DNA of 64,000 nucleotides from the NCBI GenBank assembly GCA_903847205.1, contig CAINDA010000049.1, forward strand, positions 1-64,000, read 5' to 3'. The DNA is from an uncultured Bacteroidota bacterium. Lineage in GTDB: Bacteria; Bacteroidota; Bacteroidia; 2-12-FULL-35-15. Under the pieces are notes generated by a model that worked only from the letters and a program-made list of their open reading frames with translations, was not told where the DNA came from and did no database searches. Shown here piece by piece: positions 1 through 64,000 of this stretch; position 1 is the first letter of the stretch, and the number at the start of each line of letters is the position of its first letter. The position numbers and the translations under genes were made by a program.

Positions 1-1358
1 AAGTTCAATAACGAATGTGAGCTGTAACGGCGGAAGCAACGGTACAGCAACGGTATCTAATATAGGCGGTACGGGTCCTTTTACATATTCATGGATGCCG
101 TCTGGCGGCACTGACGCAACAGCAGTTGGTTTAACACCCGGTACTTATTCGGTAACAATAACGGATGCTAATCTGTGTCCGTCTATCCCTGCAGTAAGTC
201 TGGCAATAACAGAACCGTCACCGATTTTAATAAACATAGTAAAAACGTTTGTAAGTTGTTTCGGGGGAAGCAACGGCACAGCATCCGCCTCTGCTTCAGG
301 CGGAACAGCAGGTTATACGTATCAGTGGTTTCCTTCAGGGACAATGGGTTCGGGCATCATCGGCCTGTCAATAGGCAGTGACACAGTAAAAGTAACCGAT
401 GCCAACAGCTGTGTTCAGAAAGCTTCTGTTATTATTACCCAGCCTTCAGCAGTACTTTCAGCATCTTTATCATTCACTGCAGTGAGCTGTTACGGTGGAT
501 CAGACGGTACAGTTTCTTCTTCAGTAACAGGAGGAACAAGCCCTTATAATTATACCTGGATGCCGGGCAGTTTAAACAGCGGTTCATTATCAAATCTGCC
601 GATAGGTACATATACAGTAACAGTAAGGGATTCAAAAGGCTGTACTTATCTTGATTCAGTAACAGTAACCCAGCCTGTTCAGGTAACACTTATCACTTCG
701 AGTATCAATTCCCATTGCAGTCAGTCAAACGGTCAGGTTTCAGTTATTGCATCCGGCGGAACAGGTTCCTACTTGTATCAATGGTCACCCTCCGGCGGGA
801 CAAGTGCAGCAGCCCCAAGTCTTATGTCAGGCCCTTATACGGTTTCGGTGTGGGATGGCAATGGCTGTGCTGTGACAGCCGGTATAACAGTAAATGATAA
901 TCCGAGCCCGATTGCAGTAGTAAGTTCAATAACAAATGTGAGCTGTAACGGCGGAAGCAATGGTACAGCAACGGTATCAAATGTAGGCGGTACCGGTCCT
1001 TTTACATATTCATGGATGCCGTCTGGCGGCACTGACGCAACAGCAGTTGGTTTAACACCCGGTACTTATTCGGTAACAATAACGGATGCTAATCTGTGTC
1101 CGTCTATCCCTGCAGTAAGTCTGGCAATAACAGAGCCGTCACCGATTTTAATAAACATAGTAAAAACGTTTGTAAGCTGTTTCGGCGGAAGCAACGGCAC
1201 AGCATCCGCCTCTGCTTCAGGCGGAACAGCGGGTTATACGTATCAGTGGTTTCCATCATGGACAATGGGTTCGGGCATCATCGGCCTGTCAATAGGCAGT
1301 GACACAGTAAAAGTAACCGATGCAAACAGCTGTGTTCAGAGGGCTTCTGTTATTATTA
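1..1358 (+). repeat. Internal near-identical duplication in the SprB adhesin gene
   Basis: Bases 1-437 recur at 922-1358 with only a few substitutions (offset 921 bp, exactly 307 codons). The unit covers two SprB modules, while the modules between the copies are diverged. This points to recent in-frame duplication or gene conversion, and the left copy may itself extend beyond the window. Confidence 0.9.
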
Positions 1359-4045
1359 CGGAGCCCGTTCAATTGACTTCGGTAATTTCATCAGCAGCAA
1401 ATGTGAAATGTTTTGGCGGTGCAGACGGAACAGCATCTATAACTGCAAGCGGAGGAACACCAGTTTATAATTACGACTGGCTCCCAGCAGGTGGGAATGG
1501 GCCTGTAGCTGCTGGATTATCTGCAGGAACTTATACTGTTACAATAACAGATTTTTACGGTTGCGTAAATCAAAACACAGTATTGATAACTCAGCCATCT
1601 CAGGCACTTTCGGCAGCAAGTACAGGATCTTCAACAAGCTGTTTCGGTGGATCAAACGGTACTGCAGGTATTCATACAACAGGGGGAACTCCGGCTTATT
1701 ACTACCAATGGAATCCCGCAGTATCAGCGAATGATACAGCCTCTGGTCTTGCACCCGGAAATTATACGATTACAGTAACAGACAATAACAGCTGCCAGGT
1801 GAACCTATCAGTCAGCATATCAGAACCAACAGCTATCACCGGCACGTTGGCATTTGTAAACCCATCCTGCGGTTTATCAAATGGGTCTATCTCATCACAG
1901 CTTTCAGGAGGTGCCCTTCCATATAGTTATTTGTGGTCTTGGGGAGGGATAACAAATTCAGGTGTGAATAATTTAGGACCCGGAACCTATAATCTTCAGA
2001 TAACTGATTCGGTAAATTGTATATTTTCTCTGTCGGCAAATCTAATTAACATACCCAGCCCTCAGATAAATATTTCGTCAATAAACAATGTTTCCTGCTT
2101 TGGAGGAAATAATGGATCAGCAATTATAAATATTACTCAGGGAACTGCACCCTACGCAATAAATTGGACACCATCCGGAGGAAATAATTTAACACCATCG
2201 TTATTATCAGTTGGAACCTATAAAGTCAATGTGACTGATGCCATTGGATGTCAGGCATTGGACAGTATTATTATAACTGAACCAAGTCCGGTTGAGGCTA
2301 CTATATCTGCAATAAACAATGTTTTATGTAACGGAGGAAATACTGGATCAATATCTGTTTCTCCCAGCGGAGGCACCGGACCATTGTATACTTATTCATG
2401 GATACCAACGCCATCGAATTCGGCAACTGCTTCTAATCTGGCAGTAGGAACCTATACCGTGAATGTGATGGATCAAAATAATTGCCTTAAAGCAATTTCA
2501 TCTTCTATTACACAGCCGGCTTTGCTTTCCTCTTCTATCAGTTCTATTACTAATCCTGTTTGTTTTGATGGTACAGGAAGTGCCTCACTACTTGTTTCCG
2601 GAGGAATTCCTCCTTATTCTTTCTCATGGCCTGCACCTGCATCCGGGCAAACCGGAAGCACTGCCAGCGGGCTTATTGCAGGGACATATATTGTTACTGT
2701 AAGTGATACCAACGGATGCATTTCGACTGACAATGTATTAATAACACAGCCTCTGCAAGTAATAACAACTATACCGGCAACTGATACATTATGTCTTGGA
2801 CAATCTGGAAATATATCGGCATCTGCAACCGGCGGAACAGGTAATTATACTTATGCTTGGCAGCCATCAGGTGCAATTAACTCTGGCATATTAACTATTA
2901 CCCCGACAAGCAATGCAACTTACACAGTAGTTGCCTACGATCAAATGGGATGTCCCGGAACTCCTGCAAGCTTAAGAGCTATTGTTTATACATTAACAGG
3001 TGCGAATGTTGAGGCTTATGCCACAAGCCCGATATGCCCAGGCCAGAGTTCTGCAATATATGTTGAAACCTCAGGAACAACGGGCCCCCTCACTTATCAG
3101 TGGAACCATAATTTAGGAAACGGGCCTGGTATTTATCTTGACGCCCCGGCACAGCCATCCACATATATTGTTACTGTTCACAATGTTTGCGGTTTATCTG
3201 TAAGTGATTCAGTAAATGTTCTTTTTAATCCTCAGCCCACAATTGAATTATCTTCTGATCCAAGCGCCTTATGCGCTCTTGGAGGGGTTCAATTCAAGGA
3301 CAGTTCTATAACCGGCAATTTGAATGACCCAATCAATTCATGGTTTTGGAATTTTGGAGACGGTTCATCATCAATAGATGAGAACCCATACCATATTTTT
3401 GGACAGGCTGGTACCTTTTTGGTAACGCTTACTATTAATACATCGGGAGGATGTACATCGAACAATGCAACCGCTCCATTGACTATTACAGCTTATCCGG
3501 CTCCTGTTGCAGCATTTTCGCTTAATTCAACTAATATAGATCTTCCGTATGATGTATTGACCTGCACTAATCAATCAAGCGGAGCCGATACTTACAACTG
3601 GGAGTTCGGAGACGGTGGAAATTCAATTGATTTCAGCCCGCAGCATCTTTACACTTCATTGGGTATTTTTCAAGTACAACTTATTGCAGTATCACAATAT
3701 GGGTGTTCAGATACTGCAGTTATAGGGGTTACAACAAATGCGGATGTAATATTTCCAAATGTATTTACTCCAAATAAAGGTGGATCTTCAGGAGGTTTTT
3801 ACGATATTAACAGCCTAGACAATGATATATTTTTTCCATATACTTCAGGAGTAATAGAATTCAAATTAGATATTTTTAACCGCTGGGGTGAGCTGATTTT
3901 TGAGTCTAATGATATAAAACAAGGCTGGGACGGCTATTACAGAGGGCAATTATGCCAGTTGGACGTTTATATCTGGAAGGCCTATGTTAAATTAAACAAT
4001 GGAAAAATATTTAACAAAAAAGGAGATGTCACAATTCTAAGATAA
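2..4045 (+). CDS. SprB-repeat adhesin with T9SS type B sorting domain (5' truncated by window)
   Basis: The gene is open from the first bases, so its start lies outside the window; GTG at 17 is internal, because the same codons recur inside a later repeat. The visible ~1347 residues hold about 14 SprB-type repeats of ~75-80 residues (core CxGGSNGTA...GGTxPYxYxW...GLxxGTYTVTVTDxNGC), two PKD-like domains near residues 1085-1145 and 1160-1230 (WNFGDG, WEFGDG), and a C-terminal gliding-motility-associated domain (FPNVFTPN, FNRWGELIFES, GWDGYYRGQ) typical of T9SS type B cargo. By family this is a large cell-surface adhesin, related to gliding SprB; actual gliding cannot be inferred. Two repeat modules (1-437 and 922-1358) are almost identical in DNA, showing recent internal duplication. 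Confidence 0.9.
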   Translation, partial: SSITNVSCNGGSNGTATVSNIGGTGPFTYSWMPSGGTDATAVGLTPGTYSVTITDANLCPSIPAVSLAITEPSPILINIVKTFVSCFGGSNGTASASASGGTAGYTYQWFPSGTMGSGIIGLSIGSDTVKVTDANSCVQKASVIITQPSAVLSASLSFTAVSCYGGSDGTVSSSVTGGTSPYNYTWMPGSLNSGSLSNLPIGTYTVTVRDSKGCTYLDSVTVTQPVQVTLITSSINSHCSQSNGQVSVIASGGTGSYLYQWSPSGGTSAAAPSLMSGPYTVSVWDGNGCAVTAGITVNDNPSPIAVVSSITNVSCNGGSNGTATVSNVGGTGPFTYSWMPSGGTDATAVGLTPGTYSVTITDANLCPSIPAVSLAITEPSPILINIVKTFVSCFGGSNGTASASASGGTAGYTYQWFPSWTMGSGIIGLSIGSDTVKVTDANSCVQRASVIITEPVQLTSVISSAANVKCFGGADGTASITASGGTPVYNYDWLPAGGNGPVAAGLSAGTYTVTITDFYGCVNQNTVLITQPSQALSAASTGSSTSCFGGSNGTAGIHTTGGTPAYYYQWNPAVSANDTASGLAPGNYTITVTDNNSCQVNLSVSISEPTAITGTLAFVNPSCGLSNGSISSQLSGGALPYSYLWSWGGITNSGVNNLGPGTYNLQITDSVNCIFSLSANLINIPSPQINISSINNVSCFGGNNGSAIINITQGTAPYAINWTPSGGNNLTPSLLSVGTYKVNVTDAIGCQALDSIIITEPSPVEATISAINNVLCNGGNTGSISVSPSGGTGPLYTYSWIPTPSNSATASNLAVGTYTVNVMDQNNCLKAISSSITQPALLSSSISSITNPVCFDGTGSASLLVSGGIPPYSFSWPAPASGQTGSTASGLIAGTYIVTVSDTNGCISTDNVLITQPLQVITTIPATDTLCLGQSGNISASATGGTGNYTYAWQPSGAINSGILTITPTSNATYTVVAYDQMGCPGTPASLRAIVYTLTGANVEAYATSPICPGQSSAIYVETSGTTGPLTYQWNHNLGNGPGIYLDAPAQPSTYIVTVHNVCGLSVSDSVNVLFNPQPTIELSSDPSALCALGGVQFKDSSITGNLNDPINSWFWNFGDGSSSIDENPYHIFGQAGTFLVTLTINTSGGCTSNNATAPLTITAYPAPVAAFSLNSTNIDLPYDVLTCTNQSSGADTYNWEFGDGGNSIDFSPQHLYTSLGIFQVQLIAVSQYGCSDTAVIGVTTNADVIFPNVFTPNKGGSSGGFYDINSLDNDIFFPYTSGVIEFKLDIFNRWGELIFESNDIKQGWDGYYRGQLCQLDVYIWKAYVKLNNGKIFNKKGDVTILR

Positions 4046-4103
4046 ACAAAATCTCTGATTGTTTTTATTTCTGAGCAGGGGCTTTTTTGTTTTTAGAAAT
4101 ATT

Positions 4104-4748
4104 TTAAAAAGAAATAGCATTTGCTTCCTTCACAATAACGTTAAATTCACTTATCATCATTGCTGTTGCTCCCCATACTGTTAAACCATCTATTTCGTAA
4201 CAAGGAGTTTTTATTTTATATCCGCTGCTGTGGGTGATTGTTTTTTCAGATTTTATACTGCCGTCATTCAAAGTAAAAATATCAACGGTAATAATTTTTT
4301 GAACTTCGTATGCATTCAAAATAAAATGAGGCCTCTTATTAATAAAACCTATAAAAGGGGAGACTAAAAAATTGCTTGGATTTATATATAAGTCGGTTAG
4401 TTTTCCGATAATTTCAATTTTGTCGGCAGGAACACCAACTTCTTCATAAGTTTCACGTAAAGCTGTTTGTTTTAAATCAATATCGCTTTTATCAAATTTA
4501 CCACCTGGAAATGCTGCCTGACCGCTGTGTACCCCTTCATAAATGGGACGTTCAATAAGCACTGTGAACAGCTTATCGTTTTCGGGAAATAACAAAATTA
4601 AAACTGCGCTTTTTTGGGGATTGTATTTATCGGGGTTAATTCCCTTCATATGCATCCTTGCAGGAGGCGCCATTAAAAACTGCACAGCTTCTCCTGGCAA
4701 GGGTTTCAGTAATCTGGTTTTTAGCTGTTCAATAAATTTAACGAACAT
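4104..4748 (-). CDS. NUDIX hydrolase, CoA pyrophosphatase-like
   Basis: 214 residues. Residues ~95-125 carry the CoA-pyrophosphatase (NudL/UPF0035) form of the Nudix box: SGQAAFPGGK followed by TALRETYEEVGV, with the REtxEExG core that binds the catalytic metal. Family members hydrolyse CoA or its derivatives to phosphopantetheine and 3',5'-ADP; substrate here is inferred from the SGQ-FPGG signature only. Length is normal for the family. It converges on the SprB gene and stands alone. No signal peptide, so cytoplasmic. Confidence 0.85.
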   Translation of the reverse strand: MFVKFIEQLKTRLLKPLPGEAVQFLMAPPARMHMKGINPDKYNPQKSAVLILLFPENDKLFTVLIERPIYEGVHSGQAAFPGGKFDKSDIDLKQTALRETYEEVGVPADKIEIIGKLTDLYINPSNFLVSPFIGFINKRPHFILNAYEVQKIITVDIFTLNDGSIKSEKTITHSSGYKIKTPCYEIDGLTVWGATAMMISEFNVIVKEANAISF

Positions 4749-5079
4749 ATTTAAAGTAGTATTTCAGCAGTATTTTATTCCAGTTTTGCTTTTTGCATTT
4801 TGATGCTAAATTAACACTAAGCAGCCAATTTATTAATTCTATTTAAAATGTTGATAACATCATACTAAAGTTAATCATTTTTTAAAACAGTGAAACTATT
4901 CATAACTTGGGCCGTAGAAAACGGTGTTCAAAAAAATATTGTCGTTAGTTGTGTGTAAAATTTAGATAATTTGTTTTTATTTGTCGCGATAAGAAGAAAA
5001 GTATTTCCTGCAGCTTTAGCTGCTCTTCAAAAAAAATAAAAAACAAATATTATAAAATTAGTTTAAAAATTGAGCATCC
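4749..5079. other. Intergenic region
   Basis: AT-rich spacer between divergent genes. The only structure seen is a small GCAGC-TTTA-GCTGC hairpin at 5010-5023. No two-part TTG/TAnnTTTG promoter or RNA gene could be supported. Confidence 0.4.
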
Positions 5080-5310
5080 ATGAATATCGAACAGCTACAG
5101 CAAATGGTTCAATGGTTAAATCAGCAAATAGAACATTTGAATGAATCTATTATTGCAGCTCACCAAACAAACAATTACGGAAGAAAAATACAACACGAAG
5201 GAATGCGCGATGCTTTTATGAAATGTTTAGAAAAAATTAATATTGAAAAAGGAGAGAAGGGAAAAATAAAAACCAAAACAAGTAATAAATCTGTTAAAAC
5301 TAACATTTAA
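5080..5310 (+). CDS. Small hypothetical protein, tandem paralogue 1
   Basis: 76 residues, not recognised. The N-terminal ~55 residues (MNIEQLQQMVQWLNQQIEHL, then NNYGRK and EGMRDAFMKCL) are Gln/Asn-rich and predicted helical, with hydrophobic residues spaced as in a short helical hairpin or coiled coil. A Lys/Thr-rich tail of ~20 residues follows. The next gene, 11 bp downstream, is a clear paralogue of the first 55 residues but lacks the tail, which supports both being real. No signal peptide or Cys-metal motif. Function unknown. Confidence 0.7.
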   Translation: MNIEQLQQMVQWLNQQIEHLNESIIAAHQTNNYGRKIQHEGMRDAFMKCLEKINIEKGEKGKIKTKTSNKSVKTNI

Positions 5311-5321
5311 AAATTTATACC

Positions 5322-5492
5322 ATGAATCCAGAGCAATTACAACAAATGGTTAAATGGCTGAATCAGCAAATCATTAATTCGAACGAATCCATCAATACGG
5401 CTCATCAATCTAATAATTACGGAAGAGAAACACAATTTGAAGGGATGCGTGATGCTTATATGAGATGTTTAAATAAGCTAAATAATATTTAA
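5322..5492 (+). CDS. Small hypothetical protein, tandem paralogue 2 (56 aa)
   Basis: 56 residues starting MNPEQLQQMVKWLNQQI, with NNYGRE and EGMRDAYMRCL matching the preceding 76-residue protein position by position. The ATG lies 11 bp after the upstream stop, so the two are probably cotranscribed. Conservation of the reading frame between the copies, with many silent and conservative changes, argues that this is a real short gene. It ends where the paralogue's basic tail begins. Function unknown. Confidence 0.72.
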   Translation: MNPEQLQQMVKWLNQQIINSNESINTAHQSNNYGRETQFEGMRDAYMRCLNKLNNI

Positions 5493-5520
5493 CCCGCCCG
5501 TATTATTTCTTCGCAGATAA

Positions 5521-6720
5521 TTACAAAGTTCTCCCCGGATAAACTTTTAAGGCTTTTTCCAAGCAAATCATTGCACTTTTTAAATCTTCTTTATTTAATA
5601 CATAGGCAAGGCGGACTTCATTTATTCCTGAGCCGGGTGTTGAATAAAAGCCTGTAGCAGGTGCTAGCATTACTGTTGCACCATCAAGTTCAAATGATTC
5701 CAACAGCCACTGGCAGAATTTGTCAGAATTATCAATCGGGAGGCGGGCAATGCAATAAAAGGCTCCGTTCGGTTTTGGGCAGAATACACCTTCCATCTTA
5801 TTAAGTGCTTCAATTATAAAATCTCTCCGTTCAACATATTCTTTTTGAACTTTTTCAAAGTATTCTTTTGGAGTATTTAACGCAGCCTCTGCACCAATCT
5901 GTCCGAATGTAGGCGGACTCAAACGTGCCTGTGCAAATTTCATTGCGGCTGTCATTATTTCTTTGTTTTTAGAAATTAACGCTCCAATGCGTGCACCGCA
6001 GGCGCTGTAACGTTTTGAAATCGAATCAAGCAATATTACATTGTTGTCGATCCCCTGCAAATGCATTACTGATACATATTCTTTGCCGTCATAACAAAAC
6101 TCGCGGTAAACTTCATCTGAAAGAAAAAATAAATCGTATTTCAATACCAGTTCTTTCAATAACTCCAGTTCCTTTCTTGAATATAAAGACCCGGTTGGAT
6201 TTCCCGGATTACAAATCATAATTCCCTTGGTTTTTGAAGTAATTAATTTTTCAAATTCGGAAATCGGCGGGAGTGCAAAACCATTTTCAATAAATGACTT
6301 CACAGGTTTTATAACAACTTCTGCAGCACAGGAAAAACCATTATAATTGGCATAAAAAGGCTCGGGGATAATAATTTCATCACCAGGGTTAAAGCAGCTC
6401 ATCATGGCTATTTGAATGGCTTCGGAACCGCCGTTAGTAATTATTATTTCACCGGCATCAATAACAATATTAAAACTTTTGTAATATTCTGCTAATTTTT
6501 TTCGGTACGATTCAAAACCGGCGGAGTGGGAGTATTCCAATACTTTAACATCCGAATTTTTGATCGCATCCAGCATAATCTGAGGTGTTTCAATATCAGG
6601 CTGTCCTATGTTTAAATGATATATTTTTCGCCCCTTTTTTTTTGCGGCTTCTGCATAAGGAACTAATTTGCGTATTGGCGACGACGGCATTGAATTGCCC
6701 TTCAGAGATACTTTCGGCAT
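5521..6720 (-). CDS. Pyridoxal-phosphate aminotransferase, class I/II (AspC-like)
   Basis: 399 residues, full length for fold-type I aminotransferases. Visible landmarks are the N-terminal HLNIGQPDIETP, the glycine-rich ITNGGSEAIQ cofactor segment, CNPGNPTGS with the conserved Asn-Pro, LSDEVYREF, and SISKRYS with the probable Schiff-base Lys at residue 236. Family members transaminate aspartate, aromatic or other amino acids; the specific substrate cannot be read from sequence. Cytoplasmic. Single transcription unit; a CAAAGTTA (TAnnTTTG on this strand) at 6746-6753 is a possible -7 element. Confidence 0.9.
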   Translation of the reverse strand: MPKVSLKGNSMPSSPIRKLVPYAEAAKKKGRKIYHLNIGQPDIETPQIMLDAIKNSDVKVLEYSHSAGFESYRKKLAEYYKSFNIVIDAGEIIITNGGSEAIQIAMMSCFNPGDEIIIPEPFYANYNGFSCAAEVVIKPVKSFIENGFALPPISEFEKLITSKTKGIMICNPGNPTGSLYSRKELELLKELVLKYDLFFLSDEVYREFCYDGKEYVSVMHLQGIDNNVILLDSISKRYSACGARIGALISKNKEIMTAAMKFAQARLSPPTFGQIGAEAALNTPKEYFEKVQKEYVERRDFIIEALNKMEGVFCPKPNGAFYCIARLPIDNSDKFCQWLLESFELDGATVMLAPATGFYSTPGSGINEVRLAYVLNKEDLKSAMICLEKALKVYPGRTL

Positions 6721-6955
6721 TTTATTTATTTTTTTAAGAACGCGTCAAAGTTAGTATTTATGCATCAATGGAATAATGATTTGATAAAAAAATAATGATG
6801 GGAGTTGATTTGGAAAATTTACAATATAAAACATTAAGGAGTTAAGGCATTTACAAGAATCAGGATGATTTATCAGTGTTTTGGCTGTAATATTAAGGGC
6901 AGAAGATATGAAATTTTAAAATTAATTATTTTAGAAAGTCGTTTTATAAAATAAC

Positions 6956-6986
6956 AAATCCCTCTATAGAAACTATAGAGGGATTT
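6956..6986 (-). terminator. Rho-independent terminator after the second DUF1573 gene
   Basis: Perfect 14-bp inverted repeat AAATCCCTCTATAG / CTATAGAGGGATTT with a 3-nt loop, 24 bp beyond the stop of the minus-strand gene at 7010-7468. Confidence 0.8.
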
Positions 6987-7009
6987 AAAAGATGGAAAAA
7001 TAAAACAAA

Positions 7010-7468
7010 TTATTTTTTTATCTCAACAGGAGCAGCTGGAGTAGTACCTGCAGCCGGAGTTGGATCTGGTTTAACAACACCTTTAATTTTAATTACTTTA
7101 GAAGGGGTGTCAGCATTTGAAGTTAATGTAACTGTTTTTTCAAAAGCACCGATTCTGTCAGTAGCATAATGTACTTTAATTACAGCTGAAGCACCTGGTT
7201 TAATTGGTTCTTTAGGCCAAACTGGAGTTGTACATCCGCATGAGCCAACAGCGTTAGAAATAATTAATGGTTCTTTTCCTTCATTCACAAATTTGAATTC
7301 ACGGTTACCGTCTGCATTATGTTCGATGGTTCCATAGTCCATTACTTCAGTTTCAAATTTGAACTTTGGAGCATTTGGGTTTACCGGGTTTGGTGTTGTT
7401 GTTTCCTGCGCATTTGCACCTATAGCAACACACAGCATTAAGCCGATTGAAAATACTGTCTTTTTCAT
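7010..7468 (-). CDS. DUF1573 exported protein, paralogue B
   Basis: 152 residues. An N-terminal signal peptide (MKKTVFSIGLMLCVAIGANA, cut before QE) is followed by one DUF1573 domain, an Ig-like beta-sandwich: EVMDYGTIEHNADGNREFKF, then SCGCTTPVWPKEPIKPG with the conserved Cys-x-Cys, and VTLTSNADTP. The C-terminus is Pro/Thr/Ala-rich. DUF1573 proteins are common in the Bacteroidota envelope but lack an assigned role. It lies 62 bp behind a paralogue on the same strand and ends at a strong terminator, so the pair is probably one transcription unit. Confidence 0.85.
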   Translation of the reverse strand: MKKTVFSIGLMLCVAIGANAQETTTPNPVNPNAPKFKFETEVMDYGTIEHNADGNREFKFVNEGKEPLIISNAVGSCGCTTPVWPKEPIKPGASAVIKVHYATDRIGAFEKTVTLTSNADTPSKVIKIKGVVKPDPTPAAGTTPAAPVEIKK

Positions 7469-7530
7469 TGTTTCAGATTTTAGATTTTTATTTATTGATA
7501 ATTGATATTGATTTGATTTACGTTTAATTT

Positions 7531-8031
7531 TTAATGTTTTTCAAGAGGTGTAGCACCGTCATCTTTTTTCCCATTTGCCGGAAAAGCTTCTTCTGTGGGA
7601 GCTGCCTGCACCATTCCTTTAATTGTTATCACTTTTTCCGGTGTTTTCGCATTTGAATGAATGGTAACTGTTTTTGTGAAATTCCCCGGGCGCTTTGTAT
7701 CATAAGTAACTTTTATTGCCTGTGTTTCTCCTGGTTTAATAGGTATATTTTTTGGATAAGTCGGCACTGTACATCCGCATGAACCTTTTGCATCAGTTAT
7801 AATCAAAGGTTCTGTGCCGGTGTTTTTAAATTTGAATTCGTAAGAACCGTTGCCAGCATATTCAATTGTTCCAAAATCGTGAACATCCTTTTCAAAACTC
7901 ATTTCAGCATTGCTGGTAACAGCCTGCTGCACTGGTGTTACTATTTTTTCTCCTGCTTTTCCCCCTGTCTGGGCTTGCATTAAAACTGCTGATAAAATAA
8001 CTGCACTAAATGTGGAATTTTTTTTTTTCAT
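7531..8031 (-). CDS. DUF1573 exported protein, paralogue A
   Basis: 166 residues, with a short hydrophobic N-terminal segment (STFSAVILSAVLMQAQ) that may act as a signal peptide and the same DUF1573 core as the downstream gene: DVHDFGTIEYAGNGSYEFKF, SCGCTVPTYPKNIPIKPGE, VTIHSNAKTP. The C-terminal tail differs (charged, ends PLEKH). The two genes arose by tandem duplication and have diverged mainly in the tails. Function unknown beyond a likely periplasmic or surface Ig-like domain. Confidence 0.82.
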   Translation of the reverse strand: MKKKNSTFSAVILSAVLMQAQTGGKAGEKIVTPVQQAVTSNAEMSFEKDVHDFGTIEYAGNGSYEFKFKNTGTEPLIITDAKGSCGCTVPTYPKNIPIKPGETQAIKVTYDTKRPGNFTKTVTIHSNAKTPEKVITIKGMVQAAPTEEAFPANGKKDDGATPLEKH

Positions 8032-8164
8032 AATAAAAATTTAATCGTTTTTTCAGGTTCAATTTCCTGCGGGTTTTTTAGCTATAATCGTGCCAAAATC
8101 TAAAAACATCTGAAAATATTTTTAGTAACTTTGTCCCAACAAAAAACGAAGTACGTAAATTATT

Positions 8165-10804
8165 ATGGAAATTCCAAAAAACTATTCCCCCAAAATCACC
8201 GAAGACAAGTGGTATGCGCATTGGCAGAAGCATAATTTTTTTAAATCGACGCCTGATGAGCGTGAACCATATACAATTGTTATTCCGCCGCCAAATGTTA
8301 CCGGTGTGCTGCACATGGGACACATGCTTAATAATACAATTCAAGACGTATTGATCAGAATGAAAAGGATGCAGGGATTCAATGCCTGCTGGGTTCCCGG
8401 AACAGATCATGCTTCTATTGCCACCGAAGCAAAAGTAGTTGCTTTACTAAAAGAGAAAGGCATAAAAAAATCTGACTTAACACGTGAAGAATTTTTAAAA
8501 TATGCCTGGGAGTGGAAAGAAAAATACGGCGGAATTATCCTTAAACAATTGGAGAAATTAGGAGCATCCTGCGATTGGGACCGCACCCGTTTTACAATGG
8601 AAGATGATTTGAGCGAAGCTGTAATAGATGTTTTCATCGACTTGCATAAAAAGGGGCAGATATACCGCGGCGTGCGGATGGTTAACTGGGATCCACAGGG
8701 ATTAACAGCTGTTTCGGATGAAGAAGTTATTCATAAAGAAGTAAATTCGAAATTATTTTATGTAAAATATAAAATTGAAGGAACTGATGATGAATGGATA
8801 ACTATTGCTACTACACGTCCCGAAACAATTTTGGGCGATACAGCTGTCTGCGTTCATCCTGAAGATGAGCGTTATAAACATTTGAAGGGTAAACGTGTAA
8901 TTATCCCAATAGTTAATAGAAGTGTTCCGGTTATTTTTGATGATTATATTGATATGGAATTTGGTACCGGCGCCTTAAAGGTTACACCGGCTCATGATAT
9001 TAATGACTATAATCTTGGTGTTAAACATAACCTTGAAGTAATTGATACTATTGCAGCTGACGGCAAAATGAGCCAAGCTGCCAGGTTTTATATCGGGGAA
9101 GACCGCTTTACTGTCCGCAAAAAAATAGTAAAGGATTTAGATGAGCTGGGACAGATTGTAAATATTGAAGATATCAAAAATAAAGTAGGCTATTCTGAAC
9201 GTACTGATGCTGTTATTGAACCGAGACTTTCGATGCAGTGGTTTTTGAAAATGGATACAATTTCAAAACCGGCATTAGAAAATGTTTTGAACGGCGAAAT
9301 AAAATTAATTCCTGAAAAGTTTGTAAACACTTACAAACATTGGATGGAGAATGTTCACGACTGGTGCATCAGCCGTCAGCTATGGTGGGGACAGCAGATT
9401 CCTGCATGGTATGATAATAATGGGAATACGGCAGTATGCAAAACAAAAGAAGAAGCTTTTGATAAATTAAGAGTTAAGAATTTAGAGTTAAGAATTGAAG
9501 ATTTAAAGCAGGATGAAGATGTATTGGATACATGGTTCTCATCGTGGTTATGGCCTATCAGTGTGTTTGACGGTTTTAAAAATCCTGATGGTGCTGACAT
9601 TAATTATTATTATCCGACAAACGATTTAGTAACTGCACCGGAAATTTTATTTTTCTGGGTAGCACGTATGATTATTGCCGGGTATGAGTACCGCGGTAAA
9701 AAGCCTTTTACAAATGTGTATTTAACAGGGATTGTCCGCGATAAACAGGGCCGTAAAATGAGTAAATCATTAGGCAATTCTCCTGACCCAATTGAATTGA
9801 TTGAAAAATATGGTGCTGATGGGGTTCGTATTGGTATGCTTTTATGTTCACCTGCCGGAAATGATTTACCATTTGATGAAAGTTTGTGTGAACAAGGTCG
9901 TAATTTTTCAAATAAAATCTGGAATGCATTTAGATTAATTAATGGTTGGGAGGTAGATGTAAATAGAAAACAATCTGACGCAAATAAAATTTCTGTAGAA
10001 TGGTTGGATGCAAAATTTAATGAACAATTAAATATCATTAATGATTTGTATGCGAAGTACAGAATGAGTGAGGCTTTAATGGCTACCTATAAATTGGTTT
10101 GGGACGATTTCTGCGCCTGGTATTTAGAGATGATCAAACCCGAATTCATTGATGGTAAATCTTTACCTATTGATAAAGAAACTTACGATGCTACAATTCT
10201 ATTATTTGAAAAAATATTGAAAATATTGCATCCATTTATGCCGTTTATTTCTGAAGAAATTTGGCATTTGATAAAGGAACGTTCTGAGAAAGACTGTATC
10301 ATTATTGCTGAATGGCCTAAGAAAAAAAATATAGATACTGAATTACTTGCTGAATTTGAATTAGGTAAAGAAATAGTTAGCAATATTCGAAATATAAGAG
10401 CAAGGAATAACTTTTCTCCTAAAATTGCATTAACGCTTTATACGGATTCAAAAAATTTATTTGATAACGTAATTTTAAAACTTAGTAATATTTCCAAAAT
10501 ATTACCAAAATCAGAAGAGGAGACACTGCTTTCTGAAACACACAGGGCAATCCCATTTTTAATAAAATCGTTTGATTATTCAGTTTCAATTCAAAATAAA
10601 CTGAACAAAGATGAGGAAATAGCGCGCTTAGCAAAAGATCTGGATTACAGCAAAGGTTTTTTAAAATCGGTGCAGATAAAATTATCTAATGAAAAATTTG
10701 TTGCTAATGCAAAGCCTGAATTGTTAGAAAACGAAAAGAAAAAAAAGGCGGATGCAGAAGCAAAAATAAAAGCGATTGAAGAGCAATTGACTTCATTAAA
10801 ATAA
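8165..10804 (+). CDS. valS: Valyl-tRNA synthetase
   Basis: 879 residues, complete. Class I synthetase: the HIGH motif appears as HMGH at residues 50-53 inside PPPNVTGVLHMGHML, and KMSKS at 531-535. The editing domain lies between (TTRPETILGDTAVCVHP), and the DEDVLDTWFSSWLWP motif is typical of ValRS. A C-terminal Lys/Glu-rich coiled coil ends the protein. It charges tRNA-Val in the cytoplasm. TAACTTTG at 8126-8133 fits a -7 element. Residues ~436-444 are encoded by a 13-bp perfect direct repeat (9470-9496), a small in-frame insertion next to a conserved motif. Confidence 0.97.
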   Translation: MEIPKNYSPKITEDKWYAHWQKHNFFKSTPDEREPYTIVIPPPNVTGVLHMGHMLNNTIQDVLIRMKRMQGFNACWVPGTDHASIATEAKVVALLKEKGIKKSDLTREEFLKYAWEWKEKYGGIILKQLEKLGASCDWDRTRFTMEDDLSEAVIDVFIDLHKKGQIYRGVRMVNWDPQGLTAVSDEEVIHKEVNSKLFYVKYKIEGTDDEWITIATTRPETILGDTAVCVHPEDERYKHLKGKRVIIPIVNRSVPVIFDDYIDMEFGTGALKVTPAHDINDYNLGVKHNLEVIDTIAADGKMSQAARFYIGEDRFTVRKKIVKDLDELGQIVNIEDIKNKVGYSERTDAVIEPRLSMQWFLKMDTISKPALENVLNGEIKLIPEKFVNTYKHWMENVHDWCISRQLWWGQQIPAWYDNNGNTAVCKTKEEAFDKLRVKNLELRIEDLKQDEDVLDTWFSSWLWPISVFDGFKNPDGADINYYYPTNDLVTAPEILFFWVARMIIAGYEYRGKKPFTNVYLTGIVRDKQGRKMSKSLGNSPDPIELIEKYGADGVRIGMLLCSPAGNDLPFDESLCEQGRNFSNKIWNAFRLINGWEVDVNRKQSDANKISVEWLDAKFNEQLNIINDLYAKYRMSEALMATYKLVWDDFCAWYLEMIKPEFIDGKSLPIDKETYDATILLFEKILKILHPFMPFISEEIWHLIKERSEKDCIIIAEWPKKKNIDTELLAEFELGKEIVSNIRNIRARNNFSPKIALTLYTDSKNLFDNVILKLSNISKILPKSEEETLLSETHRAIPFLIKSFDYSVSIQNKLNKDEEIARLAKDLDYSKGFLKSVQIKLSNEKFVANAKPELLENEKKKKADAEAKIKAIEEQLTSLK
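9470..9496 (+). repeat. 13-bp direct repeat inside valS
   Basis: AGAGTTAAGAATT occurs twice with one base between (9470-9482, 9484-9496). It encodes RVKNLELRIE in a variable loop just before the conserved QDEDVLDTW motif. The sequence resembles the word-like dispersed repeats elsewhere in the window. Confidence 0.75.
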
Positions 10805-10888
10805 AAAATCAGTCACGAATTTCACTAATTATTGAAGGAGTTTTATTTAATCGCGACTGAATTTTGAATTAGAGAGGATGTTAAATAA

Positions 10889-10921
10889 GAGACTGGCTCA
10901 TAAAGAGACCAGTCTTTTTTT
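10889..10921 (+). terminator. Rho-independent terminator after valS
   Basis: AGACTGG (10890-10896) pairs with CCAGTCT (10909-10915); the loop contains a further CTC/GAG pairing with one bulged A. Seven T residues follow. The T-run overlaps the stop codon of the convergent gene. Confidence 0.85.
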
Positions 10922-11681
10922 ATGCATAACCCACAATTTTGTAGGTGATAAAGCCTACATACTCTTTCAGCAAAAAATCCCATGCATATAAAATGGAGGA
11001 ATCGGGAATAAATAAATGATCAAATTCATATTTACGCGGACCGGCGAAACGGTCTGTGCTGAAAGGTTCTGCAGCGATTCCTGCTTTTCGGAAACAAGCA
11101 ATGCTTCTACGCATGTGGAAGGCAGATGTAACCAATAAGAAATTTCCTTTTATATTTTGTCTGTCCAAAAGAACTTTGGTGAACATTGCATTTTCATGTG
11201 TATTCTGCGATTCGCTTTCCATTACAAAATCTTTTTCAGGAACTCCCATATCTAACAAATAACGATTGATGTAATTTCCTTCTTTCATCTCGGGATGCAG
11301 TAAGCGCCCTGAGCCTCCGGTAAAAATTATTTTTTTCACCAATCTGCGTTTATATAGTTCCACAGTTTGAATTAATCTGTCAACACCTCGGAAGAATTGC
11401 GCTCGGTCAAGGTCTGCGTCATACACACTCATTCCGCCAAGCAGAATTGCAGCATCATAAGTTTTTAAATTTTCGAACCTTGATGCTGGAATCTCCCATA
11501 AACGGGAACATTCGTCAAATATAAATTGATTAGAAAAAAATAATGCTAAACCCAATGCCCATCGTAAACATTTTTTTTTTCGGTTTCTGTCTTTTGAGAA
11601 AAGCGAAAAAAATGTCAGCACAATAATCCATACCAACGGGGTGATTGTAAATGCAAGGAGTTTGGATAGAATTAAAAACAT
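10920..11681 (-). CDS. ElyC/SanA/YdcF family (DUF218) membrane protein
   Basis: 253 residues. Two N-terminal hydrophobic segments (about 5-28 and 37-52) precede a soluble DUF218 domain with AAILLGGM, IIFTGGSGR, the SESQNTHENA motif and LLVTSAFHMRRS, in the usual order for ElyC/SanA/YdcF proteins. Those relatives affect envelope integrity and peptidoglycan precursor use in Enterobacteria; a comparable envelope role is inferred here, not shown. CAAAAGTA at 11701-11708 could be its -7 promoter element. Confidence 0.85.
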   Translation of the reverse strand: MFLILSKLLAFTITPLVWIIVLTFFSLFSKDRNRKKKCLRWALGLALFFSNQFIFDECSRLWEIPASRFENLKTYDAAILLGGMSVYDADLDRAQFFRGVDRLIQTVELYKRRLVKKIIFTGGSGRLLHPEMKEGNYINRYLLDMGVPEKDFVMESESQNTHENAMFTKVLLDRQNIKGNFLLVTSAFHMRRSIACFRKAGIAAEPFSTDRFAGPRKYEFDHLFIPDSSILYAWDFLLKEYVGFITYKIVGYA

Positions 11682-11752
11682 GTTTAATTTTTCTTTGATT
11701 CAAAAGTAGAAATTAAATTGAAGCATTTCCTCTTTCTTTTGTTTCCGTTGTT

Positions 11753-11834
11753 CTCAGTGAAAATATCTCTGTGAAACTCTGTGTTGCAAAAAATTACACG
11801 GAGATACACTGAGAAGACACAGAGAGCCACAGAG
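11753..11834. repeat. Dispersed 'CTCTGTG' inverted repeat element
   Basis: The left part has CTCAGTG, CTCTGTG and CTCTGTG words; the right part has the complementary CACGGAG, CACTGAG, CACAGAG and CACAGAG words. Together they form an imperfect hairpin of ~80 bp between two genes. There is no ORF in it. It resembles miniature palindromic repeats, without visible target-site duplication. Confidence 0.65.
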
Positions 11835-11945
11835 TGCCGATTGAAATAAATTCAGATGCTGAAATAGAATTGGGACATAGTATTCAAAATATTAATACCG
11901 AATTTTTCTGTTAACTTTGCAGAAATAAACCTAAAAAATAAAATA

Positions 11946-12227
11946 ATGGCTAATCGCAGAGATATAAAAAAAGACATTAACAATGTTCTTGGAGATGTAT
12001 TAGAAGAGTGCTTTTCAGAGATTTTAAATAATCCTGATAAAAACGAAAAAGAAATCAATGCAATAATTGATGAAGCAGTTGATTTAGCTGATGATTTAAT
12101 TGCAAGAGTAAATAACCCGGCAGGTATTAAAAGCGGGCATTCAATGAAAGCGCACTACAGCAAAATTTCAGAAGATTTAGAAGACAAAGCAATCGGTTTC
12201 ATTGAAAAATTAAATGCACTTTCATAA
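11946..12227 (+). CDS. Small conserved hypothetical protein
   Basis: 93 residues, strongly charged and predicted all-helical (MANRRDIKKDINNVLGDVLE, with EIIDEAVDLADDLIARV-like amphipathic helix and a final helix ending NALS). No signal peptide, no Cys. It has the look of a short cytoplasmic protein conserved in Bacteroidota, but no named domain was recognised. A TAACTTTG -7 element at 11912-11919 precedes it by 26 bp and a hairpin terminator follows, so it is an independent gene. Confidence 0.75.
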   Translation: MANRRDIKKDINNVLGDVLEECFSEILNNPDKNEKEINAIIDEAVDLADDLIARVNNPAGIKSGHSMKAHYSKISEDLEDKAIGFIEKLNALS

Positions 12228-12265
12228 ACTAAGGTTTCAAAATATTTGAATCAGTAAAAGAATTC

Positions 12266-12292
12266 TCTAATTTAAATTAGGGATTTTTTTTT
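12266..12292 (+). terminator. AT-rich hairpin terminator
   Basis: Perfect palindrome CTAATTTAAATTAG (12267-12280) followed by GGA and a run of nine T. It lies 40 bp after the 93-residue gene. Weak stem but a canonical T-run. Confidence 0.6.
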
Positions 12293-12430
12293 GAATATTC
12301 CTGATAGAATTTGGGGTTTACCGTTTATCTTTTTCCAAAACTTTAGTTATCTTTGAAAATGATGTAACTGTGTTTGTTTCCAGCAATTTTGATGTGTCTG
12401 AACCGTATTGAATTTTTAAAATAATACTCT

Positions 12431-14209
12431 ATGAAATTTAAATTTTTACTAAACATTATTATGTTATCTGCGATGTGCTCAAATGCGCAGGTACTGCCGG
12501 CTGCCCGTTCTGTTAATTGGAGTCTGGCAGGTTATAGAGGAGTTATTCCTGATTATACAACTGTCGTTAATATCAGCAATTTCGGAGGGGCAGGTAATGG
12601 AACAACGCCTAACGATACAGCCTTTACCAATGCAGTAAATTCACTTTCAGGAGCCGACGGAGTTATTTATTTTCCTTCAGGAACGTATCTTTTTAATTCA
12701 TCTATAAGTATGCGCTCCGGATTAATTTTGAGAGGTTTTTCATCCGACAGCACAAAATTGAAATTTGATCTGGGCCCGGTAAGTACTTCTAATTCAATAA
12801 ATATTTCAGGAACTGCAGCTTCAACAGTTTCGGCTTTAACGAGTAATGCCAATAAAGACAGCTCATTTGTTAATGTCGCTGATGCATCAGGTTTTACTGC
12901 CGGCGATTATTTGAAATTATCATTTAACGACAGCAGTATTCTTTTTTCATCATGGGCTTACGGAACCGTGGGGCAGATTGTGAAAATAGCGTCTGTGGCT
13001 GGAAACAAGATAGTTTTAGAAAGTCCTTTACGGATGGATTATGATCTGTCAAAGAATCCTAAGGTTACAAAATTAAATATGAAAACGGGAGTTGGGATTG
13101 AATGTCTGTACATTCAGCGTGCGGATGCAACAGCAGGCCAGACAAGCAATATCGCCTATAATTATGCTGCACAGTGCTGGGTTTCGGGCATTGAAAGTTA
13201 TATGTGCAATTTTGCACACGTAGAAATAAGCAGTTCAACAAACATCAGCATCAAAGGATCTTATTTTCATGAAGCTTTTGCATACGGCGGAAATGGCCAG
13301 GGATACGGTATTGCCTGCCAGTTAACAAGCGGCGAATGTTTAACCGAAAACAATATTTTCAGGCATTTGCGCCATTCTATGGTGCTTCAGGCCGGTGCTA
13401 ACGGCAATGTTTACTGTTACAATTATTCTATTGATCCGTATTGGACTGAACCGAACCTTCCTTCAAATGCAGCCGGGGATATGCTGCTGCACGGCAATTA
13501 TGTTTATGCTAATTTGTATGAAGGCAATATCGGGCAGAATATTGTTATTGATGATTCTCACGGCAAGAACGGGCCGTATAACACCTATTTTAGAAACAGG
13601 GCAGAGCTTTACGGGATTTTCATGAATACAAATCCGGCTTCGGATAACCAAAATTTGATTGGCAATGAGATTACCAATGCTGGTTTTACATTAGGTAATT
13701 ATTATATCAACGGCACCGGACATTTTCAATTCGGAAACAATGTAAGGGGAACTATTTATGCGTCAGGAACCAATACGCTGCCAGATGTTTCGTATTACTA
13801 TTCTTCTGTTCCTTCGTTTCTGCAAAGTATGCCAAACTGGCCTTCAGTAGGCATTCCCCGTACAATTAATACGGGCACAATTCCGGCAAAGGACAGGTAT
13901 TTAGCGGCAGCTTATACAACTTGTAATTCAGCTTTAACAACTCATGTGATTGAAAATAATTCAGCTGACAACGGCCTGAAAATATTTCCGAATCCAGCAG
14001 ACAACAGAATTTATATTCAGGATTCAGGAAATACAAATACGCCTGCAAGTATTGTAATATATGATTGTTTGGGCAACATTGCCGGCAGATACAGCATAAC
14101 TGCATCTTTGCAGAGTATAGATTTGTCTTCATACGCAAGAGGCATTTATATTATCAAAATAGAAACGGAAGGAAAAAACTGCAAGCCTCAAAAGCTGATA
14201 CTTCAATAA
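12431..14209 (+). CDS. Secreted parallel beta-helix (pectate-lyase-superfamily) protein, T9SS cargo
   Basis: 592 residues. A signal peptide (MKFKFLLNIIMLSAMCSNAQ) is followed by a pectate-lyase-3-like opening, NISNFGGAGNGTTPNDTAF...GVIYFPSGTY, the usual start of a right-handed beta-helix in polysaccharide lyases and GH28-related proteins. Helix-rung Asn/Gly-rich sequence runs to ~residue 480. The last ~75 residues (IFPNPADNRIYI...RGIYIIKIE) form a T9SS type A sorting domain. It is probably an exported carbohydrate-binding or degrading protein; no catalytic residues could be fixed. TATCTTTG at 12348-12355 is a possible -7 element. Confidence 0.85.
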   Translation: MKFKFLLNIIMLSAMCSNAQVLPAARSVNWSLAGYRGVIPDYTTVVNISNFGGAGNGTTPNDTAFTNAVNSLSGADGVIYFPSGTYLFNSSISMRSGLILRGFSSDSTKLKFDLGPVSTSNSINISGTAASTVSALTSNANKDSSFVNVADASGFTAGDYLKLSFNDSSILFSSWAYGTVGQIVKIASVAGNKIVLESPLRMDYDLSKNPKVTKLNMKTGVGIECLYIQRADATAGQTSNIAYNYAAQCWVSGIESYMCNFAHVEISSSTNISIKGSYFHEAFAYGGNGQGYGIACQLTSGECLTENNIFRHLRHSMVLQAGANGNVYCYNYSIDPYWTEPNLPSNAAGDMLLHGNYVYANLYEGNIGQNIVIDDSHGKNGPYNTYFRNRAELYGIFMNTNPASDNQNLIGNEITNAGFTLGNYYINGTGHFQFGNNVRGTIYASGTNTLPDVSYYYSSVPSFLQSMPNWPSVGIPRTINTGTIPAKDRYLAAAYTTCNSALTTHVIENNSADNGLKIFPNPADNRIYIQDSGNTNTPASIVIYDCLGNIAGRYSITASLQSIDLSSYARGIYIIKIETEGKNCKPQKLILQ

Positions 14210-14320
14210 TTTTTAATTTTATTCTCTGACTCTTTTCCATTCATAAACCTTTGATAAACCTTCTGTTGATGCAAGATTCCTTCGTCTGTTTGTACGAGGT
14301 CTTTTTTATACCTTTGTTAT

Positions 14321-15361
14321 ATGTTAAAAAAATCAATCGGACTTTTTTTTGAATTATTGTTTCTGCTGATACTGATGTTCAGCTTATTTTGGCACGATTT
14401 AGTACTTTATGCTGTTGAACAGGGAAAAGGAGAGTTAGCAATAGTCTGGGGCGCGCAGCCGGTTGAAAAAGTTTTGCTGGATATTTCCTTCCCGGATTCC
14501 TTAAAACCAAAATTGAAATTAATAGCTGAAATAAAACAATATGCTGTTGACAGCATAGGCATAAATCCAAGTAAAAATTATTCAATGGTTTATGACCAGC
14601 GTAACAAGTCCGATCTGCAGGCTGTTACAGCATGCGAGCCTTATTCTTTTAAAGCAAAAGAATGGACATTCCCGATTTTAGGAACGGTTTCGTACAAAGG
14701 TTTTTTTAATAAAAAGAAAGCGGAAGAAGAAATTTTATCGTTAAAAGAAAAAGGCTATGATATTGATGTTTACAGCCCTTCAGGATGGTCAACCCTCGGC
14801 TGGTTTAAAGATCCCATACTTTCAAATATGCTTTACAACAGCGACGGGCACCTCGCAAACCTCATTATTCATGAGCTTACACACGGAACAATTTATTTAA
14901 AAAACAGTGTAACATTCAATGAAAATCTGGCGAATTTTATCGGGGATAAGGGCGCTGAAAACTTCCTGATTTATAAGTACGGTGTTAATTCAAAACAATA
15001 TGCTGATTATGAATACAGCAAAACCGATGAAAAATGTTTTAACGAATACATTTTAAAAAGCACCAAACGGCTCGACGGCCTATATTCCAGCCTTCCTGTT
15101 AAAGAAAAAGAAAATATAAAAAAACAGAAAAAAAATAAATTGATTTCTGAAATTGTGCTGGGAGTAAATCAGCTGCCTTTACATAAGAAAAAAAAATATT
15201 TCAGATATTCGATGCAGGCTTTTGCCAGTAAAAATGCTTTTTTTATGGCTTTCAGCCGTTACGATTCGGAGTATGATATTTTTGAAAAAGAATACCGTGA
15301 AAAATTTCATTCCAACCTTCGCAGCTACCTGGCATTTCAAAAAGAAAAATCGAAAAAGTAA
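14321..15361 (+). CDS. Putative aminopeptidase (DUF2265/PF10023-like), gluzincin HExxH
   Basis: 346 residues. One N-terminal hydrophobic segment (~5-25) anchors or exports the protein. The zinc motif is HELTH at residues 184-188, followed by the downstream glutamate segment NENLANFIGDKGAE, in the spacing seen in predicted aminopeptidases of this family. The basic C-terminal half has no further recognisable domain. Proteolysis in the periplasm is inferred from family. A TACCTTTG element at 14309-14316 ends only 4 bp before the ATG, so transcription would begin at or next to the start codon. Confidence 0.8.
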   Translation: MLKKSIGLFFELLFLLILMFSLFWHDLVLYAVEQGKGELAIVWGAQPVEKVLLDISFPDSLKPKLKLIAEIKQYAVDSIGINPSKNYSMVYDQRNKSDLQAVTACEPYSFKAKEWTFPILGTVSYKGFFNKKKAEEEILSLKEKGYDIDVYSPSGWSTLGWFKDPILSNMLYNSDGHLANLIIHELTHGTIYLKNSVTFNENLANFIGDKGAENFLIYKYGVNSKQYADYEYSKTDEKCFNEYILKSTKRLDGLYSSLPVKEKENIKKQKKNKLISEIVLGVNQLPLHKKKKYFRYSMQAFASKNAFFMAFSRYDSEYDIFEKEYREKFHSNLRSYLAFQKEKSKK

Positions 15362-15409
15362 ACTGATGTAAGTATTTAGGAGATGATAATGGGAGCGTTG
15401 CCATTTGAT

Positions 15410-15556
15410 TTAATCTAACGCATTTGAAGTAACCCAGTATTTATAACCGACAATAGCTTTTTCCCATTTTTTGAGCCGGCTTAAATCGCGGCGGTAATAT
15501 TTGGGCAGTACTGCTTTATTGAATTTCGAGAGAGTTTTAAAAATGTACTTTTTCAT
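15410..15556 (-). CDS. Small conserved basic protein (48 aa)
   Basis: 48 residues: MKKYIFKTLSKFNKAVLPKY, then a basic linker, ending IVGYKYWVTSNALD. The pattern (KFNK.LLP, a Lys/Arg-rich middle, AI.G...WVT..AL at the C-terminus) matches a family of tiny proteins found across Bacteroidota that is often labelled 'SsrA-binding protein', a name whose basis I cannot confirm. It is unrelated to true SmpB. It sits opposite and between the peptidase gene and rpmE2. Its ATG is ~40 bp from the -33 element of the rpmE2 promoter. Confidence 0.65.
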   Translation of the reverse strand: MKKYIFKTLSKFNKAVLPKYYRRDLSRLKKWEKAIVGYKYWVTSNALD

Positions 15557-15592
15557 GAGGCAAATATAGTTTTTAAAAATTTCACTTAAATA

Positions 15593-15622
15593 TTGCAGAT
15601 TAAATTCAAATAACTATATTTG
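15593..15622 (+). promoter_or_regulatory. Bacteroidota-type promoter for rpmE2
   Basis: TTG at 15593-15595, a 19-bp spacer, then TATATTTG at 15615-15622. This matches the TTG-N19-TAnnTTTG consensus of Bacteroidota primary sigma factors; ATG follows 27 bp downstream. Confidence 0.8.
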
Positions 15623-15649
15623 CAGTCCGAAAAATAAAATAAAATAAAA

Positions 15650-15907
15650 ATGAAAGCAGGAATTCACCCAGAGAACTATCGTTTAGTAGTATTTAAAGAT
15701 TTGAGTATTGATTACTCTTTCTTAACTAAATCATGCGTAGAAAGCAAAGAAACAGTTAAATGGGAAGATGGCAATGAGTATCCGATTGTTAAACTCGAGA
15801 TTTCTCACATGTCGCATCCGTTTTTCACCGGTAAAGTGAAATTGGTAGATACAGCAGGCCGTGTTGATAAATTCCGTACCCGTTATGCAAAAAAAGACGC
15901 GAAATAG
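15650..15907 (+). CDS. rpmE2: 50S ribosomal protein L31, type B
   Basis: 85 residues, typical of type B L31: [19 protein letters not shown], then SHPFFTGK and a basic C-terminus ending RYAKKDAK. It lacks the four zinc-binding Cys of type A L31 (a single Cys at SCVES), so it is the zinc-independent form. It is part of the large subunit, bridging to the small subunit. It has its own well-formed promoter and a strong terminator, hence monocistronic. Confidence 0.95.
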
Positions 15908-15930
15908 TATAAAATACTTTTACTAACTTT

Positions 15931-15967
15931 AAATCCCTCAGCACCAAAAAATGCTGAGGGATTTTTT
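15931..15967 (+). terminator. Rho-independent terminator after rpmE2
   Basis: AAATCCCTCAGCA (15931-15943) pairs perfectly with TGCTGAGGGATTT (15952-15964), followed by T residues. Confidence 0.9.
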
Positions 15968-15987
15968 ATTTCAAATAGTTTATAAAA

Positions 15988-16019
15988 TTTGATTATCCCC
16001 CCTAAAAAACATACATTTG
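15988..16019 (+). promoter_or_regulatory. Bacteroidota-type promoter for sucC
   Basis: TTTG at 15988-15991, a 20-bp spacer and TACATTTG at 16012-16019, 29 bp before the sucC ATG. Confidence 0.75.
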
Positions 16020-16048
16020 AAACCGCTTAAAATAAAAAACAAAACATT

Positions 16049-17260
16049 ATGAATATACACGAATACCAAGGCAAAGCCGTATTAAAAGGTTTTGGCGTTG
16101 CAGTGCAGGAAGGCATTGTGGCAGATACCCCGGCAAAAGCTGTGGAAGCTGCAAAAGAATTACAAAAAACAACCGGTACCGGATGGTGGGTTGTAAAATC
16201 TCAGATTCATGCAGGCGGGCGCGGTAAAGGCACTATTGTGGGCACTGAACAGCGCGGTGTTGCATTGGCAAAAAATCTGGATGCTGTGAAAGAAATTTCA
16301 GGCAATATTCTGGGAAACGTTCTTGTAACAGCACAGACAGGCGAAAAAGGCCGTAAAGTAAATAGAGTGTTTATTGCTCAGGATGTGTATTATCCGGGTG
16401 CATCACCAACAAAAGAATTTTATGTAAGCGTACTGCTTGACCGTGCTAAAGGCCGTAATACCATTATGTATTCAACCGAAGGCGGAATGGATATTGAAAC
16501 CGTTGCTCACAATACTCCTCATTTAATTTTCAAAGAAGAGATTGATCCTAAAGTAGGACTGCGCGATTTTCAATGCCGTAAAATTGCTTTCAATCTCGGT
16601 TTAAACGGAGAAGCGAATAAAGGAATGATAAAATTTATTGCTTCCTTGTATAAAGCTTATGAAGGAACCGATTCCTCGATGTTTGAAATTAATCCTGTTT
16701 TAAAAACTTCGGACGATAAAATTATTGCAGTTGATGCAAAGGTAACGTTAGACGGTAATTCACTGTTCCGTCACCCTGATTTGGCTGCTCTGCGCGATGT
16801 TACAGAAGAAGATCCTACCGAAGTTGAAGCTGGAGAACACAACCTCAACTATGTTAAATTAGACGGCAACGTTGGCTGTATGGTTAACGGTGCAGGTTTG
16901 GCAATGGCAACAATGGATATTATTAAACTTTCGGGCGGCGACCCTGCTAATTTCCTTGATGTGGGTGGTACCGCAAATGCACAGCGTGTGGAGCAGGCTT
17001 TCCGTATTATTTTAAAAGACCCGAAAGTAAAAGCTATTCTTGTAAATATTTTCGGCGGTATAGTGCGCTGCGACAGAGTAGCACAGGGTATTGTTGAAGC
17101 GTATAAAAACATGGGAACTATAAATGTGCCTATTATAATACGTTTGCAGGGAACCAATGCTGTTGAAGCTAAAAAAATTATTGATGACTCAGGCTTGAAA
17201 GTATATTCTGCAATAACTTTGCAGGAGGCTGCTGACTTGGTAAAGAAAGTTGTTGGTTAA
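16049..17260 (+). CDS. sucC: Succinate-CoA ligase (ADP-forming) beta subunit
   Basis: 403 residues, complete. N-terminal ATP-grasp domain (MNIHEYQGKAVLKGFGV, VVKSQIHAGGRGKG, MFEINPVL with the metal-binding Glu-x-Asn, VDAKVTLD) and C-terminal CoA-ligase domain (DVGGTANAQRV, VNIFGGIVRCDRVA, RLQGTNA). With the alpha subunit SucD it makes ATP from succinyl-CoA in the TCA cycle. sucD is not adjacent: a strong hairpin terminator follows directly. It has its own TTTG/TACATTTG promoter. Confidence 0.97.
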   Translation: MNIHEYQGKAVLKGFGVAVQEGIVADTPAKAVEAAKELQKTTGTGWWVVKSQIHAGGRGKGTIVGTEQRGVALAKNLDAVKEISGNILGNVLVTAQTGEKGRKVNRVFIAQDVYYPGASPTKEFYVSVLLDRAKGRNTIMYSTEGGMDIETVAHNTPHLIFKEEIDPKVGLRDFQCRKIAFNLGLNGEANKGMIKFIASLYKAYEGTDSSMFEINPVLKTSDDKIIAVDAKVTLDGNSLFRHPDLAALRDVTEEDPTEVEAGEHNLNYVKLDGNVGCMVNGAGLAMATMDIIKLSGGDPANFLDVGGTANAQRVEQAFRIILKDPKVKAILVNIFGGIVRCDRVAQGIVEAYKNMGTINVPIIIRLQGTNAVEAKKIIDDSGLKVYSAITLQEAADLVKKVVG

Positions 17261-17299
17261 TTTTTTAAAGTTTTTTATTTTTTGTTTTGTTGAATATTT

Positions 17300-17348
17300 C
17301 TCAGCGGACTTTGCAGTTAACTTTAACAGCAAAGTCCGCTGAGGTTTT
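17300..17348 (+). terminator. Terminator after sucC
   Basis: CTCAGCGGACTTTGC (17300-17314) and GCAAAGTCCGCTGAG (17329-17343) form a perfect 15-bp stem; GTTAA/TTAAC inside extends it. GTTTTAT follows. Confidence 0.85.
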
Positions 17349-17388
17349 ATAAACGGGTGTGATAAAAAATCATTTTCAATTATTGCAA

Positions 17389-18792
17389 ATGAAAAAATAC
17401 ATTCTATTTCTCAGTATAATCCTTACTTTGAACTTTGAACTTTACACCTTAAACTGTAAAGCGCAATACAGCAAGCTTTTTGATTTCGACAGCATAAATG
17501 GGTACGCTCCTTCCGGCTCTGTTGTTTACGATGGAACTTACCTTTACGGAATGACGCAGTACGGCGGAACAAGCGGAGAGGGAGTAATCTTTAAAATAAA
17601 GCCGGATGGAACAAGCTATTCTAAACTGCTTGATTTTACAGGCATAAACGGGAGCAGCCCTGTCGGTGATATTTATTATGACGGAACATTTTTGTATGGA
17701 ATGACCCAGAGAGGCGGTTTACACGACAGCGGAACAGTATTTAAAATAATGCGGGATGGAACAGGCTATTCCAAACTGCTTGATTTTGGGGGCATAAACG
17801 GGAATAATCCTTTCGGCTCACTTATTTATGACGGAACATTTTTATATGGAATGACAGCCGTTGGGGGCATAAATAATACAGGAACTATTTTTAAAATTGA
17901 TCTTAATGGAAGCAGCTATTCTAAACTGCATGACTTTGATGTGCAGGGCGGAACAAACGGAAATAACCCGACAGGCTCGCTTATTTCTGACGGAACTTAT
18001 TTGTACGGCATGGCAAAATACGGCGGAGCCAACGGTTTGGGAATGATTTTTAAAATAATGCTGGATGGCAGCTCATACACCAAGCTGTTTGATTTCAGCG
18101 GCACTGCATCCGGGAGCTGGCCGAACGGTTCGCTTATGACCGACGGAACATTTCTCTACGGCACAACATCTGAGGGCGGTTTAAACGATCAGGGAAGCAT
18201 CTTTAAAATTAAATACGACGGAACCAGCTATACCAAACTCCATGATTTTGCAGGCGGTGTATTGGGCAACTGGCCGAAAGCAAATCTTCTTTCAGCAGGC
18301 GGTCTGCTGTATGGAACGGCATCTGCAGGAGGTGTAAACAATATGGGTATCATCTTTAAATTAAAAACGGATGGTACCGAATACGCCGATCAGCTTGATT
18401 TTTCAGGTACTGCAAACGGAAGTACTCCTTTCGGATCTCTTATTTCGGACGGAACTTTTTTATACGGAATGACTATGGCAGGAGGAGCGAACAATATTGG
18501 TACAGTATTTAAATATGCTTTAGCGACAGGTATTGCAGAGAATAACGATGCAATAGATTTTGATGTTTATCCTAATCCGGGTAATGGACACCTCTCCCTA
18601 ACCCTCTCCACAGGAGAGGGGAATGTTAGTGTTTACAATGTTCTTGGAGAAAAAATTTATCATATTGATAATTCACAAATTAATAAATCTTCAAATTTTC
18701 AAATTGATTTAAGCAGCCAGCCTGCAGGCATTTATTTTATTCAGGTTATGGCAGGGCAGGGGATGGGAGTGAAAAAAATAATCATTCAGTAA
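17389..18792 (+). CDS. GloVer-repeat secreted protein, T9SS type A cargo (paralogue 1)
   Basis: 467 residues from ATG 17389, chosen because it opens directly into a signal peptide (MKKYILFLSIILTL...CKA/Q); an upstream GTG at 17359 adds ten polar residues. Seven ~50-residue repeats follow, each with KLxDF...NGxxPxGSLIxDGTFLYGMTxxGGxNxxGxxFKI, the GloVer (TIGR03803) pattern; seven blades suggest a beta-propeller. The last ~85 residues are a T9SS type A sorting domain (VYPNPGNGHLSLTLS...AGIYFIQV). Ligand unknown. The stretch LSLTLSTGEG is encoded by a palindromic repeat shared with the next gene. Confidence 0.88.
   Translation: MKKYILFLSIILTLNFELYTLNCKAQYSKLFDFDSINGYAPSGSVVYDGTYLYGMTQYGGTSGEGVIFKIKPDGTSYSKLLDFTGINGSSPVGDIYYDGTFLYGMTQRGGLHDSGTVFKIMRDGTGYSKLLDFGGINGNNPFGSLIYDGTFLYGMTAVGGINNTGTIFKIDLNGSSYSKLHDFDVQGGTNGNNPTGSLISDGTYLYGMAKYGGANGLGMIFKIMLDGSSYTKLFDFSGTASGSWPNGSLMTDGTFLYGTTSEGGLNDQGSIFKIKYDGTSYTKLHDFAGGVLGNWPKANLLSAGGLLYGTASAGGVNNMGIIFKLKTDGTEYADQLDFSGTANGSTPFGSLISDGTFLYGMTMAGGANNIGTVFKYALATGIAENNDAIDFDVYPNPGNGHLSLTLSTGEGNVSVYNVLGEKIYHIDNSQINKSSNFQIDLSSQPAGIYFIQVMAGQGMGVKKIIIQ
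18591..18622. repeat. Palindromic repeat within the T9SS domain coding region (copy 1)
   Basis: CCCTCTCC (18602-18609), ACA loop, GGAGAGGG (18613-18620), preceded by CCTCTCCCTAA. It encodes LSLTLSTGEG in frame. The same element occurs at the equivalent place in the paralogue. Confidence 0.75.
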
Positions 18793-18836
18793 TTTGCGAA
18801 ACATTGTTAGATAATCTAAATTGTGTATAGTCAGCC

Positions 18837-18888
18837 TGAGCCTGTCGAAGGCTGTGCGATGGCTTGTCAGCATACTTCGACAGGCTCA
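18837..18888. repeat. Dispersed inverted repeat element between GloVer paralogues
   Basis: Perfect 14-bp arms TGAGCCTGTCGAAG (18837-18850) and CTTCGACAGGCTCA (18875-18888); weaker pairing continues outside (TGTGTATAGTCA / TGACTCACACA). It has no ORF. It resembles the common CTTCGACAGGCTCAG palindromic elements of environmental bacteria. Confidence 0.8.
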
Positions 18889-18950
18889 GTATGACTCACA
18901 CACAAAACAGCAATTCAAAACCTCTATTCTAAGTATTTAAAAAAATATCA

Positions 18951-20357
18951 ATGAAAAAAACAACACTATTTCTTATAGCTGCCCTGACTTTAAATTTTGA
19001 ACTATTAACTTTAAACTCCAACGCTCAAAATACCAAACTCTTTGATTTCAGCACTGCTGAAGGAACTTCGCCTTATGGCTCACTTACTTCTGACGGAACT
19101 TTTTTATACGGCATGACTTATCTCGGCGGTGCAAACGACAGCGGTACTGTTTTTAAAGTTATGCCCGATGGAACAGGCTATTCCATACTATTAGATTTTG
19201 CAGGCGCTGCAAACGGGAAGCAGCCTAACGGCTCACTTATTTCTATAGGAAACTTTTTGTACGGCATGACAACTTACGGCGGCGCAGATAATCAGGGTAC
19301 TATTTTTAAAATAATGCATGATGGAACCGGGTATTCCAAACTGCTTGATTTTAACGGCGGAAACGGAAGCACTCCCTGGGGCTCTCTTGTTTCTGACGGA
19401 ACTTTTTTATATGGAATGACATTCGCCGGCGGAACAAATTATATGGGAGTAATTTTTAAAATAATGCCGGATGGAACAGGATACACCAAACTGCTTGATT
19501 TTACTGGCACTGCAAATGGAGGTACTCCCCGCGGTTCTCTTTTGTGCGATGGAACATTTTTATATGGGATGACACAGCATGGCGGTTTAAATAGTATCGG
19601 CTCAGTATTTAAAATTAAGCCTGATGGAACATCATATACCAAACTGTATGATTTTGCCACTGCCAATGGGCGCGAGCCTTTCGGCGATCTTATTTCTGAC
19701 GGCACATTTTTATACGGCATGACTGGCTTGGGCGGGATAAATAATAAAGGAACAATTTTTAAAATAGCGCAAGACGGTACAGGCTTTTCTAAACTGCTTG
19801 ATTTTGCAGGTGATTCAAACGGTGAATTACCTTACAGCTCTTTTCTTTTAAACGGAAGTTTTTTATTCGGCATGACAGTTTACGGCGGAGCAAATAATGA
19901 AGGAAGCATTTTTAAAATAAAACCCGACGGCACTTCCTTTACCAAACTGTTCGACTTTGATTCTATCAGCGGAGCAATGGGAAGCAATCCTGCTAGCAAT
20001 CTTATTACGGACGGCACCTTTTTTTATGGAATGACTTCTGCCGGAGGCTTAAACAATAAAGGAACAATATTTAAAGTAAACCCTGCAGCACTTGGTATTG
20101 CTGAGAATACTGATGCGATTGATTTTGATGTGTTTCCTAATCCGGGGAATGGAAACCTCTCCCTGACCCTCTCCACAGGAGAGGGGAACGTTAGTGTTTA
20201 CAATGTTCTTGGAGAAGAAGTTTATCATATTGATAATTCTCAAATTAATAAATCTTCAAATTTTCAAATTGATTTGAGCAGCCAGTCGGCTGGTGTTTAT
20301 TTTGTGCAGTTGGAAACAGGGCAGGGGATAGGGGTAAAGAAAATAATCATTCAATGA
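18951..20357 (+). CDS. GloVer-repeat secreted protein, T9SS type A cargo (paralogue 2)
   Basis: 468 residues. The signal peptide MKKTTLFLIAALTLNFELLT ends near SNA/Q. Seven GloVer repeats (DGTFLYGMTxxGG, GTxFKI cores) precede a C-terminal T9SS type A domain that is nearly identical to that of the preceding gene (DVFPNPGNG...SLTLSTGEG...VKKIIIQ), while the repeats are more diverged. The pair is a tandem duplication separated by a palindromic element. Like its neighbour it should be exported across the outer membrane and probably surface-attached; binding partner unknown. Confidence 0.88.
   Translation: MKKTTLFLIAALTLNFELLTLNSNAQNTKLFDFSTAEGTSPYGSLTSDGTFLYGMTYLGGANDSGTVFKVMPDGTGYSILLDFAGAANGKQPNGSLISIGNFLYGMTTYGGADNQGTIFKIMHDGTGYSKLLDFNGGNGSTPWGSLVSDGTFLYGMTFAGGTNYMGVIFKIMPDGTGYTKLLDFTGTANGGTPRGSLLCDGTFLYGMTQHGGLNSIGSVFKIKPDGTSYTKLYDFATANGREPFGDLISDGTFLYGMTGLGGINNKGTIFKIAQDGTGFSKLLDFAGDSNGELPYSSFLLNGSFLFGMTVYGGANNEGSIFKIKPDGTSFTKLFDFDSISGAMGSNPASNLITDGTFFYGMTSAGGLNNKGTIFKVNPAALGIAENTDAIDFDVFPNPGNGNLSLTLSTGEGNVSVYNVLGEEVYHIDNSQINKSSNFQIDLSSQSAGVYFVQLETGQGIGVKKIIIQ
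20157..20188. repeat. Palindromic repeat within the T9SS domain coding region (copy 2)
   Basis: CCCTCTCC (20167-20174), ACA loop, GGAGAGGG (20178-20185), again coding SLTLSTGEG. One base differs from copy 1 just upstream. Confidence 0.75.
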
Positions 20358-20677
20358 TTTTAACTCGATTCGTTGAACTGACCCAATGTTGCCAATGTTC
20401 ATTGAACAGACTCGAAAAAGTTCACTTCAAAAAAAATTAATTAAACATGTAACGAATATTTTAATGGGAAAATTATTGTTTATTCGATAAGAATGTAGGA
20501 ATTTTTAGAAACTCAGAAACAAGAACTTTGCAACGTTTAGTCCCTCCGAATGAGCTAAGACCGAGTATATGCTAAGATAAATCCTTAGCAATCTTTGTGA
20601 GTCTTTTTTCTATTTTAATTTGGAAGCTATGCAGACATCAACAATTACAACCAACCCCCAAATTGTTAATTTACAAA
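20358..20677. other. Intergenic region with degenerate word-like sequence
   Basis: It holds no gene that can be supported. Phrases such as GAACTTTGCAACG and CCTTAGCAATCTTTGTGAGTC resemble decayed dispersed repeats. A GTG-initiated N-terminal extension of the next gene (20597) would lie here but looks non-conserved. Confidence 0.4.
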
Positions 20678-21727
20678 ATGGATAATCAGGAATCAAAACC
20701 ACAGCGCCGTATCAGATATAAAGGCACACACCCAAAATCCTTTAAAGAAAAATACAAAGAATTGCAGCCAGAGCAGTATGCTGCAGATATTGAAAAGGTA
20801 ATGCAGCAGGGGCGTACCCCTGCAGGTATGCACCGTTCTATCTGTGTAAATGAAATAATGGAATTCCTTAAAATACTTCCAGGGCAAGTCGGCATGGATG
20901 CAACACTTGGTTACGGCGGTCATAGTTTAGAGATACTTAAATGTCTTGCTCCCGGCGGGCGTTTGTACGCAGTTGATGTGGATCCTATTGAATTACCGCG
21001 GACAAGAGAGCGTCTTGCATCTTTGGGTTATGGGCCTGAAGTTTTAGTAATAAAAAAAATGAATTTTGCAGGAATAGATCAAATAGCTGCCGAAGCCGGC
21101 CCATTGAATTTTGTATTGGCCGATTTAGGAGTTTCTTCCATGCAGATTGATAATCCTGAAAGAGGCTTTTCATTTAAGGTTGAAGGGCCTTTAGATTTGC
21201 GGCTTAATCCTAAAAGCGGGAGATCAGCTGCAGGTCTTTTAAAAAATATTTCGCAGCAGCGCTTAGAAGAACTCTTCATTGTAAATTCAGATGAGCCCCA
21301 TGCTGAACAAATTGCTGAAGCTATTCTATCAAGAATTGCAAAAGGCGCTGTAATAGCTACAACAACAGCCTTACAGGAAATCATTAAAGATGCTTTAGGA
21401 TTTCTGCCGCCGAATGTCCGTGATGCTGAAATAAAAAAATCCTGCCAAAGATGCTTCCAGGCATTGCGTATTGAAGTGAATGATGAATTCGGAGTGTTGG
21501 ATAAATTTCTTGAAAAGTTTCCAGATGCTCTAGCTCCTGGCGGACGTGTGGCAATACTTTCATTTCATTCAGGAGAAGACCGCCGTGTTAAAAAAAGTTT
21601 TCAGAGTTTATTCCGCGAAGGTATTTACTCTGAAGTTGCACCAGACCCTATAAGGCCTTCAGTTGAGGAATGTAATACTAACCCCCGTGCGCGTTCAGCT
21701 AAATTGCGCTGGGCTGTGAAAGCGTAG
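20678..21727 (+). CDS. RsmH-like 16S rRNA methyltransferase, divergent
   Basis: 349 residues from ATG 20678; the in-frame extension to GTG 20597 is not RsmH-like. The SAM-binding core is clear: MDATLGYGGHSLEIL, GGRLYAVDVDP, FVLADLGVSSMQID, RGFSFKVEGPLDLRL, FQALRIEVNDE, RVAILSFHSGEDRRVKKSF and NPRARSAKLR. Canonical RsmH N4-methylates C1402 of 16S rRNA and sits in the dcw/mra cluster. This gene is isolated, has DLRL in place of the usual DMRM, MHRSICVNEI in place of the usual HxPVLL motif, and no clear CxCP segment. It may therefore be a paralogue with another target. Confidence 0.8.
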   Translation: MDNQESKPQRRIRYKGTHPKSFKEKYKELQPEQYAADIEKVMQQGRTPAGMHRSICVNEIMEFLKILPGQVGMDATLGYGGHSLEILKCLAPGGRLYAVDVDPIELPRTRERLASLGYGPEVLVIKKMNFAGIDQIAAEAGPLNFVLADLGVSSMQIDNPERGFSFKVEGPLDLRLNPKSGRSAAGLLKNISQQRLEELFIVNSDEPHAEQIAEAILSRIAKGAVIATTTALQEIIKDALGFLPPNVRDAEIKKSCQRCFQALRIEVNDEFGVLDKFLEKFPDALAPGGRVAILSFHSGEDRRVKKSFQSLFREGIYSEVAPDPIRPSVEECNTNPRARSAKLRWAVKA

Positions 21728-21818
21728 GTTATGCTTCTTTGTTGGAGTTCAGAGGGCAGTAATTTTTTTTCTTGTATTAATTCAAAGCGTGAATTCATTA
21801 AAAGGATTCAATTGCCGG

Positions 21819-21917
21819 CGTCATTGCGAGCCCTCTTCGCAGAAAGGGCGCGGCAATCTCAAACAAGCATTTACCAATGTGTGAGATTGCTTCAGTCGTA
21901 CCTCCATCGCAATGACG
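21819..21917. repeat. Dispersed inverted repeat element (CGTCATTGCGAG family)
   Basis: Outer arms CGTCATTGCGA / TCGCAATGACG (21907-21917) and inner arms GCAATCTC (21853-21860) / GAGATTGC (21883-21890), ~99 bp overall. It lies between convergent rsmH-like and GH9 genes and could terminate both. It resembles a widely dispersed bacterial repeat of this wording. Confidence 0.8.
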
Positions 21918-21977
21918 TCATGGAAAAAAAGAATCCATTCTTTAATTTAACGCAACTGCATTTTCAATAAAATATTT

Positions 21978-24920
21978 TTATTTCACTACCACCATCTTAT
22001 GCGTCTCACTCCCAAACCCCGTCTGCATCCTGCAGAAATAAACGCCCGGCGAGAATCCTTCTGAATTCATTTTTACAGAATGATTTCCTGCCTGCATAGT
22101 TTCATCCAGCAGCGAAATAATTTTTTTTCCGCGGATATCAGTAACTGTTAAAATAATTTTTCCTGATTCAGGAATAAAAAAATTAATATCCGTACAGCTG
22201 CTGAAAGGATTCGGGAAATTATCAAGTCTTATTTTATCAGAAGCAGAGCTGTTGCTATTAACAGGATTAGTAATACCCGTTGTAACTCCGCTGCTTTTGA
22301 AATAAGCTGAAACAACGGATGTCTGCACCATTGCGCCGATATCAAATTCAGTTGTCGCATCATTTTCAATACAGTCGAAATACCTGCGCAGCAATGGATA
22401 GGGCTTTGTTTCATCCACACCCGAAGGATATAAATTGTCGGCACTCTGAATAGCTAAATTGTAAGAATTAGATGCATTCAAGTGCGACATCGGCCCATAA
22501 ACAGGGATGCCTGGAAAAGGAGTAAGCCCTCTGTATGACATTTCATCTACCAGCGGATTTTTCGCACAGTTACTGCCAATGCCGGTAATATAGCACATAT
22601 CCTGAGGGTTGCCGCCGAACTGCGTGTCCATATTAATTTTTGCGTAATCAACATAACGCTGAATATTTGTAGAATTATTTCCCGAAAGATAATGCGCGAC
22701 CAGCAGATCAAAGGCATACTGCGTAGAATGTGCGAAAGAGCCGTAGCCTATCCATGCGCTCACATCGGTTTCATTTGCATTATGATAATAATTAGAATCG
22801 GTGCGGACAATAGAATACGATTCTATTTTAGTATTTACGTACCAGTTTTTAATCTGGCTTACTATGCCTGCATTCACAGGCCAATTGGTTATTGTAGCGT
22901 AAGTCAGCGACGCTTCTGTCTGCTTATGCTCATAATTATATCCCCAGCCAAGAGGATGCTGCGCCCAATAAAATGCAAATAAACTGTCGTATTGATGCAG
23001 TCCTGTACTCTTATATAATTCGGCGGAAGCCCATGCACGCTCATCTACATCACCGTCAACATCAGTATATCCGCCCGAATTAAAGTTAGAAGGTAAATAA
23101 AAACCTCCAGCAGGTGCTTCATTCGGATGGGCAGTTAAAAAGTTCATCGCACGTTTTGATCTTGCTAAACATGTATCGGCATAAACCGGCCAATAGGGAT
23201 GAAAACAGCGGTATGCAGCAGCCATTGAAGCCGCATAGCATCCGGTCGCAAAAGTTGTTTTTCCCAATATATAACGAGTTGCATTATCAAGGTCGGGCAT
23301 ACCGCTTGCCCATTGTGCATCAGCAATTAACTGGTAAACGCCGCCATCGGGAGCCTGCATCTCTTTTAAAAAATCCACTTCCCATTTTGCCTGATCAAGT
23401 ATGTCAGGTGCGCCGTTACCGCTTTCCGGGATGTTAAGTTCATTGTCGCCGAATTTTTCGGGATATAAATCATAAGCCATAAACAAATAATACAAAGCGC
23501 CTGAAGCAGTAACCGTGTATTTGCCGTAATCGCCTGCATCGTGCCAGCCGTGTGTTACATTCACTGACGCACCAATCGGTTCGCCGTTATAAATCGGCGA
23601 CGATGTCTGCGAAGTATGTGCAACACCGTCATTCAAATGACAGGCGCCTCTTGCCCAATGCTGATCGGCATAAGGCACTGTTAAAGCTGTTCCGCAGCGC
23701 TGATAATACAAACCTCTTGCACAGTTGTAATACACCGAATCATAAACAGTACTGCTGATTTTAAACGGATATGATCTCCCGACACCCGGAACATAAAGAA
23801 AATATTTTCCCGGCGTTATGAAATTTTTAAAATCACATTCATAAATTTTTTCTCCGCTCAACCTTGCGTCGTTAGCCCTGTAGGAAGGAGCGCCTGTGAA
23901 TACAACACTGCTGTTAGCGGCATCGCGCAGTTCAAACGAAGTTGGTGAAATTTGCATCAATCCTGCACTTCCAAGGTAGTTGCCGATGTATCCGTATTTG
24001 GGGCTCTGAGGTAAATACCCCGCCTGGTTCACTTTTACAGAGTGATTGATATACGTATGATCATCATATAAAAATGAAAATAGCTGCGGCGATGGAAAAT
24101 TATTACCGGCTTTGTCTTTAACAGTAGTTATTGTAAGCTGGTAATGCTTTCCGTTTTTCATGTTTGAATTAAAGACTAAATACAATTCATATTTCACATC
24201 GGGGTTAGGAAAATTAGGATCAAACGCAGCTACATAATACCGCATCCCGACTTTAACCGGTTGCTGCGGAGCTGTAAAGTCGGCATCATCCATACTGCTT
24301 ACAGTATAGTGATTCAAAATTTTAACATCTGCCGTATCATAGCTGCCGCTTACATTCAAATGAATGCTGTGTTCCGACAGCATTTCATAATTTGTAATAG
24401 TATTCGGAGTAAGATCCATCGCATAAAAATCATCAGCGTAAATTGTTTCACCTGCCGATGCGCTTAAATAAATATATTCAATAGAACCGAGATTATACTG
24501 ACTTGTCTTCAATGAATCAATCGGCACTTTTACTAATTTGTAGGCAGAAGTGAGCACGCCTCCCGGAATATAATTTGCAATGTCGATTATTCTGCTGCTG
24601 AAAGGCCAGCCTGTTACCGTTAATGTTGTGGAGGCTGCAGGCGAACTGCATTTTGCATAAAACCATAACTCATCGTATTTCGAAATATCAACTCTCCATG
24701 TATTCTGGCATTGAAGATTTATTCCTGCTCCTGACCACTGGGTGGGGGTTCCCTGAAAGCAGTAATTTCCGGCATACGCGTTGGTATTGTCGGCACTGCC
24801 ATTGCTGAATGCACAGCTTCCTATGCCCGAAGTTTCACCGTTCCACAAAAGAAGATTCTGCGATGACGTACCTAAGGCCGCAAGCAAAATATATCCAGAG
24901 AAAAGTATTTTTATTTTCAT
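21978..24920 (-). CDS. Secreted glycoside hydrolase family 9 (endoglucanase-like), T9SS cargo
   Basis: 980 residues. In order: signal peptide (MKIKILFSGYILLAALGTSS/Q); a ~150-residue carbohydrate-binding-like beta domain; an Ig-like domain (~175-290); the CelD_N Ig-like domain (VNQAGYLPQSPKYGYI..., ~292-395); and the GH9 (alpha/alpha)6 catalytic domain (~400-870) with HGWHDAGDYGKYT, whose Asp residues match the GH9 base region, and a NANETDV segment where the proton-donor Glu is expected. The end is a T9SS type A sorting domain (NFPNPFSSCTDINFF...GVYFCRMQT). GH9 enzymes cleave beta-1,4-glucans; the exact substrate is not determined here. Confidence 0.92.
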   Translation of the reverse strand: MKIKILFSGYILLAALGTSSQNLLLWNGETSGIGSCAFSNGSADNTNAYAGNYCFQGTPTQWSGAGINLQCQNTWRVDISKYDELWFYAKCSSPAASTTLTVTGWPFSSRIIDIANYIPGGVLTSAYKLVKVPIDSLKTSQYNLGSIEYIYLSASAGETIYADDFYAMDLTPNTITNYEMLSEHSIHLNVSGSYDTADVKILNHYTVSSMDDADFTAPQQPVKVGMRYYVAAFDPNFPNPDVKYELYLVFNSNMKNGKHYQLTITTVKDKAGNNFPSPQLFSFLYDDHTYINHSVKVNQAGYLPQSPKYGYIGNYLGSAGLMQISPTSFELRDAANSSVVFTGAPSYRANDARLSGEKIYECDFKNFITPGKYFLYVPGVGRSYPFKISSTVYDSVYYNCARGLYYQRCGTALTVPYADQHWARGACHLNDGVAHTSQTSSPIYNGEPIGASVNVTHGWHDAGDYGKYTVTASGALYYLFMAYDLYPEKFGDNELNIPESGNGAPDILDQAKWEVDFLKEMQAPDGGVYQLIADAQWASGMPDLDNATRYILGKTTFATGCYAASMAAAYRCFHPYWPVYADTCLARSKRAMNFLTAHPNEAPAGGFYLPSNFNSGGYTDVDGDVDERAWASAELYKSTGLHQYDSLFAFYWAQHPLGWGYNYEHKQTEASLTYATITNWPVNAGIVSQIKNWYVNTKIESYSIVRTDSNYYHNANETDVSAWIGYGSFAHSTQYAFDLLVAHYLSGNNSTNIQRYVDYAKINMDTQFGGNPQDMCYITGIGSNCAKNPLVDEMSYRGLTPFPGIPVYGPMSHLNASNSYNLAIQSADNLYPSGVDETKPYPLLRRYFDCIENDATTEFDIGAMVQTSVVSAYFKSSGVTTGITNPVNSNSSASDKIRLDNFPNPFSSCTDINFFIPESGKIILTVTDIRGKKIISLLDETMQAGNHSVKMNSEGFSPGVYFCRMQTGFGSETHKMVVVK

Positions 24921-25073
24921 GAAAGGGGCTCAATTAAATTGGGGAGGCTATTGTTAGTTCTATGTAAGGTACACTTATTAATCCAAGAAGTATCTATAAC
25001 CTTTGTTTTGGTGGAATTGATAGAAAAAATAATTCGTAAAACCCTCTGCAAATATTTTCCTCAGTTCATTAAT
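24921..25073. other. Upstream region of the GH9 gene
   Basis: AT-rich spacer, no gene. No clear TAnnTTTG element was found for the GH9 gene on the minus strand. Confidence 0.4.
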
Positions 25074-25277
25074 TTTTTGAATTATCCCAGATGTATGAAT
25101 AAATATTAATTCGTGAAATTCATGGCAATAATTTTTTTAATCATCTTCTAAAAAATAGTTTAATATTTGAAAGTCCTTTTTGAATTATCCAGGTGTATGT
25201 ATAAATATTAATTCGTGAAATTCGTGTCAATAATTTTTAATCATCTCCTGGAAAAATAGTTTAATATTTGGAAGTCT
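25074..25277. repeat. Two direct ~103-bp repeats upstream of the cys leader
   Basis: Bases from 25074 (TTTTTGAATTATCCCAG) recur at 25177 with offset 103 and high identity, through AATATTAATTCGTGAAATTC, AATAGTTTAATATTTG and GAAGTC. The second copy ends inside the spacer of the cys promoter, and its TTTG supplies the putative -33 element. Confidence 0.85.
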
Positions 25278-25299
25278 CTTAATTTTTACATTACATTTG
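25267..25299 (+). promoter_or_regulatory. Putative promoter of the cys attenuator-operon
   Basis: TTTG at 25267-25270, a 21-bp spacer and TACATTTG at 25292-25299. Transcription would begin around 25304-25306, only a few bases before the leader ATG at 25309. Confidence 0.65.
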
Positions 25300-25308
25300 C
25301 ATCACAAA

Positions 25309-25392
25309 ATGAAAACAATCAATTTCAATACCTGCTCTTCTTTAGTATGCTGCTGTAAAAACAGCGGAAGGGCACTTATTGTATTTAAATAG
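25309..25392 (+). CDS. Cysteine-rich leader peptide (27 aa) of the cysE-cysK operon
   Basis: ATG to TAG, 27 codons: MKTINFNTCSSLVCCCKNSG then RALIVFK. Four Cys codons (TGC 25333, TGC 25348, TGC 25351, TGT 25354), three of them consecutive, sit just before a hairpin and ahead of a terminator upstream of two cysteine biosynthesis genes. This is the layout of amino-acid attenuator leaders: low Cys-tRNA would stall the ribosome at the CCC run. No expression evidence; inferred from position, codon content and RNA structures. Confidence 0.8.
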   Translation: MKTINFNTCSSLVCCCKNSGRALIVFK

Positions 25393-25451
25393 ATATTTCA
25401 ATATTTATAGATACTTGAAAGCCCTTCGGAATTGCCGAGGGGCTTTTTTTT
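25350..25451 (+). promoter_or_regulatory. Cysteine attenuator with alternative hairpins
   Basis: Segment 1:2 is CTGCTGT (25350-25356) with ACAGCGG (25361-25367), loop AAAA. Segment 2:3 is GAAGGGC (25367-25373) with GCCCTTC (25421-25427), a candidate antiterminator. Segment 3:4 is AAGCCCTTCGG (25419-25429) with CCGAGGGGCTT (25435-25445), then eight T, a terminator. Segments 2:3 and 3:4 exclude each other, as in the trp-type mechanism; stalling on the Cys codons would mask segment 1 and leave 2 free. Confidence 0.78.
25419..25451 (+). terminator. Attenuator terminator upstream of cysE
   Basis: 11-bp stem (one G-T wobble) with loop AATTG and T-run 25444-25451. It lies 23 bp before the serine acetyltransferase ATG and 27 bp after the leader stop. 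Confidence 0.9.
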
Positions 25452-25473
25452 AGTAAATTTTTAAAATTATAAA

Positions 25474-26301
25474 ATGAAAAATTTAATAACTGAATTATTT
25501 GAAAGAAATAAAAATTCACATTCCGCTTTCCCGGATAAAGTTTCGGCAGAAGAATTTATTGATAAATTATTTAACCTGCTTTTTGTTAATGGCGCTGTAA
25601 AGGAAAAAGCCATTGATGAATTTAAAGAAGAATTCCTGTCTTTGAGAAATTTATTTTACCAGTTGCTGCTATCCGGAAGAGCTGCTGAAGAAGATGCAAA
25701 AAGGGCTGTAGATGATTTTTTTAAAAACCTGCCCTTAATTTATGCAGATGCAATGCTTGATGCAAAAGCTATTCTGGAGTTTGACCCTGCAGCTGATTCG
25801 ATAGATGAAGTGCTGCAAGTATATCCGGGCTTCTATGCAATTGCAGTTCACCGCATCTCACATTTTTTATGGCAGCAGAAAATTACATCTTTATCACGTT
25901 TGTTTGCTGAGAAGGCTCACAGTAAAACCGGAATTGATATTCATCCTGCAGCGCTGATTGGAGAGGCTTTTGCCATCGATCACGGAACAGGAATTGTTAT
26001 CGGACAGACTGCTGTTATCGGCTGCCGTGTAAAAATTTACCAGGGAGTTACATTAGGTGCTTTAACTGTTGCGAAAGAAAATGCAAGCCGGCAGCGTCAT
26101 CCGACTATTGAGGATGATGTAATTATTTATTCAAACGCAACCATACTTGGAGGAACAACAACGATAGGCCGCGAAAGCATTATTGGCGGTAACGTTTGGC
26201 TGACCAGCAGTGTCCCGTCAAACTCCGTAGTATTTCATAAAAGCGAAATGAAAATCAAAGACAACACACCATTTGCCGAACCCATCAATTTTATTATTTA
26301 A
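25474..26301 (+). CDS. cysE: Serine O-acetyltransferase
   Basis: 275 residues. A helical N-terminal half (typical SATase_N-like) precedes a left-handed beta-helix of hexapeptide repeats (GIDIHPAALIGEAFAIDHGT, VIGCRVKIYQGVTLGALTV, DVIIYSNATILGGTTTIGRE, NVWLTSS). The HPAA and DHGTG segments carry the expected catalytic His and Asp region. The enzyme acetylates L-serine with acetyl-CoA to O-acetylserine, the first step of cysteine synthesis. It lies directly after the attenuator and 23 bp before the cysteine synthase gene, so it is the first structural gene of the operon. Confidence 0.94.
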   Translation: MKNLITELFERNKNSHSAFPDKVSAEEFIDKLFNLLFVNGAVKEKAIDEFKEEFLSLRNLFYQLLLSGRAAEEDAKRAVDDFFKNLPLIYADAMLDAKAILEFDPAADSIDEVLQVYPGFYAIAVHRISHFLWQQKITSLSRLFAEKAHSKTGIDIHPAALIGEAFAIDHGTGIVIGQTAVIGCRVKIYQGVTLGALTVAKENASRQRHPTIEDDVIIYSNATILGGTTTIGRESIIGGNVWLTSSVPSNSVVFHKSEMKIKDNTPFAEPINFII

Positions 26302-26324
26302 TCATTTAAGAAAAACAAAAAATT

Positions 26325-27236
26325 ATGAAGTATCAAAACATTTTACAGACTATCGGCAATACGCCGCATGTGCGCTTGAATAAATTATTCGGCAGCAGCC
26401 ACGAAGTATGGATAAAACTCGAAAGAAATAATCCGGGAAACAGCATCAAAGACCGCATTGCACTTGCAATGATTGAAGATGCCGAGCAAAAAGGAATATT
26501 AAAAAAAGAAACACTGATTATCGAACCTACTTCAGGCAACACCGGGATCGGCCTTGCGCTTGTGGCAGCAGTAAAAGGATATAAACTTATTTTGGTGATG
26601 CCTGAATCGATGAGTATTGAGCGCAGAAAAATAATGGCTGCTTACGGTGCAGATCTCGTTTTAACTCCCCGTGAAAAAGGAATGAAAGGCGCAATAGAAA
26701 AAGCTTCGGAGCTTGTACAGGCTTCTGGAAATGCCTGGATGCCTCAGCAATTCGACAACAAAGCAAATGTTGAGATACACCGTAAAACAACTGCTCAGGA
26801 AATTTTAAAAAGTTTTCCTGAAGGTCTGGATTATTTAATTACCGGCGTTGGCACCGGCGGTCATATCACCGGCGTTGCAGAAGTGTTGAAAGAAAAATTT
26901 CCTTCCATAAAAGTATTTGCAGTAGAACCGGCTTTGTCACCGGTATTGAGCGGCGGTGCGCCCGGACCTCATCCTTTACAGGGAATTGGCGCTGGTTTTA
27001 TTCCTTCTATTTTAAATAAAAATATTTTAGACGGTATTATTCAAGTCGAAAAAGATGAGTCATTCGAATATGCAAAACGCATTGCAAAAGAAGAAGGAAT
27101 TTTTGTCGGAATTTCAACAGGCGCTTCTTTGGCAGCCGTTGCAAAAAAACTAAAGGACATTCCCAATGGCTCTCGCATATTGACTTTTAATTATGATACC
27201 GGCGAAAGATATTTATCTGTTGAAGGTTTATATTAA
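26325..27236 (+). CDS. cysK: Cysteine synthase (O-acetylserine sulfhydrylase)
   Basis: 303 residues, fold-type II PLP enzyme. The cofactor Lys is in NSIKDR (Lys42); PTSGNTG (68-74) is the substrate loop, [11 protein letters not shown] the phosphate-binding loop, and [12 protein letters not shown] is conserved. It converts O-acetylserine plus sulfide to cysteine. Length and motifs fit both CysK and CysM; the symbol is a best guess. It is cotranscribed with cysE under the Cys-leader attenuator. The C-terminus is a little shorter than many CysK. Confidence 0.93.
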
Positions 27237-27251
27237 AATTTTAGTTCTTTT

Positions 27252-27345
27252 GTCATCCTGAGCTTTTCGCGAAGGATCTTGTTTTAATTATTGATTTTGT
27301 TCATGAAAAAAAAGATACGTCTGGCGAAAAGTCAAGCGGGATGAC
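27252..27345. repeat. Dispersed inverted repeat element (GTCATCC family)
   Basis: GTCATCCTGAGCTTTTCGC at the left and, in reverse, CGAAAAGTCAAGCGGGATGAC at the right give an imperfect hairpin of ~94 bp directly after the cysteine synthase gene. It may also act as its transcription end. No ORF. Confidence 0.75.
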
Positions 27346-27391
27346 ATTGCGGATAATTTATTTTCATTAAAACCGTGGATTGTTAAAACTT

Positions 27392-27507
27392 TTAACCGCA
27401 TAGAGACATAGTAAAAATGTTTTAAGCGCAGGCTTAGCATTTAACGCTGGGGGGTAAAAAATGGATTTTCTATAAATCTCTCTCTGCCTATGTTTCTATG
27501 TGGTTAA
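27392..27507. repeat. Dispersed inverted repeat element (TTAACCGCATAGAGACATAG family)
   Basis: Arms TTAACCGCATAGAGACATAG (27392-27411) and CTATGTTTCTATGTGGTTAA (27488-27507) match at 18 of 20 positions when paired. The ~75-bp centre has no ORF. This is the second palindromic element in the same intergenic region. Confidence 0.8.
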
Positions 27508-27635
27508 TAGTTGAGCGGATTAATTAGTTTTGTAATCATAAAAAATTCATTCCTCAAAATAAATCTATCCAAAAGAATAAAATAGTACATTCGGGAATGT
27601 TATCAAATACATCCGTAAACTTTAAAAAAAATTTC

Positions 27636-28448
27636 ATGATTCAGCCAAACTTAACGCGTCCCATTGCTTTTTTTGATTTAGAAACAACAGGAGTAAATGT
27701 AGCTTCTGACCGCATTGTAGAAATATCAATTTTAAAAATCTGGCCTGACGGAACCAAGGAAATAAAAACAAAAAGAATAAATCCTACAATTCCAATTCCA
27801 AAACAATCGTCAGAAATACATGGTATTTATGATGCCGATGTTGCGAATGAGCCCACTTTTAAAGGCATTGCAAAGAGCCTTGCTGAATTTTTGAAAAACT
27901 GTGACTTAGCCGGATACAATTCCAATAAATTTGACATCCCGGTTTTAGCTGAAGAGTTTATGCGTGCAGAAGTAGAGTTTGATTTGAAAGGGAGGCGTTT
28001 TGTGGATGTTCAGAATATTTTTCATCAGATGGAACAGCGCACACTCAGGGCTGCGTATAAATTTTACTGCGGGAAAGAAATTTTAAATGCCCACAGTGCG
28101 CAGGCTGATATAGAAGCTACATACGAAGTTTTTTTAGCACAGATGGAAAAGTACGACGGCGTTGAATTTGAAGATAAAAAAGGAAATAAATCTATCCCTG
28201 TAAAAAACGATATCAAGGCATTGCATGATTTTACCAACATCAATAAAAATGCAGATTTAGCAGGACGTATAATTTTTAATGAAGAAGGAATTGAGGTATT
28301 TAATTTTGGAAAGCATACAGGTAAATCTGTTGAAAAAGTTTTGCGTGATGAGCCTTCTTACTATGCATGGATGCTGAATGGCGACTTCCCCTTATATACT
28401 AAAAAAGTATTAACAGACATTAAATTGCGAATGGCATTTAATAAATAA
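27636..28448 (+). CDS. DEDDh 3'-5' exonuclease with ExoX-like C-terminal domain
   Basis: 270 residues from ATG 27636; an upstream ATG at 27597 would add 13 residues before the conserved start. The DnaQ-like fold shows FFDLETTG (first Asp/Glu), EIHGIYD, LAGYNSNKFDIPVL and HSAQADIEAT (His...Asp). The C-terminal ~50 residues (FNFGKHTGKSVEKVL...PSYYAWML) match the small domain found behind exonuclease X-type nucleases. It likely degrades single-stranded DNA ends in repair or proofreading; the exact role is not certain. TAGTTTTG at 27525-27532 is a possible -7 element. Confidence 0.88.
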   Translation: MIQPNLTRPIAFFDLETTGVNVASDRIVEISILKIWPDGTKEIKTKRINPTIPIPKQSSEIHGIYDADVANEPTFKGIAKSLAEFLKNCDLAGYNSNKFDIPVLAEEFMRAEVEFDLKGRRFVDVQNIFHQMEQRTLRAAYKFYCGKEILNAHSAQADIEATYEVFLAQMEKYDGVEFEDKKGNKSIPVKNDIKALHDFTNINKNADLAGRIIFNEEGIEVFNFGKHTGKSVEKVLRDEPSYYAWMLNGDFPLYTKKVLTDIKLRMAFNK

Positions 28449-28543
28449 TTTGAAAAACTTAGAAAGGCTGAAATGAAGATGTTGAATAATTAAATTTACA
28501 AATCTCCAATTCTCTAAATCTAAAACTCTCTAATTCATTAAAG

Positions 28544-29155
28544 ATGAAAATAATCTGCATAGGGCATAATTACCCTGCACACACCAAAGAAATGAATGCT
28601 GCAGTACCTGCCGAGCCTGTTTTTTTTCTTAAGCCGGATACCTCATTAATAAGGGATAATCAGCCGTTTTATTATCCAACATTTTCAAAAGAAATACATC
28701 ATGAAGTTGAGCTTGTTTTAAAAATTAATAAAGCAGGAAAAAACATTCAAACTCAGTTTGCAAATAAGTACTACGATGAAATTGGCATAGGAATTGATTT
28801 CACCGCTCGTGACTTACAGGCCGAATGTAAAAAGAAAGGTTTGCCTTGGGAAAAGGCAAAAGCATTTGACGGAGCAGCTCCGATCGGTAATTTTATTAAT
28901 AAAAAACAATTTGCCGATGTGAATAATATCAATTTTCATTTAGCTGTTAATGGCAGCATTGTTCAGAAAGGCAATTCAAAAGATTTACAATTTTCATTCG
29001 ATGCAATAATAGCACATGTTTCAATTTTTTTTACGCTTAAAACCGGCGATTTAATTTTTACAGGAACACCAGTAGGAGTCGGACCTGTAAATATCGGAGA
29101 CAAATTAGAAGCATACATTGAAGAACAAAAACTGCTTGACTTTGAAGTAAAATAA
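28544..29155 (+). CDS. Fumarylacetoacetate hydrolase family protein
   Basis: 203 residues, a short single-domain FAH-fold protein. Recognisable are MKIICIGHNYPAHTKEM, FFLKPDTSLI, EIHHEVELVLKI with the metal-binding Glu, DFTARDLQ and the C-terminal GDLIFTGTPVGVGPV. Family members are metal-dependent acylpyruvases or oxaloacetate decarboxylases; the substrate cannot be determined here. The preceding spacer contains a run of TCTAA/CTCTAA words typical of the local dispersed repeats. Confidence 0.88.
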   Translation: MKIICIGHNYPAHTKEMNAAVPAEPVFFLKPDTSLIRDNQPFYYPTFSKEIHHEVELVLKINKAGKNIQTQFANKYYDEIGIGIDFTARDLQAECKKKGLPWEKAKAFDGAAPIGNFINKKQFADVNNINFHLAVNGSIVQKGNSKDLQFSFDAIIAHVSIFFTLKTGDLIFTGTPVGVGPVNIGDKLEAYIEEQKLLDFEVK

Positions 29156-29181
29156 CATTAAACAATTTAACAATTCAACCA

Positions 29182-29946
29182 ATGAAAAAATTTATTATCC
29201 CCGCAATCGCATTATTCGTTATGTCGGCTGATGTATGTTTAGGTCAAAGTTTACAGCAAAGAGCAGCAGCAGCAAAAGCAGCAGCCAACTCAGCACTTAA
29301 CGGCAATTCAAAATCAGGAGCTAAAACTCCGCTTAGTAATGATGAAGTGGTAAAAGGGTTAAGGGATGCACTCACAGTCGGAACTAATAATTCAACTGCA
29401 TTTGCATCAAAAGTGGATGGCTTTTATAAAACGCCTAAATTATTTATTCCTTTTCCACCTAAGGCTGCGGATGTGAAAAATAAACTGGATGAAATTGGCA
29501 TGAAACCGCAGACAGACCAATTTGTTATGACCTTAAATCGTGCTGCTGAAGAGGCTGCAAAAAACGCTGCTCCGGTATTTCTTGATGCAATTAAAGGAAT
29601 GAGTATCGGCGATGGTTTTACAATATTAAAAGGTGCTGACAATGCAGCCACTCAATACCTGCAGAATAAAACAACAGCTGAACTGACTCAAAAATTTACT
29701 CCTATTGTGCAGGCTGCTATTAATAAAGTAGAAGTAACAAAATACTGGAATCCGCTAATCACTACTTATAATAAATTGCCCTTTGTTGAAAAACAAAATC
29801 CTGATTTGACAGCTTATGTAACTGAAAGAGCCATGGCAGGATTATTTTTACTGATTGCAGAAGAAGAATTAAAAATACGTAAAGACCCTGTTGCCCAGGT
29901 AACAGATATTTTGAAGAAAGTCTTTGGAAGTATCACCGGCAAATAA
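29182..29946 (+). CDS. DUF4197 exported protein
   Basis: 254 residues. The signal peptide MKKFIIPAIALFVMSADVCL is cut near GQ; an Ala-rich stretch follows, then a DUF4197 domain: GLRDALTVGTNNST, KLFIPFPPKAADVKNKLDEI, MTLNRAAEEAAKNAAPVFLDAIKGMSIGDG and KGADNAATQYLQNKT. Function of the family is unknown. It lies 26 bp after the FAH gene and ends at a strong bidirectional terminator, so the two may be cotranscribed. The spacer contains the word repeat AACAATTTAACAATT. Confidence 0.88.
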   Translation: MKKFIIPAIALFVMSADVCLGQSLQQRAAAAKAAANSALNGNSKSGAKTPLSNDEVVKGLRDALTVGTNNSTAFASKVDGFYKTPKLFIPFPPKAADVKNKLDEIGMKPQTDQFVMTLNRAAEEAAKNAAPVFLDAIKGMSIGDGFTILKGADNAATQYLQNKTTAELTQKFTPIVQAAINKVEVTKYWNPLITTYNKLPFVEKQNPDLTAYVTERAMAGLFLLIAEEELKIRKDPVAQVTDILKKVFGSITGK

Positions 29947-29965
29947 ATAATATGCTGGTTGAATA

Positions 29966-30003
29966 AAAAATCCTTCATGTATTGAAACATGAAGGATTTT
30001 TTT
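29966..30003. terminator. Bidirectional terminator between DUF4197 and usp genes
   Basis: AAAAATCCTTCATGT (29966-29980) pairs with ACATGAAGGATTTTT (29987-30001). T-runs follow on both strands, so it can serve both convergent genes. Confidence 0.9.
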
Positions 30004-30032
30004 ATGAGATAAATTTATTTTTTTTCTTCAGA

Positions 30033-30911
30033 TTAATCTGTCCAGGAGGTAGTGATGCCGATATTAGGTTGGATACTCATTACTGGAATTTTTGAAGTAT
30101 TAATAATCTGCTGGGCAAAAGTACCCATTAAACGCCCTGTAATATTTTCTTCCTGATCAGTCATTATTACAATTAAATCAGCGCCTGAAGTCTGCGCATA
30201 ATCGGATGTCATGTGTGCCTGATTTGTTCCCTTGAGAAGAGCTTTAGTGCAGGGTAAATCGTATTTATGAATGAAACGTTCTATCTGCTCTAATTTAATT
30301 TCAAATTTAGCAAGCTCTATTTCATCAGTAGAATCAGCTAAGCCTGCAATGTGAATTGTTGCTCCAAAATGTTTTGCTAAAATAACTGCAGGGTTTACTT
30401 TTTGGCGGGAGTGAACAGAATCATCAATCGGCAGAAGAATATTTTTAAAACCTATCTGTGAAGCATGAGCCTGCACAGAAATTACGGGGCATTCTGCTGC
30501 TGTAACCACTTTGTAAGTATTGCTTCCGATAAAATGCTCAACAAAGCCGGAACTGCCATGTGTTCCCATTATTATTAAATCAATATTGTTTTCAAGTGAT
30601 ATTGCGGTCACCTCGCTGAAAATAGTTCCGTCAGAAGTAATGCAGGTTGATTTGATGCCGTATTTCGATCGGATATTTTTGGCGACTTCTTCCAGTCTTT
30701 TCTCTATTGCGTTTATAATACCATCTGGCGTATTAACCCGCATTTCAGGAACAACAATGCTGAATTTTTCCCAATGTTTTTCTACCACATGAAGCAGTAC
30801 CAATTCTGCTTTAAATAATTGTGCCGTATATGCGGCGTGCTCAATTGCGAGCATAGATGTTTCAGAAAAATCAATTGGTATAAGAATTTTCTCAATTTTA
30901 AATGATTTCAT
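30033..30911 (-). CDS. Universal stress protein, double Usp domain (paralogue 1)
   Basis: 292 residues, two UspA folds (about 1-150 and 150-285). The first carries ILIPIDFSETSMLAIEHAAY and the nucleotide-binding signature GTHGSSGFVEHFIGSNTYKV; the second begins NILLPIDDSVHSRQKV and has a less complete signature (TDQEEN...LMGTFAQQII). Such tandem Usp proteins bind ATP or other ligands in stress response; the role here is not known. Cytoplasmic. The gene follows a paralogue on the same strand, ~110 bp apart. Confidence 0.9.
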   Translation of the reverse strand: MKSFKIEKILIPIDFSETSMLAIEHAAYTAQLFKAELVLLHVVEKHWEKFSIVVPEMRVNTPDGIINAIEKRLEEVAKNIRSKYGIKSTCITSDGTIFSEVTAISLENNIDLIIMGTHGSSGFVEHFIGSNTYKVVTAAECPVISVQAHASQIGFKNILLPIDDSVHSRQKVNPAVILAKHFGATIHIAGLADSTDEIELAKFEIKLEQIERFIHKYDLPCTKALLKGTNQAHMTSDYAQTSGADLIVIMTDQEENITGRLMGTFAQQIINTSKIPVMSIQPNIGITTSWTD

Positions 30912-31021
30912 AATTATCGTTATTTATAAATTTGTTGATTTTTCGACTTAATAATTTTGTGATTATAAATTTTCTAATTCTCTATTTCTCTATTTCTTCA
31001 TCTCAAAAAATCACTAACTCA

Positions 31022-31909
31022 TTAATACGGATTAGGAAACAAAGTAGTATCTTTTTTATCTTTCGGTGTGATGCTTAATACAGGAATGGCTGAATGATTT
31101 ATTATTTCCTGAGCAGCTGAACCAATAAAATATTTTGTAAAATCAATTTCCTGCTGCGTCATAATCATAATTAAATCACCATCCACCTGGCTGGCATATT
31201 CCAAAATATTGTGCGCCAAAGTATCTTTGCCTTTTATACTTTTAACAATTTCAGCTGTGCATTCTACTCCTTCTTTCTCCAAAAATGCTTTAACCTGCCC
31301 CAATTGTCGTACAAGGCGGTTTACTACAAATTCATCTGTAGTAAATAATACAGATACCACGCGTACAGCAGCACCATGAAACAATCTTGATAATTCTATT
31401 GCTTTGCCGACTTTTTCACGTGTTTCCTTTGTCAAATCAAGCGGAAGCACTATGTTTTTGCAGCCGTTACGGTGATGTTTTCCTTTAATTGTAATAACAG
31501 GTATTTTTGATTCACGCGCCACCCGAAGGGCATTTGAGCCTATAAATCTTTTTTTAAATCCATCTTCACCGTTGGTGCCCATCATTATCATTGAAGCACC
31601 AATGAGTTCAGCAACTTCAGCAACTTTTTCATAAACTGTTCCTTTTGCAATAAGAGTATTAACAATAATTTTACTCTTTTTCTCAGTATCCTCAGCTAAT
31701 TTATCCAGCTGCAATTGAACATTTTTCCGCATATCATCATGCTGTTCATTTGAGAAAAATTTAGCAAGCATCCCGCTGTCTTCAATTATATAAAGCAGCG
31801 TAATTTCAGCGTGATATTCTCTCGCCAGGTTATATGACTGTTCTAATGCAATAAGGGATTGTTCTGAAAAATCTACTGGAACTAAAATTTTATTGGTATG
31901 ATGAGTCAT
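31022..31909 (-). CDS. Universal stress protein, double Usp domain (paralogue 2)
   Basis: 295 residues, paired Usp domains: KILVPVDFSEQSLIALEQSY and GTNGEDGFKKRFIGSNALRV in the first, NIVLPLDLTKETREKVGKAI in the second, where the ATP signature is again degraded (TQQEIDFTKYFIGSAAQEII). It is upstream of a paralogue, suggesting duplication and coregulation. The spacer of ~110 bp between them contains the word-like sequence TCTAATTCTCTATTTCTCTATTTC reduced in repeats, i.e. low-complexity DNA. Confidence 0.9.
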   Translation of the reverse strand: MTHHTNKILVPVDFSEQSLIALEQSYNLAREYHAEITLLYIIEDSGMLAKFFSNEQHDDMRKNVQLQLDKLAEDTEKKSKIIVNTLIAKGTVYEKVAEVAELIGASMIMMGTNGEDGFKKRFIGSNALRVARESKIPVITIKGKHHRNGCKNIVLPLDLTKETREKVGKAIELSRLFHGAAVRVVSVLFTTDEFVVNRLVRQLGQVKAFLEKEGVECTAEIVKSIKGKDTLAHNILEYASQVDGDLIMIMTQQEIDFTKYFIGSAAQEIINHSAIPVLSITPKDKKDTTLFPNPY

Positions 31910-31998
31910 AAATTTTAAATACTTTTGATTTCGTTTTTTAAATTAAATTATCCAGTTGATTGCAGACAAATTTAATAAATCATTTTAATAAAACTAAT

Positions 31999-32877
31999 AT
32001 GATGAATAATATCATTGCTGAAACAGAACTTATCCTCAATCCGAACGGAAGTGTTTACCACCTGAAATTACTGCCTGAAAATATTGCTGATAATATTATT
32101 ATAGTGGGTGATCAAGGCCGTGTTGAAGCTGTTTCCAAGTTTTTTGATACTGTTGATTTTAAAGTTCAGAACCGCGAATTTATAACTCATTCCGGTACTT
32201 TAAACGGTAAGCGGATTATGGTGTTATCCTCTGGAATCGGCACTGATAATATTGATATTTTAGTGAATGAACTTGATGCTGCAGTAAATATTGATTTAAA
32301 AACCCGTACAGTTAAAGAAAATAAAAGAAGCTTAAACATTGTCCGGATAGGTACTTCAGGCGCTTTGCAGGCGGATATTCCAGTTGATAATTTTGTGGTT
32401 TCAACGCATGGCTTGGGTTTCGACGGCTTAATGAATTATTACCTCGATTATCCGTCAAAAAATGAAAATGATATTTCAGAAGCTTTTATCAAGCAGACAA
32501 ACTGGAATAATAATCTTCCTTATCCTTATGTTGTAAAAGGTTCGGAAGCATTAATCAATAAAATAGGCTTTGATTTAATTCAAGGCATTACTGCAACTGC
32601 CCCAGGATTTTACGGGCCCCAGGGGCGTAAGCTTCGTCTTTCCCCTTGGGTGGAAGATTTTAATCAGCAGTTAACAGATTTTAAATACAAAGAAAACCGC
32701 ATTACCAATTTCGAAATGGAGACCTCAGCGCTCTATGGATTGAGTAAATTACTTGGCCATCAAGCCTGCACCGTTTGTGCAATTATAGCCAACCGTGTTG
32801 CTAAACAATACAGCAAAGATTATCATGCTCCTGTAGAAAAATTAATACAGCTTGTTCTTGAGAGATTAACAAAGTAA
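31999..32877 (+). CDS. Nucleoside phosphorylase (PNP/UDP family)
   Basis: 292 residues from ATG 31999; a TTG at 31960 would extend it by 13 residues. PNP_UDP_1 fold: IIIVGDQGRVEAVSKFF, LSSGIGTDNIDILVNEL (phosphate and base region), VRIGTSGAL, and ITNFEMETSALYGLS with the ribose-binding Met-Glu. It is closest in pattern to uridine phosphorylases, which split nucleosides with phosphate; purine or pyrimidine preference is undetermined. Cytoplasmic, single gene. TACTTTTG at 31920-31927 may be a -7 element. Confidence 0.88.
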   Translation: MMNNIIAETELILNPNGSVYHLKLLPENIADNIIIVGDQGRVEAVSKFFDTVDFKVQNREFITHSGTLNGKRIMVLSSGIGTDNIDILVNELDAAVNIDLKTRTVKENKRSLNIVRIGTSGALQADIPVDNFVVSTHGLGFDGLMNYYLDYPSKNENDISEAFIKQTNWNNNLPYPYVVKGSEALINKIGFDLIQGITATAPGFYGPQGRKLRLSPWVEDFNQQLTDFKYKENRITNFEMETSALYGLSKLLGHQACTVCAIIANRVAKQYSKDYHAPVEKLIQLVLERLTK

Positions 32878-33013
32878 CGTTGAAATCTTTTTGGCTTTGC
32901 AGAATTTCTAGCATTTATCCAATATACTTTTGCGACAGTACTTCGAATTAATATGTATTAAGAAACATAATACACACAGGTTCGTTATTCGTTAAATTCG
33001 TAATTCGCAGTAT

Positions 33014-33886
33014 ATGAAAAAAAAGGAATTAAGTGCACTCATCAGCCTGCTTGATGATCCGGATGAATTGGTGTTTAAACAGGTAAGTATGAAGTTTTTG
33101 TCGCTGGGGCAGGAAGTGATTCCTGTTTTAGAGGATGCATGGGAGCACTCATTTGATACCTTGATTCAGAATCGGATTGAAAACATCATTCACCAGATAC
33201 AGTTTGATTTAATTAAAAATGCTTTAAAGAAATGGTCGCATCCCGAACAGCAGAACCTGCTTGAAGGAGCCCTGCTTATAGCAAGATACCAGTATCCTGA
33301 TATTGATACTGCAAAAATTAAAAAGCAGATTAACCAGATTAAACATGATATCTGGCTGGAGCTGAACGAAAATTTAACTGCACTTGAAAAAGTAAAGATT
33401 ATAAACCATATTTTATTCGACGTACACAACTTCAGCGGAAACACTACCAACTACCATGCTCCGCAGAATTCCTATATTAATAATGTTCTTGAAAGTAAAA
33501 AAGGAAACCCGCTTCTGCTTTCCATTATTTATACAATTGTAGCTCAAAGCCTTGATATTCCTATATACGGCGTAAATCTGCCGGAACATTTTATTTTATG
33601 TTTTGCTGATGTAGAGCACATGGGAGTGCCTTCTAAGCCGGGTAATGAAGGAAGCAACGTATTGTTCTATATCAACCCTTTCAGCAAAGGAACAGTATTC
33701 GGCCAAAAAGAAATTGATGCTTTTTTGAAACAGCTGAAATTAGAACAGACCGCCAGTTTTTATGAGCCATGTTCAAATCTTGAAATTATTAAAAGATTAC
33801 TGCGCAATCTAATTGCCTCCTACGAAAAACTTGGTTACCCGGATAAAAGCGAAGAGTTAAAAGGGCTTTTGGAATCTTTGGGCTAA
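33014..33886 (+). CDS. SirB1/transglutaminase-like family protein
   Basis: 290 residues. The N-terminal ~60 residues look like a HEAT-type helical pair (LISLLDDPDELVFKQVSMKF). Residues ~130-230 carry the Transglut_core2 (SirB1) pattern: NYHAPQNSYINNVLESKKGN, LLLSIIYTIVAQSLDIPIYG and LPEHFILCF with the conserved His; the usual catalytic Cys position appears not to be Cys. Family members are often fused to TPRs and have no firmly assigned biochemical function. TACTTTTG at 32925-32932 is a possible -7 element. Confidence 0.85.
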   Translation: MKKKELSALISLLDDPDELVFKQVSMKFLSLGQEVIPVLEDAWEHSFDTLIQNRIENIIHQIQFDLIKNALKKWSHPEQQNLLEGALLIARYQYPDIDTAKIKKQINQIKHDIWLELNENLTALEKVKIINHILFDVHNFSGNTTNYHAPQNSYINNVLESKKGNPLLLSIIYTIVAQSLDIPIYGVNLPEHFILCFADVEHMGVPSKPGNEGSNVLFYINPFSKGTVFGQKEIDAFLKQLKLEQTASFYEPCSNLEIIKRLLRNLIASYEKLGYPDKSEELKGLLESLG

Positions 33887-33938
33887 GTTTACCATTTTTA
33901 CATTCGTACCGATCTTCCATACAATTATACTGAGTTTC

Positions 33939-34036
33939 CCTGCAAAGGATTAAGTATGTACTACCGTACCTGCATGATTTCCTGCAAAGCATTACGTGGG
34001 TACCACCGCACAGACCTCAATCCCTGCAAAGGATCT
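33939..34036 (+). repeat. 42-bp tandem repeat array, left flank of the fibre island
   Basis: The anchor CCTGCAAAG recurs at 33939, 33981 and 34023 (last two with one change), exactly 42 bp apart; GTACxACCGTACC also recurs in the linker. The same 42-bp family, in the same orientation, forms a longer array at 54393-54674. One frame reads PCKG/SCKA motifs every 14 codons before a stop. Confidence 0.8.
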
Positions 34037-34196
34037 CATTAGTCCCCTTTTTTGAACGTATATTCAAAGATATTTACATCTGTCTTTACATTTGCTGAAA
34101 CCTCCTGCTTGTATATCTATCTTAAAAATAGTTTATATTCGCATATTGGTGATAAAAACTCCCAAGTCAGACAGTATAAATGTAAAAATTGCCCCG

Positions 34197-36518
34197 ATGA
34201 AATCAATTAAAAAGCAGTTTGCAATCCGAATTATTATGCTTTGCCTCCTGTCCCACATCTCAAACCCTGAATCTGTCTTCTCACAAAACAATAATGTCGG
34301 AATCGGCACGCTGACTCCGAAACCATCAGCTTTGCTGGATGTTGATGCAGCTCCTTCAAATAACAAAGGGATGCTTGTGCCCAGATTAACAGCTCTGCAA
34401 AGGCTTGCAATTTCTTCACCTGCAAATAGTTTATTAGTATTTGATACTGATTCGGCATGTTTCTTTTATTATAATTCCATAACATCAAACTGGAAATCCT
34501 TATGCCGCGGTAGTTCCGGAGGAATAGGATTAACAGGGAATACAGGTGCGGCAGGAATTACCGGTTCAACGGGCGCTGCAGGAACCGGCATAATCGGTAC
34601 AACCGGTAATACGGGCTCAACAGGCCCTGCGGGATTAAGTATTATTGGCACAACCGGTAATACCGGCCAAAATGGGGCAGCAGGGGTTATTGGTTTTACC
34701 GGCGCTTCCGGAGCAGCTGGAGTTGTTGGATCAACAGGAGCAATAGGAATCACCGGTTCAACAGGAGCCGATTTAGGAACACACTGGACAATAACCGGTA
34801 ATGCCGGCACAATAGACGGCACCAATTTTCTTGGAACAACTGATAACGTTCCGTTTAACATAAGGGTAAATAATCAAACGGCAGGAAGAATAGAAAACAA
34901 TATTGCGACCGCTAATACTTTTTTGGGTTTCCAAGCAGGTAATTCCAATGCAGGAGCCGGAAATACAGCGCATGGTTATCAGGCTCTTTTTAGCAATTCA
35001 TCGGGAACACAAAATACAGCAGTCGGCTATCAGGCTGGTTATTCAAATACTTCAGCAGGTACAAACGGAGGTGCTGTTGCAATAGGGTATCAGGCTCTTT
35101 ATTCAAATTCCGTATGGAACAATAACACTGCTGTAGGTTACAAAGCACTCTACTCTTTAACTACCGGCGCAAATACTGCAATAGGTTCAAAAGCTTTGAA
35201 TGCTTGTATTCAGTGTACTGGAAATACAGCATTAGGAATTAATGCTCTTCTCTTCACCGATCAGGGCTATTACAATACAGGTACCGGATTAGATGCTCTT
35301 GTGTATAATACTACAGGTTCTGACAATACAGCCAATGGCTATTTCTGTTTGTTAAATAATACAACAGGAAACAACAATGTTGGTTTAGGTGAAAATGCAG
35401 GTCATTTTAATGCAGCCGGCAGCGGTAATGTATTTCTCGGTTACAGGGCGGGTTATAATGAAACAGGTTCAAATAAACTTTATATAGCCAATGACAGCAC
35501 AAATCCTCCCTTAATTTTTGGAGATTTTTCATTAGGTAAGGTAGGTATTGGCACTATTACCCCGGCTGCAAAGCTTGAAATACAAGGTGCTGTAAAAATT
35601 GTGGATGGAACTCAAGGAGCCGGCAAAGTATTTACTTCTGATGCCAGCGGTTTGGGAAGCTGGCAGCCATCGGGCGCCGGATGGCTTACCACTGGAAATA
35701 CAGGAACAACGGCGGGCACAAATTATATTGGAACTAATGATGTACAAGATTTTGTTCTAAAAACGAGTGCAGTAATTAATACTCCGCTTGAACGATTGAG
35801 AGTACTTGCATCCAATGGCAATATTGGTATTGGAACTCCTGCGCCCGCAGCGCAGATGCATTTATGGGGATCAAACGGGGTGGAAATGAGACTTACAGGA
35901 GATGTTGAAACTCCCTCCACAATTAGATTTACGGGAGGCGGAGGAAATGTAACTGAAGGTTTTGTAATCAATTATACAAATGGGGGCGATACGTATTTTG
36001 ATAATGTTTATGTCGGGCCTTTACAAACTAACCCTGCAATCAGATTTAGGACAAACACATTCGGAACGCCGATAGATGCATTGACGATAGCTTATAATGG
36101 CAATGTAGGAATTGGCACTACAGCGCCTTCAGAGGCACTTCAAATAGTCGGCAATATTTGTTATTCCGGCTCAGTCGTGGCATGCTCTGATTTCCGCTAT
36201 AAACAAAACATTACACCATTAACAAGTTCGCTTTCAAATCTATTAAAGATTCAAGGTGTAAATTATTTTTGGCGTGTTGATGAGTTTCCTCTGAATAAAT
36301 TTAACAAGGAAAAACAAATTGGTTTCATTGCCCAAGACCTTGAAAAAATTTATCCTGAAGTTGTATTGACAGATAAGGAGGGATATAAATCAGTTGATTA
36401 TTCGCGTCTGACGCCTATTCTGGTAGAGGCAATCAAAGAACAGCAGAAGATGATTGACAGTCAGAAATTACTGATTGAAAAAATAGAGAAGGAAGTAGAA
36501 ATACTGAAGAAAAAATAA
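34197..36518 (+). CDS. Collagen-stalk fibre protein with S74 chaperone tip (fibre 1)
   Basis: 773 residues from ATG 34197, chosen because it starts a signal peptide ending at VFS/Q; the frame is open further upstream. Order: conserved N-terminal module (~31-105, [20 protein letters not shown]...[19 protein letters not shown]); collagen-like Gly-X-Thr triplets (~105-191); linker [13 protein letters not shown]; YadA-head-like repeats (NTAxGYxAL, ~225-425); a beta region with GNVGIGT segments; and a C-terminal peptidase S74 domain (~660-750, FRYKQNITPL...IGFIAQDLEKIYPEVV...YSRLTPILVEAIKE) plus coiled coil. S74 domains trimerise fibres and cut themselves off. Probably a trimeric exported fibre; anchoring is unknown since no T9SS domain is visible. 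Confidence 0.88.
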   Translation: MKSIKKQFAIRIIMLCLLSHISNPESVFSQNNNVGIGTLTPKPSALLDVDAAPSNNKGMLVPRLTALQRLAISSPANSLLVFDTDSACFFYYNSITSNWKSLCRGSSGGIGLTGNTGAAGITGSTGAAGTGIIGTTGNTGSTGPAGLSIIGTTGNTGQNGAAGVIGFTGASGAAGVVGSTGAIGITGSTGADLGTHWTITGNAGTIDGTNFLGTTDNVPFNIRVNNQTAGRIENNIATANTFLGFQAGNSNAGAGNTAHGYQALFSNSSGTQNTAVGYQAGYSNTSAGTNGGAVAIGYQALYSNSVWNNNTAVGYKALYSLTTGANTAIGSKALNACIQCTGNTALGINALLFTDQGYYNTGTGLDALVYNTTGSDNTANGYFCLLNNTTGNNNVGLGENAGHFNAAGSGNVFLGYRAGYNETGSNKLYIANDSTNPPLIFGDFSLGKVGIGTITPAAKLEIQGAVKIVDGTQGAGKVFTSDASGLGSWQPSGAGWLTTGNTGTTAGTNYIGTNDVQDFVLKTSAVINTPLERLRVLASNGNIGIGTPAPAAQMHLWGSNGVEMRLTGDVETPSTIRFTGGGGNVTEGFVINYTNGGDTYFDNVYVGPLQTNPAIRFRTNTFGTPIDALTIAYNGNVGIGTTAPSEALQIVGNICYSGSVVACSDFRYKQNITPLTSSLSNLLKIQGVNYFWRVDEFPLNKFNKEKQIGFIAQDLEKIYPEVVLTDKEGYKSVDYSRLTPILVEAIKEQQKMIDSQKLLIEKIEKEVEILKKK

Positions 36519-36572
36519 TTCAATTAATATATTGCAAATAAGTCTCATTATACATTTAATAAAATAAGCATT

Positions 36573-41435
<4,863 letters not shown>

Positions 41436-41463
41436 GTTTTCTGAATCATTAGTAGGAGTCTAA

Positions 41464-41603
41464 GACATGTTCGCTGCGGAAATGGACGTGCTCGCTGCGG
41501 AAATTGTCACGTTCGCTGCAGAATCAGACATGTTCGCTGCGGAAACAGACATGTTCGCTGCGGAATCAGACATGTTCGTTGCGGAATCACCATGTTCGCT
41601 GAA
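41464..41603 (+). repeat. 21-bp minisatellite
   Basis: Six full units and a partial one of GACATGTTCGCTGCGGAAnnn, starting 41464, 41485, 41506, 41527, 41548 and 41569. The core TTCGCTGCGGAA is almost invariant. It lies between fibre 2 and the AAA+ gene. Confidence 0.9.
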
Positions 41604-41613
41604 TAGAAAATAA
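41467..41613 (+). CDS. Possible heptad-repeat micropeptide encoded by the 21-bp minisatellite
   Basis: ATG to TAA, 48 residues: MFAAEMD VLAAEIV (two of six heptads of type xFAAExD), ending in a short unrelated tail with SLNRK. A 21-bp unit gives a 7-residue period in every frame, so open frame alone is weak evidence. Third-position changes are not enriched. It may be only a repeat. Confidence 0.3.
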   Translation: MFAAEMDVLAAEIVTFAAESDMFAAETDMFAAESDMFVAESPCSLNRK

Positions 41614-41692
41614 AGCAGATAATGCGCTCAATAAAGAAGCAAGTATTTTCAATAGTTAATAAAATTCACTTCTATTAGGTTTAAATAAAACT

Positions 41693-41723
41693 TTTGCTGT
41701 TTAAAACTATTAAATTACTTTTG
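41693..41723 (+). promoter_or_regulatory. Bacteroidota-type promoter upstream of the YD-AAA+ gene
   Basis: TTTG at 41693-41696, a 19-bp spacer, TACTTTTG at 41716-41723. The start codon is ~120 bp further. The surrounding ATTAAATTACTTTTGAG also occurs at the promoter of the gene at 54995. Confidence 0.75.
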
Positions 41724-41847
41724 AGAACAATTAAATAAATCTCTTCGAAAATAGAAAATAATCAATAATAATTCTACAATAAAGGTTCTGTGTTATATTG
41801 CTTTATGTCCACTGAACCCTTACCAATGACTAATGACAAAATAACCA

Positions 41848-44217
41848 ATGACCGATACACTAAAAAAAACAGATGTTGAAATTGCCGGATTATCAGGGCA
41901 GGTAAAACAAATTTCACAAACCACTTATAAAGCCTCTCTAAAAAAAGGCATAATTGTTCAGGGTAAAATACAGGTCGAATATTCATCGAGTAATACTAAC
42001 ACTATAATATCTTATAATGAAAAAGGAGCCAAAACACAGGAGCAGCTTTTCGGTTTGGATGGATATTATATTAACACCTATAATGAAAGAGGGCTGCAGA
42101 CCAAATCAGTTCTTTATTATAAGGATGGTAAATTAAATCGGACCACAATTTTATCATATAATAAATATGACAAGCTGCTCGAATATTGTATGCGTGATGC
42201 TGATGGAATTTTACAATACAGAACCGAAAACAAATACGATGATCAGGGAAAAGAACTCGAATCTTATTCTTATCATGGAAAAGATGAGATTGTATATAGT
42301 AAAAAAATTACCACATACAATCCGCAGGGGCTCCATCTTTCAACCATAGAATACAAACAAGACGGCAGCATCAATTATAAATACCTGCATACCTACGATG
42401 ATCAGGGAAAAGAGATAGAGGATATTTGGGAATATGCTGATAAAAAAATGCAGGATTACTGCCGAAAAGGTACCAAAAAATATAATGAACAAGGCGATTG
42501 CATTGAAAACAATTACTATAACTACGATGGGAGTTTAAAATTCAGCTCTACCTATGCACACAAATATAACGAGCTTGGTCAATGTATAGAAACTACTAAT
42601 TATAATGACGGGCGTTTAGGAGGTACCACTTTCCATAAATACGATGATCAGGGAAAAAAAATAATGCCGGTTCATATTCCTAATTCTCAAGTGAAGAATC
42701 CCCATGAAACAGAGGAATTTGAATATGATACACAAGGCAACTGGATTAAAAAAACTGTTATTTACAACAAAATACCAGTCAATATATATAGACGCGAAAT
42801 AATATATTATACTATTAATGAGGCATTGGTCAAAGGCAATTTGGCATTAGACAGTGACTCAATAATAAATGATCCACTTAAAGGACCAGCAACAAATGAC
42901 CTCATTCACCCAATTACCGCTGATCCAGCAAATATAACAAACATCAAAACTATAACTATGGAAGATTCGGACGAAAACAATGAACAGGAATCAAACCTTA
43001 CTGCCCAGCAGACTCAATGGCTTTCAGAAACCTTAGTCAACGGTATATTTCCGATCGTGCGCTATTATGCTGCAGTCAATAAAGAACTCCCTTCAGAGTA
43101 TGTGCGTACTTCTCTGGATGTCGAAGTCTTTGCCCTTCTTCATGAACTCCAGGAAACTATGGAAGCGAAAATAATTCATTCATATAGCAGCGAATATGCG
43201 GATAACGGCAAAAAAATGATTCGCTATACCCTTGTATTTCCAAACAAAGGCTATATCCTGGAAGCAATTCAAATACAATCCCTGGATGCAGAACAATACG
43301 AAATGTCTGATTTCATTGAAGACAAGTCCAATTGCAATGACGACGGCTGCGTACACGTCAGTCAGCTCAATATTTTATCGCCCAATGAGGCTTCCGGCAA
43401 ACGCGATAAGTACGGTTTCGAAGAAGACCTGCAGAATTGTATAGACAAATGCACCCTCAAAAAAATAAAAATACCTGAGAAGCCCATGATTAACATGATA
43501 GAAGTAACAACTAACGGTTATGTCATGAGAGAACATGCAGTTGATGATGATTTCGAAATAAGAGACTTAGATATTAATTACGGCTTTGGTTTCGCCAAGT
43601 TTCATGATGAACTCATGCAGCGGTTCAATACCAGCAGCAAAGGGTTGGTACTTTTCCACGGCCTGCCGGGTACAGGCAAAACCTATTACATACGCCATCT
43701 GCTGAAAAAAATGGCTTCCGGTAATAAAGTCGTTATTTATATGCCGCCAAACATGGTAGATCATTTGGTAGAACCAGCATTCATGACATTTATTTCAAAC
43801 GCAGTTTCCCAATGGAATGAAGATGAACAATTCTGCGTCCTCTTAATCGAAGATGCAGAACCCCTGCTTGCCAAACGTCAGGAAGGAATACGTATACAAG
43901 GTGTTTCCAATCTGCTCAACATGACAGACGGCCTCCTGAATGATATGCTCAATATGCAGATCATCTGCACCTTTAACGTAGATCTGAAAAAATTAGACAG
44001 CGCCCTTCTTCGTCCCGGCCGCCTCCTTGCCCGAAAAGAGTTTAAAGCATTAAGCGAATTAGACTCCAACATATTAGCACAGCGTTTGGGAATAAAACAC
44101 CATTTTAAAAAAGGAGCAACCTTAAGTGAAATCTATTCCATGTTAGCCGATAAAGGCACTCTCATTCACGATGTAGAACCCGATCGCGATGCTTCCAAAG
44201 CCATTGATGATTTATAA
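41848..44217 (+). CDS. YD/RHS-like repeat protein fused to AAA+ ATPase
   Basis: 789 residues, no signal peptide, so probably cytoplasmic. Residues ~40-330 hold about a dozen YD-like repeats (TYNERGLQTKSVLYYKDGKL, KYDDQGKELESYSYHGKDE and similar). A linker and a ~200-residue alpha/beta region follow. Residues ~570-760 form an AAA+ module: Walker A GLPGTGKT at 605-612, Walker B VLLIED at 664-669, sensor-1-like ICTFNVD, and LLRPGR with the likely arginine finger. AAA+ proteins remodel or unfold partners. YD repeats usually belong to surface or toxin proteins, so this fusion is unusual. It stands amid secreted fibre genes and may be cotranscribed with fibres 3-8 (84-bp gap). Confidence 0.82.
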   Translation: MTDTLKKTDVEIAGLSGQVKQISQTTYKASLKKGIIVQGKIQVEYSSSNTNTIISYNEKGAKTQEQLFGLDGYYINTYNERGLQTKSVLYYKDGKLNRTTILSYNKYDKLLEYCMRDADGILQYRTENKYDDQGKELESYSYHGKDEIVYSKKITTYNPQGLHLSTIEYKQDGSINYKYLHTYDDQGKEIEDIWEYADKKMQDYCRKGTKKYNEQGDCIENNYYNYDGSLKFSSTYAHKYNELGQCIETTNYNDGRLGGTTFHKYDDQGKKIMPVHIPNSQVKNPHETEEFEYDTQGNWIKKTVIYNKIPVNIYRREIIYYTINEALVKGNLALDSDSIINDPLKGPATNDLIHPITADPANITNIKTITMEDSDENNEQESNLTAQQTQWLSETLVNGIFPIVRYYAAVNKELPSEYVRTSLDVEVFALLHELQETMEAKIIHSYSSEYADNGKKMIRYTLVFPNKGYILEAIQIQSLDAEQYEMSDFIEDKSNCNDDGCVHVSQLNILSPNEASGKRDKYGFEEDLQNCIDKCTLKKIKIPEKPMINMIEVTTNGYVMREHAVDDDFEIRDLDINYGFGFAKFHDELMQRFNTSSKGLVLFHGLPGTGKTYYIRHLLKKMASGNKVVIYMPPNMVDHLVEPAFMTFISNAVSQWNEDEQFCVLLIEDAEPLLAKRQEGIRIQGVSNLLNMTDGLLNDMLNMQIICTFNVDLKKLDSALLRPGRLLARKEFKALSELDSNILAQRLGIKHHFKKGATLSEIYSMLADKGTLIHDVEPDRDASKAIDDL

Positions 44218-44301
44218 ATGAAAAGGGAATAAGCAATAAGCAAAGGGCAATCAGCGAATATACCAATGAAACAATAAGCAATAAAACAATAGAATATACA
44301 A

Positions 44302-45849
44302 ATGGCGGCTCTGAAAAAAAATTTAAATTTTGCAATTTGCAGTCCTTGCCCAATTGTCAATTGTCAATTATCAATTTCCTTTTGTCTATTGCCGATTGCC
44401 TTTTGCCTAATGCTGGTCAATTGCCTATTGCCCGTTTCTTGTTTCTCCCAAAACAATAACGTCGGTATCGGCACACTGAGTCCTAAACCTTCCGCTTTGC
44501 TTGATGTTGACGCAAGTCCTGCCAACAATAAAGGAGTACTGGTTCCCCGCATCACTGCATTGCAGAGGCTTGCAATCCCCGCACCCGCAAATAGCCTGCT
44601 GGTATTTGATACTGATTCAGCCTGTTTCTTCTATTGGAATGCAATAAACTCAGCTTGGAAATCATTATGTAATCCGGGACCTATCGGTCCTTCCGGATTA
44701 AGAGGCAATACAGGTTCAAGCGGTATTATTGGCTCCACCGGCGCTCTTGGCATAACAGGTTCAACAGGCATCATTGGTTCAACCGGAGCATCAGGCATTA
44801 TTGGCGCAGCCGGCAATACCGGCTCCACAGGTTCTGGCGGCATAACAGGTTCAACAGGTATCATTGGGTCAACTGGAGCATCAGGCATTATCGGTGCCGT
44901 CGGAAATACCGGCTCCACCGGCGCTGTCGGCATAACTGGCTCAACAGGCATCATTGGTTCAACCGGTGCATCAGGTATAATCGGTTCAACAGGAAATACG
45001 GGTTCTGTCGGTACTACCGGTTCAACCGGTGCAGACCTAGGAACACACTGGACTATAACCGGAAATGCCGGAACTACAGCGGGGCCCAATTTTATTGGAA
45101 CAACAGATGCAGCTGATTTAGCCCTTGTAACCAACAATGCTGAAAATATGAGAGTAACTGCCACTGGTAATGTGGGTATTGGAACAATATCGCCGAACAG
45201 TTCAGCAAAGGTAGATATTGCAAGCACCTCGCAAGGTTTTGCTATGCCTCGTATGACAACCCAGCAGCGTTTGGCAATAGCAAGCCCAATGGATGGTCTG
45301 ATGGTATATGATACTGATTTGCAAGGCTATTATAATTATGGGGCAGTATCTGCACATTGGGATTGTGTAACCACTCCTGCCGGAAGCATTAATTATTTCG
45401 CTAATGCTGCTGCTCCCCGCGGCTATTTGGAATGCAACGGACAAAGCGTGAGCATCACAGTTTACCCTGAGCTGTTTGCTGCGATAGGTTACCTTTATGG
45501 CGGAGGCGGTGCTGTTTTTCAGGTACCCGATCTGCGTGGTGAGTTTTTGCGAAGTTTTGATGATGGCAGAGGTGTCGATGCCGGAAGGATTATTGGAAGC
45601 AGTCAAACTGATGCAGGAAGAAATGTAACCGGCGGTGTTAATTCATGTGAAGACGCTGCCGGCGGTACAGTCCTTTCCGGCGCTTTTACATCTTATTCAA
45701 GTCAATATACAATGTGCTGGTCAACCGGGTGCAATAACGGCACAATCGGCACAGCAGTACTTGATGCTTCCTCTGTATGGGGAGCACAGCATACAGCAAA
45801 TGAATTTCGTCCGCGAAACGTCGCATTATTACCTTGTATAAAATATTGA
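44302..45849 (+). CDS. Collagen-stalk fibre with tail-collar tip (fibre 3)
   Basis: 515 residues. The first 50 residues are an unusual long leader made of repeat-derived Cys/Leu/Pro-rich sequence (ending LPVSCFS/Q), then the shared N-terminal module (~51-125), collagen-like stalk (~124-243, [13 protein letters not shown] units), [13 protein letters not shown] linker, a second module-like segment ([20 protein letters not shown]...) and a phage tail-collar domain (~361-515: [60 protein letters not shown]) ending [11 protein letters not shown]. Collar domains form trimeric receptor-binding tips of phage fibres. The 5' two-thirds is nearly identical to fibres 4 and 6. Confidence 0.87.
44325..44440. 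repeat. Word-like repeat forming the leader of fibre 3
   Basis: Runs such as CAATTGTCAATTGTCAATTATC and TTGCCTATTGCCCGTTTC consist of TTGCC/ATTGTC words. A close relative occurs at 54742-54860 without a fibre gene behind it, and similar words (AAGCAATAAGCAAAGGGCAA) lie at 44220-44270. Confidence 0.7.
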
Positions 45850-45880
45850 TATTCAATTCGAGCAAAATTTATTATAAATT

Positions 45881-47251
45881 ATGAAAAGTAAAAGTTTCAT
45901 TTCCGCAGTTGTTTTCATTCTTATAATACTTGCAGGATTAGGATCAGCAGTTTTAGCTCAAAACAATAACGTCGGCATAGGTACTCTAAGTCCTAAACCT
46001 TCGGCTTTGCTTGATATTGATGCAAGTCCTGCCAACAATAAAGGAGTACTGGTTCCCCGTATCACTGCATTGCAGAGGCTTGCAATCCCCGCACCTGCAA
46101 ATAGTCTGCTGGTATTTGATACTGATTCAGCCTGTTTCTTCTATTGGAATGCAATAAACTCAGTATGGAAATCATTATGTAATCCGGGACCTATCGGTAC
46201 CTCCGGATTGAGAGGCAATACAGGTTCAAGCGGTAATACAGGCTCCACCGGCGCTGTCGGCATAATAGGTTCAACAGGCATCATTGGTTCAACGGGAGCA
46301 GCAGGTCTTATTGGCACAACAGGAAATACAGGCTCCACCGGCAATGTCGGCATAACGGGTTCAACAGGCATCATAGGTTCAACCGGAGCATCAGGTATGA
46401 TCGGTTCAACGGGAAATACGGGTTCAGTCGGCACTACCGGTTCAACAGGTACAGACCTCGGAACACATTGGACTATAACCGGAAATGCCGGCACTACTGC
46501 TGGGCCGAATTTTATTGGAACTACAGATGCAACTGATTTAGCCATTGTAACCAACAATGCTGAAAATATGAGAGTAACCGTCTCTGGTAATGTTGGTATT
46601 GGAACAATAGCACCAAACAGTTCCGCAAAGGTAGATATAGCAAGTTCCTCTCAAGGTTTTGTTATGCCTCGTATGACAACCGCCCAGCGACTGGCAATAA
46701 CTGCCCCTATTGCAGGTCTTCAGGTATATGATACAAACTTAAAAGATTTCTATTATTTTAATGGTGTAAACTGGGATTGTGTCAGTGTCAGGGCAGGCAC
46801 AATAAATTATTTTGCAAATACTGCTGCACCTGTTGGTTATTTAGAATGCAACGGACAAAGTATTAGTACAGCCGTGTATCCCGAACTGTTTACTGCCATA
46901 AGTTATTTATACGGCGGCAGCGGAGCTGTGTTTAATGTGCCGGATTTAAGAGGTGAATTTGTGCGATGCTTCGATGATGGAAGAGGAGTGGATGCAGGAA
47001 GAATAATAGGGAGTTTTCAGCCGGCATCTACTCACAGAGAATTAGGCGGAACAGGCGGTGTTGGAACAATTAATGACTGGTGGTCGGATAGTAAAGCTAA
47101 TGTTATTTCTGATTTTATTTCAACTTCGGCCGTACCATATAATGGCGGGATGTTGAATAATGCGTATCCAAACAATCCTGCATCAGTTATGATTTACGAA
47201 TTTTCTCATCGTCCGCGAAACATAGCCTTGCTTCCTTGTATAAAATATTGA
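45881..47251 (+). CDS. Collagen-stalk fibre with tail-collar tip (fibre 4)
   Basis: 456 residues. Signal peptide [20 protein letters not shown]...AVLA/Q, shared module (~27-100), collagen-like stalk (~105-190), linker, a second module-like segment and a tail-collar tip (~305-456: [51 protein letters not shown]) ending [11 protein letters not shown]. 31 bp after fibre 3. The spacer and signal peptide are repeated almost exactly before fibres 5 and 7, so whole gene units including spacers were duplicated. The collar sequence after GRIIGS is unique, as expected for a specificity loop. Confidence 0.87.
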   Translation: MKSKSFISAVVFILIILAGLGSAVLAQNNNVGIGTLSPKPSALLDIDASPANNKGVLVPRITALQRLAIPAPANSLLVFDTDSACFFYWNAINSVWKSLCNPGPIGTSGLRGNTGSSGNTGSTGAVGIIGSTGIIGSTGAAGLIGTTGNTGSTGNVGITGSTGIIGSTGASGMIGSTGNTGSVGTTGSTGTDLGTHWTITGNAGTTAGPNFIGTTDATDLAIVTNNAENMRVTVSGNVGIGTIAPNSSAKVDIASSSQGFVMPRMTTAQRLAITAPIAGLQVYDTNLKDFYYFNGVNWDCVSVRAGTINYFANTAAPVGYLECNGQSISTAVYPELFTAISYLYGGSGAVFNVPDLRGEFVRCFDDGRGVDAGRIIGSFQPASTHRELGGTGGVGTINDWWSDSKANVISDFISTSAVPYNGGMLNNAYPNNPASVMIYEFSHRPRNIALLPCIKY

Positions 47252-47284
47252 TATTTAATTTAAGCAGAATAAATTATAAAAAAT

Positions 47285-48364
47285 ATGAAAAATAAAAGCT
47301 TCATTTCCTCCGTTTGTTTTATTATTATATGTCTCGCAGTATTAGGTGAAGCAGCCTTTGCTCAAAACAGCAACGTCGGCATTGGCACTGTCAGCCCTAA
47401 ACCTTCCGCTTTGCTGGATATTGATGCAAGCCCTGCCAACAATAAAGGAATTCTTATTCCGCGCTTGACGGCAATGCAGCGCCTTGCAATCTCTTCACCT
47501 GCTAATAGTTTATTGGTATTTGACACCGATTCGATGTGCTACCTCTTTTATAGAAGTCAAACAACATCCTGGATTTCACTTTGTAATGTTATTGGAACTA
47601 CAGGTTCTACTGGACGCACAGGCGCTGCTGGAGTATCTGGATCAACTGGCCCTATAGGGAATACAGGTGCTTACGGGGCGACCGGCGCAACAGGTGCAAA
47701 TGGAATAACAGGTGCTGGAGGGTCTTTAGGATCAACAGGGGCAGCCGGTGCAAATGGATTAACCGGGACTACAGGGGCTTTAGGATCAACTGGGTCAACA
47801 GGCGCTAATGGATTAACCGGGTCTACCGGGGCAGCGGGATCAACCGGGGCTGCCGGCGTTGTCGGCCCAACCGGCAATTCCAATCTGCCTGCAGGAATAA
47901 TAGTAATGTGGAGCGGAACAATTGCAAACATTCCTTCTGGATGGGCATTATGTGATGGGACTTTGGGTACTCCCAATTTATTAGATATGTTTATTTTAAG
48001 CGTAAGCACTGCAGAAAACCCGGGCGCTACAGGCGGAACCAATTCATATACGCTCAGCACAGCGCAGCTGCCTGCACATACACACACTGGAAGTACCAGT
48101 AATGACGGTGCTCATTTTCATACCAATGGCCCTAATTCCTCCGGAGTATTTTATTCTGATCCTCTGCCAGCTGAACTGAGTAATGGGCTGACAGCCGGCG
48201 GAGAATTTAACGATGCAGGAGCTTCGGGAATTTCCAGGGGAGGTTTTATGACATCTACTGCAGGTTTACATAATCATACTTTTACAACTGACCCTGCTGG
48301 ATCTGGTTCACCTATTGATAATCGTCCGGCTTTTTATAAACTCGCGTTTATAATGAAACTCTAG
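47285..48364 (+). CDS. Collagen-stalk fibre with HxH-type collar tip (fibre 5)
   Basis: 359 residues. Signal peptide ([20 protein letters not shown]...AFA/Q), shared module, collagen-like stalk (~105-198), then a different collar type (~201-359): [20 protein letters not shown] with [36 protein letters not shown] and the C-terminal [15 protein letters not shown]. The HTH, HFH and HNH triplets resemble metal-coordinating HxH motifs in T4 short and long tail-fibre tips. It lacks the second module-like segment of fibres 3, 4 and 6. 33 bp from fibre 4. Probably a trimeric surface fibre. Confidence 0.86.
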
Positions 48365-48489
48365 AACCGGTTTAGAAAACAATTAATAATTCGAAGGGTG
48401 ATAAACAAGCGAGTATCGAAAGCAGAAAAACAACTCGATACTATTGATGAAATCAATAATTTTCTGTTCATAATAAAAACTACAATATA
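48365..48489. other. Spacer with a hairpin between fibres 5 and 6
   Basis: AGTATCGA (48412-48419) pairs with TCGATACT (48435-48442), and ATTGAT/ATCAAT follows at 48444-48458. No T-run, so a processing or partial stop signal is as likely as a terminator. Confidence 0.35.
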
Positions 48490-49929
48490 ATGCAGATTTT
48501 GAAAAATCAATTTCAATTACTTTTCTTCCTCTTTTTTTTAATTGCAGCATTCCCATTTACAAATTGTTTTGCTCAAAACAATAACGTCGGCATCGGCACA
48601 CTCAGCCCTAAACCATCGGCTCTGCTTGATGTTGATGCAAGTCCTGCCAACAATAAAGGAGTATTGGTTCCCCGTATCACTGCATTGCAGAGGCTTGCAA
48701 TCCCTGCACCTGCAAATAGCCTGCTGGTATTTGATACTGATTCAGCTTGTTTCTTCTATTGGAATGCAATAAACTCAGCTTGGAAATCATTATGTAATCC
48801 TGGACCTATCGGTCCTTCTGGATTAAGAGGCAATACAGGTTCAAGCGGTAATATTGGCTCCACCGGCGCTCTTGGAATAACAGGTTCAACAGGCATCATT
48901 GGTTCAACGGGAGCTTCAGGCATTATTGGTGCAGCCGGCAATACCGGCTCAACAGGTTCTGTTGGAATAAATGGTACAACAGGCATCATTGGTTCAACAG
49001 GAGCTTCAGGTGTTGTTGGTTCAACCGGAACTACAGGCTCTGTCGGTACTACTGGTTCAACAGGTGCAGACCTTGGAACACACTGGACTATAACCGGAAA
49101 TGCCGGAACTACAGCGGGTCCCAATTTTATTGGAACAACAGATGCAGCTGATTTAGCCCTTGTAACCAACAATGCTGAAAATATGAGAGTAACTGCTTCT
49201 GGTAACGTAGGTATTGGAACAATAGCACCGAACAATTCCGCAAAAGTAGATATTACCAGTACCTCCCAGGGTTTTGTTATGCCCCGCCTAACGAGTGTGC
49301 AGCGCAAGGCCATTGCCGGCCCTATTGAAGGCCTGCAGGTTTATGATACAGATTTAAAAGGATGTTATATTTATGATGGTACTAAATGGGATTGTGTGAG
49401 TGTACCCGCCGGCAGTATTGGATATTTTGCTAATATTACTCCCCCGAATGGTTATTTAGAATGCAATGGACAAGCCGTAAACCGTACTTTCTATGCAGAA
49501 TTATTCAATGCAGTAAGCACACTTTACGGAATTGGTGATGGAAGTACTACATTTAACCTGCCCGATCTTAGAGGAGAATTTGTGAGAGGGCTTGATGACG
49601 GGCTGGGTGTGGATAATGATGCTGCAAGAACAATCGGCAGCGCACAGCAAGGTACGGTTATGTGGTACGACAGCGACCCCATATTTACTGTATCAACTAT
49701 AAATATGACAGGAGGGGTAACAGATGCTGCTGCACGTAATTTTGCAGGGCTTGATAAAACGATTGAATCAAATTGGCCTAATGCTTATATTACATGGACA
49801 GGTGTTCCTAATTCTCTGCCTATTTCTACTAATGGGCCGGCCGTGCATGGCGGAGCATTGGGCGATTTTGGAGTTATTGGTACCAGCCGTCCCAGAAACA
49901 TAGCCTTGCTGCCTTGTATAAAATATTGA
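48490..49929 (+). CDS. Collagen-stalk fibre with tail-collar tip (fibre 6)
   Basis: 479 residues. Signal peptide [20 protein letters not shown]...CFA/Q, shared module, stalk (~106-193), [13 protein letters not shown] linker, second module-like segment ([20 protein letters not shown]) and a collar tip (~306-479: [57 protein letters not shown]) ending [11 protein letters not shown]. The 5' half is nearly identical in DNA to fibres 3 and 4, whereas the last ~110 residues are its own. The signal peptide differs from fibres 4, 5 and 7, so exported N-termini are also mixed. Confidence 0.87.
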
Positions 49930-49961
49930 TATTTAATTTGAGCAGAATTTATTTATAAAAC

Positions 49962-52346
49962 ATGAAAAGTAAAAGCTTCATTTCCGCAGTCGGCCTCATT
50001 CTTATACTGCTTGCAGGGTCAGGATCAGCCCTCTTAGCTCAAAATAATAATGTCGGCATCGGCACACTCAGCCCTAAACCTTCTGCTTTGCTTGATATTG
50101 ATGCAGCTCCTTCAAATAACAAGGGGATGCTTGTGCCAAGATTAACTGCAGTACAAAGGCTCGCAATCCTTTCTCCCGCAAATAGCTTATTAGTATTTGA
50201 TACTGATTCTTCCTGCTTCTTTTATTATAATTCAATTACATCGAATTGGAAATCATTGTGCCGCAATGGTTCTGGGGGAATAGGATTAACAGGAAGTACT
50301 GGTTCTATCGGCTTTACAGGAAGCACAGGCTCCTCCGGTGCTATAGGCAGTACAGGTTCAAATGGCGCTGCAGGTAATACTGGTGCTGCCGGAACTATAG
50401 GATCCACAGGCAATACCGGAACTATGGGGGCAGCTGGATCTACAGGCATAATCGGCGCTTCCGGAAATACAGGTGATAATGGGTTTACAGGTTCTACTGG
50501 TAATACCGGCTCCATTGGAATGACAGGCTCAACAGGCTCAACGGGAAATGCCGGCCTGATGGGCTCAACGGGTTTTACCGGAAGTATCGGAGTAACAGGT
50601 TCGACAGGGGCAGACCTTTTGACTCACTGGACAATAACCGGCAATGCCGGCACTGCTGCCGGCACTAATTTCATTGGTACTACCGACAGTGTTGATTGGG
50701 TGGTAAAAACAAATAACCTTGAGAGAATGCGGGTATTAGCCGCAGGAAATGTGGGTATAGGAACTTCAAACCCTGCTGGCGCCGAATTAAACGTGACTTT
50801 GAATAATAATACTACCGCAGCCCCGATATTAACTTTAAATAGGGCAGGAACTGGTTCAACCGGATGGATGAGTGTTTTTTCAGGAGCTGCAATTGGAGAT
50901 TGGAATCCGCTTACAAATACTGGCGACAAGTCTATAATTTTTACTAATGACAGCGACACAGCTCTTAACACCAGCGGATTATTTATCGGCCCCTGGAGCT
51001 CAAGGCCGAATGGAATTAAAATTATGGAAAATGGTAATTTAGGAATTGGGTTTGTAAATCCAGCTGCTAAATTAGATGTCAACGGCACGTTCAGAGTCAC
51101 TGCATCAAATGCTGGCAGTGAAGTCACATATAATACACTTTCAGCAAATCAAACTTTTGGCCATGTTTTTCAGGATAACGGAGCTGCACAGTGGCAGCTA
51201 TTCAAAAATAATTCTAACCAATTTGGTATTTATGATTATGCGAGAGTTTCAAATGTTTTCACAATTTCGCCAAATGGAAATATGTCATTAATGCCTGCTG
51301 GAGGCTTTGTCGGTATAGGTACACCGGCGCCATCAGTTAAACTTGAAGTGTCGCAGGGAAATTTTAAAGTAACAAATAATGCATATTCTCTTATATCCGC
51401 CCAAAGTTATCACTCTGCTGATCATCCTGCTTTTATCGGCTTACGCGGTCAGGGAACGGAAGCACTTCCAGCCTATCCTTTAGCAGGAGATGTGTTATCC
51501 TCTTTTATCGGACGCGATGTAATTGATGGACTCACCAATTCCATCCATTATGGCGGGGGCAGTATGTATATTAATGCTAACGAAAATTTCTCAGCAGCCA
51601 ACAAAGGAACCTATATAGACTTTACAACTACTGCTAATGGAACCAATATCGAATCAGAAAAAGTCAGAATCGACCACAATGGAAATGTGGGAATTGGGAC
51701 TATAGCTCCCGGGGCAAAGTTACATATAACAGACAATCAAAATGAAAGGACATTACATGTGGAGCATAATTTTACTGGTTTAATAAATACTGATGCTGCA
51801 TTCATTGGAGGTATTGATGCCAGTTTCAGCAGTACAGGCTTATTTGTTCTGCAGAAAGATAATTTGGGTTTTGGGTCGGCTGGAACAAATTTAATAAATG
51901 TAGTAAGCAACTCGGTTTCCAAAATGTTAGTAAATGGCTTGGGGTATGTTGGTATTGGAAATCCAACTCCGGCATTTTTACTTGATGTGAGCGGCACCAC
52001 AGCCTGCGCCGGAAATGTCTGGACATCCGATCTCAGAAAGAAAAAAAACATAGAAACACTTTCATTAAACGGAATTGACATTTTAACTAAGCTGCGACCA
52101 GTAAGTTTTGAATGGAAGGAAGTATTGGATGACGGAATGAAAGGAACACAAATGGGATTTATTGCTCAGGAGCTGGAACGCCAGCTTCCTTCAATTGTGG
52201 TTACTGAAAATAATACCGATAAAACCAAAGGAGTAAAGTACATTGAACTTTTACCTATACTTGTAAAAGCAATGCAGGACCAGCAAAAAGAAATTGAAGA
52301 ATTAAAACTGAAAATTGAACAATTAGAAACTGACAAGAAAAAATGA
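49962..52346 (+). CDS. Collagen-stalk fibre with S74 chaperone tip (fibre 7)
   Basis: 794 residues. Signal peptide like fibre 4 ([20 protein letters not shown]...LLA/Q), shared module in the version found in fibre 1 ([19 protein letters not shown]), stalk (~104-216), linker, a long beta-rich region with repeated GNVGIGT segments, and a C-terminal S74 chaperone (~680-780: [59 protein letters not shown]) plus a coiled coil. Its 3' end overlaps the start of fibre 8 by 4 bp (ATGA), indicating translational coupling. Predicted trimeric exported fibre with self-cleaving C-terminus; mode of attachment unknown. Confidence 0.88.
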
Positions 52347-54250
52347 TAAACTCTAAAGTTTCAGCAAATAAAAACCATCAGCGAAATAATCAATTTTTGA
52401 AAAGCCCCGACCAGTTTGCTCCTGCTTTTTTATTCTTATTTGATTTCTTTTATCCTGGGTTTAAACGTTTACTTTTTATTGGAGTGTTCGGTTTATTCCT
52501 GGTTCCAGCCGTCTTAGCCCAAAACAATAACGTAGGCATAGGAACACTCAGCCCTAAACCATCTGCTTTGCTGGATGTTGATGCAAGCCCGGCAAACAAC
52601 AAAGGAGTATTGGTTCCCCGTATGACTGCATTACAGCGTCTGGCAATCCCATCTCCTGCAAATAGTTTATTGGTATTTGATACAGATTCAGCCTGCTTCT
52701 TTTATTGGAATAACTTAAGCACAAGCTGGAAATCATTATGTTCAGGAGCTGCAGGCCCTGCAGGAAATATTGGTTCAACCGGCTATACAGGTGTAACAGG
52801 TGCTGTGGGCATTACAGGAATAACGGGCCAAATTGGCTCCACTGGAGCTTCTGGTAATTTAGGTTCAACCGGCTATACCGGAGTTACCGGCGCAGTAGGA
52901 ATAACAGGTTCAACAGGAATCATTGGTTCAACCGGTACTGCAGGTATTATCGGTTCAACCGGAAATACCGGCTCAATAGGTACTACTGGTGCAACAGGTG
53001 CAGACCTCGGAACACACTGGACAATAAACGGTAATGCAGGCACAAACGCAGGCGCAAATTTTGTTGGAACAACCGATGCAAATGATTTGGCTGTAAGAAC
53101 TAACAATACAGAAAAAATGAGGGTAACTTCTTCAGGTAATGTTGGAATTGGAATTGCCTCACCGGATGCATCAGCATTACTTGATTTAAATTCGGGCACA
53201 TCAAACAATCAAGGTTTGTTAATCCCCCGTTTAACTACAGCCCAGCGCAATGCAATAGTTTCGCCTGCCTTGAGTTTATTTATTTTTAACACCACTACCA
53301 ATTGTTTTGAAGCCTATGTTGGCGGGGCCTGGTATTCCATTTCATGCCCGGCAGCCTGCGCTCCTCCTGCTGCTCCGGGTGTTGTAACATGCAGTACTTG
53401 TGTCACATCCGGACAAACCGGTGTAACGTATTCTATAACTGCTGTATCAGGTGCAACTTTATACACATGGTCTGTTCCTCCAGGTTCTGTTGTAACATCA
53501 GGGCAGGGAACTGTTTCTATAACTATAACTGCTGGAAGTACGTCCGGCAATATAAGTGTTACTGCCGGAAATACCTGCGGAACAAGTCCTGCAGCAACAT
53601 TAGCCGCAGTGATTGTATATAAAAGCTGTCAGGAAATTTTAGCGGCAAACCCTTCAAGTGCCGACGGGGTTTATACCATTGATCCGGATGGATCCGGACC
53701 TTTGCCATGTATGCAGTGTAACTGCGATATGACAACAGACGGCGGCGGATGGACCTTAGTTCTGAATTATCTTCATCAGGGTGGCACAAATCCGGCATTA
53801 AGTGTACTTACAAACTCATTGCCGCTTTTGGGAAGCAATGTATTGGGAACAGATGAAAGCGGCACTCTATTCTGGGGACATGCCAATAGCAGCTTAATGA
53901 ACGCCATAAATTTTACTTCAATTCGGTTTTATGGAAAAACTGCTGCCCACCCCAGAGTGATACATTTCAAAACCATAAATGCTCCAACTATAAGCTATTT
54001 TAAAACGGGAACCGGTACCAGCTCAGGTATCCAATCAACTTTTACAACACTAGCCGGACATACAGCTTTTCTGCCTGCCAGTGCTAATTTGTTTTTCGCA
54101 AATCAAGGAAATTTCAGCATGACGGAGTTTCCATATTACCTGGGAACAACTTATCATTGGGGTATTCAAGGCCAGGGATCTAGATGGGAAGTGGATGATT
54201 TTCTTAATAATTTCAGTCAAAATACCTTTCATCAAATTTCGGTCAGGTGA
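52343..54250 (+). CDS. Collagen-stalk fibre with fibrinogen-like tip (fibre 8)
   Basis: 635 residues, beginning at ATG 52343 within the stop of fibre 7. A long leader ends in a signal peptide ([19 protein letters not shown], ~residue 60); then shared module, collagen-like stalk (~134-220), linker, a second module-like segment, an Ig/PKD-like domain (~335-425, [20 protein letters not shown]) and a C-terminal fibrinogen-related domain (~428-635) with [33 protein letters not shown] and aromatic-rich remainder. Collagen plus fibrinogen-like is the architecture of animal ficolins and tenascin-like lectins, so a carbohydrate-binding tip is a reasonable inference. Last gene of the island. Confidence 0.86.
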
Positions 54251-54392
54251 TAAGGAAGTTGGAAGAATCGGATCAATAAAAGCTAAACTGATATGCTTAC
54301 AATACACTTTATACTTTTTTTGCAAGGAGCTGCTAAGCCTTATCTGAAGTAAAACAAGGTTTAGGTTTTCGTTCTTTGAACTGCACACACGT
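54251..54392. other. Spacer after the fibre operon
   Basis: No gene or clear terminator hairpin. GCTGCTAAGCCTTAT and AAACAAGGTTTAGG are the only notable local pairings. Confidence 0.3.
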
Positions 54393-54674
54393 GATTCCCT
54401 GTAAAGGATGGCGTGTAACGGAACCGTTTTATGTGATCCCCTGCAAAGGATGGCGTGTAACGGAGTCGTTTTACATGATCCCCTGCAAAGGATGGCGTGT
54501 AACGGAACCGTTTTATGTGATTCCCTGTAAAGGATGACGTGTAACGGAACCGTTTTATGTGATCCTCTGTAAAGGATGACGTGTGTACAACCGTACAGAT
54601 GTGATTCCCTGTATAGAATGACGTGTGTACAACCGTACAGACCAGATCCCCTGCAAAGGATGAGGTGTGTACAC
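54393..54674 (+). repeat. 42-bp tandem repeat array, right flank of the fibre island
   Basis: Units begin at 54393, 54435, 54477, 54519, 54561, 54603 and 54645, exactly 42 bp apart, each starting GATYCCCTGYAAAGGATG. Units 1-4 carry GTAACGGAACCGTTTTATGT; units 5-7 switch to GTGTACAACCGTACAGA. The left array (33939-34036) has the latter type. The first three and a half units are open in one frame (IPCKGWRVTEPFYV per unit). Confidence 0.92.
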
Positions 54675-54741
54675 TATTTTTAAATTTAAACCCTTTAAAT
54701 TAAATTATTAACTTTCAGCTTTCAACTTGTACCGGCTAACC

Positions 54742-54834
54742 ATGAATAAAAATTTACATTTTTCAGTTTGCAATTCTTGGCCTATTGCCCATTGCCCATT
54801 GCCTATTGTCTTTTGTCTTTTGTCTTTTGCCTAA
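54742..54834 (+). pseudogene. Orphan fibre-type leader (30 codons, no downstream gene)
   Basis: ATG to TAA, 30 residues: MNKNLHFSVCNSWPIAHCPL followed by PIVFCLLSFA. It parallels the leader of fibre 3 ([20 protein letters not shown]...[11 protein letters not shown]) but is cut by a stop before any fibre module. It is best read as a relic of a fibre gene's 5' end or as a second copy of the repeat from which that leader was built. Confidence 0.55.
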
Positions 54835-54943
54835 TGCTGATTGTGCATTGCCATAGCCAGATTCAACGTTGATGAAGCCAGCCCATAAAATTGGCAGCCT
54901 TTCTGTAAATAAATCAAACAATCGAAGCAACGAATTATTAAAT

Positions 54944-54951
54944 TACTTTTG
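54944..54951 (+). promoter_or_regulatory. Possible -7 element of the MBL-rhodanese gene
   Basis: TACTTTTG inside ATTAAATTACTTTTGAG, identical to the sequence at the YD-AAA+ promoter; no matching -33 element was found. The region 54675-54994 otherwise holds only word repeats. Confidence 0.45.
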
Positions 54952-54994
54952 AGCCAGTCATCGAAGCATAAAAAGCAATAAAACAATTATCAAA

Positions 54995-56401
54995 ATGAAA
55001 GTAGAACAAATATACACCGGATGTTTATCGCAGGGAGCTTATTTCATTGAGTCAGACGGTGAAGCAGCCGTAATAGATCCGTTAAGAGAAATAAACCCCT
55101 ACATTCAAAAAGCTGCCAGGGACGGAGTGAAAATTAAATACGTTTTAGAAACACATTTTCATGCCGATTTTGTAAGCGGACATGTTGATTTAGCTGCTGC
55201 AACAGGTGCTTCAATTGTTTTTGGGCCGACTGCAGTTCCTTCATTTAAAGCACACATTGCAAAAGACGGAGAAGAATTAAAAATCGGGAAAGTTAAAATT
55301 AAAGTTCTTCATACTCCAGGTCATACAATGGAATCAACTGTTTTTCTTTTATCAGATGAAAATGGTAAAGATTACGCCATCTTCACTGGCGATACCCTTT
55401 TTATTGGTGATGTCGGGAGACCTGATTTAGCAGCTAAATCAAACTTAACAGTTGAGGATTTAGCCGGAAAACTGTATGATTCGCTGCGGAATAAAATAAT
55501 GGTGCTGCCCGATGAGGTGATTGTTTATCCCGCCCACGGAGCCGGTTCTGCCTGCGGAAAAAACATGAGTAAAGAAACATCTGATACACTCGGCAATCAA
55601 AAAAAAATCAACTATGCGCTAAGGGCTGATATGACCAAAGCAGAATTTGTGAAAGAAGTAACAGATGGGTTGCTCCCTCCGCCGATCTACTTTCCGTTAA
55701 ATGTAAAAATGAATAAATCCGGATACGAAAATATCAATGAAGTAATAAAAAAAGGGAAGCATGCTTTAAGCCCTGAGGAATTTGAAAAAATTGCTAAAGA
55801 AACAGGGGCATTGAAATTGGATGTCCGCGAACAGACTTTATTTGCAAAAGGATTTATCCCTGACTCTATTAATATTGGAATTGACGGCGGTTTTGCACCC
55901 TGGGCCGGCGCCTTGATACCAGATATTAAACAGCAGATTTTATTAATTACCGATGAAGGCAGGGAAGAAGAAACTGTTATCCGCTTAGCCCGTGTGGGAT
56001 ATGACAATACAATCGGATACCTTAAAGGAGGCTTTAATGCCTGGAAAAATGCAGGCAAAGAAACCGATCAAATAAAATCTATATCTCCTCAGAAATTTGT
56101 GGAAGCATACAAGGCAAACACCGGAATCAATATTCTTGATGTCCGCAAAAAATCTGAATATGAAACTGAACATATCATGGATGCTGAAAATCTGCCTTTG
56201 GATAATATAAATGACGGCATACCTCAGATTGATAAAAACAAAACCTATTATGTGCATTGCGCCGGAGGGTATCGTTCTATGATCTATACATCAATTCTGA
56301 AATCAAGAGGTTATAATAATTTGATAAATGTTGAAGGCGGCTTTAAAGCTATTGCATCATCTCCCGAAATAAAAAAAAGTGTTTATGCCGGCTGCGAATA
56401 A
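54995..56401 (+). CDS. MBL-fold persulfide-dioxygenase-like protein with two rhodanese domains
   Basis: 468 residues. The N-terminal metallo-beta-lactamase domain (~1-235) has THFHADFVSGH, HTPGHT, FTGDTLFIGDVGRPDL and YPAHGAG, matching the ETHE1/Blh persulfide dioxygenase group. Two rhodanese domains follow: the first (~265-350) lacks a catalytic Cys (LLITDEGREEE), the second (~365-460) has the active loop HCAGGYRS with Cys. Such fusions oxidise or transfer sulfane sulfur in the cytoplasm. The pairing of a dead and a live rhodanese is common in this family. Possible functional link with cysteine metabolism at 25-27 kb is only thematic. Confidence 0.9.
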   Translation: MKVEQIYTGCLSQGAYFIESDGEAAVIDPLREINPYIQKAARDGVKIKYVLETHFHADFVSGHVDLAAATGASIVFGPTAVPSFKAHIAKDGEELKIGKVKIKVLHTPGHTMESTVFLLSDENGKDYAIFTGDTLFIGDVGRPDLAAKSNLTVEDLAGKLYDSLRNKIMVLPDEVIVYPAHGAGSACGKNMSKETSDTLGNQKKINYALRADMTKAEFVKEVTDGLLPPPIYFPLNVKMNKSGYENINEVIKKGKHALSPEEFEKIAKETGALKLDVREQTLFAKGFIPDSINIGIDGGFAPWAGALIPDIKQQILLITDEGREEETVIRLARVGYDNTIGYLKGGFNAWKNAGKETDQIKSISPQKFVEAYKANTGINILDVRKKSEYETEHIMDAENLPLDNINDGIPQIDKNKTYYVHCAGGYRSMIYTSILKSRGYNNLINVEGGFKAIASSPEIKKSVYAGCE

Positions 56402-56413
56402 ATATAAATTAAA

Positions 56414-56444
56414 AACCCTAAAGGCTTTTAAAGCCTTTAGGGTT
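56414..56444. terminator. Bidirectional hairpin between convergent genes
   Basis: AACCCTAAAGGCTTT (56414-56428) and AAAGCCTTTAGGGTT (56430-56444), 15-bp near-perfect palindrome. The T-rich flank lies on the minus strand, favouring the 56480-57781 gene. Confidence 0.8.
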
Positions 56445-56479
56445 CTGTAAAAAACAATACAATAGTATATCAATATCAA

Positions 56480-57781
56480 TTACTGCAATACAATCTTTTT
56501 ATAAGCAGCATTTTTATTCTCATCAATCAGCTGCATAAAATAAACTCCTTTAGACTGAGCGCTTAAATCGATTTCGAAATTTGAATTTTTTGCTTTAGAT
56601 TCATATACTTTTTCTCCTGTTAAATTGTAAATAACAATGCTTACAGCTTTAGCACCTGAACTTTTAACTTGAAACTTTCCGTTATTTGGGTTTGGAAATA
56701 ATACAAATGCATCGCTGGTATTAATTTCGCTGATGCCGGTGTATTGGTGAAATTCAGAGTAATCCTTTTTTGTTGAATTTCTTACAGCATGAGTTACGTG
56801 GTTCCAGTTTTGAAAAATATTTTCGGTTATGTTATTATTCCCATCGTACTGATAAATATTTTTTTGCTCATCAGTTGTGACATAAGTTGATGCGGGTTTC
56901 GACTGCTCAGTAAAATCAGTTTGATTTCCGTGAACATCATAGGTATAATTATCTTTTAAAGAATCTTTCCATAACGTGCCGTTTGGAACTTGAGTAGTTT
57001 CACTTGCTTCTTTACAGTCAAATAAGCTGGTATATTGATACCAAACCATATTGATGTGATTACGGTAGTTTACCCAGGTTGTGCCGTTCCAATTATGCTC
57101 AATGGCACCGCTTATTTGACCTCCTGTATACGTAAAGTCAGATTTAGAAGAATTAGTCCAGGTAGTACCGCTTCCGTTTTGACCAATAGCTTGGGTTAAG
57201 TTGCCAGCGGTATAAGTGAAATCTTCTTTAAATTGGTAATTCCAGGCAGTACCAGTCCAAATTTGATACATAATTTCTGTTTGATTATTATTTGCATCGT
57301 AGGTATAATCCATTTTATAACTATTTGCCCAGGCAGTTCCGTTCCAGCTTTGAATAAGATCTTCCGTTTGATTACCATGTATATCGTATGTGAATGTATT
57401 TATTTGGCTGTTTGTATAAGAACTTCCATTCCAATAACTAGATGTATCTGAAGTTAATTTTCCATTTCCATTGTAGATATAAACTGTTTTGTTAGGATGT
57501 ACCGGGTCGCTTGAGTAATTTAACTTTAAAGTAATATTCCCCGAACTGTTATAAGTACTGCGGATAGAATCTTGAAAATTCCAAACGCTGGCAGTAGTAT
57601 CCCAATTAGAATCTACTTCTCTGCTGGGATTAAAAATGATAGAATTAATACCTCTATCTGCATTCAACTCTTGTTTATTAACGCTATTGAAAAACACTAA
57701 GCGATTCTGCCATGAAGACTGCGCCAGAATATTCAATCCCATAACGGCAAACACTAAAAATAAAAGGTAATTTTTTTTCAT
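56480..57781 (-). CDS. Secreted YD-like repeat protein, T9SS type A cargo
   Basis: 433 residues. Signal peptide MKKNYLLFLVFAVMGLNILA/Q. Residues ~75-340 carry repeats of the form YDxxGNQTExxxQxWNGTxW (about eight), akin to RHS/YD repeats and to Bacteroidota secreted proteins of unknown role. The C-terminal ~75 residues are a T9SS type A sorting domain (LFPNPNNGKFQVKSSG...GVYFMQLIDE...KKIVLQ). It is the second YD-like protein in the window, but here exported, unlike the AAA+ fusion. Function unknown. Confidence 0.82.
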   Translation of the reverse strand: MKKNYLLFLVFAVMGLNILAQSSWQNRLVFFNSVNKQELNADRGINSIIFNPSREVDSNWDTTASVWNFQDSIRSTYNSSGNITLKLNYSSDPVHPNKTVYIYNGNGKLTSDTSSYWNGSSYTNSQINTFTYDIHGNQTEDLIQSWNGTAWANSYKMDYTYDANNNQTEIMYQIWTGTAWNYQFKEDFTYTAGNLTQAIGQNGSGTTWTNSSKSDFTYTGGQISGAIEHNWNGTTWVNYRNHINMVWYQYTSLFDCKEASETTQVPNGTLWKDSLKDNYTYDVHGNQTDFTEQSKPASTYVTTDEQKNIYQYDGNNNITENIFQNWNHVTHAVRNSTKKDYSEFHQYTGISEINTSDAFVLFPNPNNGKFQVKSSGAKAVSIVIYNLTGEKVYESKAKNSNFEIDLSAQSKGVYFMQLIDENKNAAYKKIVLQ

Positions 57782-57883
57782 GTAGTTTTAAGTTTTATTT
57801 TGTTTTCCTACTCATAAGGCTTTTCGGTACCGCCCCGTTTTTTGATAGTGGTTGCTGGTCTCCACTTTTTATTTACTATCATT

Positions 57884-57922
57884 AAAAACCCTTCAAGTCT
57901 TTTTTAACTTGAAGGGTTTTTT
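57884..57922. terminator. Terminator after the TlpA-like gene
   Basis: AAAAACCCTTCAAGT (57884-57898) pairs with ACTTGAAGGGTTTTT (57907-57921). T-runs on both strands; for the minus strand it follows the gene at 57951. Confidence 0.85.
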
Positions 57923-57950
57923 ACTCCGCAGTGCTTTAACCTGCGAAGTT

Positions 57951-59399
57951 TTATTTTTTCTCTTTTTCTCTTTCCTTCTCTTTATCAAGCATGTCAATAA
58001 AATTACCCAATTGATCAGAGTCGATCCGCTTGGCTTTTATAATTTTATTTTCATCAAGCAGATAAATTACAGGAGTGCTGTAGATATCGTAAATCTTTTT
58101 GGTAACAGCCCTTTTGTATTGATCGGGTTCATGAACATTAATCCAGTTTAATTTATTTTCCCGTATAAATTTTTTCCATTCATCGGGTTTGTCTTCAGTT
58201 TCAATGGCAAAAACCTCAACACCTTTTGCTTTTAATTTTGTTTTATATAATTCGGAAAGCTTAGGAACCTCCTTTTTACAATGGCCGCAGCCATGATCCC
58301 AAAATATAACAATAGTATATTTTGATTTAACATCATATAAAGAAACACTTTTTCCCAAAGAATCAATCATATTTACAGAGGGAGCTTTTTTGCCTAACAG
58401 CAATGGTTTTAAAGTGAAAGCTCTATTGCTGATTTTATATAACTGGGTAGAATCAACCCAGAAGGCCTGCTTGGTCATGTAATATTTTTCTACAAGGTGA
58501 ACAAACACAGCATCCATACCCATAATATTGGAACTTTCGTAATTATAGGTAAGCCAGTAAACGATATACTTAAAAACTTCCTGATTGGCTTTTGCCTTTT
58601 CAGCAAGATAATCGGCTGAAACATTAATTGAATCGGGCGTTTGTGCAGTCATTTTTTCCATAAACTGTTTAATTTTGGTATGGAAAATCGGCGTGCGCAG
58701 CAGCCTGTCGTCGCTGAAATCAATATTATCAAAAAAATGTGCTTTGTAATAACGGTAAGCAAATGTGGTATCTTTTTTACCGTTAGCAAATAAAGGTGCT
58801 TCAGGTATTTCAGGATCTTCCATTGCTTTAAACAATTTGGCAACAAATGTTTTAGGATTATCTTTTATAAAGTTGATTTTGTAATCCTGCACCTGCTTAT
58901 CAATTACCGACATTTTATCCTGAAGTAATTTGGTGGAATCTTTATTTGTTTTGGTTGTTTTTTTATAAAGCTCCCGCAAAGGTTCAATCTCTTTTTGTTT
59001 GCCGGCCATAAAAGTTTGATAATCATAAAAAAATTTATTTTCAACAGAACCTTTTACTTTCATGTTTTTTATATAGTCGGCAGTGTCGGTTTCAAGAGAA
59101 AAATTCTGTCCGTCGTCCATTACAAAATCAAAATACTTTTTATCAGGCGGCACAAATAAATAAATCCCCTGAGGATACTTTTCAGTCCCTTTAAATACAA
59201 CTTCTCCCTTTGCATTTACTTTCGCTGAATCTTTTATGTACTGCTTGTCTCCGTAGTAGTTTGCAAGCAGACAGGTGGAACCTTCTTTTAAACCCTTGGC
59301 GGTGATTTTAATATTGTACCCCTCAGGATTTCCAGCAGCTAAATGTGCTGAAGTAAAAACAGTTAAAATAGTAACAGTTTTAGCAAAAATTAAATTCAT
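57951..59399 (-). CDS. TlpA/thioredoxin-like protein with DUF4369-DUF5106 region
   Basis: 482 residues from the ATG at 59399, which begins a signal peptide (MNLIFAKTVTILTVFTSAHL...AAG); an in-frame ATG at 59465 adds 22 residues. The N-terminal DUF4369-like beta domain (ITAKGLKEGSTCLLANYYGD...) is followed by a helical DUF5106-like region and a C-terminal thioredoxin fold (~345-475) with WDHGCGHCKKE (CxxC) and the cis-Pro loop YSTPVIYLLDE. Periplasmic thiol-disulfide exchange is inferred from the CGHC motif. Ends Lys/Glu-rich. Confidence 0.88.
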   Translation of the reverse strand: MNLIFAKTVTILTVFTSAHLAAGNPEGYNIKITAKGLKEGSTCLLANYYGDKQYIKDSAKVNAKGEVVFKGTEKYPQGIYLFVPPDKKYFDFVMDDGQNFSLETDTADYIKNMKVKGSVENKFFYDYQTFMAGKQKEIEPLRELYKKTTKTNKDSTKLLQDKMSVIDKQVQDYKINFIKDNPKTFVAKLFKAMEDPEIPEAPLFANGKKDTTFAYRYYKAHFFDNIDFSDDRLLRTPIFHTKIKQFMEKMTAQTPDSINVSADYLAEKAKANQEVFKYIVYWLTYNYESSNIMGMDAVFVHLVEKYYMTKQAFWVDSTQLYKISNRAFTLKPLLLGKKAPSVNMIDSLGKSVSLYDVKSKYTIVIFWDHGCGHCKKEVPKLSELYKTKLKAKGVEVFAIETEDKPDEWKKFIRENKLNWINVHEPDQYKRAVTKKIYDIYSTPVIYLLDENKIIKAKRIDSDQLGNFIDMLDKEKEREKEKK

Positions 59400-59873
59400 A
59401 ACAATTGATTTTTTTTGGTTAATAATAGTAAATTTTATTTCTGAAATTATTAAAACTAAACACAATTTTGGGTCAGTCCGTCATGGAGCAATTTTAAACC
59501 GAAAATTTTAAAACATAAAAGTATGTAAATTTATACTTTAAGAAAAACAAAAATTGTTAAAACAAATTAATAACGGGAATCAATCCTGAAGATAAAATTT
59601 TAATGATCCGCCTTAATCAGGACTTAAGGCAGGAGGAGCAGCAAATCCAAGAGTCGAATATTGAATTTAAAGAGGGCGTAAAATATGATTTTGAATCATC
59701 GGATTTTATCGCTGCTAATTAAATTTAAATTAACTGAAGGCCCCAAAGTGTTGTAAATATTGGCGAAATTAGGATTAAGAAAAAATAAATAGATTAATTA
59801 AATTTAAAATATTTAAATTTGTCTTACATTTTTTATAAATCTCAAATTTAATTTTTAATAAAATTCTAATTAC
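59400..59873. other. Intergenic region with a possible gene relic
   Basis: AT-rich. It holds one clean short frame (see the next entry), and ATTTAAATT words near 59720-59850. No RNA gene or two-part promoter identified. Confidence 0.4.
59603..59722 (+). pseudogene. Short ORF or gene fragment (39 aa)
   Basis: MIRLNQDLRQEEQQIQESNI then EFKEGVKYDFESSDFIAAN, stop. The frame stays open ~36 bp further upstream (ITGINPEDKIL) without another start. Base composition is more coding-like than its surroundings. It may be the 3' end of a lost gene or a tiny protein; no family recognised. Confidence 0.35.
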
Positions 59874-60923
59874 ATGAAAAAGATTTTTACATTATTATCA
59901 GGCTTTCTTTTGTTTGCTGCGTTTACTTCTAAGGGGCAGGATACCTTGCTTTATGAAGGATTTCAATTTGTTATGACAAGCTATTTGACGCATGTTACCA
60001 GCCCTCCTCCCGGAAATACCGTTGATTCACTATGGTATGATTACGATGCAGATCAATTAGCCGACGGCTCCGGAAGTTCAAAACCAAGGGAAATGGATTT
60101 TTGGCAGATCAGAGCTTTAGCTGATACAAATCTTTACGATATGCATGGTGACACAAATATAGTTATGGCAGCTAGTTCATGGTTTGGTTCTCCTGGTCAG
60201 GCTGATAACTGGCTTATAACAAAAAATATTCAGCTGGGAGCGCATGATACGCTATTTTGGAAATCAGCACCAAGTGAATTACCACGCTATTTAGATGGCT
60301 ACGAAGTAAAAATTTCTACTACTACAAATGATGACATTTCATTTCACACAGTGCTTTTCACCGCTGCTGAAATGACCGCCGTTTCTGCTGTTCCTCACGA
60401 TTCAGCCATATTTGCGAATCACACTTTTTCTTCGCCTGGCATTGTGCATGGCTTAGACGGGCATTATATTCAGTCAGGAGTAACAGCAACCAGCCCATAT
60501 ACAGGGATGCTCAGACCTTTTTCTGTACCGTTAGATGCTTATGCCAATCAAAATGTTTTTATTGCATTTCACCACAATTCGTATGATGATAATTTAATAA
60601 CATTTGATGACATTTTAATCCGCGGAACTCCTAAAAATCCAGTTGCAGGAATAAGCGAAAATAAAGCCGCAATAGCTTTAAATATTTTCCCAAACCCTTC
60701 TAATGACAATGCTCAGTTAAACTTCGAACTAGCTTCTGAAACAGCCGTGATTATCAGCGTAAGCGATATAACTGGTAAATCGGTTTATTCAGAAAATAAA
60801 GGTACATTAACTCAAGGGCGTCATTTTGCAATGATTAATTCTGCTTCTTTATCTAAAGGTTTCTATACTGTTGCTGTGCAGACTAACAATGGCAGAAGTA
60901 CTGCAAAATTAATTGTTGAATAA
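59874..60923 (+). CDS. Secreted adhesin-like (choice-of-anchor J) protein, T9SS type A cargo
   Basis: 349 residues. Signal peptide MKKIFTLLSGFLLFAAFTSK/GQ. The body (~25-250) has the cleaved-adhesin/choice-of-anchor J beta-sandwich pattern: LLYEGFQF at the start, DNWLITKNIQLGAHDTLFWK, YEVKISTTTND and VFIAFHHNSYDDNLITFDDI. The C-terminal ~80 residues are a T9SS type A sorting domain (NIFPNPSNDNAQLNFEL...KGFYTVAVQT). Likely a surface carbohydrate- or protein-binding protein. A terminator follows. Confidence 0.86.
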   Translation: MKKIFTLLSGFLLFAAFTSKGQDTLLYEGFQFVMTSYLTHVTSPPPGNTVDSLWYDYDADQLADGSGSSKPREMDFWQIRALADTNLYDMHGDTNIVMAASSWFGSPGQADNWLITKNIQLGAHDTLFWKSAPSELPRYLDGYEVKISTTTNDDISFHTVLFTAAEMTAVSAVPHDSAIFANHTFSSPGIVHGLDGHYIQSGVTATSPYTGMLRPFSVPLDAYANQNVFIAFHHNSYDDNLITFDDILIRGTPKNPVAGISENKAAIALNIFPNPSNDNAQLNFELASETAVIISVSDITGKSVYSENKGTLTQGRHFAMINSASLSKGFYTVAVQTNNGRSTAKLIVE

Positions 60924-60940
60924 TTAATTTTTCTATAAAA

Positions 60941-60977
60941 AAAATCCCCGCAGTAATTTTACTGCGGGGATTTTTTA
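60941..60977. terminator. Bidirectional terminator between adhesin-like gene and prfC
   Basis: AAAATCCCCGCAGT (60941-60954) and ACTGCGGGGATTTT (60961-60974), then T residues; A-run on the left gives T-run on the minus strand. Confidence 0.92.
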
Positions 60978-61002
60978 TTTATTTATGTGCCTGAAAAAGA
61001 TT

Positions 61003-62592
61003 TTAATTTTCTTTAAACTCAGAGATAAAATGAAATTGTAAAGCCGGGTTTTTTTCCTGAGCCATTTGCAGCGCCCATGCGGATTCCGCTAAAAAAACAG
61101 GTCTGCCTTCTTTATCTGAAGCCATATGATGTGATTTTTCAAAGATAAATTCTTCTAGTTTTTTCTTGTCTTTACTGCTTACCCAGCAGGCTTTAAAAAG
61201 AGAGATATGTTCAAAATTACAGGATGCCGCATATTCACTTTTCAAACGGTGCTGTATAACTTCAAACTGGAGGGCTCCAACGGTGCCAAGCACTTTACGG
61301 TTATCGGTTTTCTTGGTAAACAGCTGTGCAACACCTTCGTCGGTTAACTGTTCTAAGCCTTTATTTAATTGTTTTGTTTTTAAGGGATCAGCATTAACAA
61401 CATATCTGAACAGTTCCGGGGAAAATTGCGGTATCCCTTTATAATTCATTTTCTCTCCTTCTGTAAGCGTATCCCCGATTTTGAAATTGCCGGAATCATA
61501 TAAGCCGATTATATCGCCTGGATAGGCTTCGTCCACTACACTTTTTTCCTGAGCCATAAAAGCAGTAGGGTTCGAAAATTTCATTGTCCGGTTTTCACGG
61601 ACATGATAATAATTTTTATTCCGCTCAAATTTACCAGAGCATACACGTAAAAAAGCAATCCTGTCGCGGTGTTTTGGATCTAAATTGGCATGTATCTTGA
61701 AAACGAAACCGCTGAAATTTTTATCATCGGGTTTGATTATTCTTACGTCTGTTTCTCTTGGGCGGGGAGGGGGAGCTATTTTAATAAATCCGTCTAACAG
61801 TTCGCGCACTCCGAAATTATTTACAGCACTTCCGAAAAACACCGGCGAAATCATTGCTTCCAAATAATCTTCTCTTTCAAATTCAGAGTAAACCCCCTCT
61901 ATTAATTCCACATCGTGGCGTAGTGTATTGGCAAAATCTTCGCCGATAATTTCATCAATAGTACCGTCATTCAAATCCTTAATTTCAAATGAATTATCGG
62001 ATGTCTGCTTTTCACCCTGATTAAAAAGAATCAAACTTTTTTCATACAAATTATAAACGCCTTTAAATGTTTTACCAATACTGATCGGCCATGTCAACGG
62101 ACGGAGATCAATCCGCAGTTCTTTTTCAATTTCATCCAATAAATCAAAAGGGTTTTTTCCTTCACGATCCAGCTTATTGATAAATACAATTACAGGAGTA
62201 TTTCGCATACGGCATACTTCAAGCAGTTTGCGTGTCTGGGGTTCAACGCCTTTTGCGCAGTCAATCACCATTATTACACTGTCCACTGCCGTGAGTGTGC
62301 GATACGTATCTTCTGCAAAATCCTCGTGGCCGGGGGTATCCAATAAATTTATTTTAACGCCTTTATATTCAAAACCCATAACCGATGTAGCTACAGAAAT
62401 ACCACGCTGACGCTCTATTTCCATAAAATCGGACGTAGCGTGTTTTTTTATTTTGTTTGATTTAACAGCACCCGCAGTTTGGATAGCGCCTCCGAATAAA
62501 AGTAATTTTTCAGTTAATGTAGTTTTACCTGCATCTGGGTGGGATATTATACCAAAAGTTCTCCGTCTTTCTATTTCTTCTTTTATTGTCAT
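61003..62592 (-). CDS. prfC: Peptide chain release factor 3
   Basis: 529 residues, complete. GTPase motifs are all present: [10 protein letters not shown] (P-loop), RGISVATSV (switch I), DTPGHEDF (switch II), NKLDREG and domain II/III sequence typical of RF3 ([37 protein letters not shown]). RF3 recycles RF1/RF2 after peptide release. It has a separate terminator from rplS upstream, so it is likely its own transcription unit. The intergenic region 62593-62795 contains no gene and some degraded palindromic repeat wording. Confidence 0.97.
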
Positions 62593-62795
62593 TGTATTTT
62601 ATTTAAGAAACTCTATAATTGCGGGTTGCCGGCCTAGCCTTTCAAAGGGGGTGCGATGACTTTCCTGTGTACTTCGGCAATCCTCACTATGCCTGCATGC
62701 ACTTCACAAATTTCAAATCTTTATTCATAATTGCTTTTAAGATCAAAACCTGCCTTGTTCAAGCCTAAGCCTGGATTAGGAAAGGTTACAAATAA

Positions 62796-62828
62796 AAAAA
62801 CCCCATCCGTTTCGGAAAGGGTTTTTTA
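62796..62828 (-). terminator. Terminator after rplS
   Basis: AAAACCC (62798-62804)/GGGTTTT (62820-62826) with inner TCCG/CGGA across a TTT loop; T-run on the minus strand. Confidence 0.8.
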
Positions 62829-62845
62829 TTAATATTTTAATAAAA

Positions 62846-63196
62846 TTATTGTTTTTTTTCAGAGATACGGGCAGCTTTACCAGTTAAGCCTCTCAAGTAG
62901 AACATACGGGCTCTGCGGACAACACCAACTTTGTTTACTTCAATTTTGTCAATGTATGGAGAGTGGATTGGGAATACACGCTCTACACCAACAGAGTTAC
63001 TCATTTTACGAACTGTAAAACTTTCGGTTATTCCAGAACCTTTACGCTGGATAACAACTCCTTGGTATTGCTGAACGCGTTCTTTTTCGCCTTCTTTAAT
63101 TTTATAATGAATAGTAACGGTATCTCCAGCTTTAAACTTTGGATGATTTGCTTTTGCTGACAACTGCTCCTCTGCGTATTTTAGTAAACGGCTCAT
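62846..63196 (-). CDS. rplS: 50S ribosomal protein L19
   Basis: 116 residues. L19 pattern: [76 protein letters not shown]. Part of the 50S subunit at the 30S interface. CAAATATA at 63254-63261 (TATATTTG on the minus strand) is a well-formed -7 element. A terminator separates it from prfC. Ends with EKKQ. Confidence 0.97.
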
Positions 63197-63498
63197 AAAC
63201 TTTGATTTTTAACTATTTAGTTAGATTCTTCCCTGAAACTTTCAAAATGATTGCAAATATAGTTTATTTTTTCAGATTGAAAAGCTTTCTGTGAAAATAT
63301 TTTTTTTAATACTGATCCAGCTTTTTAAAGAGGTATAATCAGAATGGTAAAAAGGCGCATATTAATAAACCGATAAATTTATATTTTCTGTCCCATATTT
63401 TACGCATGCTGATGGTTTCTGAAGTGATAAATAAAAAACAATATCACATGCGCTGCTCTTGGTAATAATTATATATTTGCATACAAAATAAAATTAAA
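63197..63498. other. Divergent promoter region of rplS and the TPR gene
   Basis: TATATTTG on the minus strand at 63254-63261 and on the plus strand at 63472-63479. Nothing else was recognised. Confidence 0.55.
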
Positions 63499-64000
63499 AT
63501 GAAAAATCTAAAAACCTATCGTCTGCCCTTCGTTGCAGCGATTTTTCTCCTTTTGCCTTTTGCGGTATTTTCTCAGAAAGATGCTGAAAGTTTTTTAAAA
63601 AAAGGTATTGCTGAATCTAGTGCAGGTAAATACCAGGAAGCGATTTCAGACTTTGATAAAGCAATAAAAATTAATGGCGAAGACCCAACATACTATTTTA
63701 TGCGGGCAGCTGCAAAGAATGAAATAGAAGATCATAAAGGCGCCATTGCTGATTATACACTAGCTATTGAAATGAAAGCCGATTATGCAGAAGCATTCTT
63801 TTACAGGGCATACACGAAGGACATTATTGAAGATTACCAGGGTGCAATAAAGGATTACGACAGGGCAATTAAAATCAATCCTGATTACCTTCAGGCGTAT
63901 TATAACCGGGCAACAGCAAAAGATAAAACAGGTGATTTCTCTGGTGCTGTTGAGGATTACAGCCATGCAATACTTTCTAAACCCGATTATTTTACTTATT
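63499..64000 (+). CDS. Exported TPR-repeat protein (3' truncated by window)
   Basis: The 167 residues visible start MKNLKTYRLPFVAAIFLLLP with a signal peptide ending VFS/Q. At least four TPR units follow (GKYQEAISDFDKAIKING, DHKGAIADYTLAIEMKADYA, DYQGAIKDYDRAIKINPDYL, DFSGAVEDYSHAILSKPDY), each with the Trp/Leu-Gly-Tyr-Ala-Pro type pattern. Such proteins are envelope scaffolds. The frame is open to the edge. TATATTTG at 63472-63479 is the likely -7 promoter element, 19 bp before the ATG. Confidence 0.88.
   Translation, partial: MKNLKTYRLPFVAAIFLLLPFAVFSQKDAESFLKKGIAESSAGKYQEAISDFDKAIKINGEDPTYYFMRAAAKNEIEDHKGAIADYTLAIEMKADYAEAFFYRAYTKDIIEDYQGAIKDYDRAIKINPDYLQAYYNRATAKDKTGDFSGAVEDYSHAILSKPDYFTY

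Follow-up and report, generated by a model that had tools for sequence, protein, structure and literature searches.

In ficolins, a collagen stalk lies N-terminal to a fibrinogen-related head within one chain, the head is joined to the stalk by a short neck, and the chains form oligomers of trimers. The S1 site of FIBCD1 and TL5A (and, by equivalence, of the ficolins) involves a Cys-Cys disulfide with a cis peptide and an adjoining calcium site, and L-ficolin binds acetylated structures mainly via S3 or S2, as set out in passages of PMC3908420. Bacterial collagen stalks carry other ends: the C-terminal domain of the Legionella protein Lcl is C-type-lectin-like, the holders listed in an excerpt of PMC11162425 including Bacteroidota, and EPclA, a trimeric protein of an E. 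coli prophage, joins collagen to phage-fibre ends (excerpt of PMC3368898).

We analysed a window of 64,000 nucleotides from an uncultured Bacteroidota bacterium, in which a sequence-only reading had noticed a gene (hereafter the fibre gene) for a Gly-X-Thr stalk followed by the start of a fibrinogen-related domain. The features of this gene and of its neighbours are listed in Table 1.

Table 1. Fibre gene, its modules and its paralogues (positions in the window; aa, residues of the fibre protein)
Feature	Position	Strand	Remark or basis
Array paralogue, collagen stalk, S74 chaperone end	34092..36518	+	
Array paralogue, long collagen stalk, NTAxG repeats	36573..41435	+	
Array paralogue, phage tail collar end	44302..45849	+	
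Array paralogue, phage tail collar end	45881..47251	+	
Array paralogue, phage tail-fibre-like end	47285..48364	+	collar match under cut-off
Array paralogue, phage tail collar end	48490..49929	+	
Array paralogue, S74 chaperone end	49962..52346	+	
Fibre gene	52343..54250	+	635 aa; start codon overlaps stop of preceding paralogue by 4 bases (ATGA)
N-terminal extension and hydrophobic stretch ending VPAVLA, probable signal peptide (aa 1-59)	52343..52519	+	hydropathy, start codons
Base module (aa 61-133, NNNVGIGT...WKSLC)	52523..52741	+	common to all 8 array genes
Collagen-like Gly-X-Thr-rich stalk (aa 135-221)	52745..53005	+	Pfam, Gly-triplet scan
Linker and second VGIG module (aa 222-340)	53006..53362	+	module comparison; model
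PKD_6 domain (aa 341-421)	53363..53605	+	PF19408, 78.8 bits, E 3.9e-22
GGGWT_bact segment, first part of fibrinogen-like tip (aa 428-473)	53624..53761	+	NF040941
Remaining fibrinogen-like tip (aa 474-635)	53762..54247	+	aligned in 32 relatives

Collagen stalk, domain order and paralogues

The true start of the fibre gene is uncertain, with a TTG at residue 19 and a GTG at residue 48 as alternatives, and the stretch forming the base module has no Pfam or NCBIfam match. The stalk that follows scores 46.3 bits against the Pfam Collagen model (PF01391; cut-off 27.2). It is an uninterrupted run of Gly-X-Y triplets (28 when trimmed, 29 in the Gly-triplet scan), and the chance of 28 consecutive triplets is about 1e-29 given the Gly content of the protein outside the run. 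Thr occupies position Y in 16 of the 28 triplets, and the run contains one Pro and no charged residue; for comparison, Thr makes up 31.6% of Y positions across all bacteria covered in a review (excerpt of PMC8968730). By its uninterrupted Gly-X-Y run and its preference for Thr at Y, the stalk is that of a bacterial collagen-like protein.

The Gly-X-Thr stalk that the sequence-only reading had placed before the tip is thus confirmed, but it does not directly precede the tip: about 205 residues (221 to 426) separate the two. Similarly, the ficolin domain order holds insofar as collagen is followed by a fibrinogen-like head, with the second VGIG module and the PKD_6 domain intervening. A monomer model of residues 222-425 has a mean pLDDT of 70.8, with values below 50 in its first 63 residues, and reaches confidence only in the stretch that begins within the second module and takes in the PKD domain.

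Eight paralogues in the window, of which the fibre gene comes last, have the base module and collagen in common and differ in their ends; the sequence-only reading had not mentioned this array. A hydrophobic stretch precedes the base module in each of them, as judged by eye (hydropathy was computed for the gene at 52343 only). The gaps between the last six genes are short (31, 33, 125, 32 and -4 bases), which suggests that these six form one operon. A promoter scan singled out no transcription start (42 promoter-like sites versus 24.2, s.d. 4.8, in shuffled sequence, the excess being present on both strands), and a terminator scan singled out no transcription end (4 terminator-like sites versus 11.0 in shuffles).

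The base module occurs in 31 of 36 genomes of the genus, with 24 matches in the genome under study when second modules are counted, and comparable arrays recur within the genus. The window and 20 further stretches fetched from the same genome hold 30 ORFs of at least 200 residues with a run of at least 8 Gly triplets. Collagen is the sole Pfam match of 8 out of 10 further stalk proteins, so that the stalk family at large cannot be credited with binding ends.

As to export, the fibre protein has no match at E <= 1 to TIGR04183 (type IX sorting, type A), and none of the eight stalk proteins of the window carries this tail, of which the genome holds at least 150 matches. The tail is present in 5 of the 39 tip proteins that we scanned; in those five the tip is therefore an exported domain.

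Fold and conserved residues of the tip

The sequence-only reading had recognised the start of a fibrinogen-related domain in the C-terminal 200 residues or so, and this was borne out. The tip comprises 210 residues, starting at residues 426-428 and ending at residue 635. The C...C-D-M-x-T-x-GGGW signature of the N-terminal subdomain of the fibrinogen-related superfamily is present, and the first 46 tip residues match NF040941 (GGGWT_bact), a known family of bacterial proteins with a fibrinogen-like YCDxxxxGGGW domain, over 46 of 46 positions with 74.7 bits (cut-off 30). Whereas this model is 46 residues long, about 160 more residues of the tip are conserved in the 32 relatives, and residues 474-635 of the fibre protein matched no Pfam family. 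A search with Fibrinogen_C, which that reading had proposed, gave a divided answer: the first 49 of the 221 model positions match, but the scores straddle the cut-off of 22 bits (21.7 for the whole protein, 23.4 for the tip alone). All 39 scanned tip proteins match NF040941 and 35 of them match Fibrinogen_C (E <= 0.001). The libraries scanned hold no full-length model of this conserved domain.

The AlphaFold2 model of the tip, built from the 33-row alignment (pLDDT 94.2, pTM 0.93), was superposed with VIA on PDB chains, which make up the whole of the animal comparison. In the best 50 rows, which include angiopoietin, FIBCD1, tachylectin 5A, tenascin and ficolin heads, Z lies between 9.4 and 10.1 over model residues 1-210, and it is at least 8 in 147 of the 293 chains aligned. 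The values are Z 10.1 and 4.0 A over 172 of the 210 residues for Ang1 (9ivu), Z 10.1 and 4.1 A over 170 residues for FIBCD1, Z 10.0 and 4.1 A over 171 residues for tachylectin 5A (TL5A), and Z 9.8 and 3.5 A over 155 residues for L-ficolin (2j0g). Prediction and superposition, a check that the sequence-only reading had proposed, thus yield a fibrinogen fold, albeit a predicted and distant one, and not the lack of such a fold that would have refuted that reading. Foldseek gives TM-scores of 0.32-0.48 in its best 50 rows, the usual bar for a confident fold match being 0.5. Its first four rows are intelectin-type lectins (intelectins/XEEL; 4wmo, E 1.2e-5), with no ficolin among those four. The same lectins give the best profile match to the tip (E 1e-9), but only over the first 49 of 210 profile positions, and their chains have about 280 residues versus 210 in the tip. 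An intelectin-type fold, first by Foldseek, is not among the best 50 VIA rows, an absence that excludes nothing; we did not adopt it. The modelling supports the assignment of the whole domain to the fibrinogen-related fold, as a distant member.

Residues invariant in all 33 rows of the tip alignment (whose numbering becomes that of the protein upon addition of 425) include C4, C36, D37, M38, the DGGGWT core, R103, R113, H148 and D193; H111, W190, E191 and H205 are also among the conserved residues of the tip. Judging from their conservation, these conserved residues could mark a candidate binding site, and may point to a site differing from the known acetyl site. Cysteines are found in the tip of the fibre protein at positions 429, 456, 459 and 461 only, with none after 461; 21 of the 33 rows have no Cys after C36 and the other 12 have one to four. 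Because the cysteines of the second disulfide are missing, the S1 acetyl site in its known form is absent from the tip. As to the calcium loop of the fibrinogen-related lectins, 0 of the 33 rows show D-x-D-x-[DNS] closely followed by a Cys, but most rows lack the Cys that this pattern requires. Recognition of acetylated sugars as in ficolins, which the sequence-only reading had brought up, is unsupported; the loss of S1 in its known form speaks against that site and not against acetyl binding as such, for which L-ficolin uses mainly S3 or S2.

Distribution and origin of the tip

A single-sequence search for the tip in 296 genomes of the phylum was too insensitive, returning the genome under study only; a profile search across 395 genomes of the class recovered 18. 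In the loci that we examined, the whole tip is patchily distributed in other bacteria, where it occurs without collagen, and the combination of collagen and tip was seen only in this genus. A Pfam Collagen match (E <= 0.001) is present in 4 of the 39 tip proteins and lacking in 35. Among the titles listed in searches of an open-access library, none was on a bacterial protein with both collagen and a fibrinogen-like domain. Since the stalk base is common to the paralogues and the whole tip is found elsewhere without collagen in the loci examined, the ficolin-like order looks to have been assembled in this lineage and not taken over as a ficolin gene. This bears on the earlier suggestion of a convergent or acquired lectin fibre: assembly within the lineage is favoured over a transferred ficolin gene.

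The genome holds one other tip-bearing gene, the C9 paralogue, to which the fibre gene is 90% identical in the base, 87% in the second module, 62% in the PKD domain and 40% in the tip; the corresponding identities with L062 are 77, 74, 58 and 72%. These figures suggest an exchange between stalk and tip. We do not claim such recombination, as fast divergence of the C9-type tip fits equally well. In AU tests on seven sequences, the second module and PKD domain reject none of three topologies (p 0.115, 0.674 and 0.507), and the tip rejects only the tree joining the fibre gene with C9; the C9-type tip forms a long branch in the tree of these seven. The tree of all 33 tips implies four changes for Bacteroidota, at least two of them forced by well-supported branches, and in it a Lentisphaeria bin adjoins a Deltaproteobacteria bin with very short branches. 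Transfer of the tip between phyla is not claimed, since contigs of foreign origin may be present in the bins and a count above one change does not demonstrate transfer.

Proposed function and comparison with known systems

The protein is best read as an adhesin-like fibre with a divergent fibrinogen-like head. We lean, at somewhat better than even odds, towards a secreted, probably homotrimeric fibre in which the fibrinogen-related tip acts as ligand-binding head and the S1 acetyl site in its known form is not used. The chain would run from the signal peptide through the base module, a triple-helical collagen stalk of about 28 triplets, the second VGIG module and a PKD spacer to the tip, and would belong to a set of paralogous fibres that keep base and stalk and vary the distal end. 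On the cell surface, the stalk would present three copies of the tip, as in ficolins but without that S1 site, and the tip would most likely bind an extracellular ligand, be it a glycan or a surface protein, belonging to another cell or to the matrix.

Two explanations dispense with such a ligand. The tip might be a structural cap that trimerises the collagen chain in the manner of the fibrillar-collagen C-propeptide and binds nothing outside. Collagen helices usually end in a trimerising domain, such as PfC in the phage collagen EPclA (excerpt of PMC3368898), and the first 40 tip residues also resemble COLFI, the model of that C-propeptide, in 25 of the 33 tips (E <= 0.1). However, the prevalence of tip proteins without a Collagen match indicates that the domain does not serve mainly in collagen folding, paralogues with the same base and stalk end in other domains, and the PKD domain and second module sit between stalk and tip, so that we consider a cap unlikely. 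Still less probable is a passive component of a biofilm matrix or cell-surface layer, to which the tip contributes only packing: the many collagen-like ORFs of this genome and the stalk proteins without any known domain except Collagen are compatible with a coat, but the divergence between its two tip-bearing genes, so much greater in the tip than in the base, fits recognition better than packing.

The neighbouring genes raise another alternative, namely that the array is a remnant of, or was domesticated from, phage tail fibres (or belongs to a phage-like particle), the fibrinogen-like tip being a phage receptor-binding tip. Indeed, the collar and S74 ends match phage tail-fibre families (phrog_523, E 4e-41), relatives of part of the tip occur in 42 viral-contig loci and 19 phage records, phrog_10681 (E 2.3e-9) and phrog_1325, two families of unassigned function, are matched by the tip on its own, and a BFVD model named phage tail fiber-like protein was matched (E 2.6e-3). 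Yet no phage record spans more than 48% of the tip, a collagen run of at least 8 triplets was found in the frame of the GGGW ORF in 0 of the 42 viral loci, and the flanking ORFs look, by inspection, like ordinary chromosomal genes. Moreover, the hydrophobic stretch with which each array gene opens, as read by eye, is one that phage fibres assembled in the cytoplasm are not known to need. We regard a phage origin as distinctly improbable and retain the secreted fibre with a ligand-binding head.

A wider proposal, which is tentative and open to real doubt, is that this lineage keeps trimeric collagen fibres whose base is constant and whose ends are exchangeable, some of them of phage tail-fibre type and one with a bacterial fibrinogen-like lectin fold, that the tips diverge or are replaced much faster than the base, and that the set could be a bacterial counterpart of the ficolins recognising several surfaces. 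Should the tip bind glycans or surface proteins, the design of collagen stalk plus fibrinogen-like head used in animal innate immunity would also exist in a bacterium, made from its own stalk and a bacterial head. The array, with its constant base and variable ends, would also offer a natural test bed for which end recognises what.

Compared with ficolins, the fibre protein appears, as modelled, to have the same order of stalk and head in one chain. It differs from them in the long segment that takes the place of the short neck and in a stalk devoid of charge, and the ficolin chains are 13-16% identical to the tip in the VIA rows. The bacterial collagen-like adhesins Scl1/Scl2 and Legionella Lcl likewise have a Gly-X-Y stalk rich in Thr at Y. 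Matches of the stalk to the models of Scl and Lcl are partial and fall far short of the cut-offs of these families (45.1 versus 500 bits for Lcl), and the end domain is fibrinogen-like, whereas that of Lcl is C-type-lectin-like. The neighbours with collar and S74 ends recall the phage-fibre ends of EPclA (PMC3368898, in the part excerpted); in contrast to EPclA, the N-terminus of the fibre protein is hydrophobic, its base module is a different one and its end is fibrinogen-like.

Sequence matches and predicted fold of the tip

The open reading frame at 52343-54250 (+) encodes 635 aa, and the sequence-only reading had recognized in its C-terminal part the start of a fibrinogen-related domain. 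NCBIfam NF040941, the bacterial fibrinogen-like domain, matches the first 46 tip residues over 46 of 46 positions (74.7 bits). The Pfam Fibrinogen_C match was obtained at threshold (21.7 bits for the whole protein and 23.4 for the tip alone; cut-off 22), but it is limited to 49 of 221 profile positions. Scanning the genomes of bacteria and archaea gave matches in at least 556 stretches; a relative is encoded in 488 of these, from which the best 80 were taken. Forty-one of these (L062-L102) were inspected by open reading frame, and 32 of the 41 were aligned with the window tip to give A3 (33 rows), in which they are 43-73% identical to the window row. The other nine were left out: L078 has a broken open reading frame; L090 and L093 show no match in their first part and have an extended end; L091, L097, L099, L100 and L101 match in part; and L098 is 30% identical. 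Since the 32 loci align over the tip, the ~160 residues beyond the GGGWT segment are also conserved. Fibrinogen_C matches 33/33 rows and COLFI 25/33; beyond these, just three Pfam families appear, in one row each (best E 0.018). Matches of the A3 profile to PDB sequences are confined to the first ~52 positions, bar one chance row.

With A3 as input, AlphaFold2 gave a tip model of pLDDT 94.2 and pTM 0.93. By VIA-align, where Z 7 to 8 is typical for models without a clear match, 147 of the 293 chains compared reached a Z of at least 8, and the matches span model residues 1-210. The best was Ang1 (9ivu; Z 10.1, 4.0 A, 172/210 residues), alongside FIBCD1 (Z 10.1, 4.1 A, 170 residues) and TL5A (Z 10.0, 4.1 A, 171 residues); the likeness extends to L-ficolin (2j0g; Z 9.8, 3.5 A, 155 residues). 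Foldseek returned XEEL, intelectin, fibrinogen and ficolin at E 1.2e-5 to 3.7e-4, with TM-scores of 0.32-0.48 among the 50 matches listed. Prediction and superposition, the check proposed earlier, thus favor a fibrinogen-related fold, but a distant one, as the low TM-scores indicate, and we read the tip as such on the basis of the predicted model. In BFVD, the protein closest to the tip is from Pyramimonas orientalis virus (TM 0.75, 33% identity), with cyanophage proteins next.

The occurrence of the tip is patchy. Profile A3 matches 18/395 genomes of the class (13/196 genera; 17/339 good-quality genomes), some of the 18 over the GGGWT part only; NF040941 matches 2/395 phylum genomes, with the window's own genome alone above cut-off, and the single tip sequence as query found that genome alone among 296 of the phylum. 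Among the matches listed, relatives occur in Flavobacterium, Chryseobacterium, Kordia, Winogradskyella and Nonlabens, and in bins titled Deltaproteobacteria, Myxococcales, Bdellovibrionales and Lentisphaeria. The tip is matched up to residue 60 in seven Vibrio and Pseudomonas plasmid records, and over residues 3-102 at most in 19 phage records. Note that the tip domains at L082:7667-8299 (Deltaproteobacteria bin) and L085:3279-3911 (Lentisphaeria bin) are very alike, reflecting either a recent transfer or a misbinned contig.

Stalk, modules and tip within the genus

The ficolin-like order proposed from the sequence holds in that the stalk precedes the tip, but ~205 residues lie between them. 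The collagen run, trimmed, comprises 28 triplets, with Thr at Y in 16/28, a single Pro and no charged residue; at the Gly content of the remainder of the protein, such a run would arise by chance with a probability of ~1e-29.

Domain layout of the fibre protein
Feature	Position	Strand	Basis
Hydrophobic N-terminus	start of ORF 52343-54250	+	hydropathy
Base module	aa 61-133	+	match to module common to array genes
Collagen-like run	aa 135-221	+	PF01391, 46.3 bits
Linker and second VGIG module	aa 222-340	+	module comparison
PKD_6	aa 341-421	+	Pfam, E 3.9e-22
Fibrinogen-like tip	C-terminal 210 residues of 635-aa protein	+	NF040941 and predicted fold

The base module is found in 31/36 genus genomes, frequently in tandem, and the own genome accounts for 24 matches when second modules are counted; 61 open reading frames match the local base-module profile, weak and partial matches included (window, 20 own-genome and 12 other-genome stretches). 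Pfam finds Collagen alone in 8/10 other stalk proteins. GGGWT segments occur in 3/36 genus genomes and 0/14 controls: the own genome (window gene and a paralogue on contig C9), G301 and G316. The latter two have two segments each, and one of those in G316 belongs to a long protein that lacks the base module. L062 and L096 are indicated to be G301 loci, and L097 a G316 locus.

In frame with the GGGW open reading frame, a collagen run of at least eight triplets was seen in two of the best 80 genome loci (L062, L097; L096, whose start is cut off, stands outside this judgement), in 0/42 viral loci and in 1/9 class-search loci with a visible frame (20 loci in all), the one being the window gene itself. 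The C9 paralogue is one more case. Among the loci examined, the genome loci being the best 80 of at least 488, the combination of collagen and tip was seen only in this genus. The window gene and the C9 paralogue are 90% identical in the base, 87% in the second module and 40% in the tip, and the window tip shares 72-73% identity with the two G301 tips; tip exchange and fast divergence are both compatible with the formal tests.

The array and a proposed fibre

Base module and collagen stalk are shared by eight window genes (34092, 36573, 44302, 45881, 47285, 48490, 49962 and 52343), which end in S74 (two), collar (three above the Pfam cut-off and one below), NTAxG repeats (one) or the fibrinogen-like tip (one). 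The base modules of ten own-genome genes (these eight, one on C9 and one on contig C37) show 66-100% protein identity. The close spacing of the last six array genes (31, 33, 125, 32 and -4 bases) suggests that they are co-transcribed. The ends of neighbouring array genes match PHROG tail-fibre families (phrog_523, E 4e-41); the window protein matches 19 PHROG families, nearly all via the collagen region, and the tip alone matches two, the function of both being unannotated.

In phages, fibre ends of the collar and S74 types form trimers. We propose that the fibre protein would be exported, would trimerise via stalk and modules, and would display three putative fibrinogen-like heads for binding. 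Trimerisation is suggested by analogy, because of the collagen and because a phage collagen fibre was measured as a trimer (PMC3368898). Export of the tip is supported by the type IX sorting tail borne by 5/39 tip proteins scanned. However, such a tail is found on 0/8 window stalk proteins, whereas at least 150 were counted in the own genome, where 150 of 310 candidates were scored (2/14 control genomes also match); this counts against a simple story.

Several further repeats were observed. The paralogue at 36573-41435 (1620 aa) combines ~106 collagen triplets with numerous NTAxG repeats, and collagen proteins as long as 2467 and 4715 aa are encoded in the own genome. Within the array, 41848-44217 encodes a 789-aa protein whose first half has YD-like repeats (by eye) and whose second half is occupied by an AAA ATPase domain. 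At 54391-54673, 140 bases beyond the fibre gene stop, there is a tandem array of 42-bp repeats, its unit containing the 10-base palindrome ACGGAACCGT; the sole further copies that one 86-base query found in the own genome are at C37:88306-88656, where a different collagen-stalk gene begins ~160 bases downstream. Two adjacent GloVer tandem-repeat genes with type IX sorting tails occupy 17359-20357, their repeats also visible as ~150 bp DNA units.

The sugar site and known systems

Both components have known bacterial counterparts, namely the GGGWT proteins, which form an NCBIfam family, and the collagen-like adhesins. Their combination in bacteria was not found among titles in the literature searched, and the word 'fibrinogen' is absent from the main text of a review of prokaryotic collagen-like proteins (PMC8968730).

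In A3 (numbering + 425 gives protein numbers), R103, R113, H148 and D193 are invariant over the 33 rows, and H53, E80, H88, H111, W181, W190, E191 and H205 are at least 90% conserved; judging from the alignment, conserved residues outside S1 may mark a different site. The calcium-loop pattern, which demands a Cys that most rows do not have, was found in 0/33 rows. As described in PMC3908420, the S1 site of FIBCD1 depends on Cys401-Cys414, where there is a cis peptide and a calcium site close by, and TL5A and ficolins have equivalents. The cysteines of the window tip are 429, 456, 459 and 461, with no others, so S1 in its known form cannot be present in the window protein; after C36, 21/33 A3 rows have no Cys and 12/33 have one to four. 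The acetylated-sugar binding suggested by the sequence-only reading is thus unsupported though still conceivable, S1 being absent in its known form only. The S1 disulfide belongs to FIBCD1, TL5A and the ficolins, whereas the window tip is without the cysteines needed, and in L-ficolin itself, again according to PMC3908420, acetylated structures are bound mainly via S3 or S2.
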